From Paludibacteraceae bacterium (GTDB taxonomy: Bacteria > Bacteroidota > Bacteroidia > Bacteroidales > Paludibacteraceae): a DNA stretch of 64,000 bases. This document shows, in pieces, positions 1 through 64,000 of this stretch (positions are counted from its first letter, which is position 1; every line of letters starts with the position of its first letter). The stretch lies in assembly GCA_017478225.1 (NCBI GenBank), contig JAFVDX010000041.1, forward strand, positions 1-64,000. Reading direction: 5' to 3'. Under the pieces are notes generated by a model. The model was not told where the DNA came from. It was given only the letters and a program-made list of their open reading frames with translations, and searched no databases. Both the position numbers and the translations under genes were made by a program.

Positions 1-306
1 ATTGAGATCCCGAAAAGAATGGGTTTTGATGACAAAGGCACGTTTGAGATATACCAGATTCTCAAAAATCAACTTGTCTCGTTCACGGAAGAACTGGCTC
101 GGACATTCGCTGAAGAAGCTGCACAAAAGATTCGTTCTCGGATTTATATAGGATGGCAGGAAGTTCCGCAGGAATACAATCGTATGGAAGGAGAAATCGA
201 GTTATTGGCTGCCAACCCGAAATATGAACCCTTGAATATAAATTGGGATGCTGAGTTCGGCAAGGTGGTGATGGATTCGGTCTTACACAATTTTAGTCTG
301 AACTGA
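1..306 (+). CDS. C-terminal end of probable type I restriction subunit HsdR (5' partial)
   Basis: The reading frame is open from base 1, so this is the 3' end of a longer gene that starts left of the window. The visible 101 codons are mostly helical and charged and carry no catalytic motif. They end in an Asp-Ala-Glu-Phe-Gly segment resembling HsdR C-terminal helices. The HsdR call rests partly on context: the next gene, overlapping by one base, is a YgjP-like metallopeptidase, a frequent neighbour of hsdR. HsdR would be the ATP-dependent translocase and nuclease of a type I restriction complex. The motor and nuclease domains lie outside the window, so any large helicase-type protein remains possible. 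Confidence 0.45.
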   Translation: MEIPKRMGFDDKGTFEIYQILKNQLVSFTEELARTFAEEAAQKIRSRIYIGWQEVPQEYNRMEGEIELLAANPKYEPLNINWDAEFGKVVMDSVLHNFSLN

Positions 307-962
307 TGAACCTGCCGGAAAATTATACTGTCGAGCATCGCAATGTGAAACATGCCCGCCTTCGTGTACATGAGGACGGTTCTGTCCAGTTGTTTGTACC
401 GGAAGACTTTACGGATGATACCATCCTGAAAATACTGGATTCAAAGCAGCAATGGATAGCGGCCAAAAAACAATATTTTGCAAGCAAGGGGAGAATCCTG
501 TTAAAAAGGAATGAAATCCTTCTGTTGGGCAATCGCTATGCTTATTACTACTCTTCCCGCTATTGGAACAAAGTTGTTGTCAATCATGAGAGTAAAACCA
601 TACAGGCACGCAGGAATCTATTGGATACGCTTGTGCAGGAGAAATGGCTGAAAGCAGAGGCAGGGCGATATATCCGTCCTCGCGTGGCAGAACTGTCGGA
701 AAAATTGCTGCTTCCGTATAATCGTCTTTTTATCCGCAGCCAGAAACGCAAATGGGGAAACTGCTCGGCGGAAAAAAACATATCGGTTAACTGGCGTATT
801 ATTAAAGCTCCGGAGTTTGTGATTGACTATGTGATAATACATGAATTGTGTCACACGCTGATTATGAAACACACAGCCAAGTTTCAAACTCTGTTGATTT
901 CACATTGCCCTGATTATAAGCAGGCGCAAGCATGGCTTGAAAAATACGGCAACAATCTATGA
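306..962 (+). CDS. YgjP-like (DUF45/M48-type) zinc metallopeptidase
   Basis: This is a 218-residue protein. Near the C terminus it has the conserved Arg-Lys-Trp-Gly-Asn-Cys segment followed by His-Glu-Leu-Cys-His, the HExxH zinc-binding and catalytic motif of the YgjP/DUF45 family. The ATG shares one base with the TGA of the upstream gene (TGATG), so the two are translationally coupled. Family members are often found beside type I restriction genes, but their substrate is not established. No signal peptide is seen, so the protein is cytoplasmic. Length is normal for the family and the gene looks intact. Confidence 0.85.
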   Translation: MNLPENYTVEHRNVKHARLRVHEDGSVQLFVPEDFTDDTILKILDSKQQWIAAKKQYFASKGRILLKRNEILLLGNRYAYYYSSRYWNKVVVNHESKTIQARRNLLDTLVQEKWLKAEAGRYIRPRVAELSEKLLLPYNRLFIRSQKRKWGNCSAEKNISVNWRIIKAPEFVIDYVIIHELCHTLIMKHTAKFQTLLISHCPDYKQAQAWLEKYGNNL

Positions 963-1010
963 AATTGACTAATATATCACGTACATTATAACCCTCTAAA
1001 AAATATCATT

Positions 1011-1451
1011 ATGCAAATAGGAGACCGAATGCCGCAGTTCAGCGTGCTTAATCAAGACAGTGAGGTCGTAACCGACAAAGACCTAATCGGCAAGCCGACA
1101 GTGCTTTATGTTTATCCCAAAGACTCGACGCCCGGGTGTACGGCTGAGGCTTGTAACCTGCGCGACAACTACCACTCGTTCCTCGCAAGGGGCTATCAGG
1201 TGTATGGCGTGAGCAAGGATTCGCCCGCCTCGCATCAGCGGTTCATTGAGAAATACAGCCTGCCGTTTCCGCTACTGAGCGACCCGACAACCGAACTGCT
1301 GCAGGCACTCGGCGCGTGGGGAGAAAAGAAACTCTACGGCAAGACAAGCATGGGCACGCTCCGCAAGACATTCGTTTTCGTGGCAGACGGCACACTTGAG
1401 CGCATCATCGAGAAAGTGGATACCAAGAACCATACAGAGCAAATTTTGTAA
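1011..1451 (+). CDS. bcp: Thioredoxin-dependent thiol peroxidase (Bcp-type peroxiredoxin)
   Basis: This is a 146-residue peroxiredoxin that reduces hydrogen and alkyl peroxides using thioredoxin. The segment Pro-Lys-Asp-Ser-Thr-Pro-Gly-Cys-Thr holds the peroxidatic cysteine (C43). C48, five residues later, is the resolving cysteine typical of Bcp/PrxQ enzymes. The protein is cytoplasmic, with no signal peptide. The next gene begins 29 bases downstream. GC content is visibly higher than in much of the window. The C terminus is slightly short, ending at Glu-Gln-Ile-Leu, where many Bcp proteins continue for a few residues. Confidence 0.92.
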   Translation: MQIGDRMPQFSVLNQDSEVVTDKDLIGKPTVLYVYPKDSTPGCTAEACNLRDNYHSFLARGYQVYGVSKDSPASHQRFIEKYSLPFPLLSDPTTELLQALGAWGEKKLYGKTSMGTLRKTFVFVADGTLERIIEKVDTKNHTEQIL

Positions 1452-1479
1452 TCACCAACTATTCAAACAAGTTAATCAC

Positions 1480-1923
1480 ATGAAACGACTATTCTTTCTT
1501 TTTGCTGTTGCAGTAGTGGCGGCAGGAGCAATGGCTCAGGGACCTCAGGGTCCGCGTGGGCATCATAACGACCGGCACGGACATGGCGACTCGCATCGTC
1601 GTCCGCCGATGGAACAGCGATACCAAGACTGTGCAACGACAGAACAGATGCAGGTGGTGATGGACGCGCTCAACGGACAGTCGTTCGACGACAAGAAACT
1701 GGAGATAGCCAAACTATGCGTCACCATCGGCTATTTCTGCACGGCGGACATGGCACAGATGGCAACGGTGTTCTCGTTCGACGACAGACGGTTGGAGTTC
1801 CTCAAATACGCCTATGCATATTGTTTAGACAAGGAGAACTATCCCACGCTGCGCGACAGCTTTACCTTCCAATCGAATTTCGACGCCTTGTTAGACTATA
1901 TCTACCCCAATATGCGAAAATAA
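1480..1923 (+). CDS. Secreted DUF4476 domain protein
   Basis: This is a 147-residue secreted protein. The ATG at 1480 starts a clear signal peptide (Met-Lys-Arg, hydrophobic core, Ala-Met-Ala-Gln). A longer frame open from 1396 overlaps the peroxidase gene and would bury the signal, so it was not chosen. After the signal comes a Gly-Pro-His-Arg-rich linker of about 30 residues, then a helical domain of about 90 residues with repeated Phe-Asp-Asp-(Lys/Arg)-(Lys/Arg)-Leu-Glu segments. This matches DUF4476, a Bacteroidota domain of unknown function. The protein should be periplasmic or surface exposed. Confidence 0.75.
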   Translation: MKRLFFLFAVAVVAAGAMAQGPQGPRGHHNDRHGHGDSHRRPPMEQRYQDCATTEQMQVVMDALNGQSFDDKKLEIAKLCVTIGYFCTADMAQMATVFSFDDRRLEFLKYAYAYCLDKENYPTLRDSFTFQSNFDALLDYIYPNMRK

Positions 1924-2037
1924 GCACTTTGCGCCAAAACGGAACTGGGAGTAATGCGGAGAAAAAACAACTTATTCGCCGCAAATATGCGGAGATTAGG
2001 CATAGTTTTTGTTGCATAATTAGAAAACAAATACGCT

Positions 2038-3135
2038 ATGAATACCGTTTATCTATGGCAAAATGACAAGTTCCCCCGTTTCGAATGGGACACCGATGCG
2101 CTACTATTGCCTTTAGGCGAAGCACATACCTTGCAAGGGCAGTTGCTCGGTCGCATGTCTGCGCTTGGCTTCGAAGGTCTTTCGCAACAAGTGGAAGCCG
2201 TCACACAAGAAATCATCGGTTCATCGCAGATAGAAGGCGTGACGCTGAATGCCGACAGCGTACGAAGCAGTGTAGCACGGCATCTGGGGTTGGAAACTGC
2301 TGGCAACGAACGGAGCGACCATTATACGGAAGGTGTAGTGAACGCGATGATGCAGGCTACGCAGGATTTTACGGAACCACTTACAGCGGAACGGATGTTT
2401 GGATGGCATGCCGCTTTCTTCCCTACCGGCTATAGCGACGGGTATAAGATAACGGTTGCCAACTGGCGCGTAGGAGACGAACCGATGCAGGTGGTTAGCG
2501 GACCGATGGGCAAAGAGAAAGTGCATTTTGTAGCTCCGCCAAGCGATATTGTTTCAACGATGATGGAGCAGTTTATTGCTTGGTGCAACACCCCGAACGA
2601 CACCGACCCGATACTACGTGCAGCTATCGCGCATCTATGGTTCGTCACTATCCATCCCTTTGATGACGGTAACGGACGCATGGCACGTACCATAACCGAG
2701 TTGATGTTGGCACGGGCGGACAACAGCAGTCAGCGTTTCTACAGCCTTTCGGCAGAGATAATTAAGCAACGCAAACAATATTACGATGCGTTAGAGCAGG
2801 CACAGAAAGGAGCAATAGATGTCACGCCTTGGCTACTATGGTTTGTAAAAACACTACGCAACGCATTGGCCTTTTCGTTGCAGACAACCGACCGGGTACT
2901 ACAGAAAGCCTCTTTTTGGAGCAAGCACAAAGAGACAGAACTGAACGAGCGGCAACGGAAAATCATCAACAGGATGTGGGATGGTTTTGACGGCAAACTG
3001 ACTACACAGAAATATGCAAAAATCAACCATTGCTCGCAAGACACGGCACTGCGTGACATACAATCCTTAATGGAAAAAGGCATCCTCCGCAAGACAGAGG
3101 AAGGCGGCCGTTCTACCAATTATGAATTGACTTAA
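2038..3135 (+). CDS. Fic family protein (AMP-transferase type)
   Basis: This is a 365-residue protein with a DUF4172-like N terminus, a central Fic domain and a C-terminal winged-helix-like region. The Fic motif His-Pro-Phe-Asp-Asp-Gly-Asn-Gly-Arg starts at H206, the predicted catalytic histidine. An N-terminal Ser-Ser-Gln-Ile-Glu-Gly segment (S62-G67) fits the inhibitory (S/T)xxxE(G/N) helix, so the enzyme should be self-inhibited (class II Fic). Such enzymes usually transfer AMP from ATP to a protein hydroxyl; the target is unknown. It stands alone, without a separate antitoxin gene. Fic proteins of this build are common in Bacteroidota accessory regions. Confidence 0.92.
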   Translation: MNTVYLWQNDKFPRFEWDTDALLLPLGEAHTLQGQLLGRMSALGFEGLSQQVEAVTQEIIGSSQIEGVTLNADSVRSSVARHLGLETAGNERSDHYTEGVVNAMMQATQDFTEPLTAERMFGWHAAFFPTGYSDGYKITVANWRVGDEPMQVVSGPMGKEKVHFVAPPSDIVSTMMEQFIAWCNTPNDTDPILRAAIAHLWFVTIHPFDDGNGRMARTITELMLARADNSSQRFYSLSAEIIKQRKQYYDALEQAQKGAIDVTPWLLWFVKTLRNALAFSLQTTDRVLQKASFWSKHKETELNERQRKIINRMWDGFDGKLTTQKYAKINHCSQDTALRDIQSLMEKGILRKTEEGGRSTNYELT

Positions 3136-3167
3136 AGAACAACAACTCCTATAAACACTATACGCGT

Positions 3168-3323
3168 ATGTCCTGTCTTCAAGTTATATTAGCCATAATC
3201 TTTCCGCCGTTGGCGGTGATTGACCGCGGGTGCGGCTCAGTGCTGATTGTCTTTCTTCTCACCCTGTGCGGCTGGATCCCGGGGGTAATCGGCGCTTTGA
3301 TTATCTTAAACAAGAACGATTAA
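3168..3323 (+). CDS. YqaE/Pmp3 family small membrane protein
   Basis: This is a 51-residue protein with two hydrophobic segments separated by Asp-Arg-Gly-Cys-Gly and ending in Asn-Lys-Asn-Asp. The Phe-Pro-Pro-Leu-Ala-Val turn in the first helix and the Gly-Trp-Ile-Pro-Gly-Val segment in the second are hallmarks of the YqaE/Pmp3 (UPF0057) family. These small inner-membrane proteins are linked to stress and membrane potential in other organisms; the molecular role is uncertain. The gene starts 32 bases after the Fic gene and may share its transcript. Confidence 0.85.
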   Translation: MSCLQVILAIIFPPLAVIDRGCGSVLIVFLLTLCGWIPGVIGALIILNKND

Positions 3324-3387
3324 TAGGCGTATAATCCGAAACTCAAATATAGTGAATCTAATCCTTAAACTAACTCAAAAATCTCAA

Positions 3388-3519
3388 CTTTTGTGCAGTT
3401 CAGGAAGGATTTATTGCTGTATTTTATGCAGTTTACATGGTGAGATTTTGCTTATTTTATGCAGTTATGATACTGCGAAAACTGCGATTTTATGCAGTTT
3501 AGAATGATTTTTCTTGCAA
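3388..3519. repeat. Four copies of a 13-bp motif at exact 33-bp spacing
   Basis: The motif ATTTTATGCAGTT is identical at 3421, 3454 and 3487, with a variant (CTTTTGTGCAGTT) at 3388. Each copy starts exactly 33 bases after the previous one, and the 20 bases between copies are not conserved. The block lies directly before the truncated AAA/DUF4143 remnant. A fixed period of about three helical turns suggests an iterated protein-binding site, possibly the operator of the lost full-length gene. Function is inference. Confidence 0.8.
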
Positions 3520-3524
3520 GATAA

Positions 3525-3974
3525 CTGCCTAAATTCTCGCTCAAAAGCAAAGAGAAGACGATGGCTCGTAAGGCATACGCGATTGACCCTGCTTTTATTG
3601 ACGAACATGACCAAGCGTTACTCACTGAGAGTTATGGATTAAGACTTGAAAACGTGGTTGCGTTAGAGATTGCTCGTCGTATTAATAGCGACTACCAGCA
3701 AGTATATTATCTGCGTAAAAATAAAGAGTTGGAGGTTGATTTTGTTGTAGTAGAACGAAGTCATGTAAAAGAGTTGATACAAGTAACATACGATTTCAGC
3801 AACCCATCGGAGAAGTTATACAAACGCGAAGTGGAAGGACTGACACGCGGTTCGGCTCTAACGCATTGTGATAATCTGACACTTATAGTTATGTATGGAG
3901 AGACGGGCATAATTGAGCATGACGGAAAGAAAATCCACGTGGTAAGTGCCATAGATTGGCTGATAAAGAACTGA
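3525..3974 (+). pseudogene. 5'-truncated AAA/DUF4143 ATPase remnant
   Basis: Only the C-terminal DUF4143 part of an AAA/DUF4143 protein is present. The open frame starts after a TAA at 3522. Its residues Leu-Pro-Lys-Phe-Ser...Lys-Ala-Tyr-Ala-Ile-Asp-Pro match the start of the C-terminal nuclease-like half. An ATG at 3561 could start a 137-residue product. The Walker A and B region, roughly the first 240 residues of the family, is missing, yet the presumed upstream regulatory repeats remain. An internal deletion fusing the promoter region to the 3' end explains this. A more complete relative lies at 6203-7345. Confidence 0.75.
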
Positions 3975-4000
3975 ACTAAACTTATACAAACTTAAATAAT

Positions 4001-4486
4001 ATGCGTAAACTACTTATTTTTTTAGCCGTTGCCGCCGTGGCAATGAGCATTGAGGCAAAGACGATTGTTGTCTATTTCTCGGCTACGGGCACCACCAAAG
4101 CGGCTGCTGAGAATATCGCTAAAGCCGAGAAGGCTACCCTATGGGAGATAGAGGCAGCAGAGCCTTACACCGATGCAGACCTCGACTGGCGCAACAAACA
4201 GTCGCGTTCGTCGCTGGAGATGAACGACCCTGAGGCACGGCCGACTATCAAACAATGCACTAACATAATGCCGTACGACACCATCTTTGTGGGTTATCCG
4301 ATATGGTGGGGTATCTGTCCGCGTATCATCAACTCGTGGATTGACAACAACCTGCCGCAGTTGGAGGGTAAGACACTCGTTCCGTTTGCCACGAGCGGAG
4401 GCAGTGGGGTAGAGCAGTCTGTAGAGTATCTGCGCAAGACCTATCCCGCTTTGACATGGCAAGACGGCCAACTAATAGGGAGATAA
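4001..4486 (+). CDS. Exported flavodoxin-like protein
   Basis: This is a 161-residue flavodoxin-fold protein. An N-terminal signal peptide (Met-Arg-Lys, hydrophobic core, Ile-Glu-Ala-Lys) precedes the FMN phosphate-binding loop Ser-Ala-Thr-Gly-Thr-Thr. The Gly-Tyr-Pro-Ile-Trp-Trp-Gly segment and a Thr-Ser-Gly-Gly-Ser-Gly loop complete the FMN site. Extracytoplasmic flavodoxins of this type are common in Bacteroidota; their electron partners are unknown. The cupin gene starts 6 bases after the stop, and the three genes from here to 5795 look like an operon. Confidence 0.88.
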   Translation: MRKLLIFLAVAAVAMSIEAKTIVVYFSATGTTKAAAENIAKAEKATLWEIEAAEPYTDADLDWRNKQSRSSLEMNDPEARPTIKQCTNIMPYDTIFVGYPIWWGICPRIINSWIDNNLPQLEGKTLVPFATSGGSGVEQSVEYLRKTYPALTWQDGQLIGR

Positions 4487-4492
4487 TAACTT

Positions 4493-4858
4493 ATGACTAT
4501 CAAGACGACTGAACTGATACGCACTTGTGAGAGTTGGGATGGTGCGCCGTTGCCCGATTTTCCTGTAGGAAAGCCTGAACTGCGGGTTTTGCGATTGGAG
4601 TTTCCTGCTGGAGCTAAGACCGAATGGCACCACCATCCTGTGATGAACTACGGCATTGTCCAGCAAGGCGAACTGACCATCGTTTGTAAGGACGGCAGAG
4701 AGAAAACTTTTTATGAAGGTGAGGCGTTGGTGGAGGTCATTGGCACCGTCCATCGCGGCGAGAACAGAGGCTTGAAACCCGTTGTTCTCAATATGTTCTA
4801 CTTTGCCTCCCCAGGTGCAGAGATAACTATCCCACACCCTGAATTGGAAAATGAATAA
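4493..4858 (+). CDS. Small cupin domain protein
   Basis: This is a 121-residue single-domain cupin. Its first cupin motif contains Trp-His-His-His-Pro, followed by Tyr-Gly-Ile-Val and a Gly-Glu-Leu-Thr turn. The second motif centres on Thr-Val-His-Arg-Gly. The clustered histidines suggest a bound metal ion. No signal peptide is seen. It sits 6 bases after the flavodoxin and 25 before the esterase. The enzymatic activity cannot be predicted, because small cupins may be isomerases, dioxygenases or binding proteins. Confidence 0.85.
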   Translation: MTIKTTELIRTCESWDGAPLPDFPVGKPELRVLRLEFPAGAKTEWHHHPVMNYGIVQQGELTIVCKDGREKTFYEGEALVEVIGTVHRGENRGLKPVVLNMFYFASPGAEITIPHPELENE

Positions 4859-4883
4859 CACAACATAGATAAATACACCACTT

Positions 4884-5795
4884 ATGAAAAAATATCATTT
4901 ATTTATCGCTGCCGTCTTGCTGACTTTATCTGCAGGGCTGACTGCGGCGGATACATACGCCTATGTGGAGCGTGACTCCACCCTCTATTTAGACATCTAT
5001 TCTCCCGCTACGCAGGCTAATGGTTATACTATTCTGCATGTTTTTGGCGGCGGATTTTTTGAGGGGGCGCGTACCAACAAATGGGACACTGCATACTGTC
5101 ATTCGTTGACTGAGTTGGGCTATAGAGCAGTGGCTATCGACTATCGTCTTGGACTGAGAGGAGTCTCCAATGTTGGAATTACAAATCTCAAACCCCTTGA
5201 GAATGCTTTTTACATGGCTGCTGCTGATTGCTCTGCTGCGGTACGGTATCTTGTTTCTCATGCCGACGAATTAGGTATTGCTCCCGATAAAATCATTTTG
5301 GAAGGTTCATCGGCTGGGGCTATTACTGTTCTTATGACTGACTATGGACGATGCAACGCGCTTGATTATACCGCTGAATTGCCTGAAGGCTGGAAACCTG
5401 CTGCAGTAGTTGCCTATAGCGGGGCGATATACTCTACCCACGGTGCACTCAAATGGTCTTTGCCGCCTGCGCCTACGCTCCTCTTTCACGGCATGCTCGA
5501 TAAGATTGTCACCTATAAGAAGATAACCTTTGGCAAACTCGGTCTTTATGGTGCAAACGCCATTGTCAAACGCCTTGCCAAGTTCGATTATCCGTATTCC
5601 GTCTATCGTGTCCCGGGTCTTGGGCATGAGGTCAGCATGGCAGGACCGATGACGCTTGACGAATTGGACCTCTTTGTTCGCCAGCGTCTTATCAATCATC
5701 GTACGCTTTTCAAAGATGCCATCCTCCGCGACACTGCCGTCCACCCCACCAAATGGACCACTATGACTGTCAGCGACCTCTATAAGAAAAAATAA
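4884..5795 (+). CDS. Secreted alpha/beta hydrolase, carboxylesterase-like
   Basis: This is a 303-residue secreted hydrolase with a signal peptide ending near Leu-Thr-Ala-Ala. It has an oxyanion-hole loop Phe-Gly-Gly-Gly-Phe (a variant of HGGGF) and a nucleophile elbow Gly-Ser-Ser-Ala-Gly. A late Leu-Gly-His-Glu supplies the probable catalytic histidine, and an Asp in the His-Gly-Met-Leu-Asp-Lys segment is a candidate acid. This matches the BD-FAE/esterase-lipase group, which cleaves acetyl or feruloyl esters. The substrate is not determined. It is the third gene of the flavodoxin-cupin-esterase run. Confidence 0.87.
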   Translation: MKKYHLFIAAVLLTLSAGLTAADTYAYVERDSTLYLDIYSPATQANGYTILHVFGGGFFEGARTNKWDTAYCHSLTELGYRAVAIDYRLGLRGVSNVGITNLKPLENAFYMAAADCSAAVRYLVSHADELGIAPDKIILEGSSAGAITVLMTDYGRCNALDYTAELPEGWKPAAVVAYSGAIYSTHGALKWSLPPAPTLLFHGMLDKIVTYKKITFGKLGLYGANAIVKRLAKFDYPYSVYRVPGLGHEVSMAGPMTLDELDLFVRQRLINHRTLFKDAILRDTAVHPTKWTTMTVSDLYKKK

Positions 5796-6140
5796 GCAAA
5801 TACATGTAAATGAGTGTAATATGTTTCATTAGTCCAATATTTTTGAGGTGTCTAGCAGGTATGTGGGTATTCCGTCCAAGTAGTTTATTAGGCTTCAGCG
5901 TTTTCATTGGACGATACGGGATTTGCAACTTGATATGGCTCGTGGTTGAACAATCGATTTGCTTGGCACTATATTCCGCTACGGCTATTATGATCTAAGC
6001 CATACAACATTAGAGTATCAGCAGATGGGGGCGTCTCGCGCGGCAGTTCCGCATACTCTGCATTCTGCTGACGAGTGTTTTCTTTATGTTTTTTTGTGAA
6101 AGGAGAAAAAATGCCGTAAAACTTGTGTATATCAGATATT
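5796..6140. other. Intergenic stretch with no supported gene
   Basis: About 345 bases lie between the esterase and the second AAA/DUF4143 locus. Short open frames exist on both strands, but none has recognisable family features or a convincing start. One frame has fragments that look like a decayed gene, interrupted by a stop, and could not be identified. Confidence 0.5.
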
Positions 6141-6187
6141 TGTTGTACTTTTGTCCAAAAATAAAGTAGTACTTTATATTTGTCCAA
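6141..6187. promoter_or_regulatory. Iterated motif before the second AAA/DUF4143 gene
   Basis: TTTGTCCAA occurs at 6150-6158 and again at 6179-6187, and each copy is preceded by GTACTTT. Between them lies a perfect inverted repeat, AAAGTA-G-TACTTT. The arrangement parallels the 33-bp array before the other AAA/DUF4143 remnant, with a different motif sequence. A self-regulatory binding site is plausible but not demonstrated. Confidence 0.55.
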
Positions 6188-6202
6188 TCAAAAGGTAACA
6201 TT

Positions 6203-7345
6203 ATGTATAACAGAGTTTTATAGGGTGAATTATTGCGCTTGGCGAAATATTTTAAGGTTTTAACCATTACCGGTCCGCGTCAATCAGGAAAGACAACCCT
6301 TTGCAAAAAAATATTTCCCCAATATGATTATATCAATCTTGAGGATGAAACTACTCGTGCAGAACTGGAACTTAATAGGAAATCATTCCTTGAAAAGCAC
6401 CTCGCTGGATTGATAATCGATGAAGTACAAAATATGCCGGAGATATTCTCGGCTGTACAAGTTGTTGTAGATGAGAACCCTAATGCTCACTTTGTCCTGA
6501 CAGGCAGCAATAACTTTTTATTGATGCAAAAAATAACACAGTCGCTTGCCGGTCGTACTGCCTTATTGACGCTGCTTCCTTTTTCTTGCAAAGAACTTAC
6601 TGAACAAGATAAATCGGTTAGCGTATTCGAAATGATGTTTCGGGGCTTTTATCCTGCTGTTTGGGCAGATTCGATTCCACCTCAAGATGCATACAGGCAA
6701 TACTTCTCAACATACATTCAGCGTGACATTCAGCAAGTGATGAACATTCGTCATTTGTCAGAATTTCGTAAATTCGTGATTATGTGCGCCTCACGTGTCG
6801 GCACAGAATTTAATGCACAGAGTATGTGCTCTGAATTAGGTGTATCAATACCGACTATTCAAGAATGGATGAATGTATTGGAGGCTTCATATATAGCATT
6901 TCGCCTGCCGCCGTTTTACAGAAATATAAATAAGCGATTAGTAAAAACACCTAAAATATATTTTTATGATGTTGGAATGGTTTGTTATTTATTGGGGATT
7001 AAATCTGCAGAACAGGTTGAGAGCCATCCTTTGAGAGGACAGATATTTGAAAATATGGTAATTAGTGAATTTCTGAAAAAGCAATACAACCTCGGTTTGG
7101 ATAATAATCTGTTTTTCTATCGTGACAAAGGGCAACATGAAGTTGATATTGTACAAGAAGATGGTTTGAACCTATACGCTTATGAAATAAAGTTATCACC
7201 GCAAATTCACCCTGATTTCTATAAAAATCTCAGATATTTTCGTTCGTTATTTCCTGATGTAACATTGCTTACGCAAGTAATAAACACAGGAAAAGAAAAT
7301 AATAATGATACTGAAATAGGTCACATTAACTACCTGAAGATATAG
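6203..7345 (+). pseudogene. AAA/DUF4143 ATPase with an in-frame TAG at codon 7
   Basis: The protein has an N-terminal AAA_14 ATPase domain and a C-terminal DUF4143 domain. Walker A is Gly-Pro-Arg-Gln-Ser-Gly-Lys-Thr-Thr, Walker B is Leu-Ile-Ile-Asp-Glu-Val-Gln, and the sensor-like segment is Leu-Thr-Gly-Ser-Asn. The natural family start Met-Tyr-Asn-Arg-Val-Leu is present at 6203, but codon 7 is TAG (6221-6223). The frame then continues Gly-Glu-Leu-Leu-Arg-Leu-Ala-Lys to 7345. Translation could restart at TTG 6233, giving 370 residues that keep Walker A. Otherwise the gene is silenced by one point mutation. The cellular role of this abundant family is unclear. Confidence 0.8.
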
Positions 7346-7500
7346 AAGGAAATGGCTGCATTTTGCTTAACGGCTACCATTTGCCTTAAGCTTTGCCGCA
7401 TATCGAGAGCAATCTCTTTCTCCTTGTTCTTCTGGATGATGCCGTATTTCTTAAGTTCACCAGGTAGTTGCATGTATTGGCTCCGTTTGTCGGGTGTCAA
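7346..7500 (-). pseudogene. Possible unidentified gene remnant
   Basis: On the minus strand a short frame reads Leu-Thr-Pro-Asp-Lys-Arg-Ser-Gln-Tyr-Met-Gln-Leu-Pro-Gly-Glu-Leu, followed by a charged helical stretch (Lys-Asn-Lys-Glu-Lys-Glu-Ile-Ala-Leu-Asp). The composition is protein-like, unlike the AT-rich flanks, but no start codon fits and the family was not recognised. It then runs into the 3' end of the AAA/DUF4143 gene on the other strand. It is best read as debris of a lost gene. Confidence 0.25.
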
Positions 7501-7568
7501 ACTATATATAGAGAGAGAATAAGCCTGTTAATTTAGTCTTGTCAATCATTGTGCATCACAGAGTGCGG

Positions 7569-8408
7569 TTAACTCTCGAATACAGCCATTGCCCAATGGT
7601 CTTTTTCGGTTACTGCTATGAGACGCATATTGAGATGAGCCGCTTTGTCTTCGAGCAGAGGCAAATCTTCTGTGTAAAAACCACTTATAACTAACTTACC
7701 TGACTTGTTTAAGCAAGAAACATATTTGGGCATATCCATTATTAATATATTTCTGTTGATGTTGGCAAGGATAATATCGAAATGTTTGTCTGAAAGTGCT
7801 TTCGCATCTGAAGTTATGATATCTATATTTGAAACGCCATTGAGTTGGCAGTTCTCTTTAGCATTGTCTGTACACCAAGTATCTATATCAATAGCCGTGA
7901 GAGGTTTTGCACCTCGTTTGGCTGCAAGAATTGCAAGTACAGCCGTGCCACAACCCATATCGAGCAATGCTTTATTTTGCAAGTCGGCACTTAGAAGATA
8001 CGACAGAATCATATATGTTGTTTGGTGATGACCTGTGCCAAATGCCATACGAGGATTGATAGTGATGTCGTATTTATATGCTTTATCCGGTTTTTGAAAT
8101 GAGGAATGAATAATGCAATCGTCGTTAATGATGATGGGTTGAAAATAATTTTTTTCCCATTCTTCGTTCCAATCTTTATCCTCACATAATTCAGTTTTTA
8201 CATAAGTAATACCTTCGTAATGAAAATCGTTTAGTGCATTGTTTAGCATATCTAAATCAAATTGTGAAGTTTGAATGTATGCTAAAATATCGTTGTTATC
8301 AAGGTCAACAAAACTTTCGTAACCAAGTTCGGATAAGCGATTTATCCAAATGTCTTTAACAAAACTTTGATTGGCTGAGATGTTGAAAGTGGATTGAGAG
8401 TACTGCAT
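7569..8408 (-). CDS. prmA: Ribosomal protein L11 methyltransferase PrmA
   Basis: This is a 279-residue SAM-dependent methyltransferase that trimethylates ribosomal protein L11 in the cytoplasm. Family signatures are Phe-Gly-Thr-Gly-His-His-Gln-Thr-Thr (residues 123-131), the SAM motif Asp-Met-Gly-Cys-Gly-Thr (150-155) and Ala-Asn-Ile-Asn-Arg-Asn (215-220). The frame is open upstream to 8483, but the ATG at 8408 gives the normal PrmA N terminus and leaves a leader of about 75 bases. A minus-strand -7 box (CAAAGGTA on the plus strand, 8486-8493) fits that leader. Confidence 0.95.
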   Translation of the reverse strand: MQYSQSTFNISANQSFVKDIWINRLSELGYESFVDLDNNDILAYIQTSQFDLDMLNNALNDFHYEGITYVKTELCEDKDWNEEWEKNYFQPIIINDDCIIHSSFQKPDKAYKYDITINPRMAFGTGHHQTTYMILSYLLSADLQNKALLDMGCGTAVLAILAAKRGAKPLTAIDIDTWCTDNAKENCQLNGVSNIDIITSDAKALSDKHFDIILANINRNILIMDMPKYVSCLNKSGKLVISGFYTEDLPLLEDKAAHLNMRLIAVTEKDHWAMAVFES

Positions 8409-8531
8409 AATGATTGTGTTTTTAAGTTGGTTATGAGTTGATTTGATGTGAATAGGATAGTTTTCTGTGTCCTCTATGCACAATGCAAAGGTACTACTAT
8501 TTTTTGAAAAAATAAATTTTTTGAAAAAATA

Positions 8532-8563
8532 TTTGCACTATTTAAAAAATTGCTGTACCTTTG
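8532..8563 (+). promoter_or_regulatory. Bacteroidota-type promoter for tRNA-Arg
   Basis: TTTG at 8532-8535 and TACCTTTG at 8556-8563 are separated by 20 bases, matching the Bacteroidota sigma-ABfr consensus. Transcription would start about 20 bases before the tRNA. The prmA -7 box lies back to back with it at 8486-8493. Confidence 0.8.
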
Positions 8564-8589
8564 TAGCCGCTTTTGAGAGATAAAGTGTT

Positions 8590-8663
8590 GGTCCATTAGC
8601 TCAACTGAATAGAGTACCACACTACGGATGTGGGGGTTGCAGGTTTGAATCCTGCATGGATCA
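8590..8663 (+). tRNA. tRNA-Arg (anticodon ACG)
   Basis: The sequence folds as a full cloverleaf. The acceptor stem is GGTCCAT with ATGGATC, including one G-T wobble, and the discriminator is A. The D stem is GCTC/GAGT, the anticodon stem CCACA/TGTGG, the loop CTACGGA (anticodon ACG) and the T stem GCAGG/CCTGC. The 3' CCA is not encoded. The ACG anticodon, read as ICG after modification, decodes CGN arginine codons. Confidence 0.95.
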
Positions 8664-8664
8664 C

Positions 8665-8693
8665 AAAAAAACTTACCGAGAGGTAAGTTTTTT
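8665..8693 (+). terminator. Rho-independent terminator after tRNA-Arg
   Basis: An A-rich run leads into the inverted repeat ACTTACC-GAGA-GGTAAGT, followed by a T run at 8689-8693. It lies 2 bases after the tRNA and points the same way. Confidence 0.85.
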
Positions 8694-8763
8694 GTTTTAT
8701 TTTATATGTATTTTTTTATACATGGCTTTACTAAAGTTTCCAAAGTGGAAACTTTAGTTGATA

Positions 8764-9612
8764 TTATACCGTATCCATAAAACTTCTTTGCACTTTGTTG
8801 AATATCACTATTCCGATAAAAAGTAGCACAATCATGAAGCAGAAACTATAAGCGAGCATGCCCCACGAGAACTCTCCTACGCCCAACATGCCGTATTTGA
8901 ATGCCTCTAAAATACCTGTAAGAGGATTTAGCGACATGAGGAGTCTGAGTTTTGTGTTAGTAACTGTAGAGAGCGGATAAATGACAGGCGTCGCGTACAT
9001 CCACAGGCTAACGAAAAATGAAAGCAAGAGTTGCAGGTCTCTATATTTTGTTGTCATAGAAGAGAATAAAATTCCGAATCCCAATGCCAATCCTGCAAGC
9101 ATTATGACAAGTATGGGGATGAGTAGGGCATACCAGTTGGTATAAATAGTTATTGGAGTGAAGAGTTGGTAATAGGCATAAATAGTGAGGAAGAGCGAGA
9201 ATTGAATAAAGAATCGTACTAAATTGCTTGTGACGGTGGCAATTGGCATAATAAGTCTTGGGAAATAAACTTTGCCAAATATGCCGGCATTATCAATAAA
9301 GGTGTTGCTTGTTTTGTTGAGGCAATCTGAGAAATACTGCCAGAAACTGATGCCTGCGAGATAGAACAAAGGTTGTGGGAGGCCGTCAGTGGAAATATGA
9401 GCAATGCCGCCGAATACGACCATATACATCACAGTGGTCATCAAAGGCTGAATAACAAACCAAAGAGGTCCCAAAACGGTTTGCTTATATTGAGTAATGA
9501 TATTCCGTTTGACAAATAGTTCACATAAGTCTCTATATGCCCAAAGTTCTTTTAGATTGATATCTAAAAGTTTATTTTTAGGTTTAATTTCAGTTGACCA
9601 TTGTTGTTCCAT
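8764..9612 (-). CDS. ABC-2 type permease, polysaccharide/O-antigen exporter (Wzm-like)
   Basis: This is a 282-residue inner-membrane permease with six predicted transmembrane segments. Its N-terminal cytoplasmic region has the Leu-Trp-Ala-Tyr-Arg-Asp-Leu segment. Gly-Pro-Leu-Trp-Phe-Val-Ile-Gln-Pro and Tyr-Ala-Thr-Pro-Val-Ile-Tyr-Pro are signatures of ABC-2 polysaccharide exporters. The ATG at 9612 was preferred to the longer frame from 9675, which would start inside its own promoter. No ATP-binding partner lies next to it in the window, which is unusual because the ATPase gene is normally adjacent. Confidence 0.88.
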   Translation of the reverse strand: MEQQWSTEIKPKNKLLDINLKELWAYRDLCELFVKRNIITQYKQTVLGPLWFVIQPLMTTVMYMVVFGGIAHISTDGLPQPLFYLAGISFWQYFSDCLNKTSNTFIDNAGIFGKVYFPRLIMPIATVTSNLVRFFIQFSLFLTIYAYYQLFTPITIYTNWYALLIPILVIMLAGLALGFGILFSSMTTKYRDLQLLLSFFVSLWMYATPVIYPLSTVTNTKLRLLMSLNPLTGILEAFKYGMLGVGEFSWGMLAYSFCFMIVLLFIGIVIFNKVQRSFMDTV

Positions 9613-9644
9613 AAATAAACTGATATGTCTTTTGAAAATGCGTG

Positions 9645-9676
9645 CAAAAGTACTATAAGTTTTGTAAATATACAAG
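9645..9676 (-). promoter_or_regulatory. Promoter of the ABC permease gene
   Basis: Read on the minus strand, CTTG (plus 9673-9676) and TACTTTTG (plus 9645-9652) are separated by 20 bases. They overlap the divergent promoter of the next gene, so the two genes may compete for RNA polymerase. Confidence 0.65.
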
Positions 9677-9691
9677 AAAGTAGTAATTTTG
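9661..9691 (+). promoter_or_regulatory. Promoter of the T9SS cargo gene
   Basis: TTTG at 9661-9664 and TAATTTTG at 9684-9691 have a 19-base spacer. The ATG follows 22 bases after the -7 box. The element overlaps the permease promoter on the other strand. Confidence 0.7.
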
Positions 9692-9713
9692 CGCTCTAAA
9701 ATTTATTGTATAT

Positions 9714-11216
9714 ATGAATCAATTATATTTCAGACGACTGATTTGTGTGATTGCTTTTTTTGCTGCTGTTTTATTGCATGCCGAGCAGGTAACATATACC
9801 GTAAGTTCTTCTTCTTCGGTGGAAATGTCGGGAACAGGCGTTGAAGGCTCTTATGCCGAATACGAAAAATCATCGACTACCGGTGCTAAAGGACAGATGA
9901 CGAGTGGAAATTTTACTCGTTTAAGGATATATGACTTTGTATGTACTCAGATTAATTCTGTAACTTTAGAGATGCGTTCAAACAGCAAGTCTGGTGCGGG
10001 TTCGCTTAGGATGAGTATAGGCGAAGATAATGTTTGGGTGATTGAGAATCAGTCGTTTTCTAAGAAAGGTTGGAATGGTTCATTTTCTTCTCAGTTGGTG
10101 CCGATTACTTATGTATTCAAAGATAAAAGAAAAGTAGCGAGTGGTGAGGTGATAGAGATATATGTTGAGGCGTCAGAAAATTCTTTGTATGTAGAGAGTT
10201 ATACGATTGATTATACTCCTGCAGTGCCTCAAGCGCATTATGTGAGATTACTGACGGGTACTTCTGATGAGTTTGAAGATATACACGAGAAGTCACCTAG
10301 GGCGGGAGTGTTGTTGCCTGATTATGACTACAATGATGGTGAGTGGTGTTTCGTGGGGTGGACGGATATGCCTGTTTACGAGGCAGATAACTATATGAAT
10401 TGCTACAAGGGTGGGGAGAGATATTTTCCTGTCAAAAACACTGCGTTGTATGCTCTTTATGCTACTGCTGATACTTATTTGAGTCAGAATTACTACAACA
10501 ACACATCCTATTTGTCGGGGGAATATATGATAGTAGAGACTTATTCGGGACTTATGGCTTATGGAAGTGTGGATACTAAAACGGGTAAATTGGCGACTCT
10601 CAGTATAAAAGAAAACCTAACAAAAGAAGATGATAAATATACAAATTCTATTGATGCTATTATCTCAAATTGTATATATAACATTGATTTTCTGCCTGAT
10701 AGTTTACTAACTATCTATAATGCTTCTGACAGGTCTTATGTTGGATTTCCTACAAGTAGTGGTAATAGGCTTACAAAGACAAAGACAGAATGGTCGTGGC
10801 TGGAATTGCCAGATAAGACAATGTGGATTTATCACAAGTGGTCTGGTGGTCAGATACGCTCATTGTTTGTTGAGGATAATCAATTCTTATGCACAATGAT
10901 AGTACCATCATCTGAAGGTATAGTGTTGTTTGATATAAGTGAATTTCCGGATAGACAAAATAATCCTACAAGATATACATGTTTGGCTCAGAAGGTGGAA
11001 GATGACTTGAACGATGGGCAAGAAGAAGTATTTACGGATGATGTGATAGTTGCCAATAATCAAGTGCATAATCCTTATAATAAGTTGGTTAGAGTGTTTG
11101 ATGTGTATGGAAAATTGGTTGCTGAAAATAGTGGTAATATAAGTCTTGATAGGCTGTCTTGTGGAGTTTATATAATAGTAATAGAAAATACAAGGATTAA
11201 ACTTTTTGTTCCTTAA
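9714..11216 (+). CDS. Secreted protein with type IX secretion C-terminal domain
   Basis: This is a 500-residue secreted protein with a signal peptide ending near His-Ala-Glu-Gln. About 160 residues of Ser/Thr-rich beta-type sequence follow, then a middle region of no known family. The last 40 residues form a type A T9SS sorting domain: Val-Arg-Val-Phe-Asp-Val-Tyr-Gly-Lys-Leu-Val, then Leu-Ser-Cys-Gly-Val-Tyr, and a final Lys-Leu-Phe-Val. The protein should cross the outer membrane by type IX secretion and be anchored or released at the surface. The middle region could not be assigned. Confidence 0.85.
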   Translation: MNQLYFRRLICVIAFFAAVLLHAEQVTYTVSSSSSVEMSGTGVEGSYAEYEKSSTTGAKGQMTSGNFTRLRIYDFVCTQINSVTLEMRSNSKSGAGSLRMSIGEDNVWVIENQSFSKKGWNGSFSSQLVPITYVFKDKRKVASGEVIEIYVEASENSLYVESYTIDYTPAVPQAHYVRLLTGTSDEFEDIHEKSPRAGVLLPDYDYNDGEWCFVGWTDMPVYEADNYMNCYKGGERYFPVKNTALYALYATADTYLSQNYYNNTSYLSGEYMIVETYSGLMAYGSVDTKTGKLATLSIKENLTKEDDKYTNSIDAIISNCIYNIDFLPDSLLTIYNASDRSYVGFPTSSGNRLTKTKTEWSWLELPDKTMWIYHKWSGGQIRSLFVEDNQFLCTMIVPSSEGIVLFDISEFPDRQNNPTRYTCLAQKVEDDLNDGQEEVFTDDVIVANNQVHNPYNKLVRVFDVYGKLVAENSGNISLDRLSCGVYIIVIENTRIKLFVP

Positions 11217-11248
11217 TTTGTCAGTATTATAAACTTTTTGTAATTTTG
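11217..11248 (+). promoter_or_regulatory. Promoter of the outer-membrane protein gene
   Basis: TTTG at 11217-11220 and TAATTTTG at 11241-11248 are 20 bases apart and lie 16 bases before the ATG at 11265. This is a close match to the Bacteroidota consensus, and it probably drives the run to at least 14533. Confidence 0.75.
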
Positions 11249-11264
11249 CACGATATTTCAAGTA

Positions 11265-12482
11265 ATGCGCTTTTATAAGCATATAATATTATTTTTGATG
11301 TTGTTGTTGGCAGTATCGCTGTCGGCTCAAAATAACACATCTTCTCCATATTCTCGATTCGGCTATGGTGAGTTGAATGATAATGTACCCGGTGCATATA
11401 GAGCAATGGGTAGTGTCGGTTTGGGTATGAGGAATAGTAAAGTGATAAATCCATCGCAGCCTGCATCGTATAGTGTAGTAGATAGTGCAACCTTTATGTT
11501 TGATATTGGTGCAAGCGGAATGTGGACTAATCATGATGATGCTTATGGTAAAAGAGACAATGGAAGCGGAAATTTGGAGTATCTGACCTTGCAAGTGCCA
11601 TTCTGGAAATACATAGGTTTCTCGGCTGGTGTGATGCCATATTCCATGGTTGGATATAACCTTACAGAAAATGATACTACTGCCAATCATCCTTTTACTC
11701 GGCAGTATTATGGTAAAGGTGGAGTGACGGAAGTGTATGGCGGTTTGTCGTTTAACATAATGAATTGGGTGGCATTAGGAGCGAATATCTATTACATGTT
11801 TGGCGAAATAAACAATACTCGCTCGCTTACATTTTCTGATTCTTTCTTCACTAATGTTAACGAGCAGTCTGCATTGAGAGTTAGTGATTTGAGATTTCGC
11901 TATGGTTTGCAATTTTTCCATACATTTAAGGAAAAGCATACTATTGTGTTAGGTGCGGTATTTGAGCATAAATCGCGGTTTAATGTGAGGTACTTGCTTG
12001 ACGAAACCATCAGAAGGGATACTATAATCCAGACAGACGACAGGAATGGTTTTGGTTTGCCGATGATGTATGGTATAGGTGCAAGTTATACCTACGACAA
12101 TAGGCTTACTGTTGCTTTAGATTATTCAGTTACTAACTGGTCTCAGATAAACTATTTTGCGCAGACAGGTCTTTTGAAAGACCGCGGGAGAATATCAGTT
12201 GGCGCGGAATATAGGCATAATGCTTTAAGTAAGAAATACGCTGAGCGCATGCCTTGGAGATTAGGCTTTAGTATGTGTGACTCGTATCTGCATGAAATCC
12301 CATCAAAAGAATTTACAGTATCGTTAGGCTTTGGCTTTCCTCTGCGTAATATAGGAACGGTTATAAATACCTCGTTTGAGTATGGTCATAGAGGTTCGGC
12401 TGATACCTTGGAAGAGAATTTTATACGCTTCACATTGAACGCGCAGATAGTGGAGACATGGTTTCTTAAACGAAAGTTATAA
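11265..12482 (+). CDS. Outer-membrane beta-barrel protein
   Basis: This is a 405-residue protein with a signal peptide (ending Ser-Leu-Ser-Ala-Gln) followed by alternating amphipathic strands rich in Tyr, Gly and Phe, as in FadL/OmpP1-like barrels. The mature N terminus, Ser-Ser-Pro-Tyr-Ser-Arg-Phe-Gly-Tyr-Gly, is typical of a Bacteroidota outer-membrane family. It lies upstream of a TPR lipoprotein and LptC, an arrangement I recall from other Bacteroidales, so it may take part in envelope assembly. The ligand, if it is a transporter, is unknown. Confidence 0.8.
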   Translation: MRFYKHIILFLMLLLAVSLSAQNNTSSPYSRFGYGELNDNVPGAYRAMGSVGLGMRNSKVINPSQPASYSVVDSATFMFDIGASGMWTNHDDAYGKRDNGSGNLEYLTLQVPFWKYIGFSAGVMPYSMVGYNLTENDTTANHPFTRQYYGKGGVTEVYGGLSFNIMNWVALGANIYYMFGEINNTRSLTFSDSFFTNVNEQSALRVSDLRFRYGLQFFHTFKEKHTIVLGAVFEHKSRFNVRYLLDETIRRDTIIQTDDRNGFGLPMMYGIGASYTYDNRLTVALDYSVTNWSQINYFAQTGLLKDRGRISVGAEYRHNALSKKYAERMPWRLGFSMCDSYLHEIPSKEFTVSLGFGFPLRNIGTVINTSFEYGHRGSADTLEENFIRFTLNAQIVETWFLKRKL

Positions 12483-12554
12483 ATCCTTTTGGCACGGTAA
12501 TTGGACTTAATAAGAAAAACGATTATGAATAAGAATCAAATAAAATTATTGTAT

Positions 12555-13967
12555 ATGAAAACCAAATTGTTATTAGTAGTATCACTGTGCGTGGCTTCGG
12601 TATTAGGTTGCTCGGCACAGAAAGTTAAGAAGGACAAGAAAAGTAAAAAAGATGCCGCAGTGGTAGAACAAGTAAAGACTGATGCTCCTAAAGCAGAAGT
12701 TAAAGAAGATGCGGATCCTGTGGTTACAAAAGAATGTCTGACTGATGTAAGTCTTTTCAGCGAATCAGTAAAAAACAAGCAATATGCTGATGCTGTTGAG
12801 CCTTGGTATAGGGTTTATGAGCAATGCCCGAATGCTAATAAGGCAATTTATTCTCAGGGACCGAAGATTATAGAGTGGCAACTCTCGCAGGCTCAGACCG
12901 AAGAAGAGAAATTGCGCCTTAAACAAACTTTGATGGAGATTTATGATAAGAGAATGAAATACTTCGGCAATGATCCCAAATATCCAAAAGCATATATATT
13001 AGGAGAAAAGGCAATGGATTATTGCCAATACTTTACAGAGGACGAGTTGAAACTCCAGGCTCGTGATTGGTTTGAAGAGTCGGTTGACGGAATGGGCGGT
13101 CAGAGTAAAGTAAGTCTCTTGAATAAATATGCAGAGGTAAGTAATAATATATACAAATCAGACCCGGAGAAGTATGGTGAGCAGTATATAGCCGATTATC
13201 AGAAGATATCAGATGCTTTGACCGCCATAGTAAATGACCAGACCAACAAGAACTCTGGTGCTGCAAAGCAATATAAAGATTATATTGATCAGATTTTTGC
13301 CAACTCAGGTGCTGCCAATTGTCAGAAACTTGATGAGTTGTATGCTCAGGCAGTACAAGACAACTTGCAGAATGGTGAAGAATTGGCAAAGATTATGAAA
13401 CTCTATCGTCGTGTTCGTTGCACTGAGTCAGATGTATATTTTGCAGCAGCAGAGGCATCGCATAAGTTGCAACCTACAGCAGAATCTGCAGCCGGTTGTG
13501 CAGCAATGAGTGCAAAGAAAGGCGATTACAAAGCAGCGGTTGACTATTACGATCAAGCATTTGAATTGGCTGACGGAGCAGATGACAAGTCAAACTATCT
13601 GTATAATAACGCTCTCTACTGCTATCAATACTTGAATCAATACTCACGTGCTCGCGACTATGCTAATCGCTCATTGGAAGTAATTCCTGACCAAGGTCGT
13701 TGCTATTTGCTTATAGGTCTGATGTATGCAAGCAGCAAACCATATAATGATCCAGTGCTTAATAAGACAGTGTTCTGGGTGGCAGTTGATCAGTTTAATA
13801 AAGCAAAACAGGTTGACCCGACTGTAGTAAACGAAGCCAACAAATTTATTCAGGCATATAGCAAATTCTTCCCCACAACAGAAGAGGTGTTCTTCCAACC
13901 TGAATTGGGCAAAGGAAAGCCGTTTACAGTAGGAGGCTGGATACAAAGAACCACAACTTGTCGTTGA
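12555..13967 (+). CDS. TPR-repeat lipoprotein
   Basis: This is a 470-residue protein with a lipoprotein signal (Ser-Val-Leu-Gly-Cys), a Lys/Asp-rich linker, then helical tetratricopeptide-like repeats over most of its length. Clearer TPR units appear near the C terminus (for example Tyr-Lys-Ala-Ala-Val-Asp-Tyr-Tyr-Asp-Gln-Ala). The ATG at 12555 begins the signal peptide; earlier in-frame starts add a poor leader. The stop TGA overlaps the lptC ATG by one base. It is probably a periplasmic or outer-membrane scaffold; partners are unknown. Confidence 0.82.
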   Translation: MKTKLLLVVSLCVASVLGCSAQKVKKDKKSKKDAAVVEQVKTDAPKAEVKEDADPVVTKECLTDVSLFSESVKNKQYADAVEPWYRVYEQCPNANKAIYSQGPKIIEWQLSQAQTEEEKLRLKQTLMEIYDKRMKYFGNDPKYPKAYILGEKAMDYCQYFTEDELKLQARDWFEESVDGMGGQSKVSLLNKYAEVSNNIYKSDPEKYGEQYIADYQKISDALTAIVNDQTNKNSGAAKQYKDYIDQIFANSGAANCQKLDELYAQAVQDNLQNGEELAKIMKLYRRVRCTESDVYFAAAEASHKLQPTAESAAGCAAMSAKKGDYKAAVDYYDQAFELADGADDKSNYLYNNALYCYQYLNQYSRARDYANRSLEVIPDQGRCYLLIGLMYASSKPYNDPVLNKTVFWVAVDQFNKAKQVDPTVVNEANKFIQAYSKFFPTTEEVFFQPELGKGKPFTVGGWIQRTTTCR

Positions 13968-14533
13968 TGATAAAGAATAATTCATATAATCAAGGCATCG
14001 CCATACTGAGTATGGTGGTGCTTTGTTGTTTTATGAGTTGTCATCATGATGTAAAACCCCGTGCGCAAGCGGTGGAAGATAGGGCGGCAATGCCCCTGTT
14101 GCTTGCAGATACGGTAACAACACTTATATCTGATTCAGGTATTACTCGATATCGAATAAAGACTGCGCGATGGGAGATGTATGACAAAGCCCAACCTGCT
14201 TATTGGGAGTTTCCTGAAGGCATTTATTTGGAGCGTTTTGCACAGGACTTGTCAATAGAGGCATCTCTTGAGGCAGATTATGCATATTACAACGAAGATG
14301 AACAACTTTGGGAATTGGACCATAATGTGAAGATGATGAACCTCGAAGGGGAGCATTTTCAAACCGAACAACTTTTCTGGAATCAGAAGACAGAAAGAGT
14401 ATGGTCTGACTCTGCAATAACCATCATTCGTGAGGCATCAATCATTCATGGCGTAGGGTTTGAGTCAAATCAGACAATGACTAAATATACTATTCTGAAT
14501 CCTACCGGTACAATACCAATAAAAGACGAATAA
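13967..14533 (+). CDS. lptC: LPS export protein LptC
   Basis: This is a 188-residue protein with an N-terminal hydrophobic segment ending in Phe-Met-Ser-Cys, so a probable lipoprotein. A beta-strand-rich domain follows, with Thr-Ala-Arg-Trp-Glu-Met-Tyr-Asp and Phe-Pro-Glu-Gly-Ile-Tyr-Leu-Glu. This matches LptC of Bacteroidota. LptC lies between the inner-membrane LptBFG exporter and the LptA bridge and carries lipopolysaccharide through the periplasm. The ATG overlaps the upstream stop (TGATG), so the pair is translationally coupled. Confidence 0.85.
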   Translation: MIKNNSYNQGIAILSMVVLCCFMSCHHDVKPRAQAVEDRAAMPLLLADTVTTLISDSGITRYRIKTARWEMYDKAQPAYWEFPEGIYLERFAQDLSIEASLEADYAYYNEDEQLWELDHNVKMMNLEGEHFQTEQLFWNQKTERVWSDSAITIIREASIIHGVGFESNQTMTKYTILNPTGTIPIKDE

Positions 14534-14558
14534 GAAAGTAAAACAAAAAATCATTGAT

Positions 14559-15302
14559 ATGAAATTGCTTGAACATAAAGTGGCGCTGATTACCGGTGCT
14601 GCACGAGGAATAGGTAAGGCTATTGCTCTTAAATTTGCCTCAGAAGGTTGTGATGTTGCCTTTACTGATTTAGTAATCAACGAAGCCGCTGCAGAAACTT
14701 TGCAAGAAATTCGCTCAATGGGTGTCAAAGCAGAGGCGTATGCGAGCAATGCGGCTGATTTTGAGGCAGCACATCAGGTGGTCAAACAAATAAAAGAGGA
14801 ATTTGGAAAAATTGATATATTGGTTAATAACGCCGGCATTACTAAAGATGGTCTTCTGCTGCGTATGACTGAAAGTCAGTGGGATCAAGTGATAAATATC
14901 AATTTGAAATCAGCCTTTAATTTCTGTCATGCTTGTGCTCCTATTATGGCATCACAGCGTTCTGGTTCAGTGATATGCCTTTCGTCTGTTGTTGGTTTAG
15001 GTGGTAATGCTGGTCAAGCCAATTATGCCGCATCTAAAGCAGGTATGATAGGGCTAACTAAATCATTTGCAAAAGAATTTGGCTCAAGGGGGGTTCGTGC
15101 CAACTGCATCGCTCCCGGATTTATTATCACCGACATGACAGCGTCCTTGCCTGAAAAAACTCTTGAAGAATTTGTCAAGATGATTCCTATGCGTCGTGGC
15201 GGAACCGTTGATGAAGTAGCCAAAGTAGCACTGTTTTTGGCTTCTGACCTGGCTTCTTATGTGTCAGGACAAGTGATTCATTGTTGCGGTGGCATGTCGT
15301 AG
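14559..15302 (+). CDS. fabG: 3-oxoacyl-ACP reductase FabG
   Basis: This is a 247-residue short-chain dehydrogenase that reduces 3-oxoacyl-ACP with NADPH in fatty acid synthesis. The cofactor loop Thr-Gly-Ala-Ala-Arg-Gly-Ile-Gly lies at residues 12-19, and Asn-Asn-Ala-Gly at 90-93. The catalytic Ser (142/143), Tyr156 and Lys160 (Tyr-Ala-Ala-Ser-Lys) are all present. Length is normal. It starts 25 bases after lptC and ends 10 bases before menG, so it belongs to the same run. Confidence 0.93.
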   Translation: MKLLEHKVALITGAARGIGKAIALKFASEGCDVAFTDLVINEAAAETLQEIRSMGVKAEAYASNAADFEAAHQVVKQIKEEFGKIDILVNNAGITKDGLLLRMTESQWDQVININLKSAFNFCHACAPIMASQRSGSVICLSSVVGLGGNAGQANYAASKAGMIGLTKSFAKEFGSRGVRANCIAPGFIITDMTASLPEKTLEEFVKMIPMRRGGTVDEVAKVALFLASDLASYVSGQVIHCCGGMS

Positions 15303-15312
15303 TACAGAGAAT

Positions 15313-16017
15313 ATGAATGAGAAACAAAATATAGGCTCTCTTTTTAATCGTATTGCTCATAGTTACGATTCGCTTAATCATTTACTTTCACTCAATATTG
15401 ACCGCTATTGGCGTCGAAAAGCCGTTAAAATGCTGAGGCCTGCTGATAGCCAAACGGTTTGTTGCTTGGATGTGGCTATTGGCACCGCTGATTTGGCTAT
15501 TGAAATTATAAACCAAAAAAAAGCAGATATAATAGTGGGGATTGACTTGTCTGACGAAATGATGAGAATAGGTAAAGAAAAAGTGCAGAAGAAGAACTAT
15601 TCTGAGTCAATCTCTTTTCTTAATGAGAGTGCACTTTCTATGCCTTTTGAAGACAATTCGTTTGATTTAGTCACCTGCTCATTTGGTGTTCGTAATTTCT
15701 CTGATTTAGATTTAGGACTGAGCGAGATGTATAGAGTGATGAAAAAAAATGGTCAACTGATGATTCTCGAATTCTCGTATCCTAAAAATAAGTTAATTGC
15801 TTTTATATATGACTTGTATTTTAGTCATATACTACCATTTGTGGGCAGACTATTTAGCAAGGATAAAACGGCTTATACATATCTTAACAGAAGCGTAAAG
15901 AATTTCGTTTGGGGTGATGAATTTCTTAAACATCTGAAGAAAATAGGCTTTACTGATTGTTCTATTATGCCACTTACTTTTGGCATTGCCACTGTATATA
16001 CTGCCATAAAAGACTAA
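15313..16017 (+). CDS. menG: Demethylmenaquinone methyltransferase
   Basis: This is a 234-residue class I methyltransferase of the UbiE/MenG family, converting demethylmenaquinone to menaquinone at the membrane. It has the N-terminal Phe-Asn-Arg-Ile-Ala-His-Ser-Tyr-Asp segment, the SAM motif Asp-Val-Ala-Ile-Gly-Thr-Ala-Asp and Ser-Phe-Gly-Val-Arg-Asn-Phe. The ATG at 15313 was chosen over an earlier GTG that overlaps fabG. Menaquinone rather than ubiquinone is expected in this phylum. Confidence 0.92.
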   Translation: MNEKQNIGSLFNRIAHSYDSLNHLLSLNIDRYWRRKAVKMLRPADSQTVCCLDVAIGTADLAIEIINQKKADIIVGIDLSDEMMRIGKEKVQKKNYSESISFLNESALSMPFEDNSFDLVTCSFGVRNFSDLDLGLSEMYRVMKKNGQLMILEFSYPKNKLIAFIYDLYFSHILPFVGRLFSKDKTAYTYLNRSVKNFVWGDEFLKHLKKIGFTDCSIMPLTFGIATVYTAIKD

Positions 16018-16345
16018 TTCACCATTATACACACTGTGTTTTACGACCCCATATCTGTGATTTGCTAAAAAGTCTTTTTAACACAATTTAGGGGTGTCTC
16101 GTTTACAAATTTAACATTTTTTACGTTATTTTTGTTATTTTTACATTGTTTTGCTTGTATATATAACAAAATGTTTATACCTTTGCCGCGCAAATGATGC
16201 TTATAGTATCGTTTGTTTTATGGTATTAAGGTGTATAACATTTTGTTATATTAGTTGTGTGTTAATGTCTTTATTCACTGACTGCACTTGTGCTTTATAA
16301 GCATTGTGTGGTGTTGTATAAATCAAGGTATAAAATAGTCTGCCT
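16018..16345. other. Intergenic region before the giant surface-protein gene
   Basis: These 328 AT-rich bases hold no supported gene. A promoter -7 box, TACCTTTG, lies at 16178-16185, with a CTTG -33-like element at 16154-16157 (20-base spacer). A start there would leave a leader of about 150 bases before the ATG at 16346. Confidence 0.65.
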
Positions 16346-19300
16346 ATGAAGCGAATTTCCTTCTTTTTAGTGCTTATTGCGCTGATAATCAGTGCGAATA
16401 CCCCCCCCGCAAAACTTTCTGCTGCGACTTCGTATAGTCTTTCTACGGACAATAAAACCCTCACCATCACTGGTACGGGGGCTATGACTAATTATACGAG
16501 TAGTAATTATACCGATCGTCCATGGAATAGTTATGCGACTACAATCACAAAAATCGTTATCTCGTCAGGTGTGACTGCAATAGGTGATTATGCCTTTCAG
16601 GGGATGACTGCTGTGTCTGAAATTGAATATGAGGCGGATGTAACAGTTAATTCTATAGGTAATTATTCTTTTTATGGCTGTAGTGGTTTGACTTCTATAG
16701 ATATTCCTTCTTCGGTGGTTACGATTGGCGAGCGAGCCTATAGGGGATGTAATAATGTAGCGATAAATAGTGTTACGATTCCTGAGAGCATTGCGGCTTT
16801 GGGGGATCAGGCTTTTCGTGAAACAAACATCATTTTGGTGTATTGGAACGCAAGAAGGTGCAATGGACCTACAATTTCCACTTCTTATGGGTATCTTACA
16901 AATCCCTTCTATGGTGTTTTAGAAAATATCACAGACTTTATATTTGGTGAAAATGTTGAAGTGATACCGACTTATCTTTGTTATCAAATGACAGGAATAA
17001 CAGAGGTCGTCATTCCATCGGAGGTTATATCTATTGGTAATTTTGCTTTTTCCGGTTGTACTTCCTTGGCTGAAGTACATTTACAACCTACAACACCGCC
17101 TACATTAGGTGGAGACTATGTATTCCCTACTGCTGCTACAATCTTTATTGATAATTTATCATCTACATCATCGTATCAAACTGCATGGAGCGGAAATACA
17201 TGTGTTAGTCAAATAGCAGATGTAGTAGGAGGTACTTGTGGTGAAAGTGCTACATGGCGTTTCTATAATGGAACACTGACAATATCGGGTAGCGGCAGGA
17301 TGACCAATTTTGCTAATATAAATACAGTTCCTTGGAAAGATAAGAGGTCAAGTATATCAAATATAGTAATTGAAGATGGAATAACAAGTATTGGCGCATA
17401 TTCATTTTACAATTGCTCTACTGCAGTAAGTATTCGTATTCCTGCTTCTGTTGATTCAATTGCTAATAATGCATTTTATAATTGTAAATTTACCGATAAA
17501 GTTTATTATGAAGGCACATTGGCTCAATGGTGTGCTGTACAGATGAATGGTTCGACAGCCAACCCGTTCTATTATCAGTATTCGGGTAGTTCGGCTGCTC
17601 CTAAATTTAGAATAAATGGTGTAGAACAAAGTGTTCTTAATATTCCCGAAGGAGTAAGCAAAATAGGCTCATATTGCTTTTATGGTTTGACCAATATCAC
17701 CTCTGTTACTATACCAACTTCAGTTGCAACAATAGGGCAGCGTGCGTTCTATAATTGTACGGGTTTAGCAACTCTTATATTCTCCGAAACGGCTACTTTG
17801 GAAACTATTGAAACTTATGCTTTTTATGGCAATACTGCGTTGACCTCATTAACACTGCCGGCATCAATAAAAGTGATTGAAGAAAGGGCCTTTTCCGGTT
17901 GCAGCGCAATTACAACTATCGATTTTAGTAAGGCTACTAAACTGACACAGATTGGTAGTTATGCATTTTTTAAAACTTCTGCATTAACTGCTATTGACCT
18001 TCGCAACCTTTCCGAGCTTACAACAATAGGTAACTATGCTTTTTCTGCCGGAACATCTGATAATACAACTACAGTCGGTTTTTTATATTTCCCGAACAAA
18101 GTAGCGAGCATTGGTAATTATGCTTTTAATTATCGTAAAGGGATTACAGGTATTGTTATAATGAACACCAGTACATCCATTATAACTGCAACTTCTACTT
18201 CGTTCAGTAACTTTACCACTACTATACCTGTATATGTAAATTCTGAACCAGTTGCGACTGCATATAAATCTGCTACAGGGTGGTCGGGATTTACTAATTA
18301 TGTTTTTGATAATACGATAGAATTTGAGTGTGGGTCGCCGACACTCTCGGATTTAACAGCCAAATTGGATGTCAGAACGGGTGCGCTGACATTTACGGGG
18401 TCAGGAGCAATGAAAAACTTTACCACATCATCAAGACCAGGCTGGTATAGTTATCAATCGGTACTGAAATCAGTAACCTTTGGAAATGTCACTGCTATAG
18501 GAAATTACGCCTTTGATGGTTGTAGTGGGCTAATAGGTACAATAACGATAACTAATAAAATAACATCAATTGGAAACTATGCGTTTAGAAATTGTACGGG
18601 TATACCAGGATTAACATTCAATAATACTACTGCTCTTACTACAATAGGTAATTATGCATTTAGTGGTTGCTCGTCTATAACATCCTCTATTAAACTCCCT
18701 GCTTCTATAACTTCTTTGGGGACTTACGCTTTCAGTACTTGTAAGCAGTTGTCGGGTGTTACTTTTGAGGATGGCTGGCAATTGGCAAGTCTGCCCAATT
18801 ATCTTTTCAATAACTGCTACAATTTATCAGGTACGATTGCGATACCTGAAGCAGTTACTACCATTGGAAGTAATGCTTTCGCCAATTGTTCTACAGCGGT
18901 ATCCTTGAATTTATCAAGGGCGACTGCATTAACGACAATCAATGATAGGGCTTTTGCAGGTTGTACAGGTTTAGATGGTACGATTGTTTTCCCCGCCAGT
19001 ATGACTACGATTGGGACTTACGCATTTAATAATTGCTCTTCGATAGATGAGATAATTATTCTTAAGACTTCCGGCACTATAACAGCAAGTTCTGATTATA
19101 CATTCAACAATATGGCAAGTGATATACCTGTTAGAGTGGCGACTGCGTCATTAAAGAATACATACGCTTCTGCAACAGGTTGGAAACATTTTACAGATAT
19201 TTCAGTAGGATTAACGGTAACGGGTCAATGTGGTGATAATCTTCAGTACTCTCTGTCGCTTTCTGACGGCAGCATGAGTATTACCGGTACCGGTGCAATG

Positions 19301-22300
19301 TGGGATTTCAATAATTCAAGCAATCCTGCTCCATGGAAATTGAAAAATCTGAATACTCTAATCACATCGGTATCCATAGCGAGTACGGTTGAGACAATTG
19401 GTAATTATGCATTTGACGGATGCAGTAATGTTACTGTATTTGATTTTGTGTATGATTCAAATGGGCATAACTCATTGATATCTATTGGCGAATATGCGTT
19501 CTTATCTTGTTCCGGTGCTTCTTTTAATAGTTTATGGGGCAGTTGGTCCGACAATTTGGAATCGGTAGGCAAACATGCTTTTGAAGATTGCGCTATGATA
19601 AGGAGTGTAGTTGTGCCTCGGAACATAACTTTTATGGGTGATTGGGTATTCAAAGGTTGTAGTGCGTTGAGTAGTGTAACATGGAATGCAATAAATTATA
19701 CCTCTACAAATATTAGTCAAACTATTAATCCTTTTTATGGAAATCGTTCCACAATTACATCGTTTGTATTTGGTCCTGAGGTAGAGATTATACCTAAATA
19801 CCTTTGTTATAAAATGACCGCTTTAACTACTATATCTTTTCCCAGCAGTGTTAGAGAAATAAATGAAGGGGCTTTTTATGGTTGCAATCGAATAGCAGGG
19901 ACATTAACAATTCCTAATACTATTAGTTTAATTGGAAATAGTGTATTTAGAGAGTGCACTGCGCTAACATCTTTGCTTTTTGAAAGTACATGTCAGTTAA
20001 CAGAAATATCCGATTATGCTTTTTATGGCTGTTCGAATTTGACATTAGGTTCTGCCTCTTTTCCTGCATCAGTTACATCTATAGGAAATTATGCTTTCTA
20101 TCAGTGTACTCATATTACAAGTCTGAGTTTCTCTACTACGAGCAGAGTAACCTCTATTGGTAATCGTGCTTTCTATGGTTGTGTAGGTCTTACTTCAGTT
20201 ACTTTTGGGGAAAGTAGCCGAGTAGAAAGTATCGGCGATTATGCTTTTTATGGTTGCAATGAAATTAGTAATTCAGGAATGAAATTGCCTTCAGGATTAA
20301 GATCACTCGGTGATTATGTGTTTTATGGTTGCACAAAAATTAAAGGAATAATGTATGTAAATTGCCCGTCTTTAACTGCTATTCCTAATAATGCTTTTAC
20401 AAATTGTAGTTCATTGACAGGATTGGATTTAACAGGGGCCACAAGTCTGACAACTATAGGAAACAATGCTTTTTCTGGCTGTGCCAACATTAAAGGCGAA
20501 ATTTATATACCATCTACTATAACTTCAATAGGTACAAAAGCCTTTTGGAATTGTTCTGCAGTAGAGTCAATGTATGTAGAGCCTACCACTGTTCCTGCTG
20601 CGACATCAAGCACAACAACTGGTACTTTTCAGGGCATGACTTCTACTATACCTGTTAGAGTGCCTGCCGATATGGTTTCTGCATATCAATCAGCCGCAGG
20701 ATGGGAATATTTTGATAATATACAAGCTTTTGCTGCAGGGCAGTGTGGTGATGATTTGTATTGGAAGATAAATTATAATACAAATACTTTGGTTATCACT
20801 GGCATTGGTGCTATGTATGATTATGGTGCAAGTACTAATCAGGCTCCATGGATATCTTATAAAACTTATTGGTCAAAAATATCTTTCCCAGAACAAATTA
20901 CAACTATTGGCAATTATGCTTTTTATAATTGTGCTAATCTTATCGGGTCAATTACATTCACTGCTAATTTAGTGTCCATTGGTACTCGCGCTTTCTATGG
21001 TTGCACAGAAATAAAAGGTCTTGATTTTAATAAGGCAGGCTCTCTAACAAATATAGGGGCATATTCATTTTACAACTGCAAGAATAGTAGTTTTACCACT
21101 CTTACCCTCCCCACTGCGTTGTCAACAATTGGTCAGGCTGCTTTCGGACTATGTTCTTCGCTAACTACGGTTACGATACCAGAAAATGTAACATCAATGA
21201 ATTGTAGTAGCGGAAATTATACTTTTGTTTCGTGTCCGAATATAACAACTGTAAATTGGAATGCAATTGCATGTAGTGATTTCACTCTTACTGGTGGGCA
21301 ATCTGGTGTAACATACTATACTCCATGGGGACTTAGCAAGTCCAGTATAACTAAATTTAACATTGGTTCAAATGTTAGAATCATACCTAAATATCTGTGT
21401 CAAGGTCTAACAAGTATAACAACTATATCACTTGGAGATAGCATTCGTGAAATACATGAAGGTGCTTTTCTTGGATGTTCGGCATTGACTGCTGTTACAT
21501 TGCCACAGAATTTAACGACATTGGAATCTTCTGCATTTAAAAATTGTAGTGGTATAAGCACATTGGATATGTCGCATTCTTCAAGCCTATCAACTATTGG
21601 AATAAGTGCTTTTGAGGGATGTTCGGCTGTAGATGGAGTCTTATATATACCTGAGAATGTAACCTCTATAGGTTCAAATGCTTTTAAGAATTTTAGTCTT
21701 GTAGATACTATATATGCAATACCTGCAACGCCACCAACGGCATATTCATCTACATTTACCAATATGGTGAAGACCATACCTGTAGTGGTGGCTGACAATG
21801 ATATAAAAGCATTATATCAAGCTGCAACAGGATGGGAAGAATTTACTAATTATGTTATTATAACTTTTTCCGGTCAGTGTGGTGATAATCTTTATTGGGC
21901 GCTAAATCCTGCCAGTGGAATTCTTAATATAACAGGAACAGGTGCAATGTGGGATTTTAATTACACGAGTACTAATCTTTCTCCTTGGTATAGTTTTAGA
22001 AATCTCGTTCATGAAGTATTTGTCGCTGAAGGTGCCACTTATCTGGGAAATTATGCATTTAGAGAATGTAAAGATATGAGATATATAAGTTTGCCGGCTT
22101 CAATAACTTCTATGTCTGCAAGTGTGTTTAGTATAACTCCTAAATTAAAGGACTATTCTTATGCCGGAACATTACAACAATGGTTAGCAATAGATTTCCT
22201 GGGTAATAGTGGTAATCCTCTTTATTGTACTCAAGGTAAATTGAATATTGAAGGTGAGTACATAACAGAATTAGTTATTCCTGAAGGTTGTACAAAAGTT

Positions 22301-24157
22301 AAAAAGTTTCAATTTACAAAATGTAAAGGGCTGACAAGTTTAGTTCTCCCAAGTACATTAGCTGAATTAGAATCTAATGCTTTTTACGATTGTGTAGGTT
22401 TAACAGATATTTATATTTATGCGCTAAACCCGCCTATTTTACCCTCAAGTAATGGAGCCGTATTTAGTACAACACTTATTAAATCAACCGTATTGCATAC
22501 GATGTGTGCTGAAGTAGAATCGTTATACAAGACTCTAACTTCTTATTCTGACCACTGGGGAAAATTTACTCATTTTGAATATATGAATGATTATTGTGTT
22601 GAAATTGTAGTGTCAACTGATTCTGATATGTCTGATATTATAAACACTGAATTACCTGTAAATATTAGGGTTGAGCCGGAAGTAATACTTACGATGGATG
22701 ATGTTGTTGGTGCAATCAATATAAATGATATTATTCTTGAACCCACATCGCATGTCAGTCTTTTAAGTAATGCAACATATAGCATAAATAACCTTATAGT
22801 ACAGCGTAGGGGTGATGAAACCAACGACGAAGTGGCAACTGCTGATTTGCAAGGCTCGATGACGGCACAAAACCTAATCCTTGATTTTACTCTCGATAAC
22901 AGCCGTTGGTTTGCATTCTCATTGCCACAATCTGTTGCTGCTTCGTCGGTTACTTACTCTGATGGCACCGCCCTTAGGCCTGATGTTGATTACTACGCTA
23001 TGTATTTCAATGGCGAAAGCCGTGCAACAAACGGATATAGCGCAAGTGGCGACAACTGGCGGTGGCTGACGGGGGGAGATATAGTGGCGCACAGAGGGTA
23101 TTTGTTAGGTCTGCCAGATGGCGTTTCGGAGAAAACGCTGCGTTTCACTATGCAGAATCCGAATCTTACTCAGACGGAAGATAAGAATATCACGGTCAGT
23201 GAATATGCTTCCCAAGTAGCATCTAATGCAGGATGGAACATGATTGGTAATCCGTACTTGCAGCCATATCAAAACTCTGAGACGCAGATGCAAATAGGTG
23301 ACGAAGACCTGATGTCGGTGATGACTTTCGCTGTCAGCGGCGAGCACTTGAGTTATACCTCTGAGTTAGTGAACGATGTAGAGTGGCAACCTTTCAGTGC
23401 TATGTTTATCCAAGCACCTGCTACAGGCTCGCTCGTATTTGACCACTCGTCAGCGCGGCGTAGTATCGTTAGCCGAAGACAAGGCGAGAAAACACCGACA
23501 AATTCACTTCGTCTTGAACTTGCCAATACTCAGGCAAAAGATCGTATGACCTTTATCACAGGCGATTTCGAAAATTCGGAGTATCGTATAGGTGTTGATA
23601 TGGCTAAGTGGTTCAACGACTCGTATAAGACTCAACCAGCACCGACACTTTATAGCATGAAAGGAAATATAAATATGACGATGCACGCCCTTGGAAAGGA
23701 TGAGTTACATGATATTCCAATAGGTATATTTGCTCCGCGGGCAGATGATTATCTGTTCTCAATCAGTCACGATGACAGTTTCGGTCAGGTATTGCTCTAT
23801 GATGCACTTGCCGATGTGGTTACAGACCTCAAGACAACCGCTTATCCGTTCTATCTCTATGCCGGTAGTTGCAGCGACCGCTTCTTTATCTCTGCAACTC
23901 TAAAAAACGATGAGCAGGATACGCCTACTTACATGGAAAATACAGAGCAGAAAGTGAAAATAATAACCGAAGGTTTATCAATCCGTTTGCTCAATCTGCC
24001 TCAAACGACCATAACTATATTTGATACTACAGGAAAACAAGTTACTAAACAATTTGTGACAACAGACACTAAAGTGATGTTGCCTCAAAGCGGGATGTAT
24101 CTTGTTAGTTATGAGGATAATGGTAACCCCCAAACACTCCGTTGCATCGTTAAGTAA
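16346..24157 (+). CDS. Giant BspA-like leucine-rich-repeat surface protein
   Basis: This is a 2603-residue protein. A signal peptide occupies residues 1-26. Residues 27-2070 hold dozens of LRR_5 (BspA/TpLRR) repeats with the pattern Ile-Gly-(Asn/Asp)-Tyr-Ala-Phe-x-Gly-Cys. Six modules each open with a Cys-Gly...Gly-x-Gly-Ala-Met...Pro-Trp header, near residues 27, 295, 659, 958, 1465 and 1842. From about 2075 a different, GC-richer part follows, ending in a T9SS-type sorting domain (Ile-Thr-Ile-Phe-Asp-Thr-Thr-Gly-Lys). BspA-like proteins act as adhesins or host-binding proteins. A run of eight C at 16401-16408 lies within the signal-peptide codons. Confidence 0.9.
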   Translation: MKRISFFLVLIALIISANTPPAKLSAATSYSLSTDNKTLTITGTGAMTNYTSSNYTDRPWNSYATTITKIVISSGVTAIGDYAFQGMTAVSEIEYEADVTVNSIGNYSFYGCSGLTSIDIPSSVVTIGERAYRGCNNVAINSVTIPESIAALGDQAFRETNIILVYWNARRCNGPTISTSYGYLTNPFYGVLENITDFIFGENVEVIPTYLCYQMTGITEVVIPSEVISIGNFAFSGCTSLAEVHLQPTTPPTLGGDYVFPTAATIFIDNLSSTSSYQTAWSGNTCVSQIADVVGGTCGESATWRFYNGTLTISGSGRMTNFANINTVPWKDKRSSISNIVIEDGITSIGAYSFYNCSTAVSIRIPASVDSIANNAFYNCKFTDKVYYEGTLAQWCAVQMNGSTANPFYYQYSGSSAAPKFRINGVEQSVLNIPEGVSKIGSYCFYGLTNITSVTIPTSVATIGQRAFYNCTGLATLIFSETATLETIETYAFYGNTALTSLTLPASIKVIEERAFSGCSAITTIDFSKATKLTQIGSYAFFKTSALTAIDLRNLSELTTIGNYAFSAGTSDNTTTVGFLYFPNKVASIGNYAFNYRKGITGIVIMNTSTSIITATSTSFSNFTTTIPVYVNSEPVATAYKSATGWSGFTNYVFDNTIEFECGSPTLSDLTAKLDVRTGALTFTGSGAMKNFTTSSRPGWYSYQSVLKSVTFGNVTAIGNYAFDGCSGLIGTITITNKITSIGNYAFRNCTGIPGLTFNNTTALTTIGNYAFSGCSSITSSIKLPASITSLGTYAFSTCKQLSGVTFEDGWQLASLPNYLFNNCYNLSGTIAIPEAVTTIGSNAFANCSTAVSLNLSRATALTTINDRAFAGCTGLDGTIVFPASMTTIGTYAFNNCSSIDEIIILKTSGTITASSDYTFNNMASDIPVRVATASLKNTYASATGWKHFTDISVGLTVTGQCGDNLQYSLSLSDGSMSITGTGAMWDFNNSSNPAPWKLKNLNTLITSVSIASTVETIGNYAFDGCSNVTVFDFVYDSNGHNSLISIGEYAFLSCSGASFNSLWGSWSDNLESVGKHAFEDCAMIRSVVVPRNITFMGDWVFKGCSALSSVTWNAINYTSTNISQTINPFYGNRSTITSFVFGPEVEIIPKYLCYKMTALTTISFPSSVREINEGAFYGCNRIAGTLTIPNTISLIGNSVFRECTALTSLLFESTCQLTEISDYAFYGCSNLTLGSASFPASVTSIGNYAFYQCTHITSLSFSTTSRVTSIGNRAFYGCVGLTSVTFGESSRVESIGDYAFYGCNEISNSGMKLPSGLRSLGDYVFYGCTKIKGIMYVNCPSLTAIPNNAFTNCSSLTGLDLTGATSLTTIGNNAFSGCANIKGEIYIPSTITSIGTKAFWNCSAVESMYVEPTTVPAATSSTTTGTFQGMTSTIPVRVPADMVSAYQSAAGWEYFDNIQAFAAGQCGDDLYWKINYNTNTLVITGIGAMYDYGASTNQAPWISYKTYWSKISFPEQITTIGNYAFYNCANLIGSITFTANLVSIGTRAFYGCTEIKGLDFNKAGSLTNIGAYSFYNCKNSSFTTLTLPTALSTIGQAAFGLCSSLTTVTIPENVTSMNCSSGNYTFVSCPNITTVNWNAIACSDFTLTGGQSGVTYYTPWGLSKSSITKFNIGSNVRIIPKYLCQGLTSITTISLGDSIREIHEGAFLGCSALTAVTLPQNLTTLESSAFKNCSGISTLDMSHSSSLSTIGISAFEGCSAVDGVLYIPENVTSIGSNAFKNFSLVDTIYAIPATPPTAYSSTFTNMVKTIPVVVADNDIKALYQAATGWEEFTNYVIITFSGQCGDNLYWALNPASGILNITGTGAMWDFNYTSTNLSPWYSFRNLVHEVFVAEGATYLGNYAFRECKDMRYISLPASITSMSASVFSITPKLKDYSYAGTLQQWLAIDFLGNSGNPLYCTQGKLNIEGEYITELVIPEGCTKVKKFQFTKCKGLTSLVLPSTLAELESNAFYDCVGLTDIYIYALNPPILPSSNGAVFSTTLIKSTVLHTMCAEVESLYKTLTSYSDHWGKFTHFEYMNDYCVEIVVSTDSDMSDIINTELPVNIRVEPEVILTMDDVVGAININDIILEPTSHVSLLSNATYSINNLIVQRRGDETNDEVATADLQGSMTAQNLILDFTLDNSRWFAFSLPQSVAASSVTYSDGTALRPDVDYYAMYFNGESRATNGYSASGDNWRWLTGGDIVAHRGYLLGLPDGVSEKTLRFTMQNPNLTQTEDKNITVSEYASQVASNAGWNMIGNPYLQPYQNSETQMQIGDEDLMSVMTFAVSGEHLSYTSELVNDVEWQPFSAMFIQAPATGSLVFDHSSARRSIVSRRQGEKTPTNSLRLELANTQAKDRMTFITGDFENSEYRIGVDMAKWFNDSYKTQPAPTLYSMKGNINMTMHALGKDELHDIPIGIFAPRADDYLFSISHDDSFGQVLLYDALADVVTDLKTTAYPFYLYAGSCSDRFFISATLKNDEQDTPTYMENTEQKVKIITEGLSIRLLNLPQTTITIFDTTGKQVTKQFVTTDTKVMLPQSGMYLVSYEDNGNPQTLRCIVK
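16401..16408 (+). repeat. C8 homopolymer tract in the signal-peptide region
   Basis: Eight consecutive C residues lie 55 bases after the ATG of the giant surface-protein gene, encoding part of Asn-Thr-Pro-Pro-Ala. Gain or loss of one C would shift the frame of nearly the whole protein. It is a candidate contingency tract. Confidence 0.8.
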
Positions 24158-24190
24158 TTGATGCTGCATTGTGATACTAACCATTTGATT

Positions 24191-24577
24191 ATGAAAAAGG
24201 TATTAGTTTTGATTATATTAGTATGTGTGTGTCCTTTTGTATCCTATGCACAGGGTATATGGACTATATCTGAACATTATCGCCAACATACTACATATAC
24301 CCCATTCTCGCCGGTTGTGACTATGCCGACACTACTCACTTCAACTCGATCATTCGGAGCAAGTGAGCGTATCGTTCAATCATGTCAGACTTCGTTCTCG
24401 CAGAATCATACACAAGTGACTAATGTAGGAGAAGATTTGTCTGTACAAATGCGTAGAGTAGGGCATAATCCGGTAGAAGAACCGCCGGGTGATTTGGTGC
24501 CTATACAAGATGAGATGTATTTGATGTTGATTCTACTATTGATATATTCTCTGAAAATATCAAGAAGCAAAAGGTAG
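24191..24577 (+). CDS. Small exported protein with C-terminal anchor
   Basis: This is a 128-residue protein starting 33 bases after the giant surface-protein gene. The ATG at 24191 opens a signal peptide ending near Ser-Tyr-Ala-Gln; an earlier in-frame start gives a poor leader. The middle is Ser/Thr/Gln-rich without a known domain. The C terminus has Pro-Pro-Gly-Asp, a hydrophobic stretch (Leu-Met-Leu-Ile-Leu-Leu-Leu) and a basic tail (Ser-Arg-Ser-Lys-Arg). That tripartite end resembles C-terminal sorting or anchor signals seen on short Bacteroidota proteins. Function is unknown; linkage suggests a role with the surface protein. Confidence 0.6.
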   Translation: MKKVLVLIILVCVCPFVSYAQGIWTISEHYRQHTTYTPFSPVVTMPTLLTSTRSFGASERIVQSCQTSFSQNHTQVTNVGEDLSVQMRRVGHNPVEEPPGDLVPIQDEMYLMLILLLIYSLKISRSKR

Positions 24578-24586
24578 TTATGAGTT

Positions 24587-24622
24587 AACCCAAATCGGTC
24601 ATAAGTATTAACCGATTGGGGT
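24587..24622 (+). terminator. Hairpin after the surface-protein operon
   Basis: AACCCAAATCGGT pairs with ACCGATTGGGGTT with one mismatch and a 10-base loop. It lies 10 bases after the stop of the small exported protein. A strong T run is missing, so termination is likely but not certain. Confidence 0.6.
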
Positions 24623-24659
24623 TAATCATTTATCTAATGTAATCTTCATGGAATCCTTT

Positions 24660-24691
24660 GTTGTCTATTAAAAAAAAATGTCATACCTTTG
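24660..24691 (+). promoter_or_regulatory. Promoter of the TamL-like gene
   Basis: TACCTTTG at 24684-24691 is a consensus -7 box. GTTG at 24660-24663, 20 bases upstream, serves as the -33 element. The GTG start follows 24 bases downstream. Confidence 0.65.
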
Positions 24692-24715
24692 CATAAAATT
24701 ATGTAAATAGGGTAA

Positions 24716-26983
24716 GTGGGCAACAAAGTGAGCAAATATGAGTACATATTAAGTCATATATTATGTGGCTTTGTATGTGTGTGTATGGTTTTATTTGCTT
24801 CTTGTTCTACAACTAAAAGTGTTCCGGAAGGTCAATACTTGCTCAACAAAGCCAGAGTGAAGGTGGTTGATGAGAAGGAAGTGTCAGGCGAGAGCATGCG
24901 AAAATATCTTCGCCAACGCCAGAATTCTGAGGTGCTTGGTTTTTGGAAGATGCAACTTCAGATTTGGGGATGGCAGCGTGGTGATTCGGCAAAATGGATT
25001 AACCGACAACTGCGTAAGATAAGTGAGCCGCCTGAGATATTTTCTTCGGAAGCGGCTGAACAGTCGATGCAACAACTCAAATTGGCAATGAACAACAAAG
25101 GGTATTACCACAATTCTGTTGATACGACCATGAAGATAAAAAAACGCAAACTCAATCTTACTTATCTCATTACAGCCCGTGAACCTTATACCTTGCGTAA
25201 ATACAAGATAGACTTGCCTAATTCCGACCTGACCACTTTTGCAGAGCGGAAACGATATATTAAAGATGGTATGATTTTCGACACCGACCAACTTGACAAG
25301 GAGCGGCAACGAATCACTACTGCAATGCGCTACAATGGCTATTATTATTTTGAGAAGGACCTGTTGGCATTTATGGCAGATAGCAGTTTGTTCACCAATC
25401 AGGTGGATATCACCCTTAAGATGCAAGACTCTTATTCTCAGATGCCTGACAGCGTCCGAGAGCAGGTGTTTACACAATTTTATGTGCGTAACATTACCTT
25501 TATCACTACTGGTGAAGATGGTCAAGTTCCTGATACCGTGCGTAATCCTCGTATAGAGAAGAAATACCCCAACTATACTTTTATGGTTGCAGGAAGAAGA
25601 CTATTGCGAGAAAGGGTATTGGTTAATCGCTTCAACATACGACCCGGGGATATGTATAGTGAGCGTCAGGTGGAGAAAGCCTATTCGGAACTAAATACCC
25701 TTGGGGCTGTTAAGTATGTCAATATCGCCTTTAGACAAGTTGGTGATAATCAATTAGATTGTTATGTAGTGCTCTCAAGAGCCAAAAAGCACACTGTATC
25801 TGCTGAACTAACGGGTACTTTCTGTGGAGGCGATTGGGGAATTGCTCCCGGTCTTACTTATGTGAATAGAAATATCTTTGGAGGGTCGGAAGAACTATCG
25901 CTTTCAGCCAAGGGGTCATACGAATGGCGTCAGAACGGCGGTCGGGCAATCGAAGCAAAGGCTGATGCTGCGCTTAAATTCCCCAATGCGGTGCAAGTAA
26001 GTGCCGGATATCAATTCCAACTGCGGCCGGAGGAATTCCGACGCACCATTGTCAATGCTGGTTTGGGATATTCCATTTTTACTAACAGAAACCGCTTGAG
26101 GCATACTTTCAATTTTATTGATATCAGTTATGTCTATCTGCCTTGGATAAGCGATGATTTCCGTAAGGAGTTCTTGCAACCGACCAATATCCTTCGTTAT
26201 TCATACGAAAATCACTTTATAGTTGATTGGGCATATAGTGGCAATTACTCTACTTATTCGCGTCGTAACCCATTGCGTAGTTATACTACATTGCAATACG
26301 GTGTTGAAACAGCGGGAAATGTGCTTTATGGAATCAGCAAGGCTTTCAATTTGCCTCAAGATGAGGACGGAGTATATGAGATATTTAAGATACCATATTC
26401 ACAATATTTCAAGGCAGATTTCTCATGGACCTACAACCAGATTATCGACAAACATAATCGACTTGTGTATCATGCGGCAGTGGGTGTGGCTGTGCCTTTT
26501 GGCAACGCTTCTTCTATTCCTTTTGAGAAACGCTATTTTGCTGGTGGTGCCAATTCAGTGCGTGGCTGGACTATTCGCTCACTTGGTCCCGGGGGCTATC
26601 GCGGGTCAGGAAATAGGATAGATTATAATAATCAGTCAGGTGATATAAAACTCGACTTGAACTTAGAGTATCGTGTCAAAGTGGTTTCTTTCTTGCATTT
26701 TGCGTTTTTTACTGACGCGGGTAATATATGGACTATTCGCGACTATGAGAGCCAACCATATGGTGTGTTCCGATTTGATCAATTCTATAAACAAATCGCA
26801 TGGTCGTATGGTGCCGGAATCCGTTTGGACTTCGACTTCTTTGTTTTCCGCGTAGATTTTGGTTGCAAACTGCATGACCCGTCGCGTACTAATTTTGATC
26901 AGAAACAGTGGCGTACAGTGCAGAACGGACTCTGCTGGAAAGATGATATGACTATTCACTTTGCCATTGGATATCCGTTCTGA
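24716..26983 (+). CDS. tamL: TamL-like Omp85 outer-membrane lipoprotein
   Basis: This is a 755-residue protein of the BamA/TamA (Omp85) superfamily. A lipoprotein signal ends at Leu-Phe-Ala-Ser-Cys, the mark of the Bacteroidota form TamL. POTRA-like domains fill roughly residues 40-330, and the rest is a beta barrel with the conserved Val-Arg-Gly-Trp loop motif after Phe-Ala-Gly-Gly-Ala-Asn-Ser. GTG at 24716 is the best start, because the only near ATG cuts the signal. It probably works with a TamB-like protein in outer-membrane assembly; that partner is not in the window. Confidence 0.88.
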   Translation: MGNKVSKYEYILSHILCGFVCVCMVLFASCSTTKSVPEGQYLLNKARVKVVDEKEVSGESMRKYLRQRQNSEVLGFWKMQLQIWGWQRGDSAKWINRQLRKISEPPEIFSSEAAEQSMQQLKLAMNNKGYYHNSVDTTMKIKKRKLNLTYLITAREPYTLRKYKIDLPNSDLTTFAERKRYIKDGMIFDTDQLDKERQRITTAMRYNGYYYFEKDLLAFMADSSLFTNQVDITLKMQDSYSQMPDSVREQVFTQFYVRNITFITTGEDGQVPDTVRNPRIEKKYPNYTFMVAGRRLLRERVLVNRFNIRPGDMYSERQVEKAYSELNTLGAVKYVNIAFRQVGDNQLDCYVVLSRAKKHTVSAELTGTFCGGDWGIAPGLTYVNRNIFGGSEELSLSAKGSYEWRQNGGRAIEAKADAALKFPNAVQVSAGYQFQLRPEEFRRTIVNAGLGYSIFTNRNRLRHTFNFIDISYVYLPWISDDFRKEFLQPTNILRYSYENHFIVDWAYSGNYSTYSRRNPLRSYTTLQYGVETAGNVLYGISKAFNLPQDEDGVYEIFKIPYSQYFKADFSWTYNQIIDKHNRLVYHAAVGVAVPFGNASSIPFEKRYFAGGANSVRGWTIRSLGPGGYRGSGNRIDYNNQSGDIKLDLNLEYRVKVVSFLHFAFFTDAGNIWTIRDYESQPYGVFRFDQFYKQIAWSYGAGIRLDFDFFVFRVDFGCKLHDPSRTNFDQKQWRTVQNGLCWKDDMTIHFAIGYPF

Positions 26984-27062
26984 TGCCTCGTAATCTCGGA
27001 AAATTGCCTATTATGATTGTTCTGAGAAAACCTCTTAAAGCCAACTTATTATGAATGTAAGT

Positions 27063-27086
27063 ATCTAACTTTATAGTTAGATTTCT
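27063..27086 (+). terminator. Terminator hairpin after the TamL-like gene
   Basis: ATCTAACT-TTAT-AGTTAGAT is a perfect 8-bp stem with a 4-base loop, followed by TTCT. It lies 80 bases after the stop and before the convergent gene ending at 27106. Confidence 0.55.
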
Positions 27087-27105
27087 TATGCAAATATAAG
27101 ATAAT

Positions 27106-27842
27106 CTATTTGTAACTAAACATTACTCCTACTTTAGTATCACCATTATCATTTGTAAGTGTTATTTGATCAGGATATTTCAAAATATCTGAGGTGTACA
27201 TTTTCTGCTTCATTATTTGTGTCCCATTGCCGTTAGTCTTGTTGTTCCAATAAATGTATATGTAGTAATAATTGTCGTCTTTAAGCCCATCCATTAATAT
27301 GGGTGATGAAAAATTATACTCGTATGGGAGCATGCTATTACTCAATAATGGTGTATATGATGTATTAAACCATGTGGTAGTAAAAAAATCATCATCTTTA
27401 CAAACCGCTTTATAGTATTTGCTGTTATAACCTACTTCAAGGTATTTAATTCCCGATATATATATCTTAGGCTCTGAAATGGTAATAGTTTTTCTTAGGC
27501 TATTACTTCCTGCATTGTTTGAGGCAGTAAGAGTAACAATAAATTTGCCTGTAGAGGTATATTTGTGAGTTGGATTTTTCTCTGTAGAAGTTGAACCGTC
27601 TCCAAAATCCCATGAAAATTTAGTAGGATTTCCACTACTGCTATTAGTAAAAGTAACCACAAATGGTTGTTTAAGTTGACAAGTGAATTGTGGCGTTGGT
27701 GCAACTCCTGTTGACGAGTTCCCGCCAGAGTTGTTATCGTCTCCGTAGTAATCATGATAACTGGGAGTGTTCTTCTCACTACATGCCGTCCAAAACAAGA
27801 CTACGCACAAATAAACAATGTTTTGTAACTTGAATTTTTCAT
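27106..27842 (-). CDS. PKD-domain lipoprotein with frameshifted start
   Basis: The main frame encodes a lipoprotein (Trp-Thr-Ala-Cys), an Asn/Ser-rich linker and a PKD domain containing Trp-Asp-Phe-Gly-Asp-Gly-Ser. About 130 residues of unassigned sequence follow. The obvious start, ATG at 27842, is followed by five A and lies out of frame, reaching a stop after 13 codons. With six A the N terminus would read Met-Lys-Lys-Phe-Lys-Leu-Gln-Asn-Ile-Val-Tyr-Leu, a normal signal peptide. As given, translation could only start at TTG 27810 with a shortened signal. This is a real indel, a slippage switch or a sequence error. Confidence 0.7.
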
Positions 27843-27950
27843 AATGTTATAATTTTTTTAGTTAAAATATTCTATAAGTGGTTTTTTGAGATAGTGTGAG
27901 TATAGTTTATATTCTTCCGAAACTGCCACAAGGCGATTTCTGAATGGTAC

Positions 27951-27983
27951 ATAATAAAAACTCCGTGAACGGGATTCACGGAG
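27951..27983 (-). terminator. Terminator of the minus-strand membrane-protein gene
   Basis: CTCCGTGAA-CGGGA-TTCACGGAG (27961-27983) is a perfect 9-bp stem with a 5-base loop. Read on the minus strand it is followed by a T run (plus 27956-27960). It lies about 55 bases after the stop of the gene at 28038-28697. Confidence 0.85.
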
Positions 27984-28037
27984 CAAAAGTAGTGCAGTTG
28001 GTGCAGACTGTCAAAAGTTCGATTTCGATTGTCGAAC

Positions 28038-28697
28038 TTATCGAAGTTTTTGTAGTTCTGAACTTATCTTTGATTTGATATTATCAACTTTTTTTGCTGT
28101 TTTGCTTGGATAGGCCTCATTGAAATGATTGAAACTTGGCATTTCTTTGTTAGTAACGCTACCCGTCCATGCATATAAATCATAGATGTTACTATCATTC
28201 AAATATCCACATTCTTGTAATGCCGTTAGATATTGACTTACGATGGCAGTATTGATTTTGTTAGAGTTATTAATGTTTGAAGGGAGGTTTTTTAGCATAT
28301 TGCATATCAATTCTTCTTGTTCTTTGGTGAGATTGATAAGTAATGATGTCACTTTTAAGTTTTCAGTAATCGTCTTTTTTAAGTTGTCTTTATTGCCTAA
28401 TATATAGTCAACTTTTTCTTCAAACTCCTTTTCTTCGTCGTTCTTAACAAAAGGAGAAAATATCATTCTTGCTATAACAGAAAGCAGGAATACACATAAA
28501 ACAACAATTCCTACAAATTTGAAAATATGGTTAATTATTAGTTCTGTTTGTTGAGGTATGTTAAAAAAATTATTACTCAAAAGAGCATATACAATCCATA
28601 AAAGCAATACTGCAAACAAAACAATGGCAGATAATTCAAGTATTTGTTTTACTATATTGTCTGCTTTTACTAATTTCTGTTGAATATCTTTCTTCAT
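28038..28697 (-). CDS. Hypothetical two-helix membrane protein
   Basis: This is a 219-residue protein with a short basic N terminus and two transmembrane helices (about residues 22-42 and 58-82). A cytoplasmic, Lys/Asn/Glu-rich helical domain of about 130 residues follows and ends in Glu-Leu-Gln-Lys-Leu-Arg. I recognise no family and no enzymatic motif. It has its own terminator downstream and very AT-rich codons, suggesting an accessory gene. Confidence 0.7.
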   Translation of the reverse strand: MKKDIQQKLVKADNIVKQILELSAIVLFAVLLLWIVYALLSNNFFNIPQQTELIINHIFKFVGIVVLCVFLLSVIARMIFSPFVKNDEEKEFEEKVDYILGNKDNLKKTITENLKVTSLLINLTKEQEELICNMLKNLPSNINNSNKINTAIVSQYLTALQECGYLNDSNIYDLYAWTGSVTNKEMPSFNHFNEAYPSKTAKKVDNIKSKISSELQKLR

Positions 28698-28827
28698 TTA
28701 ATTTAGAATTTGTTTCTTCAATGTGTGTTAAAACGCTTCACCTCTTGGACAATTCATTTTTATATAATCTATAGATTGACCATTAAGTATAATTAGATGA
28801 TTATAGAGTATTTGAAATTTTAGTTGT

Positions 28828-29178
28828 TTACTTGAACCATGATGGAGGCCCGTACACTTCGTCAATAGGTTCAGGATTTTCCCATTTCTGTTCAAACTCT
28901 TTGAAGGCATCAAGCAGATTATGTATACCATCTTCTGAAAGTACACTGCGATTTATGTCTTTAGGTAATAGTCCTGCTTCGTCGGCTTCAAAGTCACAAT
29001 GCCAATCACCTGAGGTGTAGTAACTATCAAGCATCAATACCTTCATACGCAGTTGATCAACAAAGCGTGTTATTTGTTTGTGACTGATATCGCTGTCAAA
29101 CTGCTGCTCAATATCTTGTAGAATGGAGCCATACAATTCGCTCATGCGCTTTATTCGGTTAATATCAAATGATTGCAT
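28828..29178 (-). CDS. DUF4298 family protein
   Basis: This is a 116-residue soluble protein. The N-terminal half is helical (Arg-Ile-Lys-Arg-Met-Ser-Glu-Leu-Tyr). The conserved core reads Tyr-Tyr-Thr-Ser-Gly-Asp-Trp, Asp-Phe-Glu-Ala-Asp-Glu-Ala-Gly and Val-Leu-Ser-Glu-Asp-Gly, the signature of DUF4298. The role is unknown; some members occur near phage or toxin-like genes. It is monocistronic, with its own promoter upstream. Confidence 0.85.
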   Translation of the reverse strand: MQSFDINRIKRMSELYGSILQDIEQQFDSDISHKQITRFVDQLRMKVLMLDSYYTSGDWHCDFEADEAGLLPKDINRSVLSEDGIHNLLDAFKEFEQKWENPEPIDEVYGPPSWFK

Positions 29179-29224
29179 AGTACTCTTGAGATATTTAGAT
29201 AAATAATTGACTATATATTTTCTG

Positions 29225-29256
29225 CAAAGGTATAATTTATTTGCGATTTATACAAG
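29225..29256 (-). promoter_or_regulatory. Promoter of the DUF4298 gene
   Basis: On the minus strand CTTG (plus 29253-29256) and TACCTTTG (plus 29225-29232) are separated by 20 bases, about 45 bases before the ATG. Confidence 0.7.
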
Positions 29257-29309
29257 AATTATTCTATCAAAATATCTTATATATTCGAATTCTATTGACT
29301 TAAATAAAT

Positions 29310-29340
29310 TTTGATAACTCAAAAATAAACTGTATTTTTG
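29310..29340 (+). promoter_or_regulatory. Promoter of the PIF1-like helicase gene
   Basis: TTTG at 29310-29313 and TATTTTTG at 29333-29340 have a 19-base spacer, 36 bases before the ATG. Confidence 0.7.
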
Positions 29341-29376
29341 CAAACTTGACGCCTCTATGATAAAGATAAATAATGT

Positions 29377-31749
29377 ATGAAAGAAAATATACAAAATAAT
29401 GCAGAACAATCATTACCTTATCGTTTGGCAGAAGAGTTCTCGGAGCGAACAAATCGTTGCCTGTTTATTACCGGTAAGGCAGGAACGGGCAAGACTACTT
29501 TTCTGAAACATTTGAGGGAAGTGTCCCCAAAGAATATGGCAGTGGTGGCACCAACCGGTGTAGCGGCTATCAATGCCGGAGGTATGACTATCCATTCGTT
29601 CTTTCAACTGCCGATAAGGACACTTATACCGACTCCTGAATCGTACCATCAGATGTTTGCCGAGCAGCGCATGATGCAGCGTAAGCGGCAGATGCTCTAT
29701 CATTTAGAGATGCTTGTGATTGACGAGATAAGTATGGTCAGAGCCGATGTGCTTGATGCTATTGATGCAGTGCTGCGGCATTTTCGTTATCGTCGAAACG
29801 AGCCGTTTGGCGGAGTGCAGGTGGTGATGATAGGGGACCTAATGCAACTGCAACCCGTCGTACACGGCGAAGAAGAGAGAGAAATGATGGCAAAGTATTA
29901 CGACGGTCCGTATTTCTTCCAAAGCAAGGTGATGCAACAAGTGCAACCTGTGTATATCGAATTTGACCATGTATTTCGTCAGCAGAACGAGCAGTTTGTC
30001 AAACTGCTTAACGAAGTGAGAGAGAATAGGCTATCTTCAGAAGGGCGAGCGATGTTATCGGCAAGGTATGTGCAGAATTATGATAACAAAGACCGCTACG
30101 CTGAAGGAGAAAAGAGCAAAGACTCTTTTAATGATGATTTTCATATTACTCTTACTACTCATAACCAACAGGCAGATGAACTGAATCACAGACGGCTGGA
30201 TGAGTTAGGCAGCAGGCAATATACCTTTGAGGCGGTTGTGCAGAAAAACTTTCCTGAAAGTAGTTATCCAACGGAAGAGACACTTACTCTCAAAGTTGGG
30301 GCTCGAGTGATGTTTATTCGCAATGACGACCAGAAACCCAGACGATTCTATAATGGTAAGTTAGGCATAGTTAAGGCTATATATGATGACGAAGGCCTGA
30401 TTCTTGTCAGTTGTGAAGATGGCGACATAGAGGTTGAGCCGATAACATGGGAGAATATCCGTTATAAGGAAGACTCACAGACGGGAAAGATAGAAGAAGA
30501 GTTGTTGGGTACTTTTACTCAATATCCGCTTCGTTTGGCATGGGCTATAACGATACATAAAAGTCAGGGGCTGACTTTTGATAGGGTAATAATAGATGCA
30601 GCAAGGGCGTTTGCAGCAGGACAGGTGTATGTGGCATTGTCACGATGCAGAACTTTAGAGGGTATTGTGCTTTCTTCGCCCTTGGTGAATGTGAGTTTAG
30701 GAAATGACAGGCAGGTGCTGGATTATGTAAATGAACAGCCTTCCACTGAGCAATCAGGTGCTCAACTCACTCGTGCGTTGAAAGAATATCAGTTGCAATT
30801 GTTTTCCGATGTGTATGGTATTGCACCTGTCTTATCATTAGAAGAGCAGATAGAGCGTCATGTGGCCAAATGTGTGTCGTTCAACAAAGAGACTATACCG
30901 TTCTTTGATTTATTACGCAATCAACTTAAAGAATTGATTCCGATATCCGAGAAGTTTCAGCGGCAGTTAGAAAAGGTAATACTTGCAAATCAAACAGTTG
31001 TGGAAGGCATAGATAATAATGGCTATTTACAGCAGCGCTTGCAGGCGGCTGCGGGTTATTTTGTGCCTAAGATAGCATTGTTGGCTCGACAGGTGAGTAA
31101 GCACCCGTGCCGCAGTAAGAACAAAGCCGATGTGGCCGATTTTGACGCAATGATAGGGGATTTGTTCTTGGTGCTGATGCAGAAAGCAGTGTTGATGCAA
31201 ACTATTTCAAAAGAAGCAACAACAGAGGCATATCTGAAAGCAAAAAGTAAATTTGTAGCACCACAAATGGATGTGAAAACTGCATTTGAGAAACCTCAGT
31301 CAAAAACCAAGACAAGCAAAAATAAGTCAGCCGAGAAGAAAGGTCAAGATAGATCAGCGTCACCAAAGGGAAGGGAACAAATTAAAGAAAGTAAGTATGA
31401 CATGAGTATGACATCAGAGGGGAAACTGCATGACGCATTGCATGATGAGGTGAAGAAATCAACCTATGAACAAACCTATGAGTTATATGCCCAAGGAATG
31501 AAACCTGAACAGATTGCAAAATTAAGAGGATTAGAAGTAAATACTATCCTTGGTCATTTGGCAAGATATGTCAAGTTGGGGCAGATACTAATTTCTAACT
31601 TAGTTCCAGAGGAAATAGTTAATAAGATATTAAATGCTCGTGCCGACAATCCGGATTTTACAACATTGAAAGAATTTTATGTTTTGTTTGAAAAGGAGAT
31701 CCCTTATCCATATTTAAGGGCTGTGTTAGATGGATATAACATAATTTAA
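29377..31749 (+). CDS. PIF1-like superfamily 1 helicase with C-terminal helix-turn-helix
   Basis: This is a 790-residue ATP-dependent DNA helicase. Walker A is Gly-Lys-Ala-Gly-Thr-Gly-Lys-Thr-Thr. Motif Ia follows as Val-Ala-Pro-Thr-Gly-Val-Ala-Ala, and motif II as Val-Ile-Asp-Glu-Ile-Ser-Met-Val. Late motifs are Ile-His-Lys-Ser-Gln-Gly-Leu-Thr-Phe and Tyr-Val-Ala-Leu-Ser-Arg-Cys. A Lys-rich linker (about residues 640-680) leads to an HTH_40-like domain near the C terminus. The fold order matches PIF1/RecD-like helicases, usually tied to replication-fork or recombination work; the exact role is unknown. Confidence 0.9.
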   Translation: MKENIQNNAEQSLPYRLAEEFSERTNRCLFITGKAGTGKTTFLKHLREVSPKNMAVVAPTGVAAINAGGMTIHSFFQLPIRTLIPTPESYHQMFAEQRMMQRKRQMLYHLEMLVIDEISMVRADVLDAIDAVLRHFRYRRNEPFGGVQVVMIGDLMQLQPVVHGEEEREMMAKYYDGPYFFQSKVMQQVQPVYIEFDHVFRQQNEQFVKLLNEVRENRLSSEGRAMLSARYVQNYDNKDRYAEGEKSKDSFNDDFHITLTTHNQQADELNHRRLDELGSRQYTFEAVVQKNFPESSYPTEETLTLKVGARVMFIRNDDQKPRRFYNGKLGIVKAIYDDEGLILVSCEDGDIEVEPITWENIRYKEDSQTGKIEEELLGTFTQYPLRLAWAITIHKSQGLTFDRVIIDAARAFAAGQVYVALSRCRTLEGIVLSSPLVNVSLGNDRQVLDYVNEQPSTEQSGAQLTRALKEYQLQLFSDVYGIAPVLSLEEQIERHVAKCVSFNKETIPFFDLLRNQLKELIPISEKFQRQLEKVILANQTVVEGIDNNGYLQQRLQAAAGYFVPKIALLARQVSKHPCRSKNKADVADFDAMIGDLFLVLMQKAVLMQTISKEATTEAYLKAKSKFVAPQMDVKTAFEKPQSKTKTSKNKSAEKKGQDRSASPKGREQIKESKYDMSMTSEGKLHDALHDEVKKSTYEQTYELYAQGMKPEQIAKLRGLEVNTILGHLARYVKLGQILISNLVPEEIVNKILNARADNPDFTTLKEFYVLFEKEIPYPYLRAVLDGYNII

Positions 31750-31774
31750 GAATCACCTAAGACTGCAGAGTATT

Positions 31775-32392
31775 TTATTTTGATATCGATTCTTTGTATA
31801 TCTGCTCGCAAATGGTTCGCATACGAGTTTTATCATTTATTATCTCTCTGAGTGCTTTCAGTCCATTTTGATTTCTTTCTGAATTGAGCCATAGTTGCAT
31901 ATATCCTCCTTCGGCATATTTATCAATCATGTGTTGGTATGCTCTCTCAAAGAGCCACTCGAAGTTGGCTATGGGTTGTTCTTTCAAACCAAAGAAGAGG
32001 GCGCGGCTAAGAATAGTATAAGGCTCAATTTGTCGGTCTGCTTCCGCTACTATAGCCCCATAGATAGTGCGTGGTGGTTTTTTGCCGCTTGCACGATGGT
32101 CCTCTATAGCGTCGCGCATCGTGAGCAGTTGCTCTTGTGTAAACCACTGCTTCAACTGTTGGTCTGCCATAAGTATTTCTCCTGAATGGATATGGTGGTG
32201 TTCGCGGTCAATAGACAATCCAAGGTCGTGGTAGGCTGCAATGACAAGTGCCATTTGTTCGTCTGCATGGTGCTCACGAGCAAGAACGAGACTTTCGCTT
32301 ATCACACTCCGAGCATGATCGCGCTGATGACCACGATCGAATGCATCGTAACGAGGGAGAATACAATTGTCGATATATTCTTGCAGAGTCAT
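31775..32392 (-). CDS. HD-domain phosphohydrolase
   Basis: This is a 205-residue protein of the HD superfamily. Metal-binding residues are visible as His-Gln-Arg-Asp-His-Ala, Ala-Tyr-His-Asp-Leu-Gly, an Arg-Glu-His-His-His-Ile-His-Ser-Gly segment, and a later Glu-Ala-Asp. These fit the H...HD...D pattern of metal-dependent phosphohydrolases acting on nucleotides or related phosphoesters. The substrate is unknown. It is convergent with the helicase gene and leaves 25 bases between stops. Confidence 0.85.
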   Translation of the reverse strand: MTLQEYIDNCILPRYDAFDRGHQRDHARSVISESLVLAREHHADEQMALVIAAYHDLGLSIDREHHHIHSGEILMADQQLKQWFTQEQLLTMRDAIEDHRASGKKPPRTIYGAIVAEADRQIEPYTILSRALFFGLKEQPIANFEWLFERAYQHMIDKYAEGGYMQLWLNSERNQNGLKALREIINDKTRMRTICEQIYKESISK

Positions 32393-32506
32393 AGTATTTA
32401 TTCAATAGATTGGTTTTAAGCGCTTTTGCTTGTTAATTTAGTTTTTGAATGATCTGGTGATTAGCCGTGTTGCTCTATTTATAATTGTTATGTTGAATAA
32501 GCGATT

Positions 32507-32890
32507 TTATTTAATATTGCATAACTCTCTCCACCCTTGCGGCAATGCCACATTAGGTAGGTCTTTTGCAGCAGAAAAGAGTGGGGCTATCTGTGCGTCT
32601 CTAAAACCTGCTATGCCGCAACCGATACGGGTAACATAGAAAATCAATTCGGGGTGTTGTTTGGCGTAAGTAATAAACTCATCTACATACGGCCGGATAG
32701 TGTCTATACCGCCTTGCATGGTTGGTATGGCATAGCATTGACCTGTTCTGCCAACGCCTACTCCCCATTCGGCTCCAAACATATCGTAGGCTTGTCGGGC
32801 TGCTCCACCACCATGAGCACCGGCAAGATTGCTGCCAAAAACAAATATCTCGTTTTCCTGCAACGATGTGATAAATTCTGGGGTTATCAT
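32507..32890 (-). CDS. Macro-domain-like protein (A1S_2505-like)
   Basis: This is a 127-residue protein resembling small macro-like proteins. The glycine-rich loop Phe-Gly-Ser-Asn-Leu-Ala-Gly-Ala-His-Gly-Gly-Gly-Ala-Ala matches the ADP-ribose-binding loop. Tyr-Ala-Ile-Pro-Thr and Ile-Gly-Cys-Gly-Ile-Ala-Gly-Phe form the second conserved region. It may bind or hydrolyse ADP-ribose-type ligands. It starts about 115 bases upstream of the HD gene on the same strand. Confidence 0.82.
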   Translation of the reverse strand: MITPEFITSLQENEIFVFGSNLAGAHGGGAARQAYDMFGAEWGVGVGRTGQCYAIPTMQGGIDTIRPYVDEFITYAKQHPELIFYVTRIGCGIAGFRDAQIAPLFSAAKDLPNVALPQGWRELCNIK

Positions 32891-33032
32891 GTTTTTTAAT
32901 TTATAATTTCATTTTTTTATATCGATATACCGATATTCTCTTATTCCTTGATTTTGTCCGAAAAGTTACAAATCTGTTGGTTGTTTGTAAGTGAGGCGGT
33001 TATTTCTTGGTGAATAACTAAACTTTGTTTGA

Positions 33033-33246
33033 TTAAAAATCGTTGTCTTCGTAAATGTCGAAGCCATCCATATAATCATGTTCTTCGTCATTTTCAAACT
33101 CGCTGTCACAATCCCAATCTTCTTGGTCTGTCCAGTTTGATGAACCTTCTGCTATGTGACGGCGATTTTCGTGAATACTGCGATAGTCTTCAATATCGAA
33201 GTCTTCATCTTTTGACGAACAAAATAATAAAATCTAAAAGTCCCAT
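33033..33246 (-). pseudogene. Small acidic protein with an apparent frameshift
   Basis: The minus-strand ATG at 33246 reads Met-Gly-Leu-Leu-Asp-Phe, then hits a stop after 13 codons. A one-base skip near 33228 gives Met-Gly-Leu-Leu-Asp-Phe-Leu-Phe-Cys-Ser-Ser-Lys-Asp. The shifted frame continues through an Asp/Glu-rich sequence ending Tyr-Glu-Asp-Asn-Asp-Phe at 33033. The joined product is about 70 residues, and the conceptual N terminus looks like a normal protein start. No enzymatic motif is seen. It may be a broken gene or carry a one-base sequence error. Confidence 0.5.
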
Positions 33247-33330
33247 AATTAGAAATGTTTATAAATTATAAAGTTATACTCAAATAATCAAAATTTATTG
33301 TTGGCAAATTATTGTACTAATGAAAGTCCG

Positions 33331-34761
33331 CTATTTTAGTTCGTTTATTCCTAATTCTCTATGGATTAGGTGAACTTTTATTTTATATTTATTTCTTATA
33401 TGTTCAGCAGTTTTGAGTGCAGAATATGCAGAACGATGCTGCCCACCTGTACAACCAAAAGAAATCATTAGGTCGGTAAAGCCCCGCTTGATATATCGCT
33501 CAATGCTTGCATCAATTAAGGAATATGCACTATCAAGAAATTTTAATATCTCACCATCTTTCTCAAGAAAATCTTGAACCGGTTTATCAAGTCCTGTTAA
33601 GGATTTGAATTGTTCATATTTGCCAGGGTTATGTACAGCGCGACAATCAAAGACATATCCACCGCCATTACCAGAAGAGTCTTGGGGAAGCCCTTTTTTA
33701 TACGAGAAACTATATACCGTAACAATGAGGTTGTCATGCTGCATGGGAAATTGAAGATTAGGCAATTGGGTGAGTTCGTGTAGGACTTTTATTAGATATG
33801 GGTATTGTGGGAAGTCGTCTTCGAGAAGTGTTTTTAAGTTATTTATGGCAAAAGGAATAGATTGAATAAAATGTGCTTTACGCTCAGACCAACCTCGAAA
33901 TCCATAAGCACCTAATACTTGGAGAGTACGAAAAAGAACAAAATGTTTAAGGGTTTGTTTGAAAGAAATTTTATCTACTTTGGTGTATTTATTTATTTCA
34001 TCGAGATAAACATCTATTAAAGTGTCTCTTAAACTTTGTGAGAAGTTAGCCTTTGCCTGCCATAAGAATGATGCTACATCATAGTGAATAGGACCTTTTC
34101 TGCCCCCTTGAAAGTCAATGAAGTAAGGTTTGTTTTGGTATATCATGATATTTCTGCTTTGAAAATCACGATACATAAAGCCTTGTGGTTGAACATTGGT
34201 TAGTATTTCAACCATTTTTTGGAAGTCATCTTCAAGAAGATTTTCATGAAATTCTAAACCTGATGGTTTTAAGAAGCAGTATTTGAAGTAATTCAGATCC
34301 CATAAAACATTTCTGTTGTCAAAAGCAGGTTGAGGATAGCAAACAGAATAATCTAAATCATGAGCCGCAACGATTTGTAAATATGCCAATTGACGAATAG
34401 ATTGTGATAGAAGCGATAATGCGTTATCATCTAACTTATTATTTTTCTGGCATTTTTCAATCTCACTAAAGAGTGAGATATCGCCTAAGTCTTCTTGAAT
34501 ATAGCGTAATTTGTCATTTGATACGGCCAAAACTTTAGGTGTATTGACTCCTTGTTTGTTTAAGTAATCAGATAAGGTTATAAATGCTATATTTTCGTTG
34601 ATAGATGTTCCAACAACTCCTATATATGAATGATCATTGTTATCAAATAGTCTATAGTAGATTCTATTACTACCTGATTGTGATAGTTTTACCGATTTAG
34701 TGATTGGTATATAAAAAAAACCGAAATCACAAGGTTCTTGTAATTCCATTTGTATGTTCAT
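33331..34761 (-). CDS. Sugar kinase (APH/AmgK-like) fused to RapZ C-terminal domain
   Basis: This is a 476-residue two-domain protein. Residues 1 to about 335 form an aminoglycoside-phosphotransferase fold related to AmgK cell-wall sugar kinases. The catalytic loop reads Tyr-Arg-Asp-Phe-Gln-Ser-Arg-Asn, with the usual leading His replaced by Tyr, and the metal-binding loop is Phe-Ile-Asp-Phe-Gln-Gly-Gly. From about 345 the sequence matches the RapZ C-terminal domain: Phe-Asp-Cys-Arg-Ala-Val-His-Asn-Pro-Gly and Phe-Gly-Cys-Thr-Gly-Gly-Gln-His-Arg-Ser. The RapZ N-terminal ATPase is absent. ATG 34761 was chosen over TTG 34815. It may link amino-sugar sensing and phosphorylation. Confidence 0.87.
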   Translation of the reverse strand: MNIQMELQEPCDFGFFYIPITKSVKLSQSGSNRIYYRLFDNNDHSYIGVVGTSINENIAFITLSDYLNKQGVNTPKVLAVSNDKLRYIQEDLGDISLFSEIEKCQKNNKLDDNALSLLSQSIRQLAYLQIVAAHDLDYSVCYPQPAFDNRNVLWDLNYFKYCFLKPSGLEFHENLLEDDFQKMVEILTNVQPQGFMYRDFQSRNIMIYQNKPYFIDFQGGRKGPIHYDVASFLWQAKANFSQSLRDTLIDVYLDEINKYTKVDKISFKQTLKHFVLFRTLQVLGAYGFRGWSERKAHFIQSIPFAINNLKTLLEDDFPQYPYLIKVLHELTQLPNLQFPMQHDNLIVTVYSFSYKKGLPQDSSGNGGGYVFDCRAVHNPGKYEQFKSLTGLDKPVQDFLEKDGEILKFLDSAYSLIDASIERYIKRGFTDLMISFGCTGGQHRSAYSALKTAEHIRNKYKIKVHLIHRELGINELK

Positions 34762-34842
34762 AATGTCTATTATGTTGAATAGGGCAAAGGTAGAGGAATT
34801 TTGGAAATTGAACAAGAGAAAAATGAAAAATAATTAAAGAAA

Positions 34843-35070
34843 ATGGATAAATGGTATAAAAATATAGATAAATGGTGTAAAAATATAGATAAATGGTGTA
34901 AAAATATGGATAAATGGTATAAAAATATGGATAAATGGTATAAAAATATAGATAAATGGTATAATAATATGGATAAATGGTATAATAATATGGATAAATG
35001 GTGTAAAAATATAGATAAATGGTATAATAATATGGATAAATGGTATAAAATATGGATAATGGTATAAATC
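34843..35070. repeat. 21-bp tandem repeat array, about 11 copies
   Basis: Ten units of ATGGATAAATGGTATAAAAAT type start at 34843 at exact 21-base intervals (the tenth is one base short), then a decayed eleventh. Units differ mainly at positions 3 (G/A), 14 (A/G) and 18 (A/T). The plus frame reads as heptapeptides (Met/Ile-Asp-Lys-Trp-Tyr/Cys-Lys/Asn-Asn). All three variable positions change the amino acid, so the array behaves as a non-coding minisatellite rather than a conserved protein. Confidence 0.9.
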
Positions 35071-35166
35071 AAAGGTTAAACGGCTTATTTTAGGCGAAAG
35101 AACGGCATAATTAGATGGACAGACGAAATGAAAGATAAAATCAAAGATTATAAGACTAAAAAAATA

Positions 35167-35310
35167 GAGAAAACTAACAGAAACCGAAGGAAACTGACAG
35201 AAACCGAAGGAAACTGACAGAAAACAACAGAAAACGAAGGAAACTGACAGAAAATGAAGAAAACTGACTGAAAAATGAAGAAAAGTGACAGAGACTGATA
35301 GAAAATGAGA
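35167..35310. repeat. Degenerate 20-bp tandem repeat array
   Basis: About six imperfect copies of a unit like AAACTGACAGAAACCGAAGG follow each other, two of them near-identical (35182-35221). Later copies drift to GAAAATGAAG forms. The sequence is purine-rich on the plus strand. Confidence 0.8.
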
Positions 35311-35342
35311 ATATAAAATGAGAGAATACCGTAATTTTAGAC

Positions 35343-35373
35343 TTGACAAAGGGACAAAAATTTTGTATCTTTG
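35343..35373 (+). promoter_or_regulatory. Promoter upstream of the 32-bp array and the 104-residue gene
   Basis: TTG at 35343-35345 and TATCTTTG at 35366-35373 have a 20-base spacer. A transcript starting near 35381 would carry the whole 32-bp repeat array in its leader before the ATG at 35610. Confidence 0.75.
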
Positions 35374-35422
35374 CAATAGATTTGATAAGCATAGAACAAA
35401 TCGCAATATAAATAGGCTAATG

Positions 35423-35565
35423 GAACGCAAACCATAGGCCGAATAGAATGAATAGAACGGAAACCACAGGCCGAATAGAACGAATAGAACGGAAACCATA
35501 GGCCGAATAGAATGAATAGAACGGAAACCACAGGCCGAATAATCAGTATAAACCATAAGCCGTCA
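35423..35565. repeat. 32-bp tandem repeat array, four copies
   Basis: Units start at 35423, 35455, 35487 and 35519, exactly 32 bases apart, with the core GAACGGAAACCACAGGCCGA. Alternate copies carry CATAGG or CACAGG, so the higher-order unit may be 64 bases. A partial fifth copy follows. The array lies in the predicted leader of the next gene. Confidence 0.9.
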
Positions 35566-35609
35566 AGGCTGAAAATAACCTAAATCATTAACCTTAAATC
35601 TTAAACACT

Positions 35610-35924
35610 ATGAAAGTGAAATTTATTGCACCCGTGCTTTATGCACAAGGCAAAATCTGCAAACACGAAAACAGTTATTTTGCCCACAATTCCAAAACCG
35701 GCGCTAACTATATGGTGCGCGTATGCAACCCGCGTACTTCAGCGTTTACCGCCAACGAACTTGCAAAACAACTCTTATTCAAGACCGCCGTGCAGAACGC
35801 ACTTGCAGATATGCGTAAGAGCGGCGAGGAAAGAGAGGCTATTATCGCTTCCTTCAAGGCACAAAACCAATACAAGACTCTGTTTGGTTATTTGGTTGCC
35901 GTGAATTACAAGAAATTGTCGTAA
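35610..35924 (+). CDS. Hypothetical small protein at the left edge of the phage-like region
   Basis: This is a 104-residue basic protein with no recognised domain. It has Ser-Lys-Thr-Gly-Ala-Asn-Tyr-Met-Val-Arg-Val and a C-terminal Tyr-Lys-Thr-Leu-Phe-Gly-Tyr-Leu segment, and a helical middle (Asn-Glu-Leu-Ala-Lys-Gln-Leu-Leu). No signal peptide is seen. It has its own promoter and terminator, so it forms a single-gene unit. The higher GC and regular codon use resemble the phage-like genes to its right, so I place it with them; function is unknown. Confidence 0.7.
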   Translation: MKVKFIAPVLYAQGKICKHENSYFAHNSKTGANYMVRVCNPRTSAFTANELAKQLLFKTAVQNALADMRKSGEEREAIIASFKAQNQYKTLFGYLVAVNYKKLS

Positions 35925-35962
35925 AAACAGACTGAAAAAGTAGTTATTGAGTGTGATGAGAA

Positions 35963-35993
35963 AGAGAAGTCGAGAGATTTCTCTTTTTTTTTG
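35963..35993 (+). terminator. Terminator after the 104-residue gene
   Basis: AGAGAAGTC pairs with GATTTCTCT through one G-T wobble, with a 4-base loop, and is followed directly by a run of nine T. It lies 38 bases after the stop. Confidence 0.8.
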
Positions 35994-36014
35994 CATTTTT
36001 TTTGTTGTATAGTG

Positions 36015-36045
36015 TTGTATATATCAAAATAAAGGCTTACCTTTG
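36015..36045 (+). promoter_or_regulatory. Promoter of the leader/small RNA unit
   Basis: TTG at 36015-36017 and TACCTTTG at 36038-36045 are separated by 20 bases. The predicted start near 36052 is followed only about 100 bases later by a perfect terminator. Confidence 0.8.
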
Positions 36046-36051
36046 TAGTGA

Positions 36052-36475
<424 letters not shown>

Positions 36476-36500
36476 TAGTTATAAACTAAACATTAAGAAT

Positions 36501-38372
36501 ATGAAAGAGAGTGTTTTTCAGCAATTTGCCGAATTTATAGGGCATAAGGTGAAAGCGCAAAAGTTGTCAGATGCCGAATTGATGGCAGAGGCAAGACATA
36601 AAGCGCAAATGTATTTTTCAGGGGCTGCAAGTGGTACCGTGGAAGATCTGACAGGCGATGACGATGAGGATAACGAGGATAAGATAGAGGAACCTAAAGC
36701 AGAGGAACCTGCAGAAGAACCCAAGGCAGAGGAACCTAAAGCAGAGGAACCTGCAGAAGAACCCAAGGCAGAGGATCCTAAAACAGAAGACCCCAAGACA
36801 GAGGAACCTAAGACAGAGGAACCTGCAGAAGAACCCAAGACAGAGGAACCCAAGACAGAGGAACCCGAAACAGAGGATACAGACGAAAAGCGTCTGAGTG
36901 CCTTAGAAGAACAAGTTAGAGTAATGGCGAATGCTATAAATGCGCCAAAAACCATAAACAAACCAAAAACAATTAGTATGAAGAAGAGTTATTTTGGAGC
37001 AACAGACACCGCCGTATTAAAGGGTGCACAATTACAGGAGGCTTTTGGCAAGCATATCGACGGCCTGCAAAAGCGCTTTGCAAGTTTGAATACAAACAAC
37101 TTGCTTTCTGCAATGAATTACAAGTCGATGATTAAAGGTGAAGGCGCAAGTATTGAGTTTGATATGCCTGAGAGTGTAGCAGATCAGTATTTGGTTCGCC
37201 GTCAAGACTTGCTTATCGCTTATCTGAGAGAGTTGCCGACAGTGACAAACATATTCCCGGTACACAGCGGCGTACAGGATAAAGAAGCAGCACCTGAGTT
37301 GTATGTAGGTGGCTTGAGCCAAGCGTGGACAGGCAAAAATCCTACTGCAAAAGGCAACTTCCTGCTTTCTGCTACCATCTATGAGGTAAAAGATGTATTT
37401 GCTTACATAGACCTTTATAATATGAAGGATATTGAAAAGCAATATGTCGGGTACCTGAATACCGAGGGTGCAACGGCTGTTAAATGGTCGTTCGTAGAAT
37501 GGCTTATAGTCTATATTGCAAAACAACTCATTTCCGAGCAGAACTACCGCCGTGTGAGTGGTACTTATGTAGAGGGTGCAGACAATTATCTGAACGCTGC
37601 CGATGGTGTAATCGCCGCCATTCGCAAAGCCGTTGATGACAACCGCGTATTACCATTTGAAATAGGTGGTTATACTCAGGCTACTATCCTCGATGTGTTT
37701 GAGGCTATGTGGGCACAGGCTAACTTGCATCTGCAGAATATCGACGGCTATAAGTTGTATGCCAATGCACGCCACAAACAATGGTACATTGCAGCATACC
37801 ACGCTAAATACGGCCAGACTTCTGCCGAGTTCTCACAAAACAGTATGTACAACACTTTGGCACCTGAAAACATTATTTGGGTACCAAATATGCCTATCAA
37901 TTCCACATTGATTTTCATTACCGAAGAAGGTAATATTGAACTTCTTGAGGATAAAGCAGGTGAAATGCTTGCATTCCGTTTCGTAGAGAAAGCCTTTGGT
38001 GTAGAAATCACTTCACAATGGCGTGAAGGTGTATTCATCAAGAAAACAGGTAAGAAGTTTGACACTGCAGAGGAACTTGTTGCAAACAACTACGAAAATC
38101 AGTTCTTGTTTGTCAATTCACCTGAGCAAGCGTTTACCACCGGCTCTTATTTGGCACAAGCCCTTGATTGGACAGTAAACGCCGATGTGGACATCACCAA
38201 CAGCAAAGTTATTCCGGGACAAGTGTATTCTATAGCCAATGCAGGTAACGACACTGTTACTATCACCGGTATAGGTGAAAAGGGTGAAGAACTTGCATCA
38301 GGCGAAAAGATTTATGTCTATCCTGAAATAGTGGATGGCGTTGCTACAGGCAAATTTGTAGTGCTCGCTTAA
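36501..38372 (+). CDS. Phage major capsid-like protein with acidic linker
   Basis: This is a 623-residue protein. Residues 1-60 are helical. Residues 62-130 are a Glu-Pro-Lys-Ala/Thr repeat, strongly acidic. From M160 (Met-Lys-Lys-Ser-Tyr-Phe-Gly-Ala) a globular region of about 460 residues has features of a capsid protein, and the end resembles a small beta domain. A leading scaffold-like part before a mature coat is common in phage capsids, so cleavage near residue 150 is possible. The ATG at 36501 was chosen over a frame running through the 9-bp array. The capsid call rests on overall resemblance and neighbours; no search could be run. Confidence 0.6.
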   Translation: MKESVFQQFAEFIGHKVKAQKLSDAELMAEARHKAQMYFSGAASGTVEDLTGDDDEDNEDKIEEPKAEEPAEEPKAEEPKAEEPAEEPKAEDPKTEDPKTEEPKTEEPAEEPKTEEPKTEEPETEDTDEKRLSALEEQVRVMANAINAPKTINKPKTISMKKSYFGATDTAVLKGAQLQEAFGKHIDGLQKRFASLNTNNLLSAMNYKSMIKGEGASIEFDMPESVADQYLVRRQDLLIAYLRELPTVTNIFPVHSGVQDKEAAPELYVGGLSQAWTGKNPTAKGNFLLSATIYEVKDVFAYIDLYNMKDIEKQYVGYLNTEGATAVKWSFVEWLIVYIAKQLISEQNYRRVSGTYVEGADNYLNAADGVIAAIRKAVDDNRVLPFEIGGYTQATILDVFEAMWAQANLHLQNIDGYKLYANARHKQWYIAAYHAKYGQTSAEFSQNSMYNTLAPENIIWVPNMPINSTLIFITEEGNIELLEDKAGEMLAFRFVEKAFGVEITSQWREGVFIKKTGKKFDTAEELVANNYENQFLFVNSPEQAFTTGSYLAQALDWTVNADVDITNSKVIPGQVYSIANAGNDTVTITGIGEKGEELASGEKIYVYPEIVDGVATGKFVVLA

Positions 38373-38381
38373 TACTCAAAC

Positions 38382-38444
38382 AGAAATTTGGTGTGTAGTG
38401 CTTTTTCCGGAATTATTTTTACACTATGCACTGAATTTCTTTTG
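38382..38444 (+). terminator. Long G-U-rich hairpin after the capsid-like gene
   Basis: Arms at 38382-38400 and 38422-38440 pair over 19 bases in RNA, with four G-U wobbles and no mismatch, around a 21-base loop, followed by TTTG. It lies 10 bases after the stop. The long stem suggests a terminator or a 3' stabilising structure. Confidence 0.7.
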
Positions 38445-38477
38445 TAACTATTATTACAAACTTAAAGGTTAAGAATT

Positions 38478-39020
38478 ATGTTAAAGAGTATAAAAAGAGT
38501 AGAGGGTAATGATGCTTCTCTACATACAAAAAATAGCGATGAGTTGTATTTGGGTCTGATTAGCGATGTAAATCGCAGTTCGTTCGAAGCAAACGAAACT
38601 ACAGGCAAAGCAACTCTCGCAATGCAGACCGGTAAGCATCTTGTTCGCTTAGGCTGTAAGGCTGCAAGTGTAGTACCCACAGTAGAAGCAGGCGAAACTC
38701 CGCTTACAGAGAAAGCCACCGTTGCCGCTGTTTTGGATGGAGCCGAGGCAAAAACTGTACAGGCTGTAAGGCGGATGCGTGGTAGCCGTGTAATTGTAGT
38801 GTGGAAGCGCTGTATCGACGGCCGTATGTTCCTTGCAGGTACACCGTGCTCAGATGGTATGCGTATGCGCGTAACTTCTATAGGTGCACAGGATGGCGGC
38901 GAAAACGGTATTGCACTTAGTTTCGAAGGCGGCGAATGTCCGGAGAGTTATTTCGAACTTACCAACACGGCCGACGAAATCGACGCAATGGTAGAAAGCG
39001 AAAGTGGAACTGAAGAATAA
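38478..39020 (+). CDS. Hypothetical phage-like structural protein
   Basis: This is a 180-residue protein without signal or membrane segments. It has a basic, Lys/Arg-rich middle (Arg-Met-Arg-Gly-Ser-Arg-Val-Ile-Val-Val-Trp-Lys-Arg) and an acidic C terminus (Glu-Ser-Glu-Ser-Gly-Thr-Glu-Glu). No family was recognised. Its place directly after the capsid-like gene, between two terminators, suggests a head- or tail-associated protein such as a tube or completion protein. That is inference from position. Confidence 0.6.
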   Translation: MLKSIKRVEGNDASLHTKNSDELYLGLISDVNRSSFEANETTGKATLAMQTGKHLVRLGCKAASVVPTVEAGETPLTEKATVAAVLDGAEAKTVQAVRRMRGSRVIVVWKRCIDGRMFLAGTPCSDGMRMRVTSIGAQDGGENGIALSFEGGECPESYFELTNTADEIDAMVESESGTEE

Positions 39021-39093
39021 TACCATAATAATTTGTGTTTCATAGGTGTCACGAAGTTAAACTAACTTTATTTTTTCAACATTCCATAGTTGG

Positions 39094-39132
39094 ATGGGAT
39101 TGTGGATTGTGAAATTCGCAATCCCATTTTTA
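39094..39132 (+). terminator. Terminator after the 180-residue gene
   Basis: ATGGGATTGTG (39094-39104) pairs with CGCAATCCCAT (39117-39127) with one G-T wobble and a 12-base loop, followed by TTTTTA. Confidence 0.82.
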
Positions 39133-39174
39133 TTTACTTAGAACTATTTAGAATAACCAAAAACAATTATAACA

Positions 39175-39531
39175 ATGGAAATACTTATTTCAATACTTGC
39201 CGCTATAGGCGGTGTAAGTGGACTGGTGGCTTTGTGTTCTTTGCCGTGGCTTGTGAAGAAGAACAAGGCCGACGCCAATATCAAATCGGCCAGTGCAGAG
39301 GATGCTGTATTGCAAAACTACGACAAATATGTACTCAGACCGATGCAGGCTAACTATACCCTGATAATGAAGAATTATCAAGAACTGTTATCAGCCGCTT
39401 TGTCTGCTAAGAATTGCACATACGCTTCTACTGAAGAGTGCCCCGTAATAAGGCGAATGAATGATGCTAAAATCATTGAGTCGCAAAAGGATCTGATACC
39501 GACAGTTCCGGGAGAGGAGGGTGTATTATGA
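39175..39531 (+). CDS. Small membrane protein of the phage-like cassette
   Basis: This is a 118-residue protein with one N-terminal transmembrane helix (about residues 3-26) and a soluble helical tail with two cysteines (Lys-Asn-Cys and Glu-Glu-Cys). The size and layout fit a holin, spanin-like or other lysis or membrane component, but no family was recognised. Its stop overlaps an ATG (TTATGA) that once began the next gene; that copy is now dead and an intact copy follows at 39739. Confidence 0.55.
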   Translation: MEILISILAAIGGVSGLVALCSLPWLVKKNKADANIKSASAEDAVLQNYDKYVLRPMQANYTLIMKNYQELLSAALSAKNCTYASTEECPVIRRMNDAKIIESQKDLIPTVPGEEGVL

Positions 39532-39665
39532 AAGTACGATAAAGAACCGACGGCCGCAAACTGACAATAAAACGGGCTACAAGTGCTAATTTTGCGCCAA
39601 AACAGGAAAAACCCGCGTTGATGGAGCGCACTAAGACGCAAAAAGAGCAGGAATTTCCTTATATT
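39511..39665 (+). pseudogene. Decayed first copy of a 155-bp duplication
   Basis: These 155 bases repeat those at 39722-39876 at an offset of exactly 211 bases. They cover the last codons of the membrane-protein gene and the first 45 or so codons of the next gene. In this copy the ATG (39528) is followed by TAA after four codons, and other bases have changed, so it cannot encode the protein. The intact copy keeps the reading frame. Confidence 0.85.
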
Positions 39666-39738
39666 AAATATCTGTTAGCGAAATTAAAAAAAATGTGTTT
39701 TTTTAACTTAAAATAATTCCTGGAGAGGAGGGTGTATT

Positions 39739-40095
39739 ATGAAAGTGCGACAAGGAACCGACGGCCGCAAACTGACAATAAAGCGGGCTGCAAGTGCTAA
39801 TTTTGCGCCAAAACAGGAAAAACCCGCGCTGATGGCGAACCATAAGACGCAAAAAGAGCAGGAATTTCCTTATATTGAATGGTCGAACTTAGACAGGAGC
39901 ACCACAAAAGAAGCCGTGTTACTGTACAACGAAAGGGTGACTACATACAAGGAAATGTCGCTTTTGCAGCAAAGACTTAGCGAGGATCCTAATTTGGCAG
40001 ACCAAATATGCAAGTTAGACGCGCGAAACCGACTCGCAGACCGCAAACTACAGGAATTAAACAACCAACTCAAATTGGTAACCGAAAAACAGTAA
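39739..40095 (+). CDS. Hypothetical phage-like cassette protein
   Basis: This is a 118-residue soluble protein. The first 45 residues are basic (Arg-Lys-Leu-Thr-Ile-Lys-Arg-Ala-Ala). A long helical, coiled-coil-prone C terminus follows (Leu-Gln-Glu-Leu-Asn-Asn-Gln-Leu-Lys-Leu). No family was recognised. The 5' part is duplicated upstream as a dead copy. It may be a scaffold or assembly factor, by composition and position only. Confidence 0.6.
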   Translation: MKVRQGTDGRKLTIKRAASANFAPKQEKPALMANHKTQKEQEFPYIEWSNLDRSTTKEAVLLYNERVTTYKEMSLLQQRLSEDPNLADQICKLDARNRLADRKLQELNNQLKLVTEKQ

Positions 40096-40267
40096 TTATC
40101 TAAACTTTCCCACATCGAAGAGAATAAAATTTAATTTTGGGTAATTTTGGATAATTTTTGACAACCTAAAAATCAAGAAAAACGAAGTTTTTTGTCTAAT
40201 TCGTTCAATTAGTAGATAAAGAAAAATACAATTCGTTGACTTTCTGATATGGAAAACTTTACTAATT

Positions 40268-40504
40268 ATGAAGATTGACTATGATAAATTAAGGGATGGC
40301 TTTAAGTTGGTGTTTGTTACCAAAAGCAAACCACACGAAGTGCGCAAATACGAAGACTGCTTGCTTCGTTCCGTTCCGGATGAGATAGAAGATAAGTCTG
40401 TGTTTTATTTTTCCGTTCGTAAAGCGGCATCCGACGGACAACTCAGATATCAGCCCCGTCAATGTAAGAAATGTTTGATTATAGAACTAACCCCGCACAA
40501 ATAA
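40268..40504 (+). CDS. Small hypothetical protein
   Basis: This is a 78-residue protein beginning Met-Lys-Ile-Asp-Tyr-Asp-Lys-Leu and ending in a basic Cys-Lys-Lys-Cys segment that might bind a metal or nucleic acid. No family was recognised. The next gene starts one base after its stop, so the two are co-transcribed. About 170 AT-rich bases with several TAATTTTG-like boxes precede it and may hold its promoter. Confidence 0.6.
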   Translation: MKIDYDKLRDGFKLVFVTKSKPHEVRKYEDCLLRSVPDEIEDKSVFYFSVRKAASDGQLRYQPRQCKKCLIIELTPHK

Positions 40505-40505
40505 T

Positions 40506-41105
40506 ATGTACAACAAACTACGACTTCTGCAGCCTGAAGTAATAGATTATGTACGCAAAACAGGCCGTGCGCCGGTAACAATAGAGTTGCCGCCGGAAAT
40601 GGTTGAGTACATAAACCAGTTGAACCGCGCTTGTATTTATGTAGGGCAGGAAAAGAGTCTGAGAAAAGCGGCTCAGAGATTGCAAGATGACTACCCTAAT
40701 CTAAGCATTCGCACCTGTCAGAGCCGCGCGGCCGATGCTATTAAGTACTTGTACGACTTCAACGACTTAAGCGCCAATCAATGGCGGCTGTTCTATGCAG
40801 ATATAATGATGGAACGCGCAAAGATAGCAGACGAAAAGGGAGATATAGCAGAGGCGCGGCGCTGTATAGAGAAAGCGGCCGAATACACTGAAGCAGCATC
40901 TAAAGACCGCGTGGACAAAGACTTGACACAGTACCGGCCACAACTACTTTCACCCGATGTAACAACCGAGCGAATGGGCATTGAAGGTGCAAGCGGCCTT
41001 AAACAACTCAAAGAGCGGGCATTGAGTATTATCGATAGCCGTAAAGACTTATCACCTGAAGAAAAAGCCCGGCTACAAAAAGAAATAGAAGCAGAATTAG
41101 GCTAA
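40506..41105 (+). CDS. Possible terminase small subunit-like protein
   Basis: This is a 199-residue helical protein. An internal region (Ser-Leu-Arg-Lys-Ala-Ala-Gln-Arg-Leu-Gln-Asp-Asp-Tyr-Pro-Asn-Leu-Ser-Ile-Arg-Thr) could be a helix-turn-helix, followed by a long acidic-basic helix and a charged C terminus. That layout resembles phage small terminases, which bind packaging sites, but the match is weak and no large terminase gene is present. It ends 2 bases before the large tail-like gene. Confidence 0.4.
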   Translation: MYNKLRLLQPEVIDYVRKTGRAPVTIELPPEMVEYINQLNRACIYVGQEKSLRKAAQRLQDDYPNLSIRTCQSRAADAIKYLYDFNDLSANQWRLFYADIMMERAKIADEKGDIAEARRCIEKAAEYTEAASKDRVDKDLTQYRPQLLSPDVTTERMGIEGASGLKQLKERALSIIDSRKDLSPEEKARLQKEIEAELG

Positions 41106-41107
41106 CT

Positions 41108-43435
41108 ATGCGAATATATCTGAAAAATAATATAGCAAAACAATTAGACACAGATCCGCAGGTGGCATTAAACACCGTATTTGTCAGTCCGTTTTTCGAA
41201 CAAGGCGGATCGTGGACTCTACCATTGACTCTGAAGCATACGCCGCGTAATGATATTTTCTTTAATTACGCCGGCCGGTTCTATGCCGCTCAATCAGCAC
41301 AAGCACGCCGCTTTGAGGTGACAGTCGAGGCGCAAACGCTTGTGCTGAGTGGCATTCTCACCTTGCAAAGTGCATCCGCAAACGGCTACGAAGCCGGTAT
41401 CACATTCCAAGACGCTAATTATTACAGCCGATTTGGAGCGCTTACACTGCAGGACTGTATGAAAGGTCTGTATTACACACCTTTTGCAGCCAATAAGCCC
41501 GATCTTAATTCTACCGATGTAATATACAAAGGAAACACCGACGACGATTATAAAACCATTATCGATAGACGCAAAGATGTACTTCGAGTGCTCAATGCCC
41601 GGCTTAATGCAGACAATCAGATGACAGAGTCGGTTTTGGACCCTGAAGTAAACAATTTCTTTATATTCCCGGTTAAGACTAAAGACAAAAATATCGACTT
41701 AAACGATATTTGCAATTACAGCCCTGATTTTAGCATAAGCACCGACGAAATAGGCAGCCAAAACCGCACAACTAACTTAGCAACCGACAACTCGCAAAGC
41801 CTGCAACTAAGCGCGCAATATCTAAAGGGAGATAATTATGGGTATGGTGTGACAGTATTTTTGCGCCTGAAATATGTTATAGAGCAAGTCTTTGCAAAAA
41901 TAGGTTATACTGTTTCTTTCGATTTCGGCACGGCCGCTGAGCAACAGGCTTTGCGCCGACAGGCTAACCGTGCCACCGGAAAAATCGAGTCCGCCCCGTG
42001 CTTTTATGCTATTGCAAAATACTTCGATCGTCTTTGCGTACTTAATAATACCGCTGATAGTATTATGCCGGGATATATTCCTTACGAAGCACTTGTACCT
42101 AATACTACAGTAACCGACTTCCTGCAGACTCTTTTCAGTGAGTTTGGCTTTGCGTTTTTCGAGGATGCACCGATGCACTGTACAATGAGAATGATGGCAA
42201 ATGTGCTCTCGTCACAGCATACCATATTCCCTGCTACAATCAAAGAAGATAGTATAGAAGTTAGTTTTGCAGATCCTGCAGGGTTGAAATTACAGCATAA
42301 ATCAGTTAAGCCGGACGGGTGGAACGAAGACGAGGATATGGAAGCGTTTTTTACCAAATACCCCGCCGCGCCGCTGCTTGTCAGGTACAACTGTACCGAC
42401 TCGGGCCGATACTACAATATTGCCGATTATATGGTTAATAGCAGCGCTATCGATTTACCCATACGCCGCCGTACAGGTCCCAGAAACCCCGCCGGAATTG
42501 GTGCTCGAGATTTAGACAGTTTCAAGCAATGGGAAGATCCGCTTATCAATTATAATGGCTTAGGTGATATTCCTTTGCCCGATGGATATCCCGATGAACC
42601 CGAACCGATTATTTCAGGTGTGGGCAAACTGAGATATGTAAACGGGTGGCATACCGACGCCTACAGGCCTGCAATATGCAGCGGGCTTAGTTCGTTCGAC
42701 ACTTGGGGTAATATCCGTGTGTGCTCAGAACCAGGACACCTACCATTGACGGCGCCCGATAGTTTCTGTTACCGCCCCGATCAAGATCTTGCAGAACAAG
42801 AACTCAAGTCAGAACTGACAGATTGCCCCGTCGATGTACTGCTTTGCCACAGCAAATACGCAGGGGGTAATGTGAATTATATGCCCGTGCCCGCGCCGAT
42901 GATGGATGGTATAAGAAATGTCACTTGTAATGTAAAAGTAGGTAGTGAAGAACAAAAACAGTCGGAATGTCCGCTCGCATTCTGTTTTTATGCCGGCCGT
43001 TATACTTCTTCTTGCGTGCACTTTACCTTGGTGGCAAACGAAGATGGTACCTACAGCCGAGGTGCAGCCATAGGACAAAGCGACCAAATAAGAGTGCCGT
43101 ATGGAACGCGCTCATATAACATAGACAAAGACTATTGCAAAGATCCTAACACCTACGAAGATGAACAAAACCCGTATCACAGCGGGTATGGTGCGTGGAG
43201 ATTAAACACCCGTTTTGCAGTGGAGTTCTTCCATAAAGAATACAGTGAGTTACTCGAGAAAGGAATGCACACTATTACTTTTGAAGCAGATCTTACATAT
43301 TATCAAATAAGCAATTTGCGTTTTGACACGATTTATTACAGTGGTATGTACCGTTTCTTGATAAAGCAAATAGAAAGCAGTCTGACAGAAAACCAACTCA
43401 GACAGAAAACCACCATAACAGCCTACTTGATTTAA
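41108..43435 (+). CDS. Large tail-like phage protein
   Basis: This is a 775-residue protein rich in beta-type sequence and Asp/Asn/Tyr, without signal peptide or transmembrane segments. The N terminus (Leu-Asp-Thr-Asp-Pro-Gln-Val-Ala-Leu-Asn) resembles a base-plate or tail-tip start. The C terminus ends in a Thr-Thr-Ile-Thr-Ala-Tyr-Leu-Ile beta strand. It is probably a tail-tip, hub or fibre component. It is the largest gene of the cassette and begins 2 bases after its neighbour. Family assignment is inference. Confidence 0.5.
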   Translation: MRIYLKNNIAKQLDTDPQVALNTVFVSPFFEQGGSWTLPLTLKHTPRNDIFFNYAGRFYAAQSAQARRFEVTVEAQTLVLSGILTLQSASANGYEAGITFQDANYYSRFGALTLQDCMKGLYYTPFAANKPDLNSTDVIYKGNTDDDYKTIIDRRKDVLRVLNARLNADNQMTESVLDPEVNNFFIFPVKTKDKNIDLNDICNYSPDFSISTDEIGSQNRTTNLATDNSQSLQLSAQYLKGDNYGYGVTVFLRLKYVIEQVFAKIGYTVSFDFGTAAEQQALRRQANRATGKIESAPCFYAIAKYFDRLCVLNNTADSIMPGYIPYEALVPNTTVTDFLQTLFSEFGFAFFEDAPMHCTMRMMANVLSSQHTIFPATIKEDSIEVSFADPAGLKLQHKSVKPDGWNEDEDMEAFFTKYPAAPLLVRYNCTDSGRYYNIADYMVNSSAIDLPIRRRTGPRNPAGIGARDLDSFKQWEDPLINYNGLGDIPLPDGYPDEPEPIISGVGKLRYVNGWHTDAYRPAICSGLSSFDTWGNIRVCSEPGHLPLTAPDSFCYRPDQDLAEQELKSELTDCPVDVLLCHSKYAGGNVNYMPVPAPMMDGIRNVTCNVKVGSEEQKQSECPLAFCFYAGRYTSSCVHFTLVANEDGTYSRGAAIGQSDQIRVPYGTRSYNIDKDYCKDPNTYEDEQNPYHSGYGAWRLNTRFAVEFFHKEYSELLEKGMHTITFEADLTYYQISNLRFDTIYYSGMYRFLIKQIESSLTENQLRQKTTITAYLI

Positions 43436-43462
43436 TCAGATCGATCAGACAATCAGAATACC

Positions 43463-43816
43463 ATGGATATCCCACAAACCCTACAATGGACACGCGGCCG
43501 ATTGAAAGAAGCGCAACTGCAAGCCGCCCGCAATGGCAAAGCCACGCTTGAAGCACGGGGGTTTGATTATGATTATATAATCAATCAAATAAACAGTGCA
43601 GAAACAAACGCCATCTCGAGCGACTTTTATTTGTCAATACCTATCGACAAACGACTTCGTTTTTTGGATATGAAGCGTATTGCAGGTGTTCCGGTCTATA
43701 ACCGCCCGGTGTGGGGTGTGCTGATGGGTGGAGGGGACTCTCTAAAAACACGGCTCTTAGAGCAATTAGGAAACGAAGCCCTGCAGACTCTTAAAAACTC
43801 GATACAAGCAAACTAA
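43463..43816 (+). CDS. Hypothetical phage-like cassette protein
   Basis: This is a 117-residue soluble protein with a helical N terminus (Arg-Gly-Arg-Leu-Lys-Glu-Ala-Gln-Leu-Gln-Ala-Ala) and a Gly-Gly-Gly-Asp-Ser segment near the end. No family was recognised. It lies between the tail-like gene and the tape-measure gene, a place where tail-assembly chaperones or tube proteins often occur. That role is not shown by the sequence. Confidence 0.55.
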   Translation: MDIPQTLQWTRGRLKEAQLQAARNGKATLEARGFDYDYIINQINSAETNAISSDFYLSIPIDKRLRFLDMKRIAGVPVYNRPVWGVLMGGGDSLKTRLLEQLGNEALQTLKNSIQAN

Positions 43817-43830
43817 TCAGACTACTTAGA

Positions 43831-44130
43831 TCACCCCGTAAAACCCCGAATAATCATTACCCCGATTATTGTTTCACCCACAACACCCGCTATAAGCAGC
43901 AGCGCAATAGGAAAAAGCAGATAATAACATATCTTTGAGAAAAGAGAGTCCATTGCAAATATACCCATACCGCCCGTATGTTGTTGCCAGCGGCTGAAGT
44001 CAGGCCTAAAAATACCACCGCCGTACTTATAAGCAGAGCGGAATATAAACAAGCACCATATCAGAAACAGCATACACACGGCGGCAAAGATATACAGAAA
44101 AACCTTACTCAAAAAATAATTTAATAGCAT
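43831..44130 (-). CDS. Small antisense-oriented membrane protein in the cassette
   Basis: This is a 99-residue protein on the opposite strand to all its neighbours, with two transmembrane helices (about residues 8-30 and 66-92) and a short aromatic loop between them. It occupies almost the whole gap between the two plus-strand genes. Its ATG lies 9 bases from the tape-measure ATG, divergently. No family was recognised. It could be an immunity, exclusion or cargo gene, or a spurious frame. Confidence 0.5.
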   Translation of the reverse strand: MLLNYFLSKVFLYIFAAVCMLFLIWCLFIFRSAYKYGGGIFRPDFSRWQQHTGGMGIFAMDSLFSKICYYLLFPIALLLIAGVVGETIIGVMIIRGFTG

Positions 44131-44139
44131 ATTTTTTTT

Positions 44140-45120
44140 ATGGCAAAAAAACTTACAAATGATGAAGTGAACCTAATGGTCCATATAAATGCTTCAGATG
44201 CCCAGCAAAACCTTACTGCAATGCAGATGGAAGCAGGCCGTTTGTCAGCAGCTCTCAAACAGACCACACAGGCTATTAAAGATAATGACAAAGAGGCGCG
44301 CGCGCTTGAGAAACAGATGGCTAAGTTAGCCGAAAAAGGCAAAATCAATACCGAGCAATACAAACAACTCGAAGCCCAATACCAAAGAAATTTCCAACGC
44401 AGCGCTCAACTTACCAAACAGGCATCCGACCAGCAAAAAGCACTCGATAATAATGCCCGGGCACAAAAGGCACTAACCGACAATATGAAATTGTCGGAAA
44501 TGACAATGGTACAACTGCAAAAGCGACACCAGGAACTTGCCAAGGCACAGAAAAATGCCGTGCCTAATAGCGATGAGTGGAAAAACCTTACCAAACAACT
44601 GCAAGAGGTGGACTCGCAGATGCAAGAAAACACTATCCGCTCTCAGACTATGATGGAAGCACTAAGTAGCATACCATCACCGATGTCTAAAATAGGGCAG
44701 GTAGTGCAGAGTATCAAAAAAGGATTTGATGTACTCAAAGCACACCCGTTCTTGATGATAGGGGCTATAGTAGGGGGTATTATCAAAATGATAAAGATGG
44801 GTATCGAGGGCAGCGACGAACTAAGCACTAAGTTTGCCGGCGTAATGGGATATATCAATGAAGGTCTGAAACAGTTTACCAACATAGTTGCCCGCGCCGG
44901 TGAAGCCGTTGCACGCTTCTTTACAGGCGACTTCTCAGGCGCTAAAGACGCCCTGAAAAACATAGGCAGCATAACAGCAGGTATGCAGGCTGCAGGCAAA
45001 GCGGCGTATGATGCAGCCATACTCCAGGACAAATACAACGACATTATCAATCGCAACAATGATCTGACAAAGATAAACAACGCCGAAATAGCGCAACTTC
45101 AACAACCCGTATTTCAGTAG
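44140..45120 (+). pseudogene. Phage tail tape-measure protein, truncated at a junction
   Basis: The 326-residue product starts with Met-Ala-Lys-Lys-Leu-Thr-Asn-Asp and a coiled-coil region (about 20-180) full of Gln, Ala, Lys and Leu heptads. A hydrophobic patch follows (Phe-Leu-Met-Ile-Gly-Ala-Ile-Val-Gly-Gly-Ile). This is the usual front part of a tape-measure protein, which is often 700-1500 residues long. After residue 320 the frame runs into foreign sequence and stops. The bases from 45098 on are the interior of an MBOAT gene in another frame, so the rest of this gene is missing. Confidence 0.7.
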
Positions 45121-45805
45121 AGATATAGCAGAGTTCTGGCGCAGATGGCATATATCGCTCACCACTTGTTTTCGAGATTATGTATATATTCCTCTCGGCG
45201 GCTCTCGTCCCGAGATTCCAACCAATATCAAGAATCCCGACCGCTACAAGAAATGGATTATTGTGCGCAACACCTTTGTTATCTTCCTTTTGTCGGGCTT
45301 CTGGCACGGTGCCAACTGGACATTTATTGCATGGGGTGCGTATCATGCACTTTTATTCCTACCTCTCATTCTACTCGGCAAGAACCGTAAATATACAAAC
45401 CAAGTTGCCGAAGGTCGATTGCTACCCACATGGAAAGAGTGCGGACAAATGCTCTTTACTTTTATTCTTGTAGTAATTGGTTGGATAATCTTTAGAGCAA
45501 CAGGAATGCCGTCTTTACTCCATTATATCGAGGGAATGTTTCAATGGGATACTCTCCGCACAAGTTACCGTTTCTTCTTACCAGATGAAAATTGGATATG
45601 GTCAACGAACTTATACATTTTTATTATGCTAATAGTAGAATGGATACAACGAAACAAACAACATGGATTAGATTTTACAGAACGCAAAATTAAGTATTTT
45701 CGTATATTCTGCATCGTTTTATATGTGATTTTGGCATTTCTTATTGAATATTATTTTTGCCTTTCAATTGAACATCCTAATGCATTTATTTATTTCCAAT
45801 TTTAA
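45098..45805 (+). pseudogene. 3' half of an MBOAT O-acyltransferase gene (5' end lost)
   Basis: From 45098 a frame of 236 codons, without any start, reads Asn-Asn-Pro-Tyr-Phe-Ser-Arg-Asp-Ile-Ala-Glu-Phe-Trp-Arg-Arg-Trp-His. This is the conserved core of AlgI/MBOAT membrane O-acyltransferases. The catalytic-site region Phe-Trp-His-Gly-Ala-Asn-Trp and several transmembrane helices follow. The N-terminal half is missing and replaced by tape-measure sequence. Its normal role would be acetylating a surface or secreted polysaccharide with the SGNH-like protein encoded next. It should be inactive here. Confidence 0.85.
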
Positions 45806-45809
45806 TACT

Positions 45810-46758
45810 ATGAAAAGATTCTTATTGAAATTTACTATATTTCTTGTCTTAAATTTAACAACTACTTCAATTGTATGGAAATGGATGGCTATACAGCCGA
45901 ATAACTACTCCCGGTTATCTCACGAAATAAACATAAAAAACCAACTTGAGCGTATTCAGCAAATTTATGAACCTAAAATAATTTTTATCGGAGGAAGTGG
46001 ATGCGGTTTTGGTTTGTGCTCACCTCTAATAATGGAATATTATCAAATGCCGGTAGTAAATACTGGTACTAATGCCGCTTTAGGATTAAGGTTACAACTT
46101 TTGCTGTTTAAATCATATATTTCGGAAAACGACATAGTAATTGTTATTCCTGAATATAACCACTATTTTGGAAATTTTTATATGGGTACTGAATCAGTAA
46201 TACGAATTCTTTCCTCACACTATACTGAAGGATATAAACTACTAAATTTCAAACAACAGATGCACTTGCTAAAGTATGTTCCTATTGCATATCGGGATGC
46301 TAAATATGCTCGTTCGATAAAAGCAGTTGATGTGAAAAATAGTCCATACTCGGCTCAATATCTTAATGAATATGGGGATACAGAAATGTATGATCAACGT
46401 AAGTATCCTATTAGTAGTAAAAGAGATGGTATGGGAGATAATAAGGGCTTGCAAAGAGAAACTATTATATTAATTATTGCGCGATTTCAACCGATATTGT
46501 ATAAGTAAAGGCGCAACAATGCTAGTTTTTCCTCCTGCATATAGAAATTACGAATTTGTTCCTAAAAAGGAAAAAATAGATGAATTATGGAAAGTCCTTG
46601 CTATCAATGATCTTCCCATTGTATCATTTCCTACAAATTATTCATTGCCAGATAGTTTATTTTATGATACAGCATACCATCTGACATACGAAGGAGTAAT
46701 CTTAAGAACAAATAAACTGATAACGGATTTAGATTCATTAGGTATAATTTCTCATTAA
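45810..46758 (+). pseudogene. SGNH/DltD-like acetylation partner with a frameshift
   Basis: Two overlapping frames join to a protein of about 315 residues. The first has an N-terminal membrane anchor (Phe-Leu-Leu-Lys-Phe-Thr-Ile-Phe-Leu) and Gly-Gly-Ser-Gly-Cys-Gly-Phe-Gly, a likely nucleophile loop. The second continues Arg-Asp-Phe-Asn-Arg-Tyr-Cys and ends with Tyr-Asp-Thr-Ala-Tyr-His-Leu-Thr, a plausible Asp/His site. An extra base between 46474 and 46482 separates them. Such proteins pair with MBOAT enzymes in polysaccharide O-acetylation. The gene starts 4 bases after the MBOAT stop. Confidence 0.7.
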
Positions 46759-46797
46759 ATTCATTCTTTTCTTTTTCTTGCATTTAAAGTCCACTGC

Positions 46798-46882
46798 GCA
46801 AGCGCGGAGACAGTATATATCCTCTCGTAGCCATACTTTCGCGAAGGGGTACGCGAAAGTATGTGCGTGGGGGAGCGCTTGC
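46798..46882. repeat. Nested inverted repeat (REP-like hairpin)
   Basis: The inner arms CATACTTTCGCG (46832-46843) and CGCGAAAGTATG (46852-46863) form a perfect 12-bp stem with an 8-base loop. Outer arms GCAAGCGC (46798-46805) and GCGCTTGC (46875-46882) pair around it. No T run follows, so it does not look like a simple terminator. It is much more GC-rich than its surroundings. Confidence 0.8.
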
Positions 46883-47082
46883 TTTGTATGACATATACAC
46901 TATCAGCATAGATATGTGCCTCGCTATTGTTATCTGAAAGGCTCGAGTTTAAGACTTAACCATCATTTTGAAGGTTTTTACAAACACATAAAATCTTTCA
47001 GTGAATTAGTGTTGATATTTGTCATTTGCAAAAGAGATAGGCATATTTAGAACTATTACTGTCAGGTAATTTTTGGTCATGA

Positions 47083-47211
47083 AAAAATCAGATAGTAATA
47101 GTAATAAACATAAGACCAAGAGAAAAACTTAACTTCATATCTCCGCTTGAAGCCTTCTATAAACAAATTATAGATAAGTTGCATTTTGGTGTGGAATCTT
47201 TACTTCTGTAA
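47083..47211 (+). mobile_element. C-terminal remnant of an IS30-family transposase
   Basis: A 42-codon frame without a start reads Asn-Ile-Arg-Pro-Arg-Glu-Lys-Leu-Asn-Phe-Ile-Ser-Pro-Leu-Glu-Ala-Phe-Tyr and ends at TAA 47209. The Arg-Pro-Arg-x-x-Leu-Asn-Phe-x-(Ser/Thr)-Pro pattern is the conserved end of IS30-type transposases. The catalytic DDE core is absent, and no terminal inverted repeat was found. Confidence 0.5.
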
Positions 47212-47263
47212 ATGTTTATAGCATTGTAAATGTTTTTATAGCATTGTAAATGTTTTATAACAT
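47207..47263. repeat. Three tandem 18-20 bp repeats before asnS
   Basis: Copies of TGTAAATGTTTTTATAGCAT-like sequence lie at 47207-47224, 47225-47244 and 47245-47263, the last ending next to the asnS -33 element. The array may be an iterated operator, but no regulator is known. Confidence 0.8.
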
Positions 47264-47294
47264 TTGTTAGAGTGAAAGAAAAGTTGTAAATTTG
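47263..47294 (+). promoter_or_regulatory. Promoter of asnS
   Basis: TTTG at 47263-47266 and TAAATTTG at 47287-47294 have an exact 20-base spacer. The ATG follows 65 bases later. Confidence 0.8.
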
Positions 47295-47359
47295 CGGGCT
47301 GAAAGTTATGCTGTTTTGCAATTGACAAACAAAACGCAGAAATAAGAGAATTAAAAATT

Positions 47360-48757
47360 ATGAAAAGAATAGAAATAAAACAATTGCTTGAAAGTCCGCA
47401 AATAGGTGCGGAGGTAAATGTGAAAGGTTGGGTGCGTTCTCGCCGTGGAAACAAGGATGTGAATTTCATAGCCTTAAATGATGGCTCAACTATCAAAAAT
47501 GTGCAAGTTGTAGTTGATTTAACCATGTTTTCGGAAGAAAGTCTCAAGGAGGTAACGACCGGTAGTTGTCTTTCTGTTGTAGGCAAATTGGTAGAATCGC
47601 AGGGTAAAGGACAAGTGGTAGAGATTCAGGCAAGCGATATAGAAATATATGGAACGGCAGATTCTTTGACTTATCCTTTACAAAAGAAGGGTCATTCGCT
47701 TGAGTATCTCAGAGGCATAGCCCATCTTCGTCCTCGAACCAATACCTTTGGAGCAATATTCAGAATAAGGCATAATATGGCAATGGCTATACATACTTAT
47801 TTCCATGAGCATGGCTATTTCTATTTTCATACCCCTCTTATCACTGCCAGCGATGCAGAAGGAGCAGGACAGATGTTTCAAGTGACAACTAAAAACCTCT
47901 ATAGATTAAAAAAGAACGAAGACGGAAAAATAGATTATTCCGACGATTTTTTCGGGAAGATGACATCACTTACGGTGAGTGGTCAGTTGGAGGGTGAATT
48001 AGGTGCATTGGCTTTAGGAAAGATATATACTTTTGGTCCTACTTTTCGCGCAGAGAATTCTAATACTCCTCGTCATTTAGCAGAGTTTTGGATGATAGAG
48101 CCTGAAGTGGCTTTTATTGACAAGGCAGAGTTGATGGATTTGGAAGAAGATTTTTTGAAGTATTGTGTTAATTGGGCTTTGAAGAATTGTAAGGATGATT
48201 TGCAATTTCTTAATGATATGTTTGACAAAGGACTTATAGAGAGGTTGCAGAGTGTGGTCAATACTGAGTTTGTGCGTTTGCCTTATACTGAGGGTATAGA
48301 GATTTTGCAACAAGCGATCAAGAGTGGAAAGAAGTTTGAGTTTTCGTGCAATTGGGGAGATGACTTGGCATCTGAGCATGAGCGATATTTAGTGGAGGAA
48401 CATTTTGGTAAACCTGTGATTATGACAGATTATTCCAAAGAAATCAAGGCGTTCTATATGAAAATCAATGATGATGGAAAGACAGTTCAAGGCACAGATG
48501 TCCTATTCCCGACTATAGGTGAAATTATTGGAGGAAGCGTGAGGGAAGAGAGTTATGATAAACTCATGCAAGAAATAGAACGTAGGGGTATTCCTATGAA
48601 AGATATGTGGTGGTATTTGGATACCCGTCGTTACGGAAGTGCTCCACATGCCGGTTTTGGGTTAGGATTTGAGCGTCTAATGCTTTTCGTTACAGGAATG
48701 CAAAATATCCGTGATGTCATTCCTTTCCCGCGTACACCTAAAAGTGCTGAGTTCTAA
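47360..48757 (+). CDS. asnS: Asparaginyl-tRNA synthetase
   Basis: This is a 465-residue class IIb aminoacyl-tRNA synthetase that charges tRNA-Asn. The N-terminal OB fold contains Gly-Trp-Val-Arg-Ser-Arg-Arg. The catalytic domain has motif 2 ([11 protein letters not shown]) and motif 3 (Gly-Leu-Gly-Phe-Glu-Arg-Leu). Length is normal. The presence of asnS suggests asparagine is charged directly rather than by the amidotransferase route. Confidence 0.97.
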
Positions 48758-48840
48758 AATATAGTTAATACAAGCACTTAAGTGTTGAGACTGATAAAAT
48801 AATTAACCCTAAATATAAATACAACCAAAAACACAAAGTT

Positions 48841-51800
48841 ATGCGTAAGTTTTTTACCATTTTATTGGTAAGTATTATGGCTTTAGGCTCGGCTTGGGCT
48901 CAGACATCGCTTAAAGGAAAAATAGTTAGCGATGATGGTCAAGCAGTGGCAGGTGCCAAAATAACTCTTGCCAATCAGAACATCTCCACAACTACTAATC
49001 AGAACGGAGAGTTTGCCTTGATTTATTTAGAGGCAATGGACGAAGAGATGATAGTGGAAGCAGCCGGTTATGTAACGGATGTGCAACTTGTCAATCTTCA
49101 GGACAATCAGCAAAACGACCTCGGTGAATTATCATTGAAGACCGATGTGCAAAAAGAATTGCAAGACGAGGTGGTATTATTGCTTAGTGAATCTGACTTG
49201 AATGACGATGAAGGTAAGAGTCAATCAATGTCTTCAGGAGACAATGCAACCAACGATGTATTTAATAAGAATACAGGTTTTGCATGGAGTAGTGTAAGAT
49301 ATCGCCAGCGTGGATATGAGCAGAAGGAAGAACTGACTTATATCAATGGTATCAATTTCAATGGTCTTGAGCGCGGAACATTTAGTTATTCAATGATTGG
49401 TGGTTTGAACGACGCAAGCAGAAATAAAGATATTGCTAACGGAATAGAGGCCAATAGTTTTAGTTTTGGTGGTGCAGGCAAATCAACCAATATCTTAATG
49501 AATGCAACCCGTTATGCTCAAGGATGGAAAGTGGGTTTAAGTGGAACCAATCGTACATATAAAGGTCGTGCTTATGCTACTTATTCGTCAGGTCTTTTGA
49601 ATAACGGTTGGGCTTTTGTCGGATCATTAGCATGGAGATATAGTCCGTTGATCAATAGAAAAGGAATAATTGGTGAGGGTCAAGATTACAACTCCTTAGG
49701 TTATTTCTTCTCGGCAGAAAAGAAATTTAATGATGACGTCAGTATGTCGCTTGTTACTTTTGGTGCTCCGACGATGCGTTCTCAGTCGGGCGCTGTGACT
49801 CAAGAGGTATATGATTTGACGGGCTCGATATATTATAATCCGTATTGGGGTTATCAAAATGGAAAGATGCGTAATTCGCGGGTTGTGAAGAGTTTTGATC
49901 CGACGGCAATTGTGAGTGTTGATTGGAAGTTGAATGAGGTTCATAATCTTAAGTTTGCGTTAGGTTATCATTATTCGTTCTATTCAAATTCGGCACTGAC
50001 ATTCTATAATGCGACGGATCCTCGTCCAGATTATTATAGGAATTTACCATCATTTTTGTGGGATGGTCAGTTTGATCAGAATGGTCAGTTTATAACAAAA
50101 GATATGAATGGGAATAAGTTTTCCGGTGCGTATTTTTATGATGATAATCAAGCATATACAGGTGCTAATGGAGAATATTATTCCGGTCGTTGGATAGGTC
50201 CTTCAGTAGATCAGGGCGCATATCAAGAATTGGAGAACGCATGGAAGAACAGGGATGATGCTGTTACTCAGATCAATTGGGATAGATTATATGCTACCAA
50301 CTATGCGAATAATACATTGAATCCTAATGGAAGTGCTCGATATATGTTGGAGCGTCGTCATAATGACTTGCAGGAAGGAATGTTTTCGTTTAATTATCAG
50401 AACACTGATTTTTCGGATATTCATTTGAAGATAACAGCCGGTTTGGAAGCGAAATATTCTCAAGGAATCCATTATAAGTCAGTAGATGATTTGCTTGGTG
50501 GAAATCAGTGGATAGATGTTGACCCGTTTGCTGATCGTGATATGAAGGATTTGGCGAGCAACATAGGTCTTACTCAGTCGCAGATAGATTTTGTTAAGCA
50601 AAATGACTATAATAATCCAAACGCTGTGAAGCATACAGGTGATAAGTTTGGTTATAATTATAAAATGAACATGGCTCAAGTAGCCGTATGGGCACAGAAC
50701 GAGTGGAATTGGACGAATGTAGATTTGTATTATGCTCTAAAGGTTACTTATTCAGGTATGCAGCGTACATCAAATATGATAAATGGTCGTGCGTTGTATT
50801 TAGCGTCGTTAAATGACCGTAGTCAAGCAAGTTATTATCTTGGAAGCAATTGGAATAGTATATTAAAGGCATACGATGCTAATCAGAAGTTGCCTTCGAT
50901 GTCGGGTTATTATTACGACTTTTATGATCCGAGTTTCAAATTGGGCGTAACATATAAGATAAATGCAAGGAATCGTTTGAAACTGAATGCTATAGCAGAG
51001 ACATCTGCACCATTGGCTCGTGATGCATATATAAGTCCTCGTGTTCATGATAGAGTGGTTAATACGATGTATCGTCATGCCAATGCTAAGTCGTTGGGAG
51101 ATTACTATGCAGCTTCAGAAAAGATGGCAGGTGGTGATTTGACTTATGAGTTTAATTATAGTTGGGTACGCGGTCGTATCACCGGTTATTATACTCGTTA
51201 TTGGGATGGAACAGAATTGAATGGTTACTATGATGATGAGGCTCGTACATTTGTAAATCAGTCGTTGGTAGGAATAGGTAGGCGCCATTGTGGTATTGAA
51301 GCCGCTGCATCCTTTAAGGCAGGAAATTACATTACCTTGACCCCAATGTTGGCTATAGGCGATTATCGTTATACGACCAATGCTTATTCAGTTACATCTG
51401 CAGAGAATGGTATGGCATTGGCAGAAGATTACAACGACCCGAATAATATCAAGCCTTTGTATGAATTGAAGGATAGTGTATTGATTCGTGGCTTGCGTGT
51501 TGCAACGGGTCCTCAACTGAATGCTTCGTTGAAGATAAGTTTCTTCCATCCTAAGATGTGGTTTGCTGATTTAACTATTTCGTATTTTGACTGGAGTTAT
51601 TTGGACTATGCTCCGTCTCGTCGTATGAAGGGCCTTTATACGGGTGTTCGTTCAGATGGTACGAAAGTGAATGGCAGTTATATGTCTCCGAATCCGTCAA
51701 CTGATAGTTATAGTCCGTCAAATTATGGTTATTCTGAGAGTTATTCGGCTGTTGTAAGAGATGAAAATGGTGAAATCGTTACTGATAATTATGGTATTCC

Positions 51801-52134
51801 TCAATTGAAATATCCGTATAACTTGATGGCTGATCAAGAGAGTTTGGTAAATAAAAATGTATGGAATAGATTTATGATAGATGCATCAATAGGTAAGTTG
51901 ATATATTTGCCGAAGCGTCAGTCTTTAAGCATAAATCTGTCTGTTAGTAACTTGACGAACAACACGGGTATGAAGACTGGTGGCTATCAGCAGGCTCGTT
52001 TGCCTCGTCAGAATATCCAGAAGACTCAAAAGCCTGAGGCTTCTGCTATTACGGCGAATGCTTGGAAATTCCCCTCGAAATACTATTATGCATGGGGCGT
52101 AAACTTCTATTTGAGCGTAACATACAAGTTCTAA
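48841..52134 (+). CDS. TonB-dependent receptor with carboxypeptidase-like domain
   Basis: This is a 1097-residue outer-membrane receptor. A signal peptide ends at Ser-Ala-Trp-Ala-Gln. A carboxypeptidase-regulatory-like beta domain (about 22-100) follows, then a plug region and a long barrel rich in Tyr, Asn and Asp. The C terminus is Ser-Val-Thr-Tyr-Lys-Phe, a normal barrel end. The lipoprotein encoded next is its likely surface partner. The nutrient is unknown. It has no recognised SusD neighbour, so it is not a canonical SusC/D pair. Confidence 0.88.
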   Translation: MRKFFTILLVSIMALGSAWAQTSLKGKIVSDDGQAVAGAKITLANQNISTTTNQNGEFALIYLEAMDEEMIVEAAGYVTDVQLVNLQDNQQNDLGELSLKTDVQKELQDEVVLLLSESDLNDDEGKSQSMSSGDNATNDVFNKNTGFAWSSVRYRQRGYEQKEELTYINGINFNGLERGTFSYSMIGGLNDASRNKDIANGIEANSFSFGGAGKSTNILMNATRYAQGWKVGLSGTNRTYKGRAYATYSSGLLNNGWAFVGSLAWRYSPLINRKGIIGEGQDYNSLGYFFSAEKKFNDDVSMSLVTFGAPTMRSQSGAVTQEVYDLTGSIYYNPYWGYQNGKMRNSRVVKSFDPTAIVSVDWKLNEVHNLKFALGYHYSFYSNSALTFYNATDPRPDYYRNLPSFLWDGQFDQNGQFITKDMNGNKFSGAYFYDDNQAYTGANGEYYSGRWIGPSVDQGAYQELENAWKNRDDAVTQINWDRLYATNYANNTLNPNGSARYMLERRHNDLQEGMFSFNYQNTDFSDIHLKITAGLEAKYSQGIHYKSVDDLLGGNQWIDVDPFADRDMKDLASNIGLTQSQIDFVKQNDYNNPNAVKHTGDKFGYNYKMNMAQVAVWAQNEWNWTNVDLYYALKVTYSGMQRTSNMINGRALYLASLNDRSQASYYLGSNWNSILKAYDANQKLPSMSGYYYDFYDPSFKLGVTYKINARNRLKLNAIAETSAPLARDAYISPRVHDRVVNTMYRHANAKSLGDYYAASEKMAGGDLTYEFNYSWVRGRITGYYTRYWDGTELNGYYDDEARTFVNQSLVGIGRRHCGIEAAASFKAGNYITLTPMLAIGDYRYTTNAYSVTSAENGMALAEDYNDPNNIKPLYELKDSVLIRGLRVATGPQLNASLKISFFHPKMWFADLTISYFDWSYLDYAPSRRMKGLYTGVRSDGTKVNGSYMSPNPSTDSYSPSNYGYSESYSAVVRDENGEIVTDNYGIPQLKYPYNLMADQESLVNKNVWNRFMIDASIGKLIYLPKRQSLSINLSVSNLTNNTGMKTGGYQQARLPRQNIQKTQKPEASAITANAWKFPSKYYYAWGVNFYLSVTYKF

Positions 52135-52195
52135 TGTCCTAATAATATATTAGTTATCGAGTAGGAAATAGTAAAACATTTAAAAGGTAAAGATT

Positions 52196-53401
52196 ATGAA
52201 AAAGAATATATTTTTATTGTTTATGCTCTCGGTGTTGGTGTATTCTTGTACTCCGAAGGCAGTAGATGAGGATAGTTGGTACACACCTGATACGAATGAG
52301 GATATTGTGAAGTTGATGCAAGAGATGAATGAGGAGAATGGTGTTCATGCGAGCAACTATACGCTTTTAACTCTTGATGAGTTTGTTGCGAAATATATGA
52401 CCGACTATGGTGTGTTTTTCCCTGTTCGTCAGCGTTCGTACACTTATTCAGGTGGTGGTTATAATGTAGATCCGTCGGATTATACGAAGAATAATCGTGG
52501 TTGGTTTTCGATAGATACTATACCTATGTATCGCGATGGTGGTATTTATATCTGTGGTTATGTAACAACTGAGGATTATGATGGTACTTTTTATAAGTCG
52601 ATGGTTATACAGCAGATGGTAGAAGGTGAGCAACAAGCGTTGCGTTTGTCGGTGGATGCCGGTAATTTGGGAGCGACATACGAACTGGGTCAGAAGATAC
52701 TTATTCGTGTGAATGGTTTGGGAATAGGCAAATATGCAAATGAGCCTCAGTTGTGTGTGCCTTCGTATAACGACAATGTACATTCTTATCATGCAGATCA
52801 GAAGATGGGTTGGGCTCCCGGTAGAATACCTGCCGGTAGGTTTACCAAGGCAGTGAGATTGATAGGTCGTCCAAGTAAGAATAATCTCCATTATGATGAA
52901 CTTACGATAGCAGATATTATCAATACCCCTGCAGATGATGAACATTTCCATAAGATGGATGGAAGGTTAGTTAGAATAAAGAATGTTCATTTCCCTCAGT
53001 CAAATCCTCAGGTGCCGGGTTCATATATTGATCAAAACAACAACAGAAATGCATGTACAACGAATAATCCGGATCAGGATGTGAATAGTTGTGTGTTTGC
53101 TCCGTTTACAGAGAATCAGGGCTATCCACAAGGTCGCGTGATAGAGGATGAGAGCAGTGCCTGGAGTTTGGTATCAACAAGTGAATATGCAAAATTTGCG
53201 CATCTGATGTTGCCATACGAAGAGTATATAGGTACAATAGAAGGAATCTTGGGTCATTATACAGATAATGGAAGGAACGATCCGGATCAAGGTGATTGGA
53301 GCATTACTTTGCGTTCGCGTTATGACCTTATAGATTTCAAGGCAGCAGACGGCACTGTTTGGTGTCCTGAATATGACTGCTGGTGGGAAGGGGAGAAATA
53401 A
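52196..53401 (+). CDS. DUF5689-type surface lipoprotein
   Basis: This is a 401-residue lipoprotein (Leu-Val-Tyr-Ser-Cys). The sequence has Ile-Cys-Gly-Tyr-Val-Thr-Thr-Glu-Asp-Tyr-Asp-Gly-Thr-Phe-Tyr-Lys and later Arg-Leu-Val-Arg-Ile-Lys-Asn-Val-His-Phe, as in DUF5689 proteins. These often follow TonB-dependent receptors in Bacteroidota, where they are thought to help capture the substrate. The gene starts 61 bases after the receptor and ends before a terminator. Confidence 0.8.
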   Translation: MKKNIFLLFMLSVLVYSCTPKAVDEDSWYTPDTNEDIVKLMQEMNEENGVHASNYTLLTLDEFVAKYMTDYGVFFPVRQRSYTYSGGGYNVDPSDYTKNNRGWFSIDTIPMYRDGGIYICGYVTTEDYDGTFYKSMVIQQMVEGEQQALRLSVDAGNLGATYELGQKILIRVNGLGIGKYANEPQLCVPSYNDNVHSYHADQKMGWAPGRIPAGRFTKAVRLIGRPSKNNLHYDELTIADIINTPADDEHFHKMDGRLVRIKNVHFPQSNPQVPGSYIDQNNNRNACTTNNPDQDVNSCVFAPFTENQGYPQGRVIEDESSAWSLVSTSEYAKFAHLMLPYEEYIGTIEGILGHYTDNGRNDPDQGDWSITLRSRYDLIDFKAADGTVWCPEYDCWWEGEK

Positions 53402-53430
53402 ATATCTGTGAAGTGAAAAATAAGTAAAAT

Positions 53431-53470
53431 AAATAGGGGAGGGGAAGATTGATTTCTTGCTCCCCTATTT
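53431..53470 (+). terminator. Terminator after the receptor/lipoprotein pair
   Basis: AAATAGGGGAG (53431-53441) pairs perfectly with CTCCCCTATTT (53460-53470) around an 18-base loop. The T run is weak, so it may act with another factor. Confidence 0.75.
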
Positions 53471-53493
53471 ATTATAATAAGGAAAAGGTTATT

Positions 53494-53982
53494 ATGTCTT
53501 ATATTGATATTATATTATTGTTACCTATTGTATATGGGTTAGTTAGAGGTTTGATGCGTGGTGTGGTAAAAGAAGTGAGTGCGATAGTATCAGTGGTATT
53601 AGGTATAATAGTGGCGCGATTGTTTGCCAATGACATGACGATGTTTTTGCATAGGTATTTGTCGTGGGATTTGTCAGTGTTGCAGGTGGTAAGTTATGGT
53701 TTGTTGTTTTTGTTGGTAACATTGGCATTGAACCTGACTGCTGTAGCATTGAGTAAGTTGTTGCAAGTGATTTCAATGGGGTGGTTGAATAGGTTATTAG
53801 GAGCATTGTTTGGAGCAATAAAGTGGGCATTGGTGTTGTCGATAATAGTAAATGGAATACTTGTTGTTGACGGCAAATTTGGTTTTTTGAAGAAAGATAT
53901 TCGTAAAGAAACTCTATTGGTTGAACCTTTGGAGAAGGTCGCAAAAATTGCATGGGAAGAGATAAATATACAAACTGAGTAG
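53494..53982 (+). CDS. cvpA: CvpA family inner-membrane protein
   Basis: This is a 162-residue protein with four predicted transmembrane helices and a soluble C-terminal tail. Ile-Asp-Ile-Ile-Leu-Leu-Leu-Pro at the start and Gly-Leu-Val-Arg-Gly-Leu-Met-Arg-Gly-Val match the CvpA family. These proteins have been tied to colicin V export and envelope stress, with uncertain mechanism. ATG 53494 was chosen over an earlier start that lies inside the upstream terminator. Confidence 0.88.
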   Translation: MSYIDIILLLPIVYGLVRGLMRGVVKEVSAIVSVVLGIIVARLFANDMTMFLHRYLSWDLSVLQVVSYGLLFLLVTLALNLTAVALSKLLQVISMGWLNRLLGALFGAIKWALVLSIIVNGILVVDGKFGFLKKDIRKETLLVEPLEKVAKIAWEEINIQTE

Positions 53983-53984
53983 TT

Positions 53985-54413
53985 ATGAAAGAGATGTATC
54001 TGTCGCTTGGAAGCAATATAGGTTTGAAGGAGGAAAATTTGCAGCGTGCAGTAGAGTTGATAAAGTCGAGAGTGGGCAATGTGGTGAAGGAGTCGTCTTA
54101 TTATTATTCAAAGCCAATGGGATTTGAATCGTCGAATGATTTTGTGAATCAGTGTTTATTGGTTGAGACAGATATGTTGGCCATTGATGCGCTTCATGCG
54201 CTACAGGAAATAGAGCGGATGATGGGGCGCAAAGAGCATAGGCTGAGAGATGATAGGGGGAATCGTATATATCAAGACAGGATAATAGATATAGATATTC
54301 TTCTATATGGTAGTGAAGAGATAGATAGTGCGGAACTAACAGTTCCGCATCCTGAGATGTCGAAAAGAGATTTTGTTATGATACCTTTATCAGAGATAAG
54401 GGTTGGCGATTAG
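53985..54413 (+). CDS. folK: Hydroxymethyl-dihydropterin pyrophosphokinase FolK
   Basis: This is a 142-residue enzyme that transfers pyrophosphate from ATP to hydroxymethyl-dihydropterin in folate synthesis. Leu-Gly-Ser-Asn-Ile-Gly at the N terminus is the substrate loop. Asp-Arg-Ile-Ile-Asp-Ile-Asp-Ile-Leu carries the metal-binding aspartates, and Val-Pro-His-Pro-Glu-Met the conserved end. It starts 2 bases after cvpA. Its 3' end overlaps the convergent MBL gene by 24 bases. Confidence 0.93.
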   Translation: MKEMYLSLGSNIGLKEENLQRAVELIKSRVGNVVKESSYYYSKPMGFESSNDFVNQCLLVETDMLAIDALHALQEIERMMGRKEHRLRDDRGNRIYQDRIIDIDILLYGSEEIDSAELTVPHPEMSKRDFVMIPLSEIRVGD

Positions 54414-55022
54414 TTCTGATTGTATATCAGTATCGAATCCGTGTCCCGGGTAAACATGTGTTTGCTTGGGCAATTTTTTTATTTTTTCAAGTGAGGATGG
54501 CATATTTTGTGGTTGGCTGCCATATAAGTCGGTTCGTCCGATACTTCCCATAAAGAGTGTATCGCCTGAGAAAATAAGGTTTTCTTTTTCGCAATAGAAA
54601 CAAACAGAGCCGGCGGTATGTCCTGGTGTGTGTATAGTTTTGAGGCTAATGGAACCTATATTAATAATTTGATCGGAATGTATGGTGATACATTGTGTTA
54701 GGAATTGCTGTGGTATGGGTAGTCCATAACTTGCGGCTTGTTCTTGTGGATGAAGGAAGATGGTCAGGTCGTCTTGATGCACACTTGGTAGGACTTTGTA
54801 TTGATTGAAAATGAGCAATGCTCCGTACATGTGGTCAACATGTCCATGAGTGAGCAGGTGGTGCGTGAGGCGCAGGTGTTGTGAGTCAATATAATTGGTG
54901 ATGCGTAATTGCTCTTTGTCGGTGAGTGCTCCGCAATCAATTATAGCGGCATTGTTTTGTTCGTCAGATATGATATATGTGCAAACTCTAAGTGGATTGG
55001 AATAGAAGGTTTTGATAGTCAT
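54390..55022 (-). CDS. MBL-fold hydrolase, glyoxalase II-like
   Basis: This is a 210-residue metallo-beta-lactamase-fold protein. The metal-binding motif Thr-His-Gly-His-Val-Asp-His is followed by His-Thr-Pro-Gly-His-Thr, Ser-Gly-Asp-Thr-Leu-Phe and Tyr-Pro-Gly-His-Gly. This set belongs to the hydroxyacylglutathione hydrolase-like group, which cleaves thioesters or related bonds. The true substrate is unknown. It is cytoplasmic and starts 14 bases downstream of rsmG, so the three minus-strand genes probably form one unit. Confidence 0.92.
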   Translation of the reverse strand: MTIKTFYSNPLRVCTYIISDEQNNAAIIDCGALTDKEQLRITNYIDSQHLRLTHHLLTHGHVDHMYGALLIFNQYKVLPSVHQDDLTIFLHPQEQAASYGLPIPQQFLTQCITIHSDQIINIGSISLKTIHTPGHTAGSVCFYCEKENLIFSGDTLFMGSIGRTDLYGSQPQNMPSSLEKIKKLPKQTHVYPGHGFDTDIQSELIANPYL

Positions 55023-55036
55023 TGTGGTGTGATAAG

Positions 55037-55654
55037 TTATAGTGGCAGGTAGATTATTTTTTTTGTTTTGAAGTATTCTTCGTTGAAGTAATCACTAATA
55101 GAAATGATTTCAGCAATGTTTTTGTAGGGTTGTATTTCTTGTTGGAGTTCTCCTCCTTTGAGGCTGATAATGCCATTAGGCAGGGCATTATGCTGTTGAT
55201 TAGATATATTTTTTTTAGTGAGTTTAGTCAATTGGGCGAGTGTCATAGTGGCTCTTGAAATTATGAAATCAAATTTATCGTTGACTTCCTCTGCTCTTGC
55301 CTGAATGCAGGTTGTATTATTAAGTCCGATGGCTTTGGAAATTTCATTAGCCACTTTTATTTTTTTTCCTATTCCATCTATCAAAACAAACTTACATTGC
55401 GGGAATAAAATTGCGAGTGGGATACCTGGGAATCCGCCTCCTGTGCCAATGTCAATGATAGTGGTGTTAGGTGTAAATCTGATAAATTTGGCAATAGCCA
55501 AAGAGTGTAAAATATGGTGGCAATAAAGGTTTTGTATATCTTTTCTTGATATAACATTTATTTTTTCATTCCACTGGTTGTATAACACTCCAAGAGCAGC
55601 GAATTGCTGCTCTTGGTTAGGTGTAAGTTGGAAGTATTTTTTTATGATTTCCAT
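55037..55654 (-). CDS. rsmG: 16S rRNA m7G527 methyltransferase RsmG
   Basis: This is a 205-residue SAM-dependent methyltransferase that modifies G527 of 16S rRNA. The signatures are His-Ser-Leu-Ala-Ile-Ala, Asp-Ile-Gly-Thr-Gly-Gly-Gly-Phe-Pro-Gly-Ile-Pro and Ile-Ser-Arg-Ala. The frame is open to 55729, but ATG 55654 gives the normal N terminus and does not overlap the yebC-type gene. Loss of RsmG gives low-level streptomycin resistance in other bacteria. Confidence 0.94.
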   Translation of the reverse strand: MEIIKKYFQLTPNQEQQFAALGVLYNQWNEKINVISRKDIQNLYCHHILHSLAIAKFIRFTPNTTIIDIGTGGGFPGIPLAILFPQCKFVLIDGIGKKIKVANEISKAIGLNNTTCIQARAEEVNDKFDFIISRATMTLAQLTKLTKKNISNQQHNALPNGIISLKGGELQQEIQPYKNIAEIISISDYFNEEYFKTKKIIYLPL

Positions 55655-55670
55655 ACTATATGATTCATGC

Positions 55671-56387
55671 TTAATCAGCCATATTAGTGAAGACATTTTG
55701 TACATCTTCGTCTTCTTCGATCTTATCAATGAGTTTTTGTACGGATTCTTTTTGTTCGTCAGTTAGTGTTTTGTAGTCATTAGGAATTCTAACGAACTCA
55801 GCGGAGTTGATTTCGAATCCGTTTTCTTCGAGATATTTTTGGATTTGCGAATATGATGCAAAATCTCCATAGATGATTATATTGCCTTCCTCGTCTTGTC
55901 CGAGTTCGTCCACTCCATAATCAATAAGTTCTAATTCGAGTTCGTCGAGGTCGATGCCGTCTTTAGGTGCGACGGTGAAGACAGATTTTCTGTCGAAGAG
56001 GAATTGTAGGCATCCTTGCGTACCGAGTGAGCCTCCGTGTTTAGTAAAATATGAGCGTATGTTGGCAACTGTCCTCATATTGTTGTCGGTAGCGGTTTCA
56101 ACGAAGATAGCAACTCCATGTGGTCCGTATCCTTCGTAATTGATTTCTTTATATCCTTCAGAAGATTTATCGGTCGCTTTCTTGATAGCGCGTTCGATAT
56201 TTTCTTTAGGCATATTTTCTTTTTTACATTGCTGTATGAGGACTCTTAATCTTGGGTTGCCATCGGGGTCTGGTCCGCCTTCTCTGGCTGCAATAGTGAT
56301 TTCTTTACCTAATTTAGTGAAAGTACGCGCCATGTGTCCCCAGCGCTTTAGTTTGGTCGCTTTGCGATATTCAAATGCTCGTCCCAT
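55671..56387 (-). CDS. YebC/PmpR family protein
   Basis: This is a 238-residue protein with the N-terminal Met-Gly-Arg-Ala-Phe-Glu-Tyr-Arg-Lys. Lys-Gly-Ser and Gly-His form variants of the usual YebC start appear as Arg-Trp-Gly-His-Met-Ala-Arg. Later segments are Ala-Arg-Glu-Gly-Gly-Pro-Asp-Pro-Asp and Tyr-Glu-Gly-Tyr-Gly-Pro-His-Gly-Val-Ala. The family was first called a transcriptional regulator and is now linked also to relieving ribosome stalling. The start at 56387 was chosen over an upstream frame without family features. Confidence 0.94.
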   Translation of the reverse strand: MGRAFEYRKATKLKRWGHMARTFTKLGKEITIAAREGGPDPDGNPRLRVLIQQCKKENMPKENIERAIKKATDKSSEGYKEINYEGYGPHGVAIFVETATDNNMRTVANIRSYFTKHGGSLGTQGCLQFLFDRKSVFTVAPKDGIDLDELELELIDYGVDELGQDEEGNIIIYGDFASYSQIQKYLEENGFEINSAEFVRIPNDYKTLTDEQKESVQKLIDKIEEDEDVQNVFTNMAD

Positions 56388-56551
56388 AGTGATATTTAGT
56401 TTGTTTATAATTTGGCGCAAAATTACAATTTTTGTGTAAAATGAGCAAATAAAAACATAGTTTGAGTGTTTATATGTATTTATAATGTGCCGAATACGAT
56501 TAAAAAATTGTCTATTTTTCTTTTTTAGAACGCTTGTTCGAAAACTTTTTG

Positions 56552-56559
56552 TATCTTTG
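56552..56559 (+). promoter_or_regulatory. Probable -7 box for the TetR-led operon
   Basis: TATCTTTG at 56552-56559 matches the Bacteroidota -7 consensus. A clear -33 element at the right distance was not found. The TetR start lies about 100 bases downstream, leaving room for an operator. Confidence 0.45.
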
Positions 56560-56662
56560 CGGCGCATTTGAGGTATAGTATTTTTTTTGTTTGCTTATCC
56601 ACAAAAGAAAGAATATAAAATTTATATGATTTAAGCATTTTGTATGGTAAATATAAAATGGT

Positions 56663-57250
56663 ATGAAAAATCGTAAAGAGCAGATATTAGAAAAGGCATT
56701 GGAGTTGTTTCTTAAGCGTGGCTATAGTGGTGTGAGTATAAGTATATTGCAGGAGGAGTTGGGTATAGGTCGTGCAACGATGTACTATTATTTTAAGGAC
56801 AAGGAACAACTATTCAGGACTATAGTAGAGCGTTATTATATAGAGCCTTTACAGAGTTCAGTTGCAGGGCAGGATGATATACTTTTGTCCGGATTGATTG
56901 AAATGCGTCAGAAGATGCACAGAGAGAGTACGAGTTTTTTTGAGGCCTATCACAATGCTCAGATTACAGCATATAATTTGCAGTCGATATTGTTTTTAGC
57001 GACAATTAAGTTTCCTGATTTAGGCCATACGATAGGTGAATTGAAGAAGCAGGAAACTCGTTTATGGAAGCGTGCTATTAAAAATAGTGTAGATAGAGGC
57101 GAGATTAAGCCTGATATAGATGTAGAGAACTTGGCATTAGCATTTTCAGGTTTGAAGGAGATGAGTGAGTTTAGTGTTTTTGTGAAGGTAGAATATGGTG
57201 ATAGGTATATAGGTGCAATGAGTTATCTGTATGATTTAGTGCGATTATGA
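56663..57250 (+). CDS. TetR/AcrR family transcriptional regulator
   Basis: This is a 195-residue one-component repressor. The N-terminal helix-turn-helix has Leu-Phe-Leu-Lys-Arg-Gly-Tyr and Gly-Ile-Gly-Arg-Ala-Thr-Met-Tyr-Tyr-Tyr-Phe-Lys-Asp-Lys. The C-terminal part is helical and ligand-binding. Its stop overlaps the next ATG by 4 bases (ATGA), so it leads the operon to 60493 and is likely to control it in response to a lipid-like or other small ligand. Confidence 0.9.
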   Translation: MKNRKEQILEKALELFLKRGYSGVSISILQEELGIGRATMYYYFKDKEQLFRTIVERYYIEPLQSSVAGQDDILLSGLIEMRQKMHRESTSFFEAYHNAQITAYNLQSILFLATIKFPDLGHTIGELKKQETRLWKRAIKNSVDRGEIKPDIDVENLALAFSGLKEMSEFSVFVKVEYGDRYIGAMSYLYDLVRL

Positions 57251-58581
57251 GTAAAGAAAAATATATAGGTGGCATAGGTTATAGGCTTTATAAAAGTTAT
57301 GTTCGTTTTGTGAATGAACATATAATGTACCATAAGGTATATTATCTAAACCGCGAGAATGTGCCGGCGTTGGGTGAGCCGTGTATGATAGTAAGTAATC
57401 ATCAGAATTGTGCCAACGATCCATTGAATTTGCTTTTAGGTCTTGAGAATGAGAGTCATCCATTTGTTATAGCGCGAGGAAATGTATTTTCTTGGCATCC
57501 ACTTATAACAAAATTCTTCCTTTGGTTAGGTATGCTGCCTGCATTCCGTCTGAATTTTGATGGTGCGGAGAGTCTGAAGAAGAATGCAGAAACAATCAGG
57601 ATTAGCGGTGGAAAGATGCTTGAGGGTAATAGGCTGATAATGTATCCTGAGGGTGGTCATCAAGACAAACATTGGTTGGGCGAGTTTTCATACGGTTATA
57701 CTCGTATGGCATTTGAGACTGCCGAGAGTGATAATTTTGAGCATGACATAAAGATTCTTCCATGTGCTCATCATTATAAAGATTATTTCGCAGTACAAAG
57801 TGAGGTGATGATACAATTTGGAACTCCTATATCGCTTGAGCCCTATTATGAGTTGTATAAGACGAAGCCCCGTACGGCTCAGCGTGAGGTGAATAAATTG
57901 GTGAGGAGTCAGATAGAGAGCATGATGCTTGATGTGAGAGATTTGGAACATTACGATGCAATAGATTGGTTAAGAAATAGTGAGTTCGGATATAATTGGT
58001 GTAAGAAAGATGGCTTAAATACTTCATATTTGCCTGATAAACTTAAAGTTGATAAGTTATTAGTAGAGAAATTAAGTAAGTTGGAGGACAATGAGTTATA
58101 TGACGAGATGTTGGATATAAAATCAAGAGAAGAGGCGATTGGTGTGACCGAAGTTGAATACTATAGTCCAATGAGTTGGTTGCAGATATTGCTTTCGATT
58201 ATATGTCTGATACTGTTATTGCCATTGTGGTTAGTGTCTCTGTATCCTAATATTGTCCATTATAATATTCACCGGCCATTTATGAAGACGGACAAGATGT
58301 TTACCAATAGTTGGCGTTTTATCATACCAGTGGTAGTAGGTGTCCCGTTTTGGTTTATGCTTACGGTGTTGTTGTGTGGCCTTTTATGGGGTTGGTGGTG
58401 GCAATCTATAGTGTTGATGCTACTAAGTTTCTATCCATTAAGTGTGTTCGCAATTAAGTATTGGGATTATTTATGTCGTGTTGCTCGTAATATAAAGTTA
58501 TTATGTTGCTCTAAGCAAGTGGGCGAGATAAGTCGTAAGCGAGCAGATTTGTTTGATAAATTGAAAAAAATAATAAAATAA
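57247..58581 (+). CDS. Membrane-bound acyltransferase (PlsC-type)
   Basis: This is a 444-residue protein. Residues 20-230 form a PlsC-like acyltransferase domain with Ser-Asn-His-Gln-Asn-Cys-Ala-Asn-Asp-Pro (an His-x5-Asp variant of the HX4D motif) and Tyr-Pro-Glu-Gly-Gly-His in place of the usual EGTR. Helices at about 305-330 and 355-405 anchor it in the membrane. It probably moves an acyl chain from ACP or CoA to a lipid or other hydroxyl. It overlaps its neighbours by 4 bases and 1 base, so the operon is tight. Confidence 0.85.
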   Translation: MSKEKYIGGIGYRLYKSYVRFVNEHIMYHKVYYLNRENVPALGEPCMIVSNHQNCANDPLNLLLGLENESHPFVIARGNVFSWHPLITKFFLWLGMLPAFRLNFDGAESLKKNAETIRISGGKMLEGNRLIMYPEGGHQDKHWLGEFSYGYTRMAFETAESDNFEHDIKILPCAHHYKDYFAVQSEVMIQFGTPISLEPYYELYKTKPRTAQREVNKLVRSQIESMMLDVRDLEHYDAIDWLRNSEFGYNWCKKDGLNTSYLPDKLKVDKLLVEKLSKLEDNELYDEMLDIKSREEAIGVTEVEYYSPMSWLQILLSIICLILLLPLWLVSLYPNIVHYNIHRPFMKTDKMFTNSWRFIIPVVVGVPFWFMLTVLLCGLLWGWWWQSIVLMLLSFYPLSVFAIKYWDYLCRVARNIKLLCCSKQVGEISRKRADLFDKLKKIIK

Positions 58582-59798
58582 TGAGAAGAGTAGTAATTAC
58601 AGGAATGGGTATTTACTCATGTTTGGGTAAGTCGTTAGATGAAGTATGTAAGTCGCTTTATGATGGCAAGTCAGGTATAGTGCTTGATATGTCTCGTAAG
58701 GAGATGGGCTTTCGTAGTGGTTTGACCGCCAAACTTGAGATACCAGATTTGAAAAAGGAATTGAGTCGTAGTCAGCGCGCCTATATGCCTGAGCAAGCGA
58801 AGTATGCATATTGTGCAACGGTAGAGGCATTAAGGAACGCAAAAATTGATCAAGATTATTTGGATAAGCACGATGTCGGCTTGATGTATGGAAATGATTC
58901 AAGCGCCGACCCGACGGTTAGGGCTGTGGATACGATGCGTGAGAAGCACGATACTACTTTGTGTGGCAGTGGTGCTATATTTCAGTCGATGAATTCTACT
59001 GTTACAATGAATTTAGGAACGATATTTCGTTTGCGTGGAATCAACCTGACGGTGAGTGGTGCTTGTGCGAGTGGCGCTCATGCCATAGGATTAGGTGCAT
59101 TGCTTATTCAAACAGGTTTGCAAGATATGATTGTTTGTGGCGGTGCTCAAGAGGTGAATCCGTTTTCTATAGGCAGTTTTGATGGCATAAGTGCATTTTC
59201 TATTCGTGAGGATGCGCCTGAGAAGGCTTCTCGTCCGTTTGATAGGGATAGGGATGGCTTGGTACCTGGCGGAGGTGCTGCCACAGTAATAATAGAGGAA
59301 TACGAGCATGCAGTGAAGCGTGGTGCTCCGATTATAGCAGAGGTATTAGGTTATGGTTTTTCTGCAAATGGTGATCATATTAGTAGTCCGAATGTAGAAG
59401 GTCCATCCAAGTCGCTTCGTATGGCGATAGAGAGGGCGGGAATAGATATTCGTGAGATAGGCTATATCAATGCTCATGCTACATCAACCCATGTAGGTGA
59501 TACAAATGAGGCAAAGGCTATATATAATGTATTTGGAGATCAGCGTACGGAAGTTACTTCAACCAAATCGCAGACGGGGCATGAGATGTGGATGGCAGGA
59601 GCCAGTGAGGTGATATATTCAATGCTTATGATGAAAAATGATTTTATCGCAGCAAACTTGAATTTTGAGAATCCTGATGAAGATAGTGCTAAATTGCTGA
59701 TACCAGCCAAGAGAATTGAGAAGCATTTTGATACATTCCTATCCAATTCGTTTGGTTTTGGTGGTACGAATGCTACTTTGATAATTAGGAATTTATAA
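58581..59798 (+). CDS. Beta-ketoacyl-ACP synthase (FabF-like)
   Basis: This is a 405-residue ketosynthase that condenses acyl and malonyl units. The active-site Cys lies in Ser-Gly-Ala-Cys-Ala-Ser-Gly-Ala-His-Ala. One catalytic His is in Asn-Ala-His-Ala-Thr-Ser-Thr, and Lys-Ser-Gln-Thr-Gly-His contains the second. Gly-Phe-Gly-Gly-Thr-Asn occurs at the C terminus. The Met-Trp-Met-Ala-Gly-Ala sequence after the last His differs from the usual housekeeping form, hinting at a specialised enzyme. It is encoded with its own ACP and dehydratase. Confidence 0.92.
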   Translation: MRRVVITGMGIYSCLGKSLDEVCKSLYDGKSGIVLDMSRKEMGFRSGLTAKLEIPDLKKELSRSQRAYMPEQAKYAYCATVEALRNAKIDQDYLDKHDVGLMYGNDSSADPTVRAVDTMREKHDTTLCGSGAIFQSMNSTVTMNLGTIFRLRGINLTVSGACASGAHAIGLGALLIQTGLQDMIVCGGAQEVNPFSIGSFDGISAFSIREDAPEKASRPFDRDRDGLVPGGGAATVIIEEYEHAVKRGAPIIAEVLGYGFSANGDHISSPNVEGPSKSLRMAIERAGIDIREIGYINAHATSTHVGDTNEAKAIYNVFGDQRTEVTSTKSQTGHEMWMAGASEVIYSMLMMKNDFIAANLNFENPDEDSAKLLIPAKRIEKHFDTFLSNSFGFGGTNATLIIRNL

Positions 59799-59822
59799 TA
59801 TTAACATCTAAATAATTGAATT

Positions 59823-60062
59823 ATGGATAAGCAAGAACTTATTTCAAAAGTAAACTCTGTATTGGCAGAGGAATTTGAGGTGGAGGAGTCAGTGATTACT
59901 CCTGAGGCAAATATCAAGCAAACACTTGAATTGGATAGTTTGAGTCTTGTAGATATGGTAGCCTTGATTGAGAATGAATTTGGTGTAAAGATTGCATCAA
60001 ATGAATTGGTGAAGATACCTACATTCCAATCATTGTATGATTATTTGGCAGAGCGTGTATAA
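59823..60062 (+). CDS. Acyl carrier protein
   Basis: This is a 79-residue acidic protein with the phosphopantetheine attachment site Leu-Asp-Ser-Leu-Ser-Leu-Val-Asp, where Ser of Asp-Ser-Leu carries the prosthetic group. Length and charge are typical. It lies between the ketosynthase and dehydratase genes, and its stop overlaps the next ATG (TAATG), so it is probably dedicated to this pathway rather than to primary fatty acid synthesis. Confidence 0.93.
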   Translation: MDKQELISKVNSVLAEEFEVEESVITPEANIKQTLELDSLSLVDMVALIENEFGVKIASNELVKIPTFQSLYDYLAERV

Positions 60063-60493
60063 TGCTAAAGGGTGAGGAGTTATATCAACTTATTCCGCAA
60101 CGGCCACCGATAGTGATGGTATCGGAAGTAAGGAGTGTAGGTGAAGGTTGTGCTCAAATTGGTCTGCAGATAGAAAAGGATAATATCTTTGTTAAAGATG
60201 GTAAGTTGCAGGAAGCAGGAATAATAGAGCACATAGCCCAGTCGGCTGCTGCTATGGAGGGATATAAGAGTTATGTAAATCAATTACCTCCGAAATTGGG
60301 CTTTATAGGCGAAATAAAAAAATGTAAGATTTTCTTTCTGCCTTGTGTAGGCACTCATCTTTTGACCATACTAACTGTTTTGGGCGAGGCGGCAGGAGTG
60401 ACGCTTGTTCAGGCCAAAGTGGAAATAGAAGACTCTGATAAAGAACCTTTAGTGGCGGAATGTCAAATGAAGATTTTCATCAAAAACGAGTAG
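60062..60493 (+). CDS. Hotdog-fold 3-hydroxyacyl-ACP dehydratase (ApeP-like)
   Basis: This is a 143-residue hotdog protein beginning Ile-Pro-Gln-Arg-Pro-Pro-Ile-Val-Met-Val. It has Ile-Phe-Val-Lys-Asp-Gly-Lys-Leu and Glu-His-Ile-Ala-Gln-Ser-Ala-Ala. These segments fit the dehydratase family found in aryl-polyene clusters better than FabZ, because the FabZ His-Phe-Pro-Gly motif is absent. It should remove water from a 3-hydroxyacyl-ACP. It is the last gene of the TetR-led operon. Confidence 0.8.
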   Translation: MLKGEELYQLIPQRPPIVMVSEVRSVGEGCAQIGLQIEKDNIFVKDGKLQEAGIIEHIAQSAAAMEGYKSYVNQLPPKLGFIGEIKKCKIFFLPCVGTHLLTILTVLGEAAGVTLVQAKVEIEDSDKEPLVAECQMKIFIKNE

Positions 60494-60519
60494 CACATTG
60501 GTGTTACTCGTTTTTTATT
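60482..60519 (+). terminator. Terminator of the lipid-type operon
   Basis: AAAAACGAGTAGCAC (60482-60496) pairs with GTGTTACTCGTTTTT (60501-60515) around ATTG, with one mismatch, followed by more T. The stop codon of the dehydratase gene lies inside the stem. Confidence 0.88.
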
Positions 60520-60660
60520 GCAGACTGATAAAATGTGACTGATAATTCAGAATATAGATGATTTAGATTGCTATGCTATTTCAGGTGATTTAGATGATTC
60601 TGAAGACTTAGAGATCTTAGATGATTTTCTTAAGTTTTACTCATCAGGTAATTAAACGAA
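60520..60660. other. Short intergenic stretch with acidic low-complexity frame
   Basis: GATGATTTAGAT-like bases recur around 60557, 60579 and 60618, giving a frame rich in Asp, Glu and Leu that lacks a start codon. It may be a gene remnant or a simple degenerate repeat. Confidence 0.3.
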
Positions 60661-61221
60661 TTATATACAAGCATTAGTTGCGAAGTATTTCCATAGTGGT
60701 GCAGCGTGTAATGCCTGAATGATCATATTATTATCAAGTAATTCTTTTACCTCGCCAGGTGTTAGAAGATGAATATCAATATCTTCGGTTTGCTCTAAAT
60801 GGCGCTGATTGGTGTTTTGTACTCCGATTGCCAAGAAGGTGTATGATAGATTACTATGGTTAGTTGGATTGGGGCTTAAGACCATAAATTCAGACCACTC
60901 GCCTCCTGCATAACCTGTTTCTTCGAGCAATTCTCTTTGTGCGGCATGTAATGGCGATTCTCCTTTCTCGACTACTCCGGCACATAATTCATAATGTGTC
61001 TCACCAAGTCCGTGCCGGTATTGACTTTCCATCAGGAAACGCCCTTCTTTGGTGATGGCAATCACATTGATCCAATCAGGGAAATCATATATATACCAAG
61101 TTGGTATTTGTCTGCCGTTTGGCAGTTCTACTGTTTCTTGTCTTAACTGAAGCCATGGACCATTTTGAGCGATATATTCCGACTTGAGTACTTTCCAAGG
61201 TCTATGTTGAGGTAGTTTCAT
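60661..61221 (-). CDS. NUDIX hydrolase, ADP-ribose pyrophosphatase-like
   Basis: This is a 186-residue NUDIX enzyme. The box reads Gly-Val-Val-Glu-Lys-Gly-Glu-Ser-Pro-Leu-His-Ala-Ala-Gln-Arg-Glu-Leu-Leu-Glu-Glu, with the metal-binding Arg-Glu-x-x-Glu-Glu intact. The N-terminal beta strands and the Tyr-Arg-His-Gly segment before the box fit ADP-ribose or nucleoside-diphosphate-sugar hydrolases. The ATG shares one base with the rseP stop (TGATG), so it is translationally coupled to rseP. Confidence 0.9.
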   Translation of the reverse strand: MKLPQHRPWKVLKSEYIAQNGPWLQLRQETVELPNGRQIPTWYIYDFPDWINVIAITKEGRFLMESQYRHGLGETHYELCAGVVEKGESPLHAAQRELLEETGYAGGEWSEFMVLSPNPTNHSNLSYTFLAIGVQNTNQRHLEQTEDIDIHLLTPGEVKELLDNNMIIQALHAAPLWKYFATNACI

Positions 61222-62711
61222 CAGAAGAAATGTTTGATAATATCGTTCATGTTAGCGTAGATAAGTAGCAGCATAAGTAGCCAGAATCCTATATTGTTGG
61301 CAATCTCTAAGAATTTGTCTCCTGGTTTTTTGCCGGTAATCATTTCCCAAAGCAAGAAGAAAACATGTCCGCCATCTAATCCGGGAATAGGAATGATATT
61401 CATAAATGCGAGTATGATACTGAGAAAGGCTGTCATAAGCCACCATGAATGCCAATCCCAAGCAGATGGGAAAAGACTACCTATAGCGCCGAAACCTCCG
61501 ATAGATTGTGCCCCTTCTTTGGTGAATACAAGTTTGAATTGTTTTATATATGAAACAAGTGTATTCCATCCGTAATTTATGCCAGCAGGAATAGATTCCC
61601 AGAAACCATACTCTATTTTTTTGGTTTGTAAGTAATTAAGAGGAGATGTATAAACCCCTAATTTTGCTTCGTCGCCGATAAAGGTTTCCGTTTGTTGGAG
61701 TTCTCCGTTGCGGTAAAATCCGATAGTTATATTTTGGCATGGGTGATTTTTCAGTTCTGCTTGTACATCTTGGAAAGCAGGTGTAGGAATATCATTTATA
61801 GAGACGATACTATCTCCTTGTTCTAATCCCGCCAATGATGCGGGAGAATTCTCAATAACAGATTCTATTACAAATGGATATCTAAAATCAAATAATCCGT
61901 TTGCACCCGATGCAAGTACTTGTTTGGGTAAATCGTCCGGCATAGTTAAAGTAATGGTATCCGTGTTGCGTGCCACAGTTACTTCTTTTTGTCCATCTAC
62001 TATCAACCATTCCACCACATCGCTTCTTGTATCGGGTTGTTTATTGCCTATTTTGAGGATTTTATCTCCTTGCTGAAATCCGTTTTCAACAAGTACAGGT
62101 GCATAATTGAATCCATATTCAGCGTTGCTAATGGGTATATATTCTTCTCCCCAATGGAATAAGATAGCACTATATATGACCATTGCGGCAATAAAGTTAA
62201 CAAGTACACCACCTAAGATAATGGGTAGTCGTTGCCATGTTTTTTTTGCTCTGTATTCCCATGGTTGTGGTTGAGTGGGCAGGTCGTCAGCCCCTGTTGT
62301 TTCGTCCACCATACCGGCAATTGAGCAATAGCCTCCTAATGGTAGCCAACCTATTCCCCATTCTGTATTGTCAGGATAACGACGCCAATCATCGTCAGGC
62401 AGTTGAGACAATTCGTCTTCTGTCATAGGACGATATAGGGGGTTGTCGTTTTTGTCTTTCAGGACATTCCCATTGTTATCTTTTTTCTCAACAACAGACG
62501 GCTCTACATTGGGCGCAAAAAACTTAAAGTGCCATTTGCCTTGAAATTTTTTCATCCTAAAAAGCGAGAAATAAGGGTTGAAAAACATATAGAATTTCTC
62601 TACTCTTACTTTAAATATTTTGGCAAATGTAAAATGACCTAATTCATGTATTACTACCAAAAATGATAGTGCAAGAATCAATTGTAATGCTTTAATTAAA
62701 AAAGTTGACAT
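61221..62711 (-). CDS. rseP: Site-2 metalloprotease RseP
   Basis: This is a 496-residue inner-membrane protease. The first helix holds His-Glu-Leu-Gly-His (H22), the zinc site. Two regions between the membrane segments look like PDZ domains, the second with Ser-Pro-Ala-Ser-Leu-Ala-Gly-Leu. The late Asn-Ile-Ile-Pro-Ile-Pro-Gly-Leu-Asp-Gly-Gly motif supplies the third metal ligand. RseP cuts anti-sigma factors or signal peptides within the membrane. The insert of about 60 residues after residue 50 is typical of Bacteroidota forms. Confidence 0.95.
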   Translation of the reverse strand: MSTFLIKALQLILALSFLVVIHELGHFTFAKIFKVRVEKFYMFFNPYFSLFRMKKFQGKWHFKFFAPNVEPSVVEKKDNNGNVLKDKNDNPLYRPMTEDELSQLPDDDWRRYPDNTEWGIGWLPLGGYCSIAGMVDETTGADDLPTQPQPWEYRAKKTWQRLPIILGGVLVNFIAAMVIYSAILFHWGEEYIPISNAEYGFNYAPVLVENGFQQGDKILKIGNKQPDTRSDVVEWLIVDGQKEVTVARNTDTITLTMPDDLPKQVLASGANGLFDFRYPFVIESVIENSPASLAGLEQGDSIVSINDIPTPAFQDVQAELKNHPCQNITIGFYRNGELQQTETFIGDEAKLGVYTSPLNYLQTKKIEYGFWESIPAGINYGWNTLVSYIKQFKLVFTKEGAQSIGGFGAIGSLFPSAWDWHSWWLMTAFLSIILAFMNIIPIPGLDGGHVFFLLWEMITGKKPGDKFLEIANNIGFWLLMLLLIYANMNDIIKHFF

Positions 62712-62771
62712 GTCTTATTTGTTTCTTTAGGTTAGGTGCTTCTAAATAATTAGTGGTAACAGAATTTATAT

Positions 62772-63464
62772 TTAGTCGCAGAGCGAATATAAATCTCCTC
62801 TTGGATTGATTAACATCGTAGGTACCAAACTATGGCAAATAGTGTGCCGCTCTTGTGGACCGAAGAATATGTCGTCGAGTCCGTAGTCTCGAGAGGCGGT
62901 AATAAGCGATATTTGGTAAGGATTTTCGGAAGTGAATTTATGGTCGATTATTTCTTTTTGCAGTTTGAAACTATCTTTGTGTGCTTGTATTTTTTCATAT
63001 TTGACATTCATTTTGTCAAATAATGTAGTTATTTTATTAGTATTGTTTTGCGCCTTAGAACCATAATCGTGGGCTGTAAGTAATATAATAGTTGCATTTG
63101 TGTATCTTGAAATATGCGCTGCAAATTGTGCTTTATGTACTTCTTCCTCAAACATGCTGACGGGAGTTAGGATAGTGGCTATTTCTTGTGGAATCGCCAT
63201 TATGTCGGTCAGAAAAATATAGGGGATTCTGAGTTGTCTGGAGAGGTTGAGCCATTTTTGTACAACTCGCTTTTGACACTTGCAAGAGATGAAAATCAGA
63301 TCAGCAGAAAGACCCTGAAGGGTATCAGCAAAGTCGGAGTCGTTTTTGGTATGAGTAAAATCACTGCTTTTTTTTACAACAAGTTCTTTATTCATCTTTT
63401 CTGACAGGTATTGTGCAAAAAGCAGATGTTGGGGTATTGATATGTCTTTAATAAAAAGAAACAT
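62772..63464 (-). CDS. Universal stress protein-like protein
   Basis: This is a 230-residue cytoplasmic protein, apparently two UspA-like halves. The second half has Ile-Ile-Leu-Leu-Thr-Ala-His-Asp-Tyr-Gly and ends Leu-Ile-Asn-Pro-Arg-Gly-Asp-Leu-Tyr-Ser-Leu-Cys-Asp. The classical UspA ATP-binding Gly-x2-Gly-x9-Gly(Ser/Thr) motif is not clear, so nucleotide binding is uncertain. The start overlaps the engB stop (TAATG), so the pair is coupled. Confidence 0.7.
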   Translation of the reverse strand: MFLFIKDISIPQHLLFAQYLSEKMNKELVVKKSSDFTHTKNDSDFADTLQGLSADLIFISCKCQKRVVQKWLNLSRQLRIPYIFLTDIMAIPQEIATILTPVSMFEEEVHKAQFAAHISRYTNATIILLTAHDYGSKAQNNTNKITTLFDKMNVKYEKIQAHKDSFKLQKEIIDHKFTSENPYQISLITASRDYGLDDIFFGPQERHTICHSLVPTMLINPRGDLYSLCD

Positions 63465-64000
63465 TACAATGTAGAATTAATATGTTCAATATATTGTGTC
63501 AACTCTTCTGTCCCTTGTTTGCTTTCAGCCGAAGTGATAAATATTGGTGGCAGTTGTTCCCAAGTATCCATGAGAGTAGTTTGATATGATTCAATGCTAT
63601 TTTTCAGTTGCAATTTACTCAGTTTGTCGGCTTTTGTAAAAACGATAGCAAAGGGAATTTCGTTTTCTCCCAACCATTGCATAAAATCTAAATCTATTGT
63701 TTGAGGTTTAAGTCGAGAGTCAACCAAAACAAATAGGTTTATGAGTTGTTCTCTGAGCAAACAATATCTTTCGATCATGCGTTTGAGTTGTTCTCTTTGT
63801 TTTAGTCCGGTCTGGGCATAACCATATCCGGGGAGGTCAACCAAATGCCATTGTTGATTTATTATAAAATGATTTATGAGAAGGGTTTTGCCTGGTTTAG
63901 ATGATGTTTTTGCCAAATTTTTTTGATTGCATAAGGCATTTATAAGCGAGGATTTACCTACATTAGATCTGCCTATGAAAGCATATTCTGGCAATGTAGA
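63464..64000 (-). CDS. engB: Ribosome-biogenesis GTPase EngB/YsxC (5' partial)
   Basis: This is the C-terminal 178 codons of a GTPase whose start lies beyond the right edge; the frame is open to base 64000. It has G1 Gly-Arg-Ser-Asn-Val-Gly-Lys-Ser-Ser, G3 Asp-Leu-Pro-Gly-Tyr-Gly and G4 Thr-Lys-Ala-Asp, all in the order expected for YihA/YsxC proteins that help assemble the 50S ribosomal subunit. About 20 N-terminal residues are missing from the window. A TTG at 63994 is not taken as the real start. Confidence 0.95.

Follow-up and report, generated by a model that had tools for sequence, protein, structure and literature searches.

In the 64,000-nucleotide stretch of DNA analyzed here (the window), a block of phage genes that begins at ~35.6 or ~36.5 kb runs to ~45.1 kb, where it meets the 3′ half of an MBOAT (AlgI-like O-acyltransferase) gene. 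By BLAST, the genes from ~36.5 to 45.1 kb have counterparts among the capsid, small-terminase-position, tail, and tape-measure protein (TMP) genes of Porphyromonas phage phage032a_KCOM2801 (hereafter phage032a) and of prophages in genomes of the same bacterial genus. The features are as follows, with the basis for each in parentheses.

35610 to 45090, forward strand: prophage relic as a whole (BLAST to phage032a and same-genus prophages)
35610 to 35924, forward strand: small ORF, putative member of the relic (position in the block)
36132 to 38372, forward strand: major capsid ORF, homologous part at ~36.9 to 38.3 kb (BLAST)
38478 to 39020, forward strand: relic ORF (BLAST set of the phage block)
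39739 to 40095, forward strand: relic ORF with a phage032a homologue (BLAST)
40268 to 40504, forward strand: relic ORF (BLAST set of the phage block)
40506 to 41105, forward strand: ORF in the terminase small-subunit position (BLAST)
41108 to 43435, forward strand: distal tail-like ORF (BLAST; weak phage032a match)
43463 to 43816, forward strand: relic ORF, the gene preceding the TMP gene (BLAST)
44140 to 45120, forward strand: truncated tail tape-measure gene, 326 aa (PHROGs and phage032a TMP matches)
45091 to 45102, forward strand: joint, where both homologies overlap, GCGCAACTTCAA (TMP and MBOAT alignments)
45091 to 45805, forward strand: 3′ half of the MBOAT gene, start missing (PF03062 and genus homologues)
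45813 to 46758, forward strand: SGNH-like partner gene, apparently split by a frameshift (sequence; C-terminal match to a same-genus locus, L024)

The tape-measure ORF opens with an ATG at 44140 and closes with a TAG at 45118 to 45120, 18 nt past the joint, and it returns PHROGs tape-measure matches (E = 7e-5). Residues 1 to 321 (to ~45102) align with the phage032a TMP at 32% overall, and the 35 residues just ahead of the joint (44998 to 45102) do so at 57%. Because this stronger match continues right up to the joint, the phage homology stops sharply rather than fading out, which bears out the claim of the initial annotation that tape-measure coding extends to about 45097. That annotation also held that both genes had lost one half, a description that suits the MBOAT gene (~290 of ~520 aa lost) but understates the damage to the TMP: intact tape-measure proteins in relatives are 1,065 to 1,454 aa long, only 326 aa are left here (including a few beyond the joint), and ~70 to 78% is gone. 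The TMP C terminus was sought across the genome's own 46-contig draft assembly and was not found; as this region is poorly conserved, failure to find it says less than failure to find the terminase and portal genes (see below).

Compared with intact homologues, the codons from 45092 onward read the conserved middle of MBOAT O-acyltransferases, starting at an invariant motif, and agreement with intact relatives at the DNA level begins at G45091, where several of them read ..ATGCGCAACTTCAACAACCC... The MBOAT frame does differ from that of the TMP, as had been noted from the sequence at the outset, although the homology begins 4 to 7 nt before the start then proposed (45098). What remains lacks ~290 N-terminal residues relative to intact same-genus homologues of 485 to 523 aa, and is 62 to 72% identical to the nearest of these from the invariant motif through the C-terminal FIYFQF. 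The PF03062 match covers only profile positions 223 to 299 of 337 (E = 3e-10). SGFWHGANW, including its conserved His, is kept; with the N-terminal half gone, the multi-pass domain is incomplete. The remnant also carries a W-to-C substitution at a position where Trp is invariant among the relatives compared, the sole unique change at such sites; this aside, its conserved sites are not enriched in changes. Searches with PF03062 and with the N-terminal half found one other MBOAT gene in the genome, an intact 638-aa frame on another contig (C44). We considered this gene as a source of the missing 5′ half and rejected it, since its N-terminal half is only 38% identical and is that of a paralogue within an intact gene.

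As with the AlgI-like MBOAT genes elsewhere in the genus, an SGNH-type gene lies downstream. Here, however, the MBOAT is N-terminally truncated and has lost its invariant Trp, and the partner has an apparent frameshift near 46475 that divides it into frames at 45813 to 46508 and 46477 to 46758; its C-terminal half matches the gene that follows the MBOAT at L024. Together, the Trp substitution and the apparent frameshift suggest that the O-acetyltransferase operon is dead and, judging by the sequence, it looks not to have been so for long. The asnS operon, which is single copy and conserved across the genus, starts directly downstream of the MBOAT-SGNH remnant, so that the right side of the joint belongs to the host chromosome. 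In comparisons of synteny with relatives, the asnS operon alone is conserved, and no relative shows the ancestral arrangement. These features bear on whether the TMP-MBOAT unit might be functional phage cargo, that is, a phage-borne O-acetyltransferase. LPS-modifying genes are known in some temperate phages (PMC10367356), but the MBOAT remnant has neither its start nor its N-terminal membrane half, it is read in a different frame from the TMP, its partner is apparently frameshifted, and no TMP adjoins the intact MBOAT homologues of the genus. We therefore give this reading virtually no credence.

At the joint, protein and DNA comparisons place the overlap of the two homologies at 45091 to 45102, a stretch of ~12 bp (GCGCAACTTCAA) within which the two different reading frames meet. 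Under a simple model, a matched run of 9 to 12 bp at a random joint would have a probability of ~4e-5 to 1e-6. The MBOAT side of the shared stretch is seen in the DNA of relatives and the TMP side in protein only, no close parental TMP DNA having been found. A microhomology joint at GCGCAACTTCAA is plausible and fits the homology boundaries; the initial annotation, too, had placed the joint in a run suited to microhomology joining. A 14-nt repeat, GAGATATAGCAGAG, present at 40840 and 45120, was tried as a recombination site and rejected, as its position is not that of the joint.

The relic left of the joint is not a complete phage. The reference phage, phage032a_KCOM2801, is Nixvirus pging00X of the family Nixviridae (BK068113; PMC12451628), and the relic resembles it in its capsid (36% identity), terminase-small-position gene (27%), and TMP N terminus (32%), in the homologue of the gene at 39739, and, weakly, in the tail gene that follows the TMP (26%); the gene preceding the TMP is matched via relatives. 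From the capsid gene to the terminase small subunit, the two broadly share the same gene order. In contrast to phage032a, the relic, of which ~9 kb is left, lacks the protease, terminase large subunit, portal, the rest of the TMP, the lysis genes, and the integrase. Moreover, the ORF at 41108 to 43435, whose homologue lies right after the TMP gene in phage032a and related phages, here precedes it, starting 3 bp past the small-terminase-position gene, where the terminase large subunit would be expected. Nixviridae integrate at the host tRNA-proline gene (PMC10367356); no such insertion site is present here, the only tRNA in the window being a tRNA-Arg at 8590, and the native ends of the relic have been lost. 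On these protein comparisons, we regard the relic as distantly related to Nixviridae. It seems improbable that it belongs to an undescribed relative of this family with a different module order (the post-TMP tail gene before the TMP), its remaining structural genes having been kept for some host use.

Close phage relatives of the relic were sought in viral_contigs and genome_contigs, and none were found. Prophages that match its genes occur in three genomes of the genus (G096, G127, and G179), and two contigs of a fourth (G019) match partially. The same-genus prophages L042 and L043 to L046 (G179, G096, and G127) have related structural genes, but the order and strand of their modules vary, which suggests that modules have been heavily shuffled in this group of phages. 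Within the relic, 39506 to 39669 and 39717 to 39880 form a 164-nt partial duplication (92%) of a phage gene start, in which the first copy meets a stop after four codons and the second is the open gene.

Neither the terminase large subunit nor the portal was found anywhere in the assembly, in searches that included the phage032a terminase as a query; the terminases and portals of related phages detect each other at ~30% identity. A search of the genome with phrog_2 gave one weak and uninformative match, and the same search also matched 13 of 14 control genomes. A concatenated query (MBOAT N-terminal half, terminase, portal, and protease) likewise recovered no missing part from the genome. Its only other match, on contig C18, was to the protease portion of this query; it lies inside a 587-aa ORF, probably encoding a host SppA-like protein. 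The relic has capsid and TMP genes, whereas the whole assembly yielded neither a terminase large subunit nor a portal; it is a cryptic (defective) prophage. Cryptic (grounded) prophages with deletions carry a partial phage gene set, are abruptly truncated, and have lost neighboring host DNA; the relic, known here from one draft assembly, resembles them in these traits. Relics of this kind are common, and the finding is thus one of ordinary genome decay.

How the two truncated genes came together is best explained, we think, by a deletion in vivo through illegitimate recombination between the prophage and the neighboring O-acetyltransferase operon, both now dead; this we consider probable. The prophage, a distant relative of Nixviridae that was by then rearranged and without terminase, portal, and integrase, would have lain near the host MBOAT-SGNH operon. 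Illegitimate recombination at the short shared stretch (~12 bp, GCGCAACTTCAA) would then have removed the rest of the TMP gene, any phage and host DNA beyond it, and the MBOAT 5′ half, leaving two nonfunctional genes end to end. We infer both that prophage and operon were neighbors beforehand and that a single deletion in a living cell sufficed; such an event accounts for boundaries this sharp, for the brief shared stretch, and for the failure to find the missing parts.

Both sides of the phage block are truncated, its genes stand in a scrambled order when set against those of its relatives, and most of its ORFs are open. The truncation and scrambling would also suit two events, in which a phage piece inserted in or beside the MBOAT gene by transposition or abnormal integration and the MBOAT 5′ half and left phage part were lost later. 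We find this unlikely: phage032a has integrase genes, and insertion in its family is at tRNA-Pro rather than in coding genes (PMC10367356), no MBOAT 5′ half was found left of the relic, and the joint falls inside the tape-measure gene rather than at a phage end.

The main rival is a chimeric metagenome assembly, in which phage and host contigs, or two distant host regions, were falsely joined. The initial annotation had left the choice between a large deletion and such a join, and the homology boundaries are consistent with that framing. The genome is a draft (2.19 Mb in 46 contigs, 96.7% complete), a second assembly of the joint was sought and none was found, the MBOAT fragment is barely decayed, and the bin has open phage ORFs but lacks essential phage genes, as if the rest resided in an unbinned contig. 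Indeed, the little-changed MBOAT remnant and the mostly open phage ORFs imply that either the event was recent or the join is artificial. Against a false join, the ~12 bp shared at the joint fall short of the usual length of an assembly k-mer, and both the MBOAT half-gene and its partner bear apparent lesions of their own. A chimera also predicts the MBOAT 5′ half at another contig end; we found it neither at any contig end nor elsewhere in the assembly. The check proposed at the outset, a search of the genome for the missing halves, thus recovered neither from the 2.19-Mb assembly, and neither the joint nor the TMP end turned up a second time. Empty searches of a 46-contig draft are no proof. 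Nonetheless, the absent parts, the apparent frameshift in the partner, the lost Trp, and a shared stretch below the usual k-mer lead us to favor a real deletion, with a false join possible but clearly less likely. Tandem repeats left of the relic, which resemble sequences found on further contigs of this genome, also counted for us in favor of a deletion.

The main bearing is on annotation: the tape-measure and MBOAT ORFs should not be labeled as functional, and the site at 45091 to 45102 is useful for assembly checking. If real, the junction adds to the cases in which a prophage and a surface-polysaccharide gene have decayed together.

At 34835 to 35541 and 36197 to 36449, the left side of the relic is flanked by several short arrays of tandem repeats (21-bp, 20-bp, 32-bp, and CCGGAAAGG-type), and parts of this region are 70 to 86% identical to sequences on contigs C5, C21, C3, and C19 of this genome. 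Farther left, at 16346 to 24157, lies a 2,603-aa ORF with many leucine-rich-like repeats and, judged by eye, a BspA-like look.
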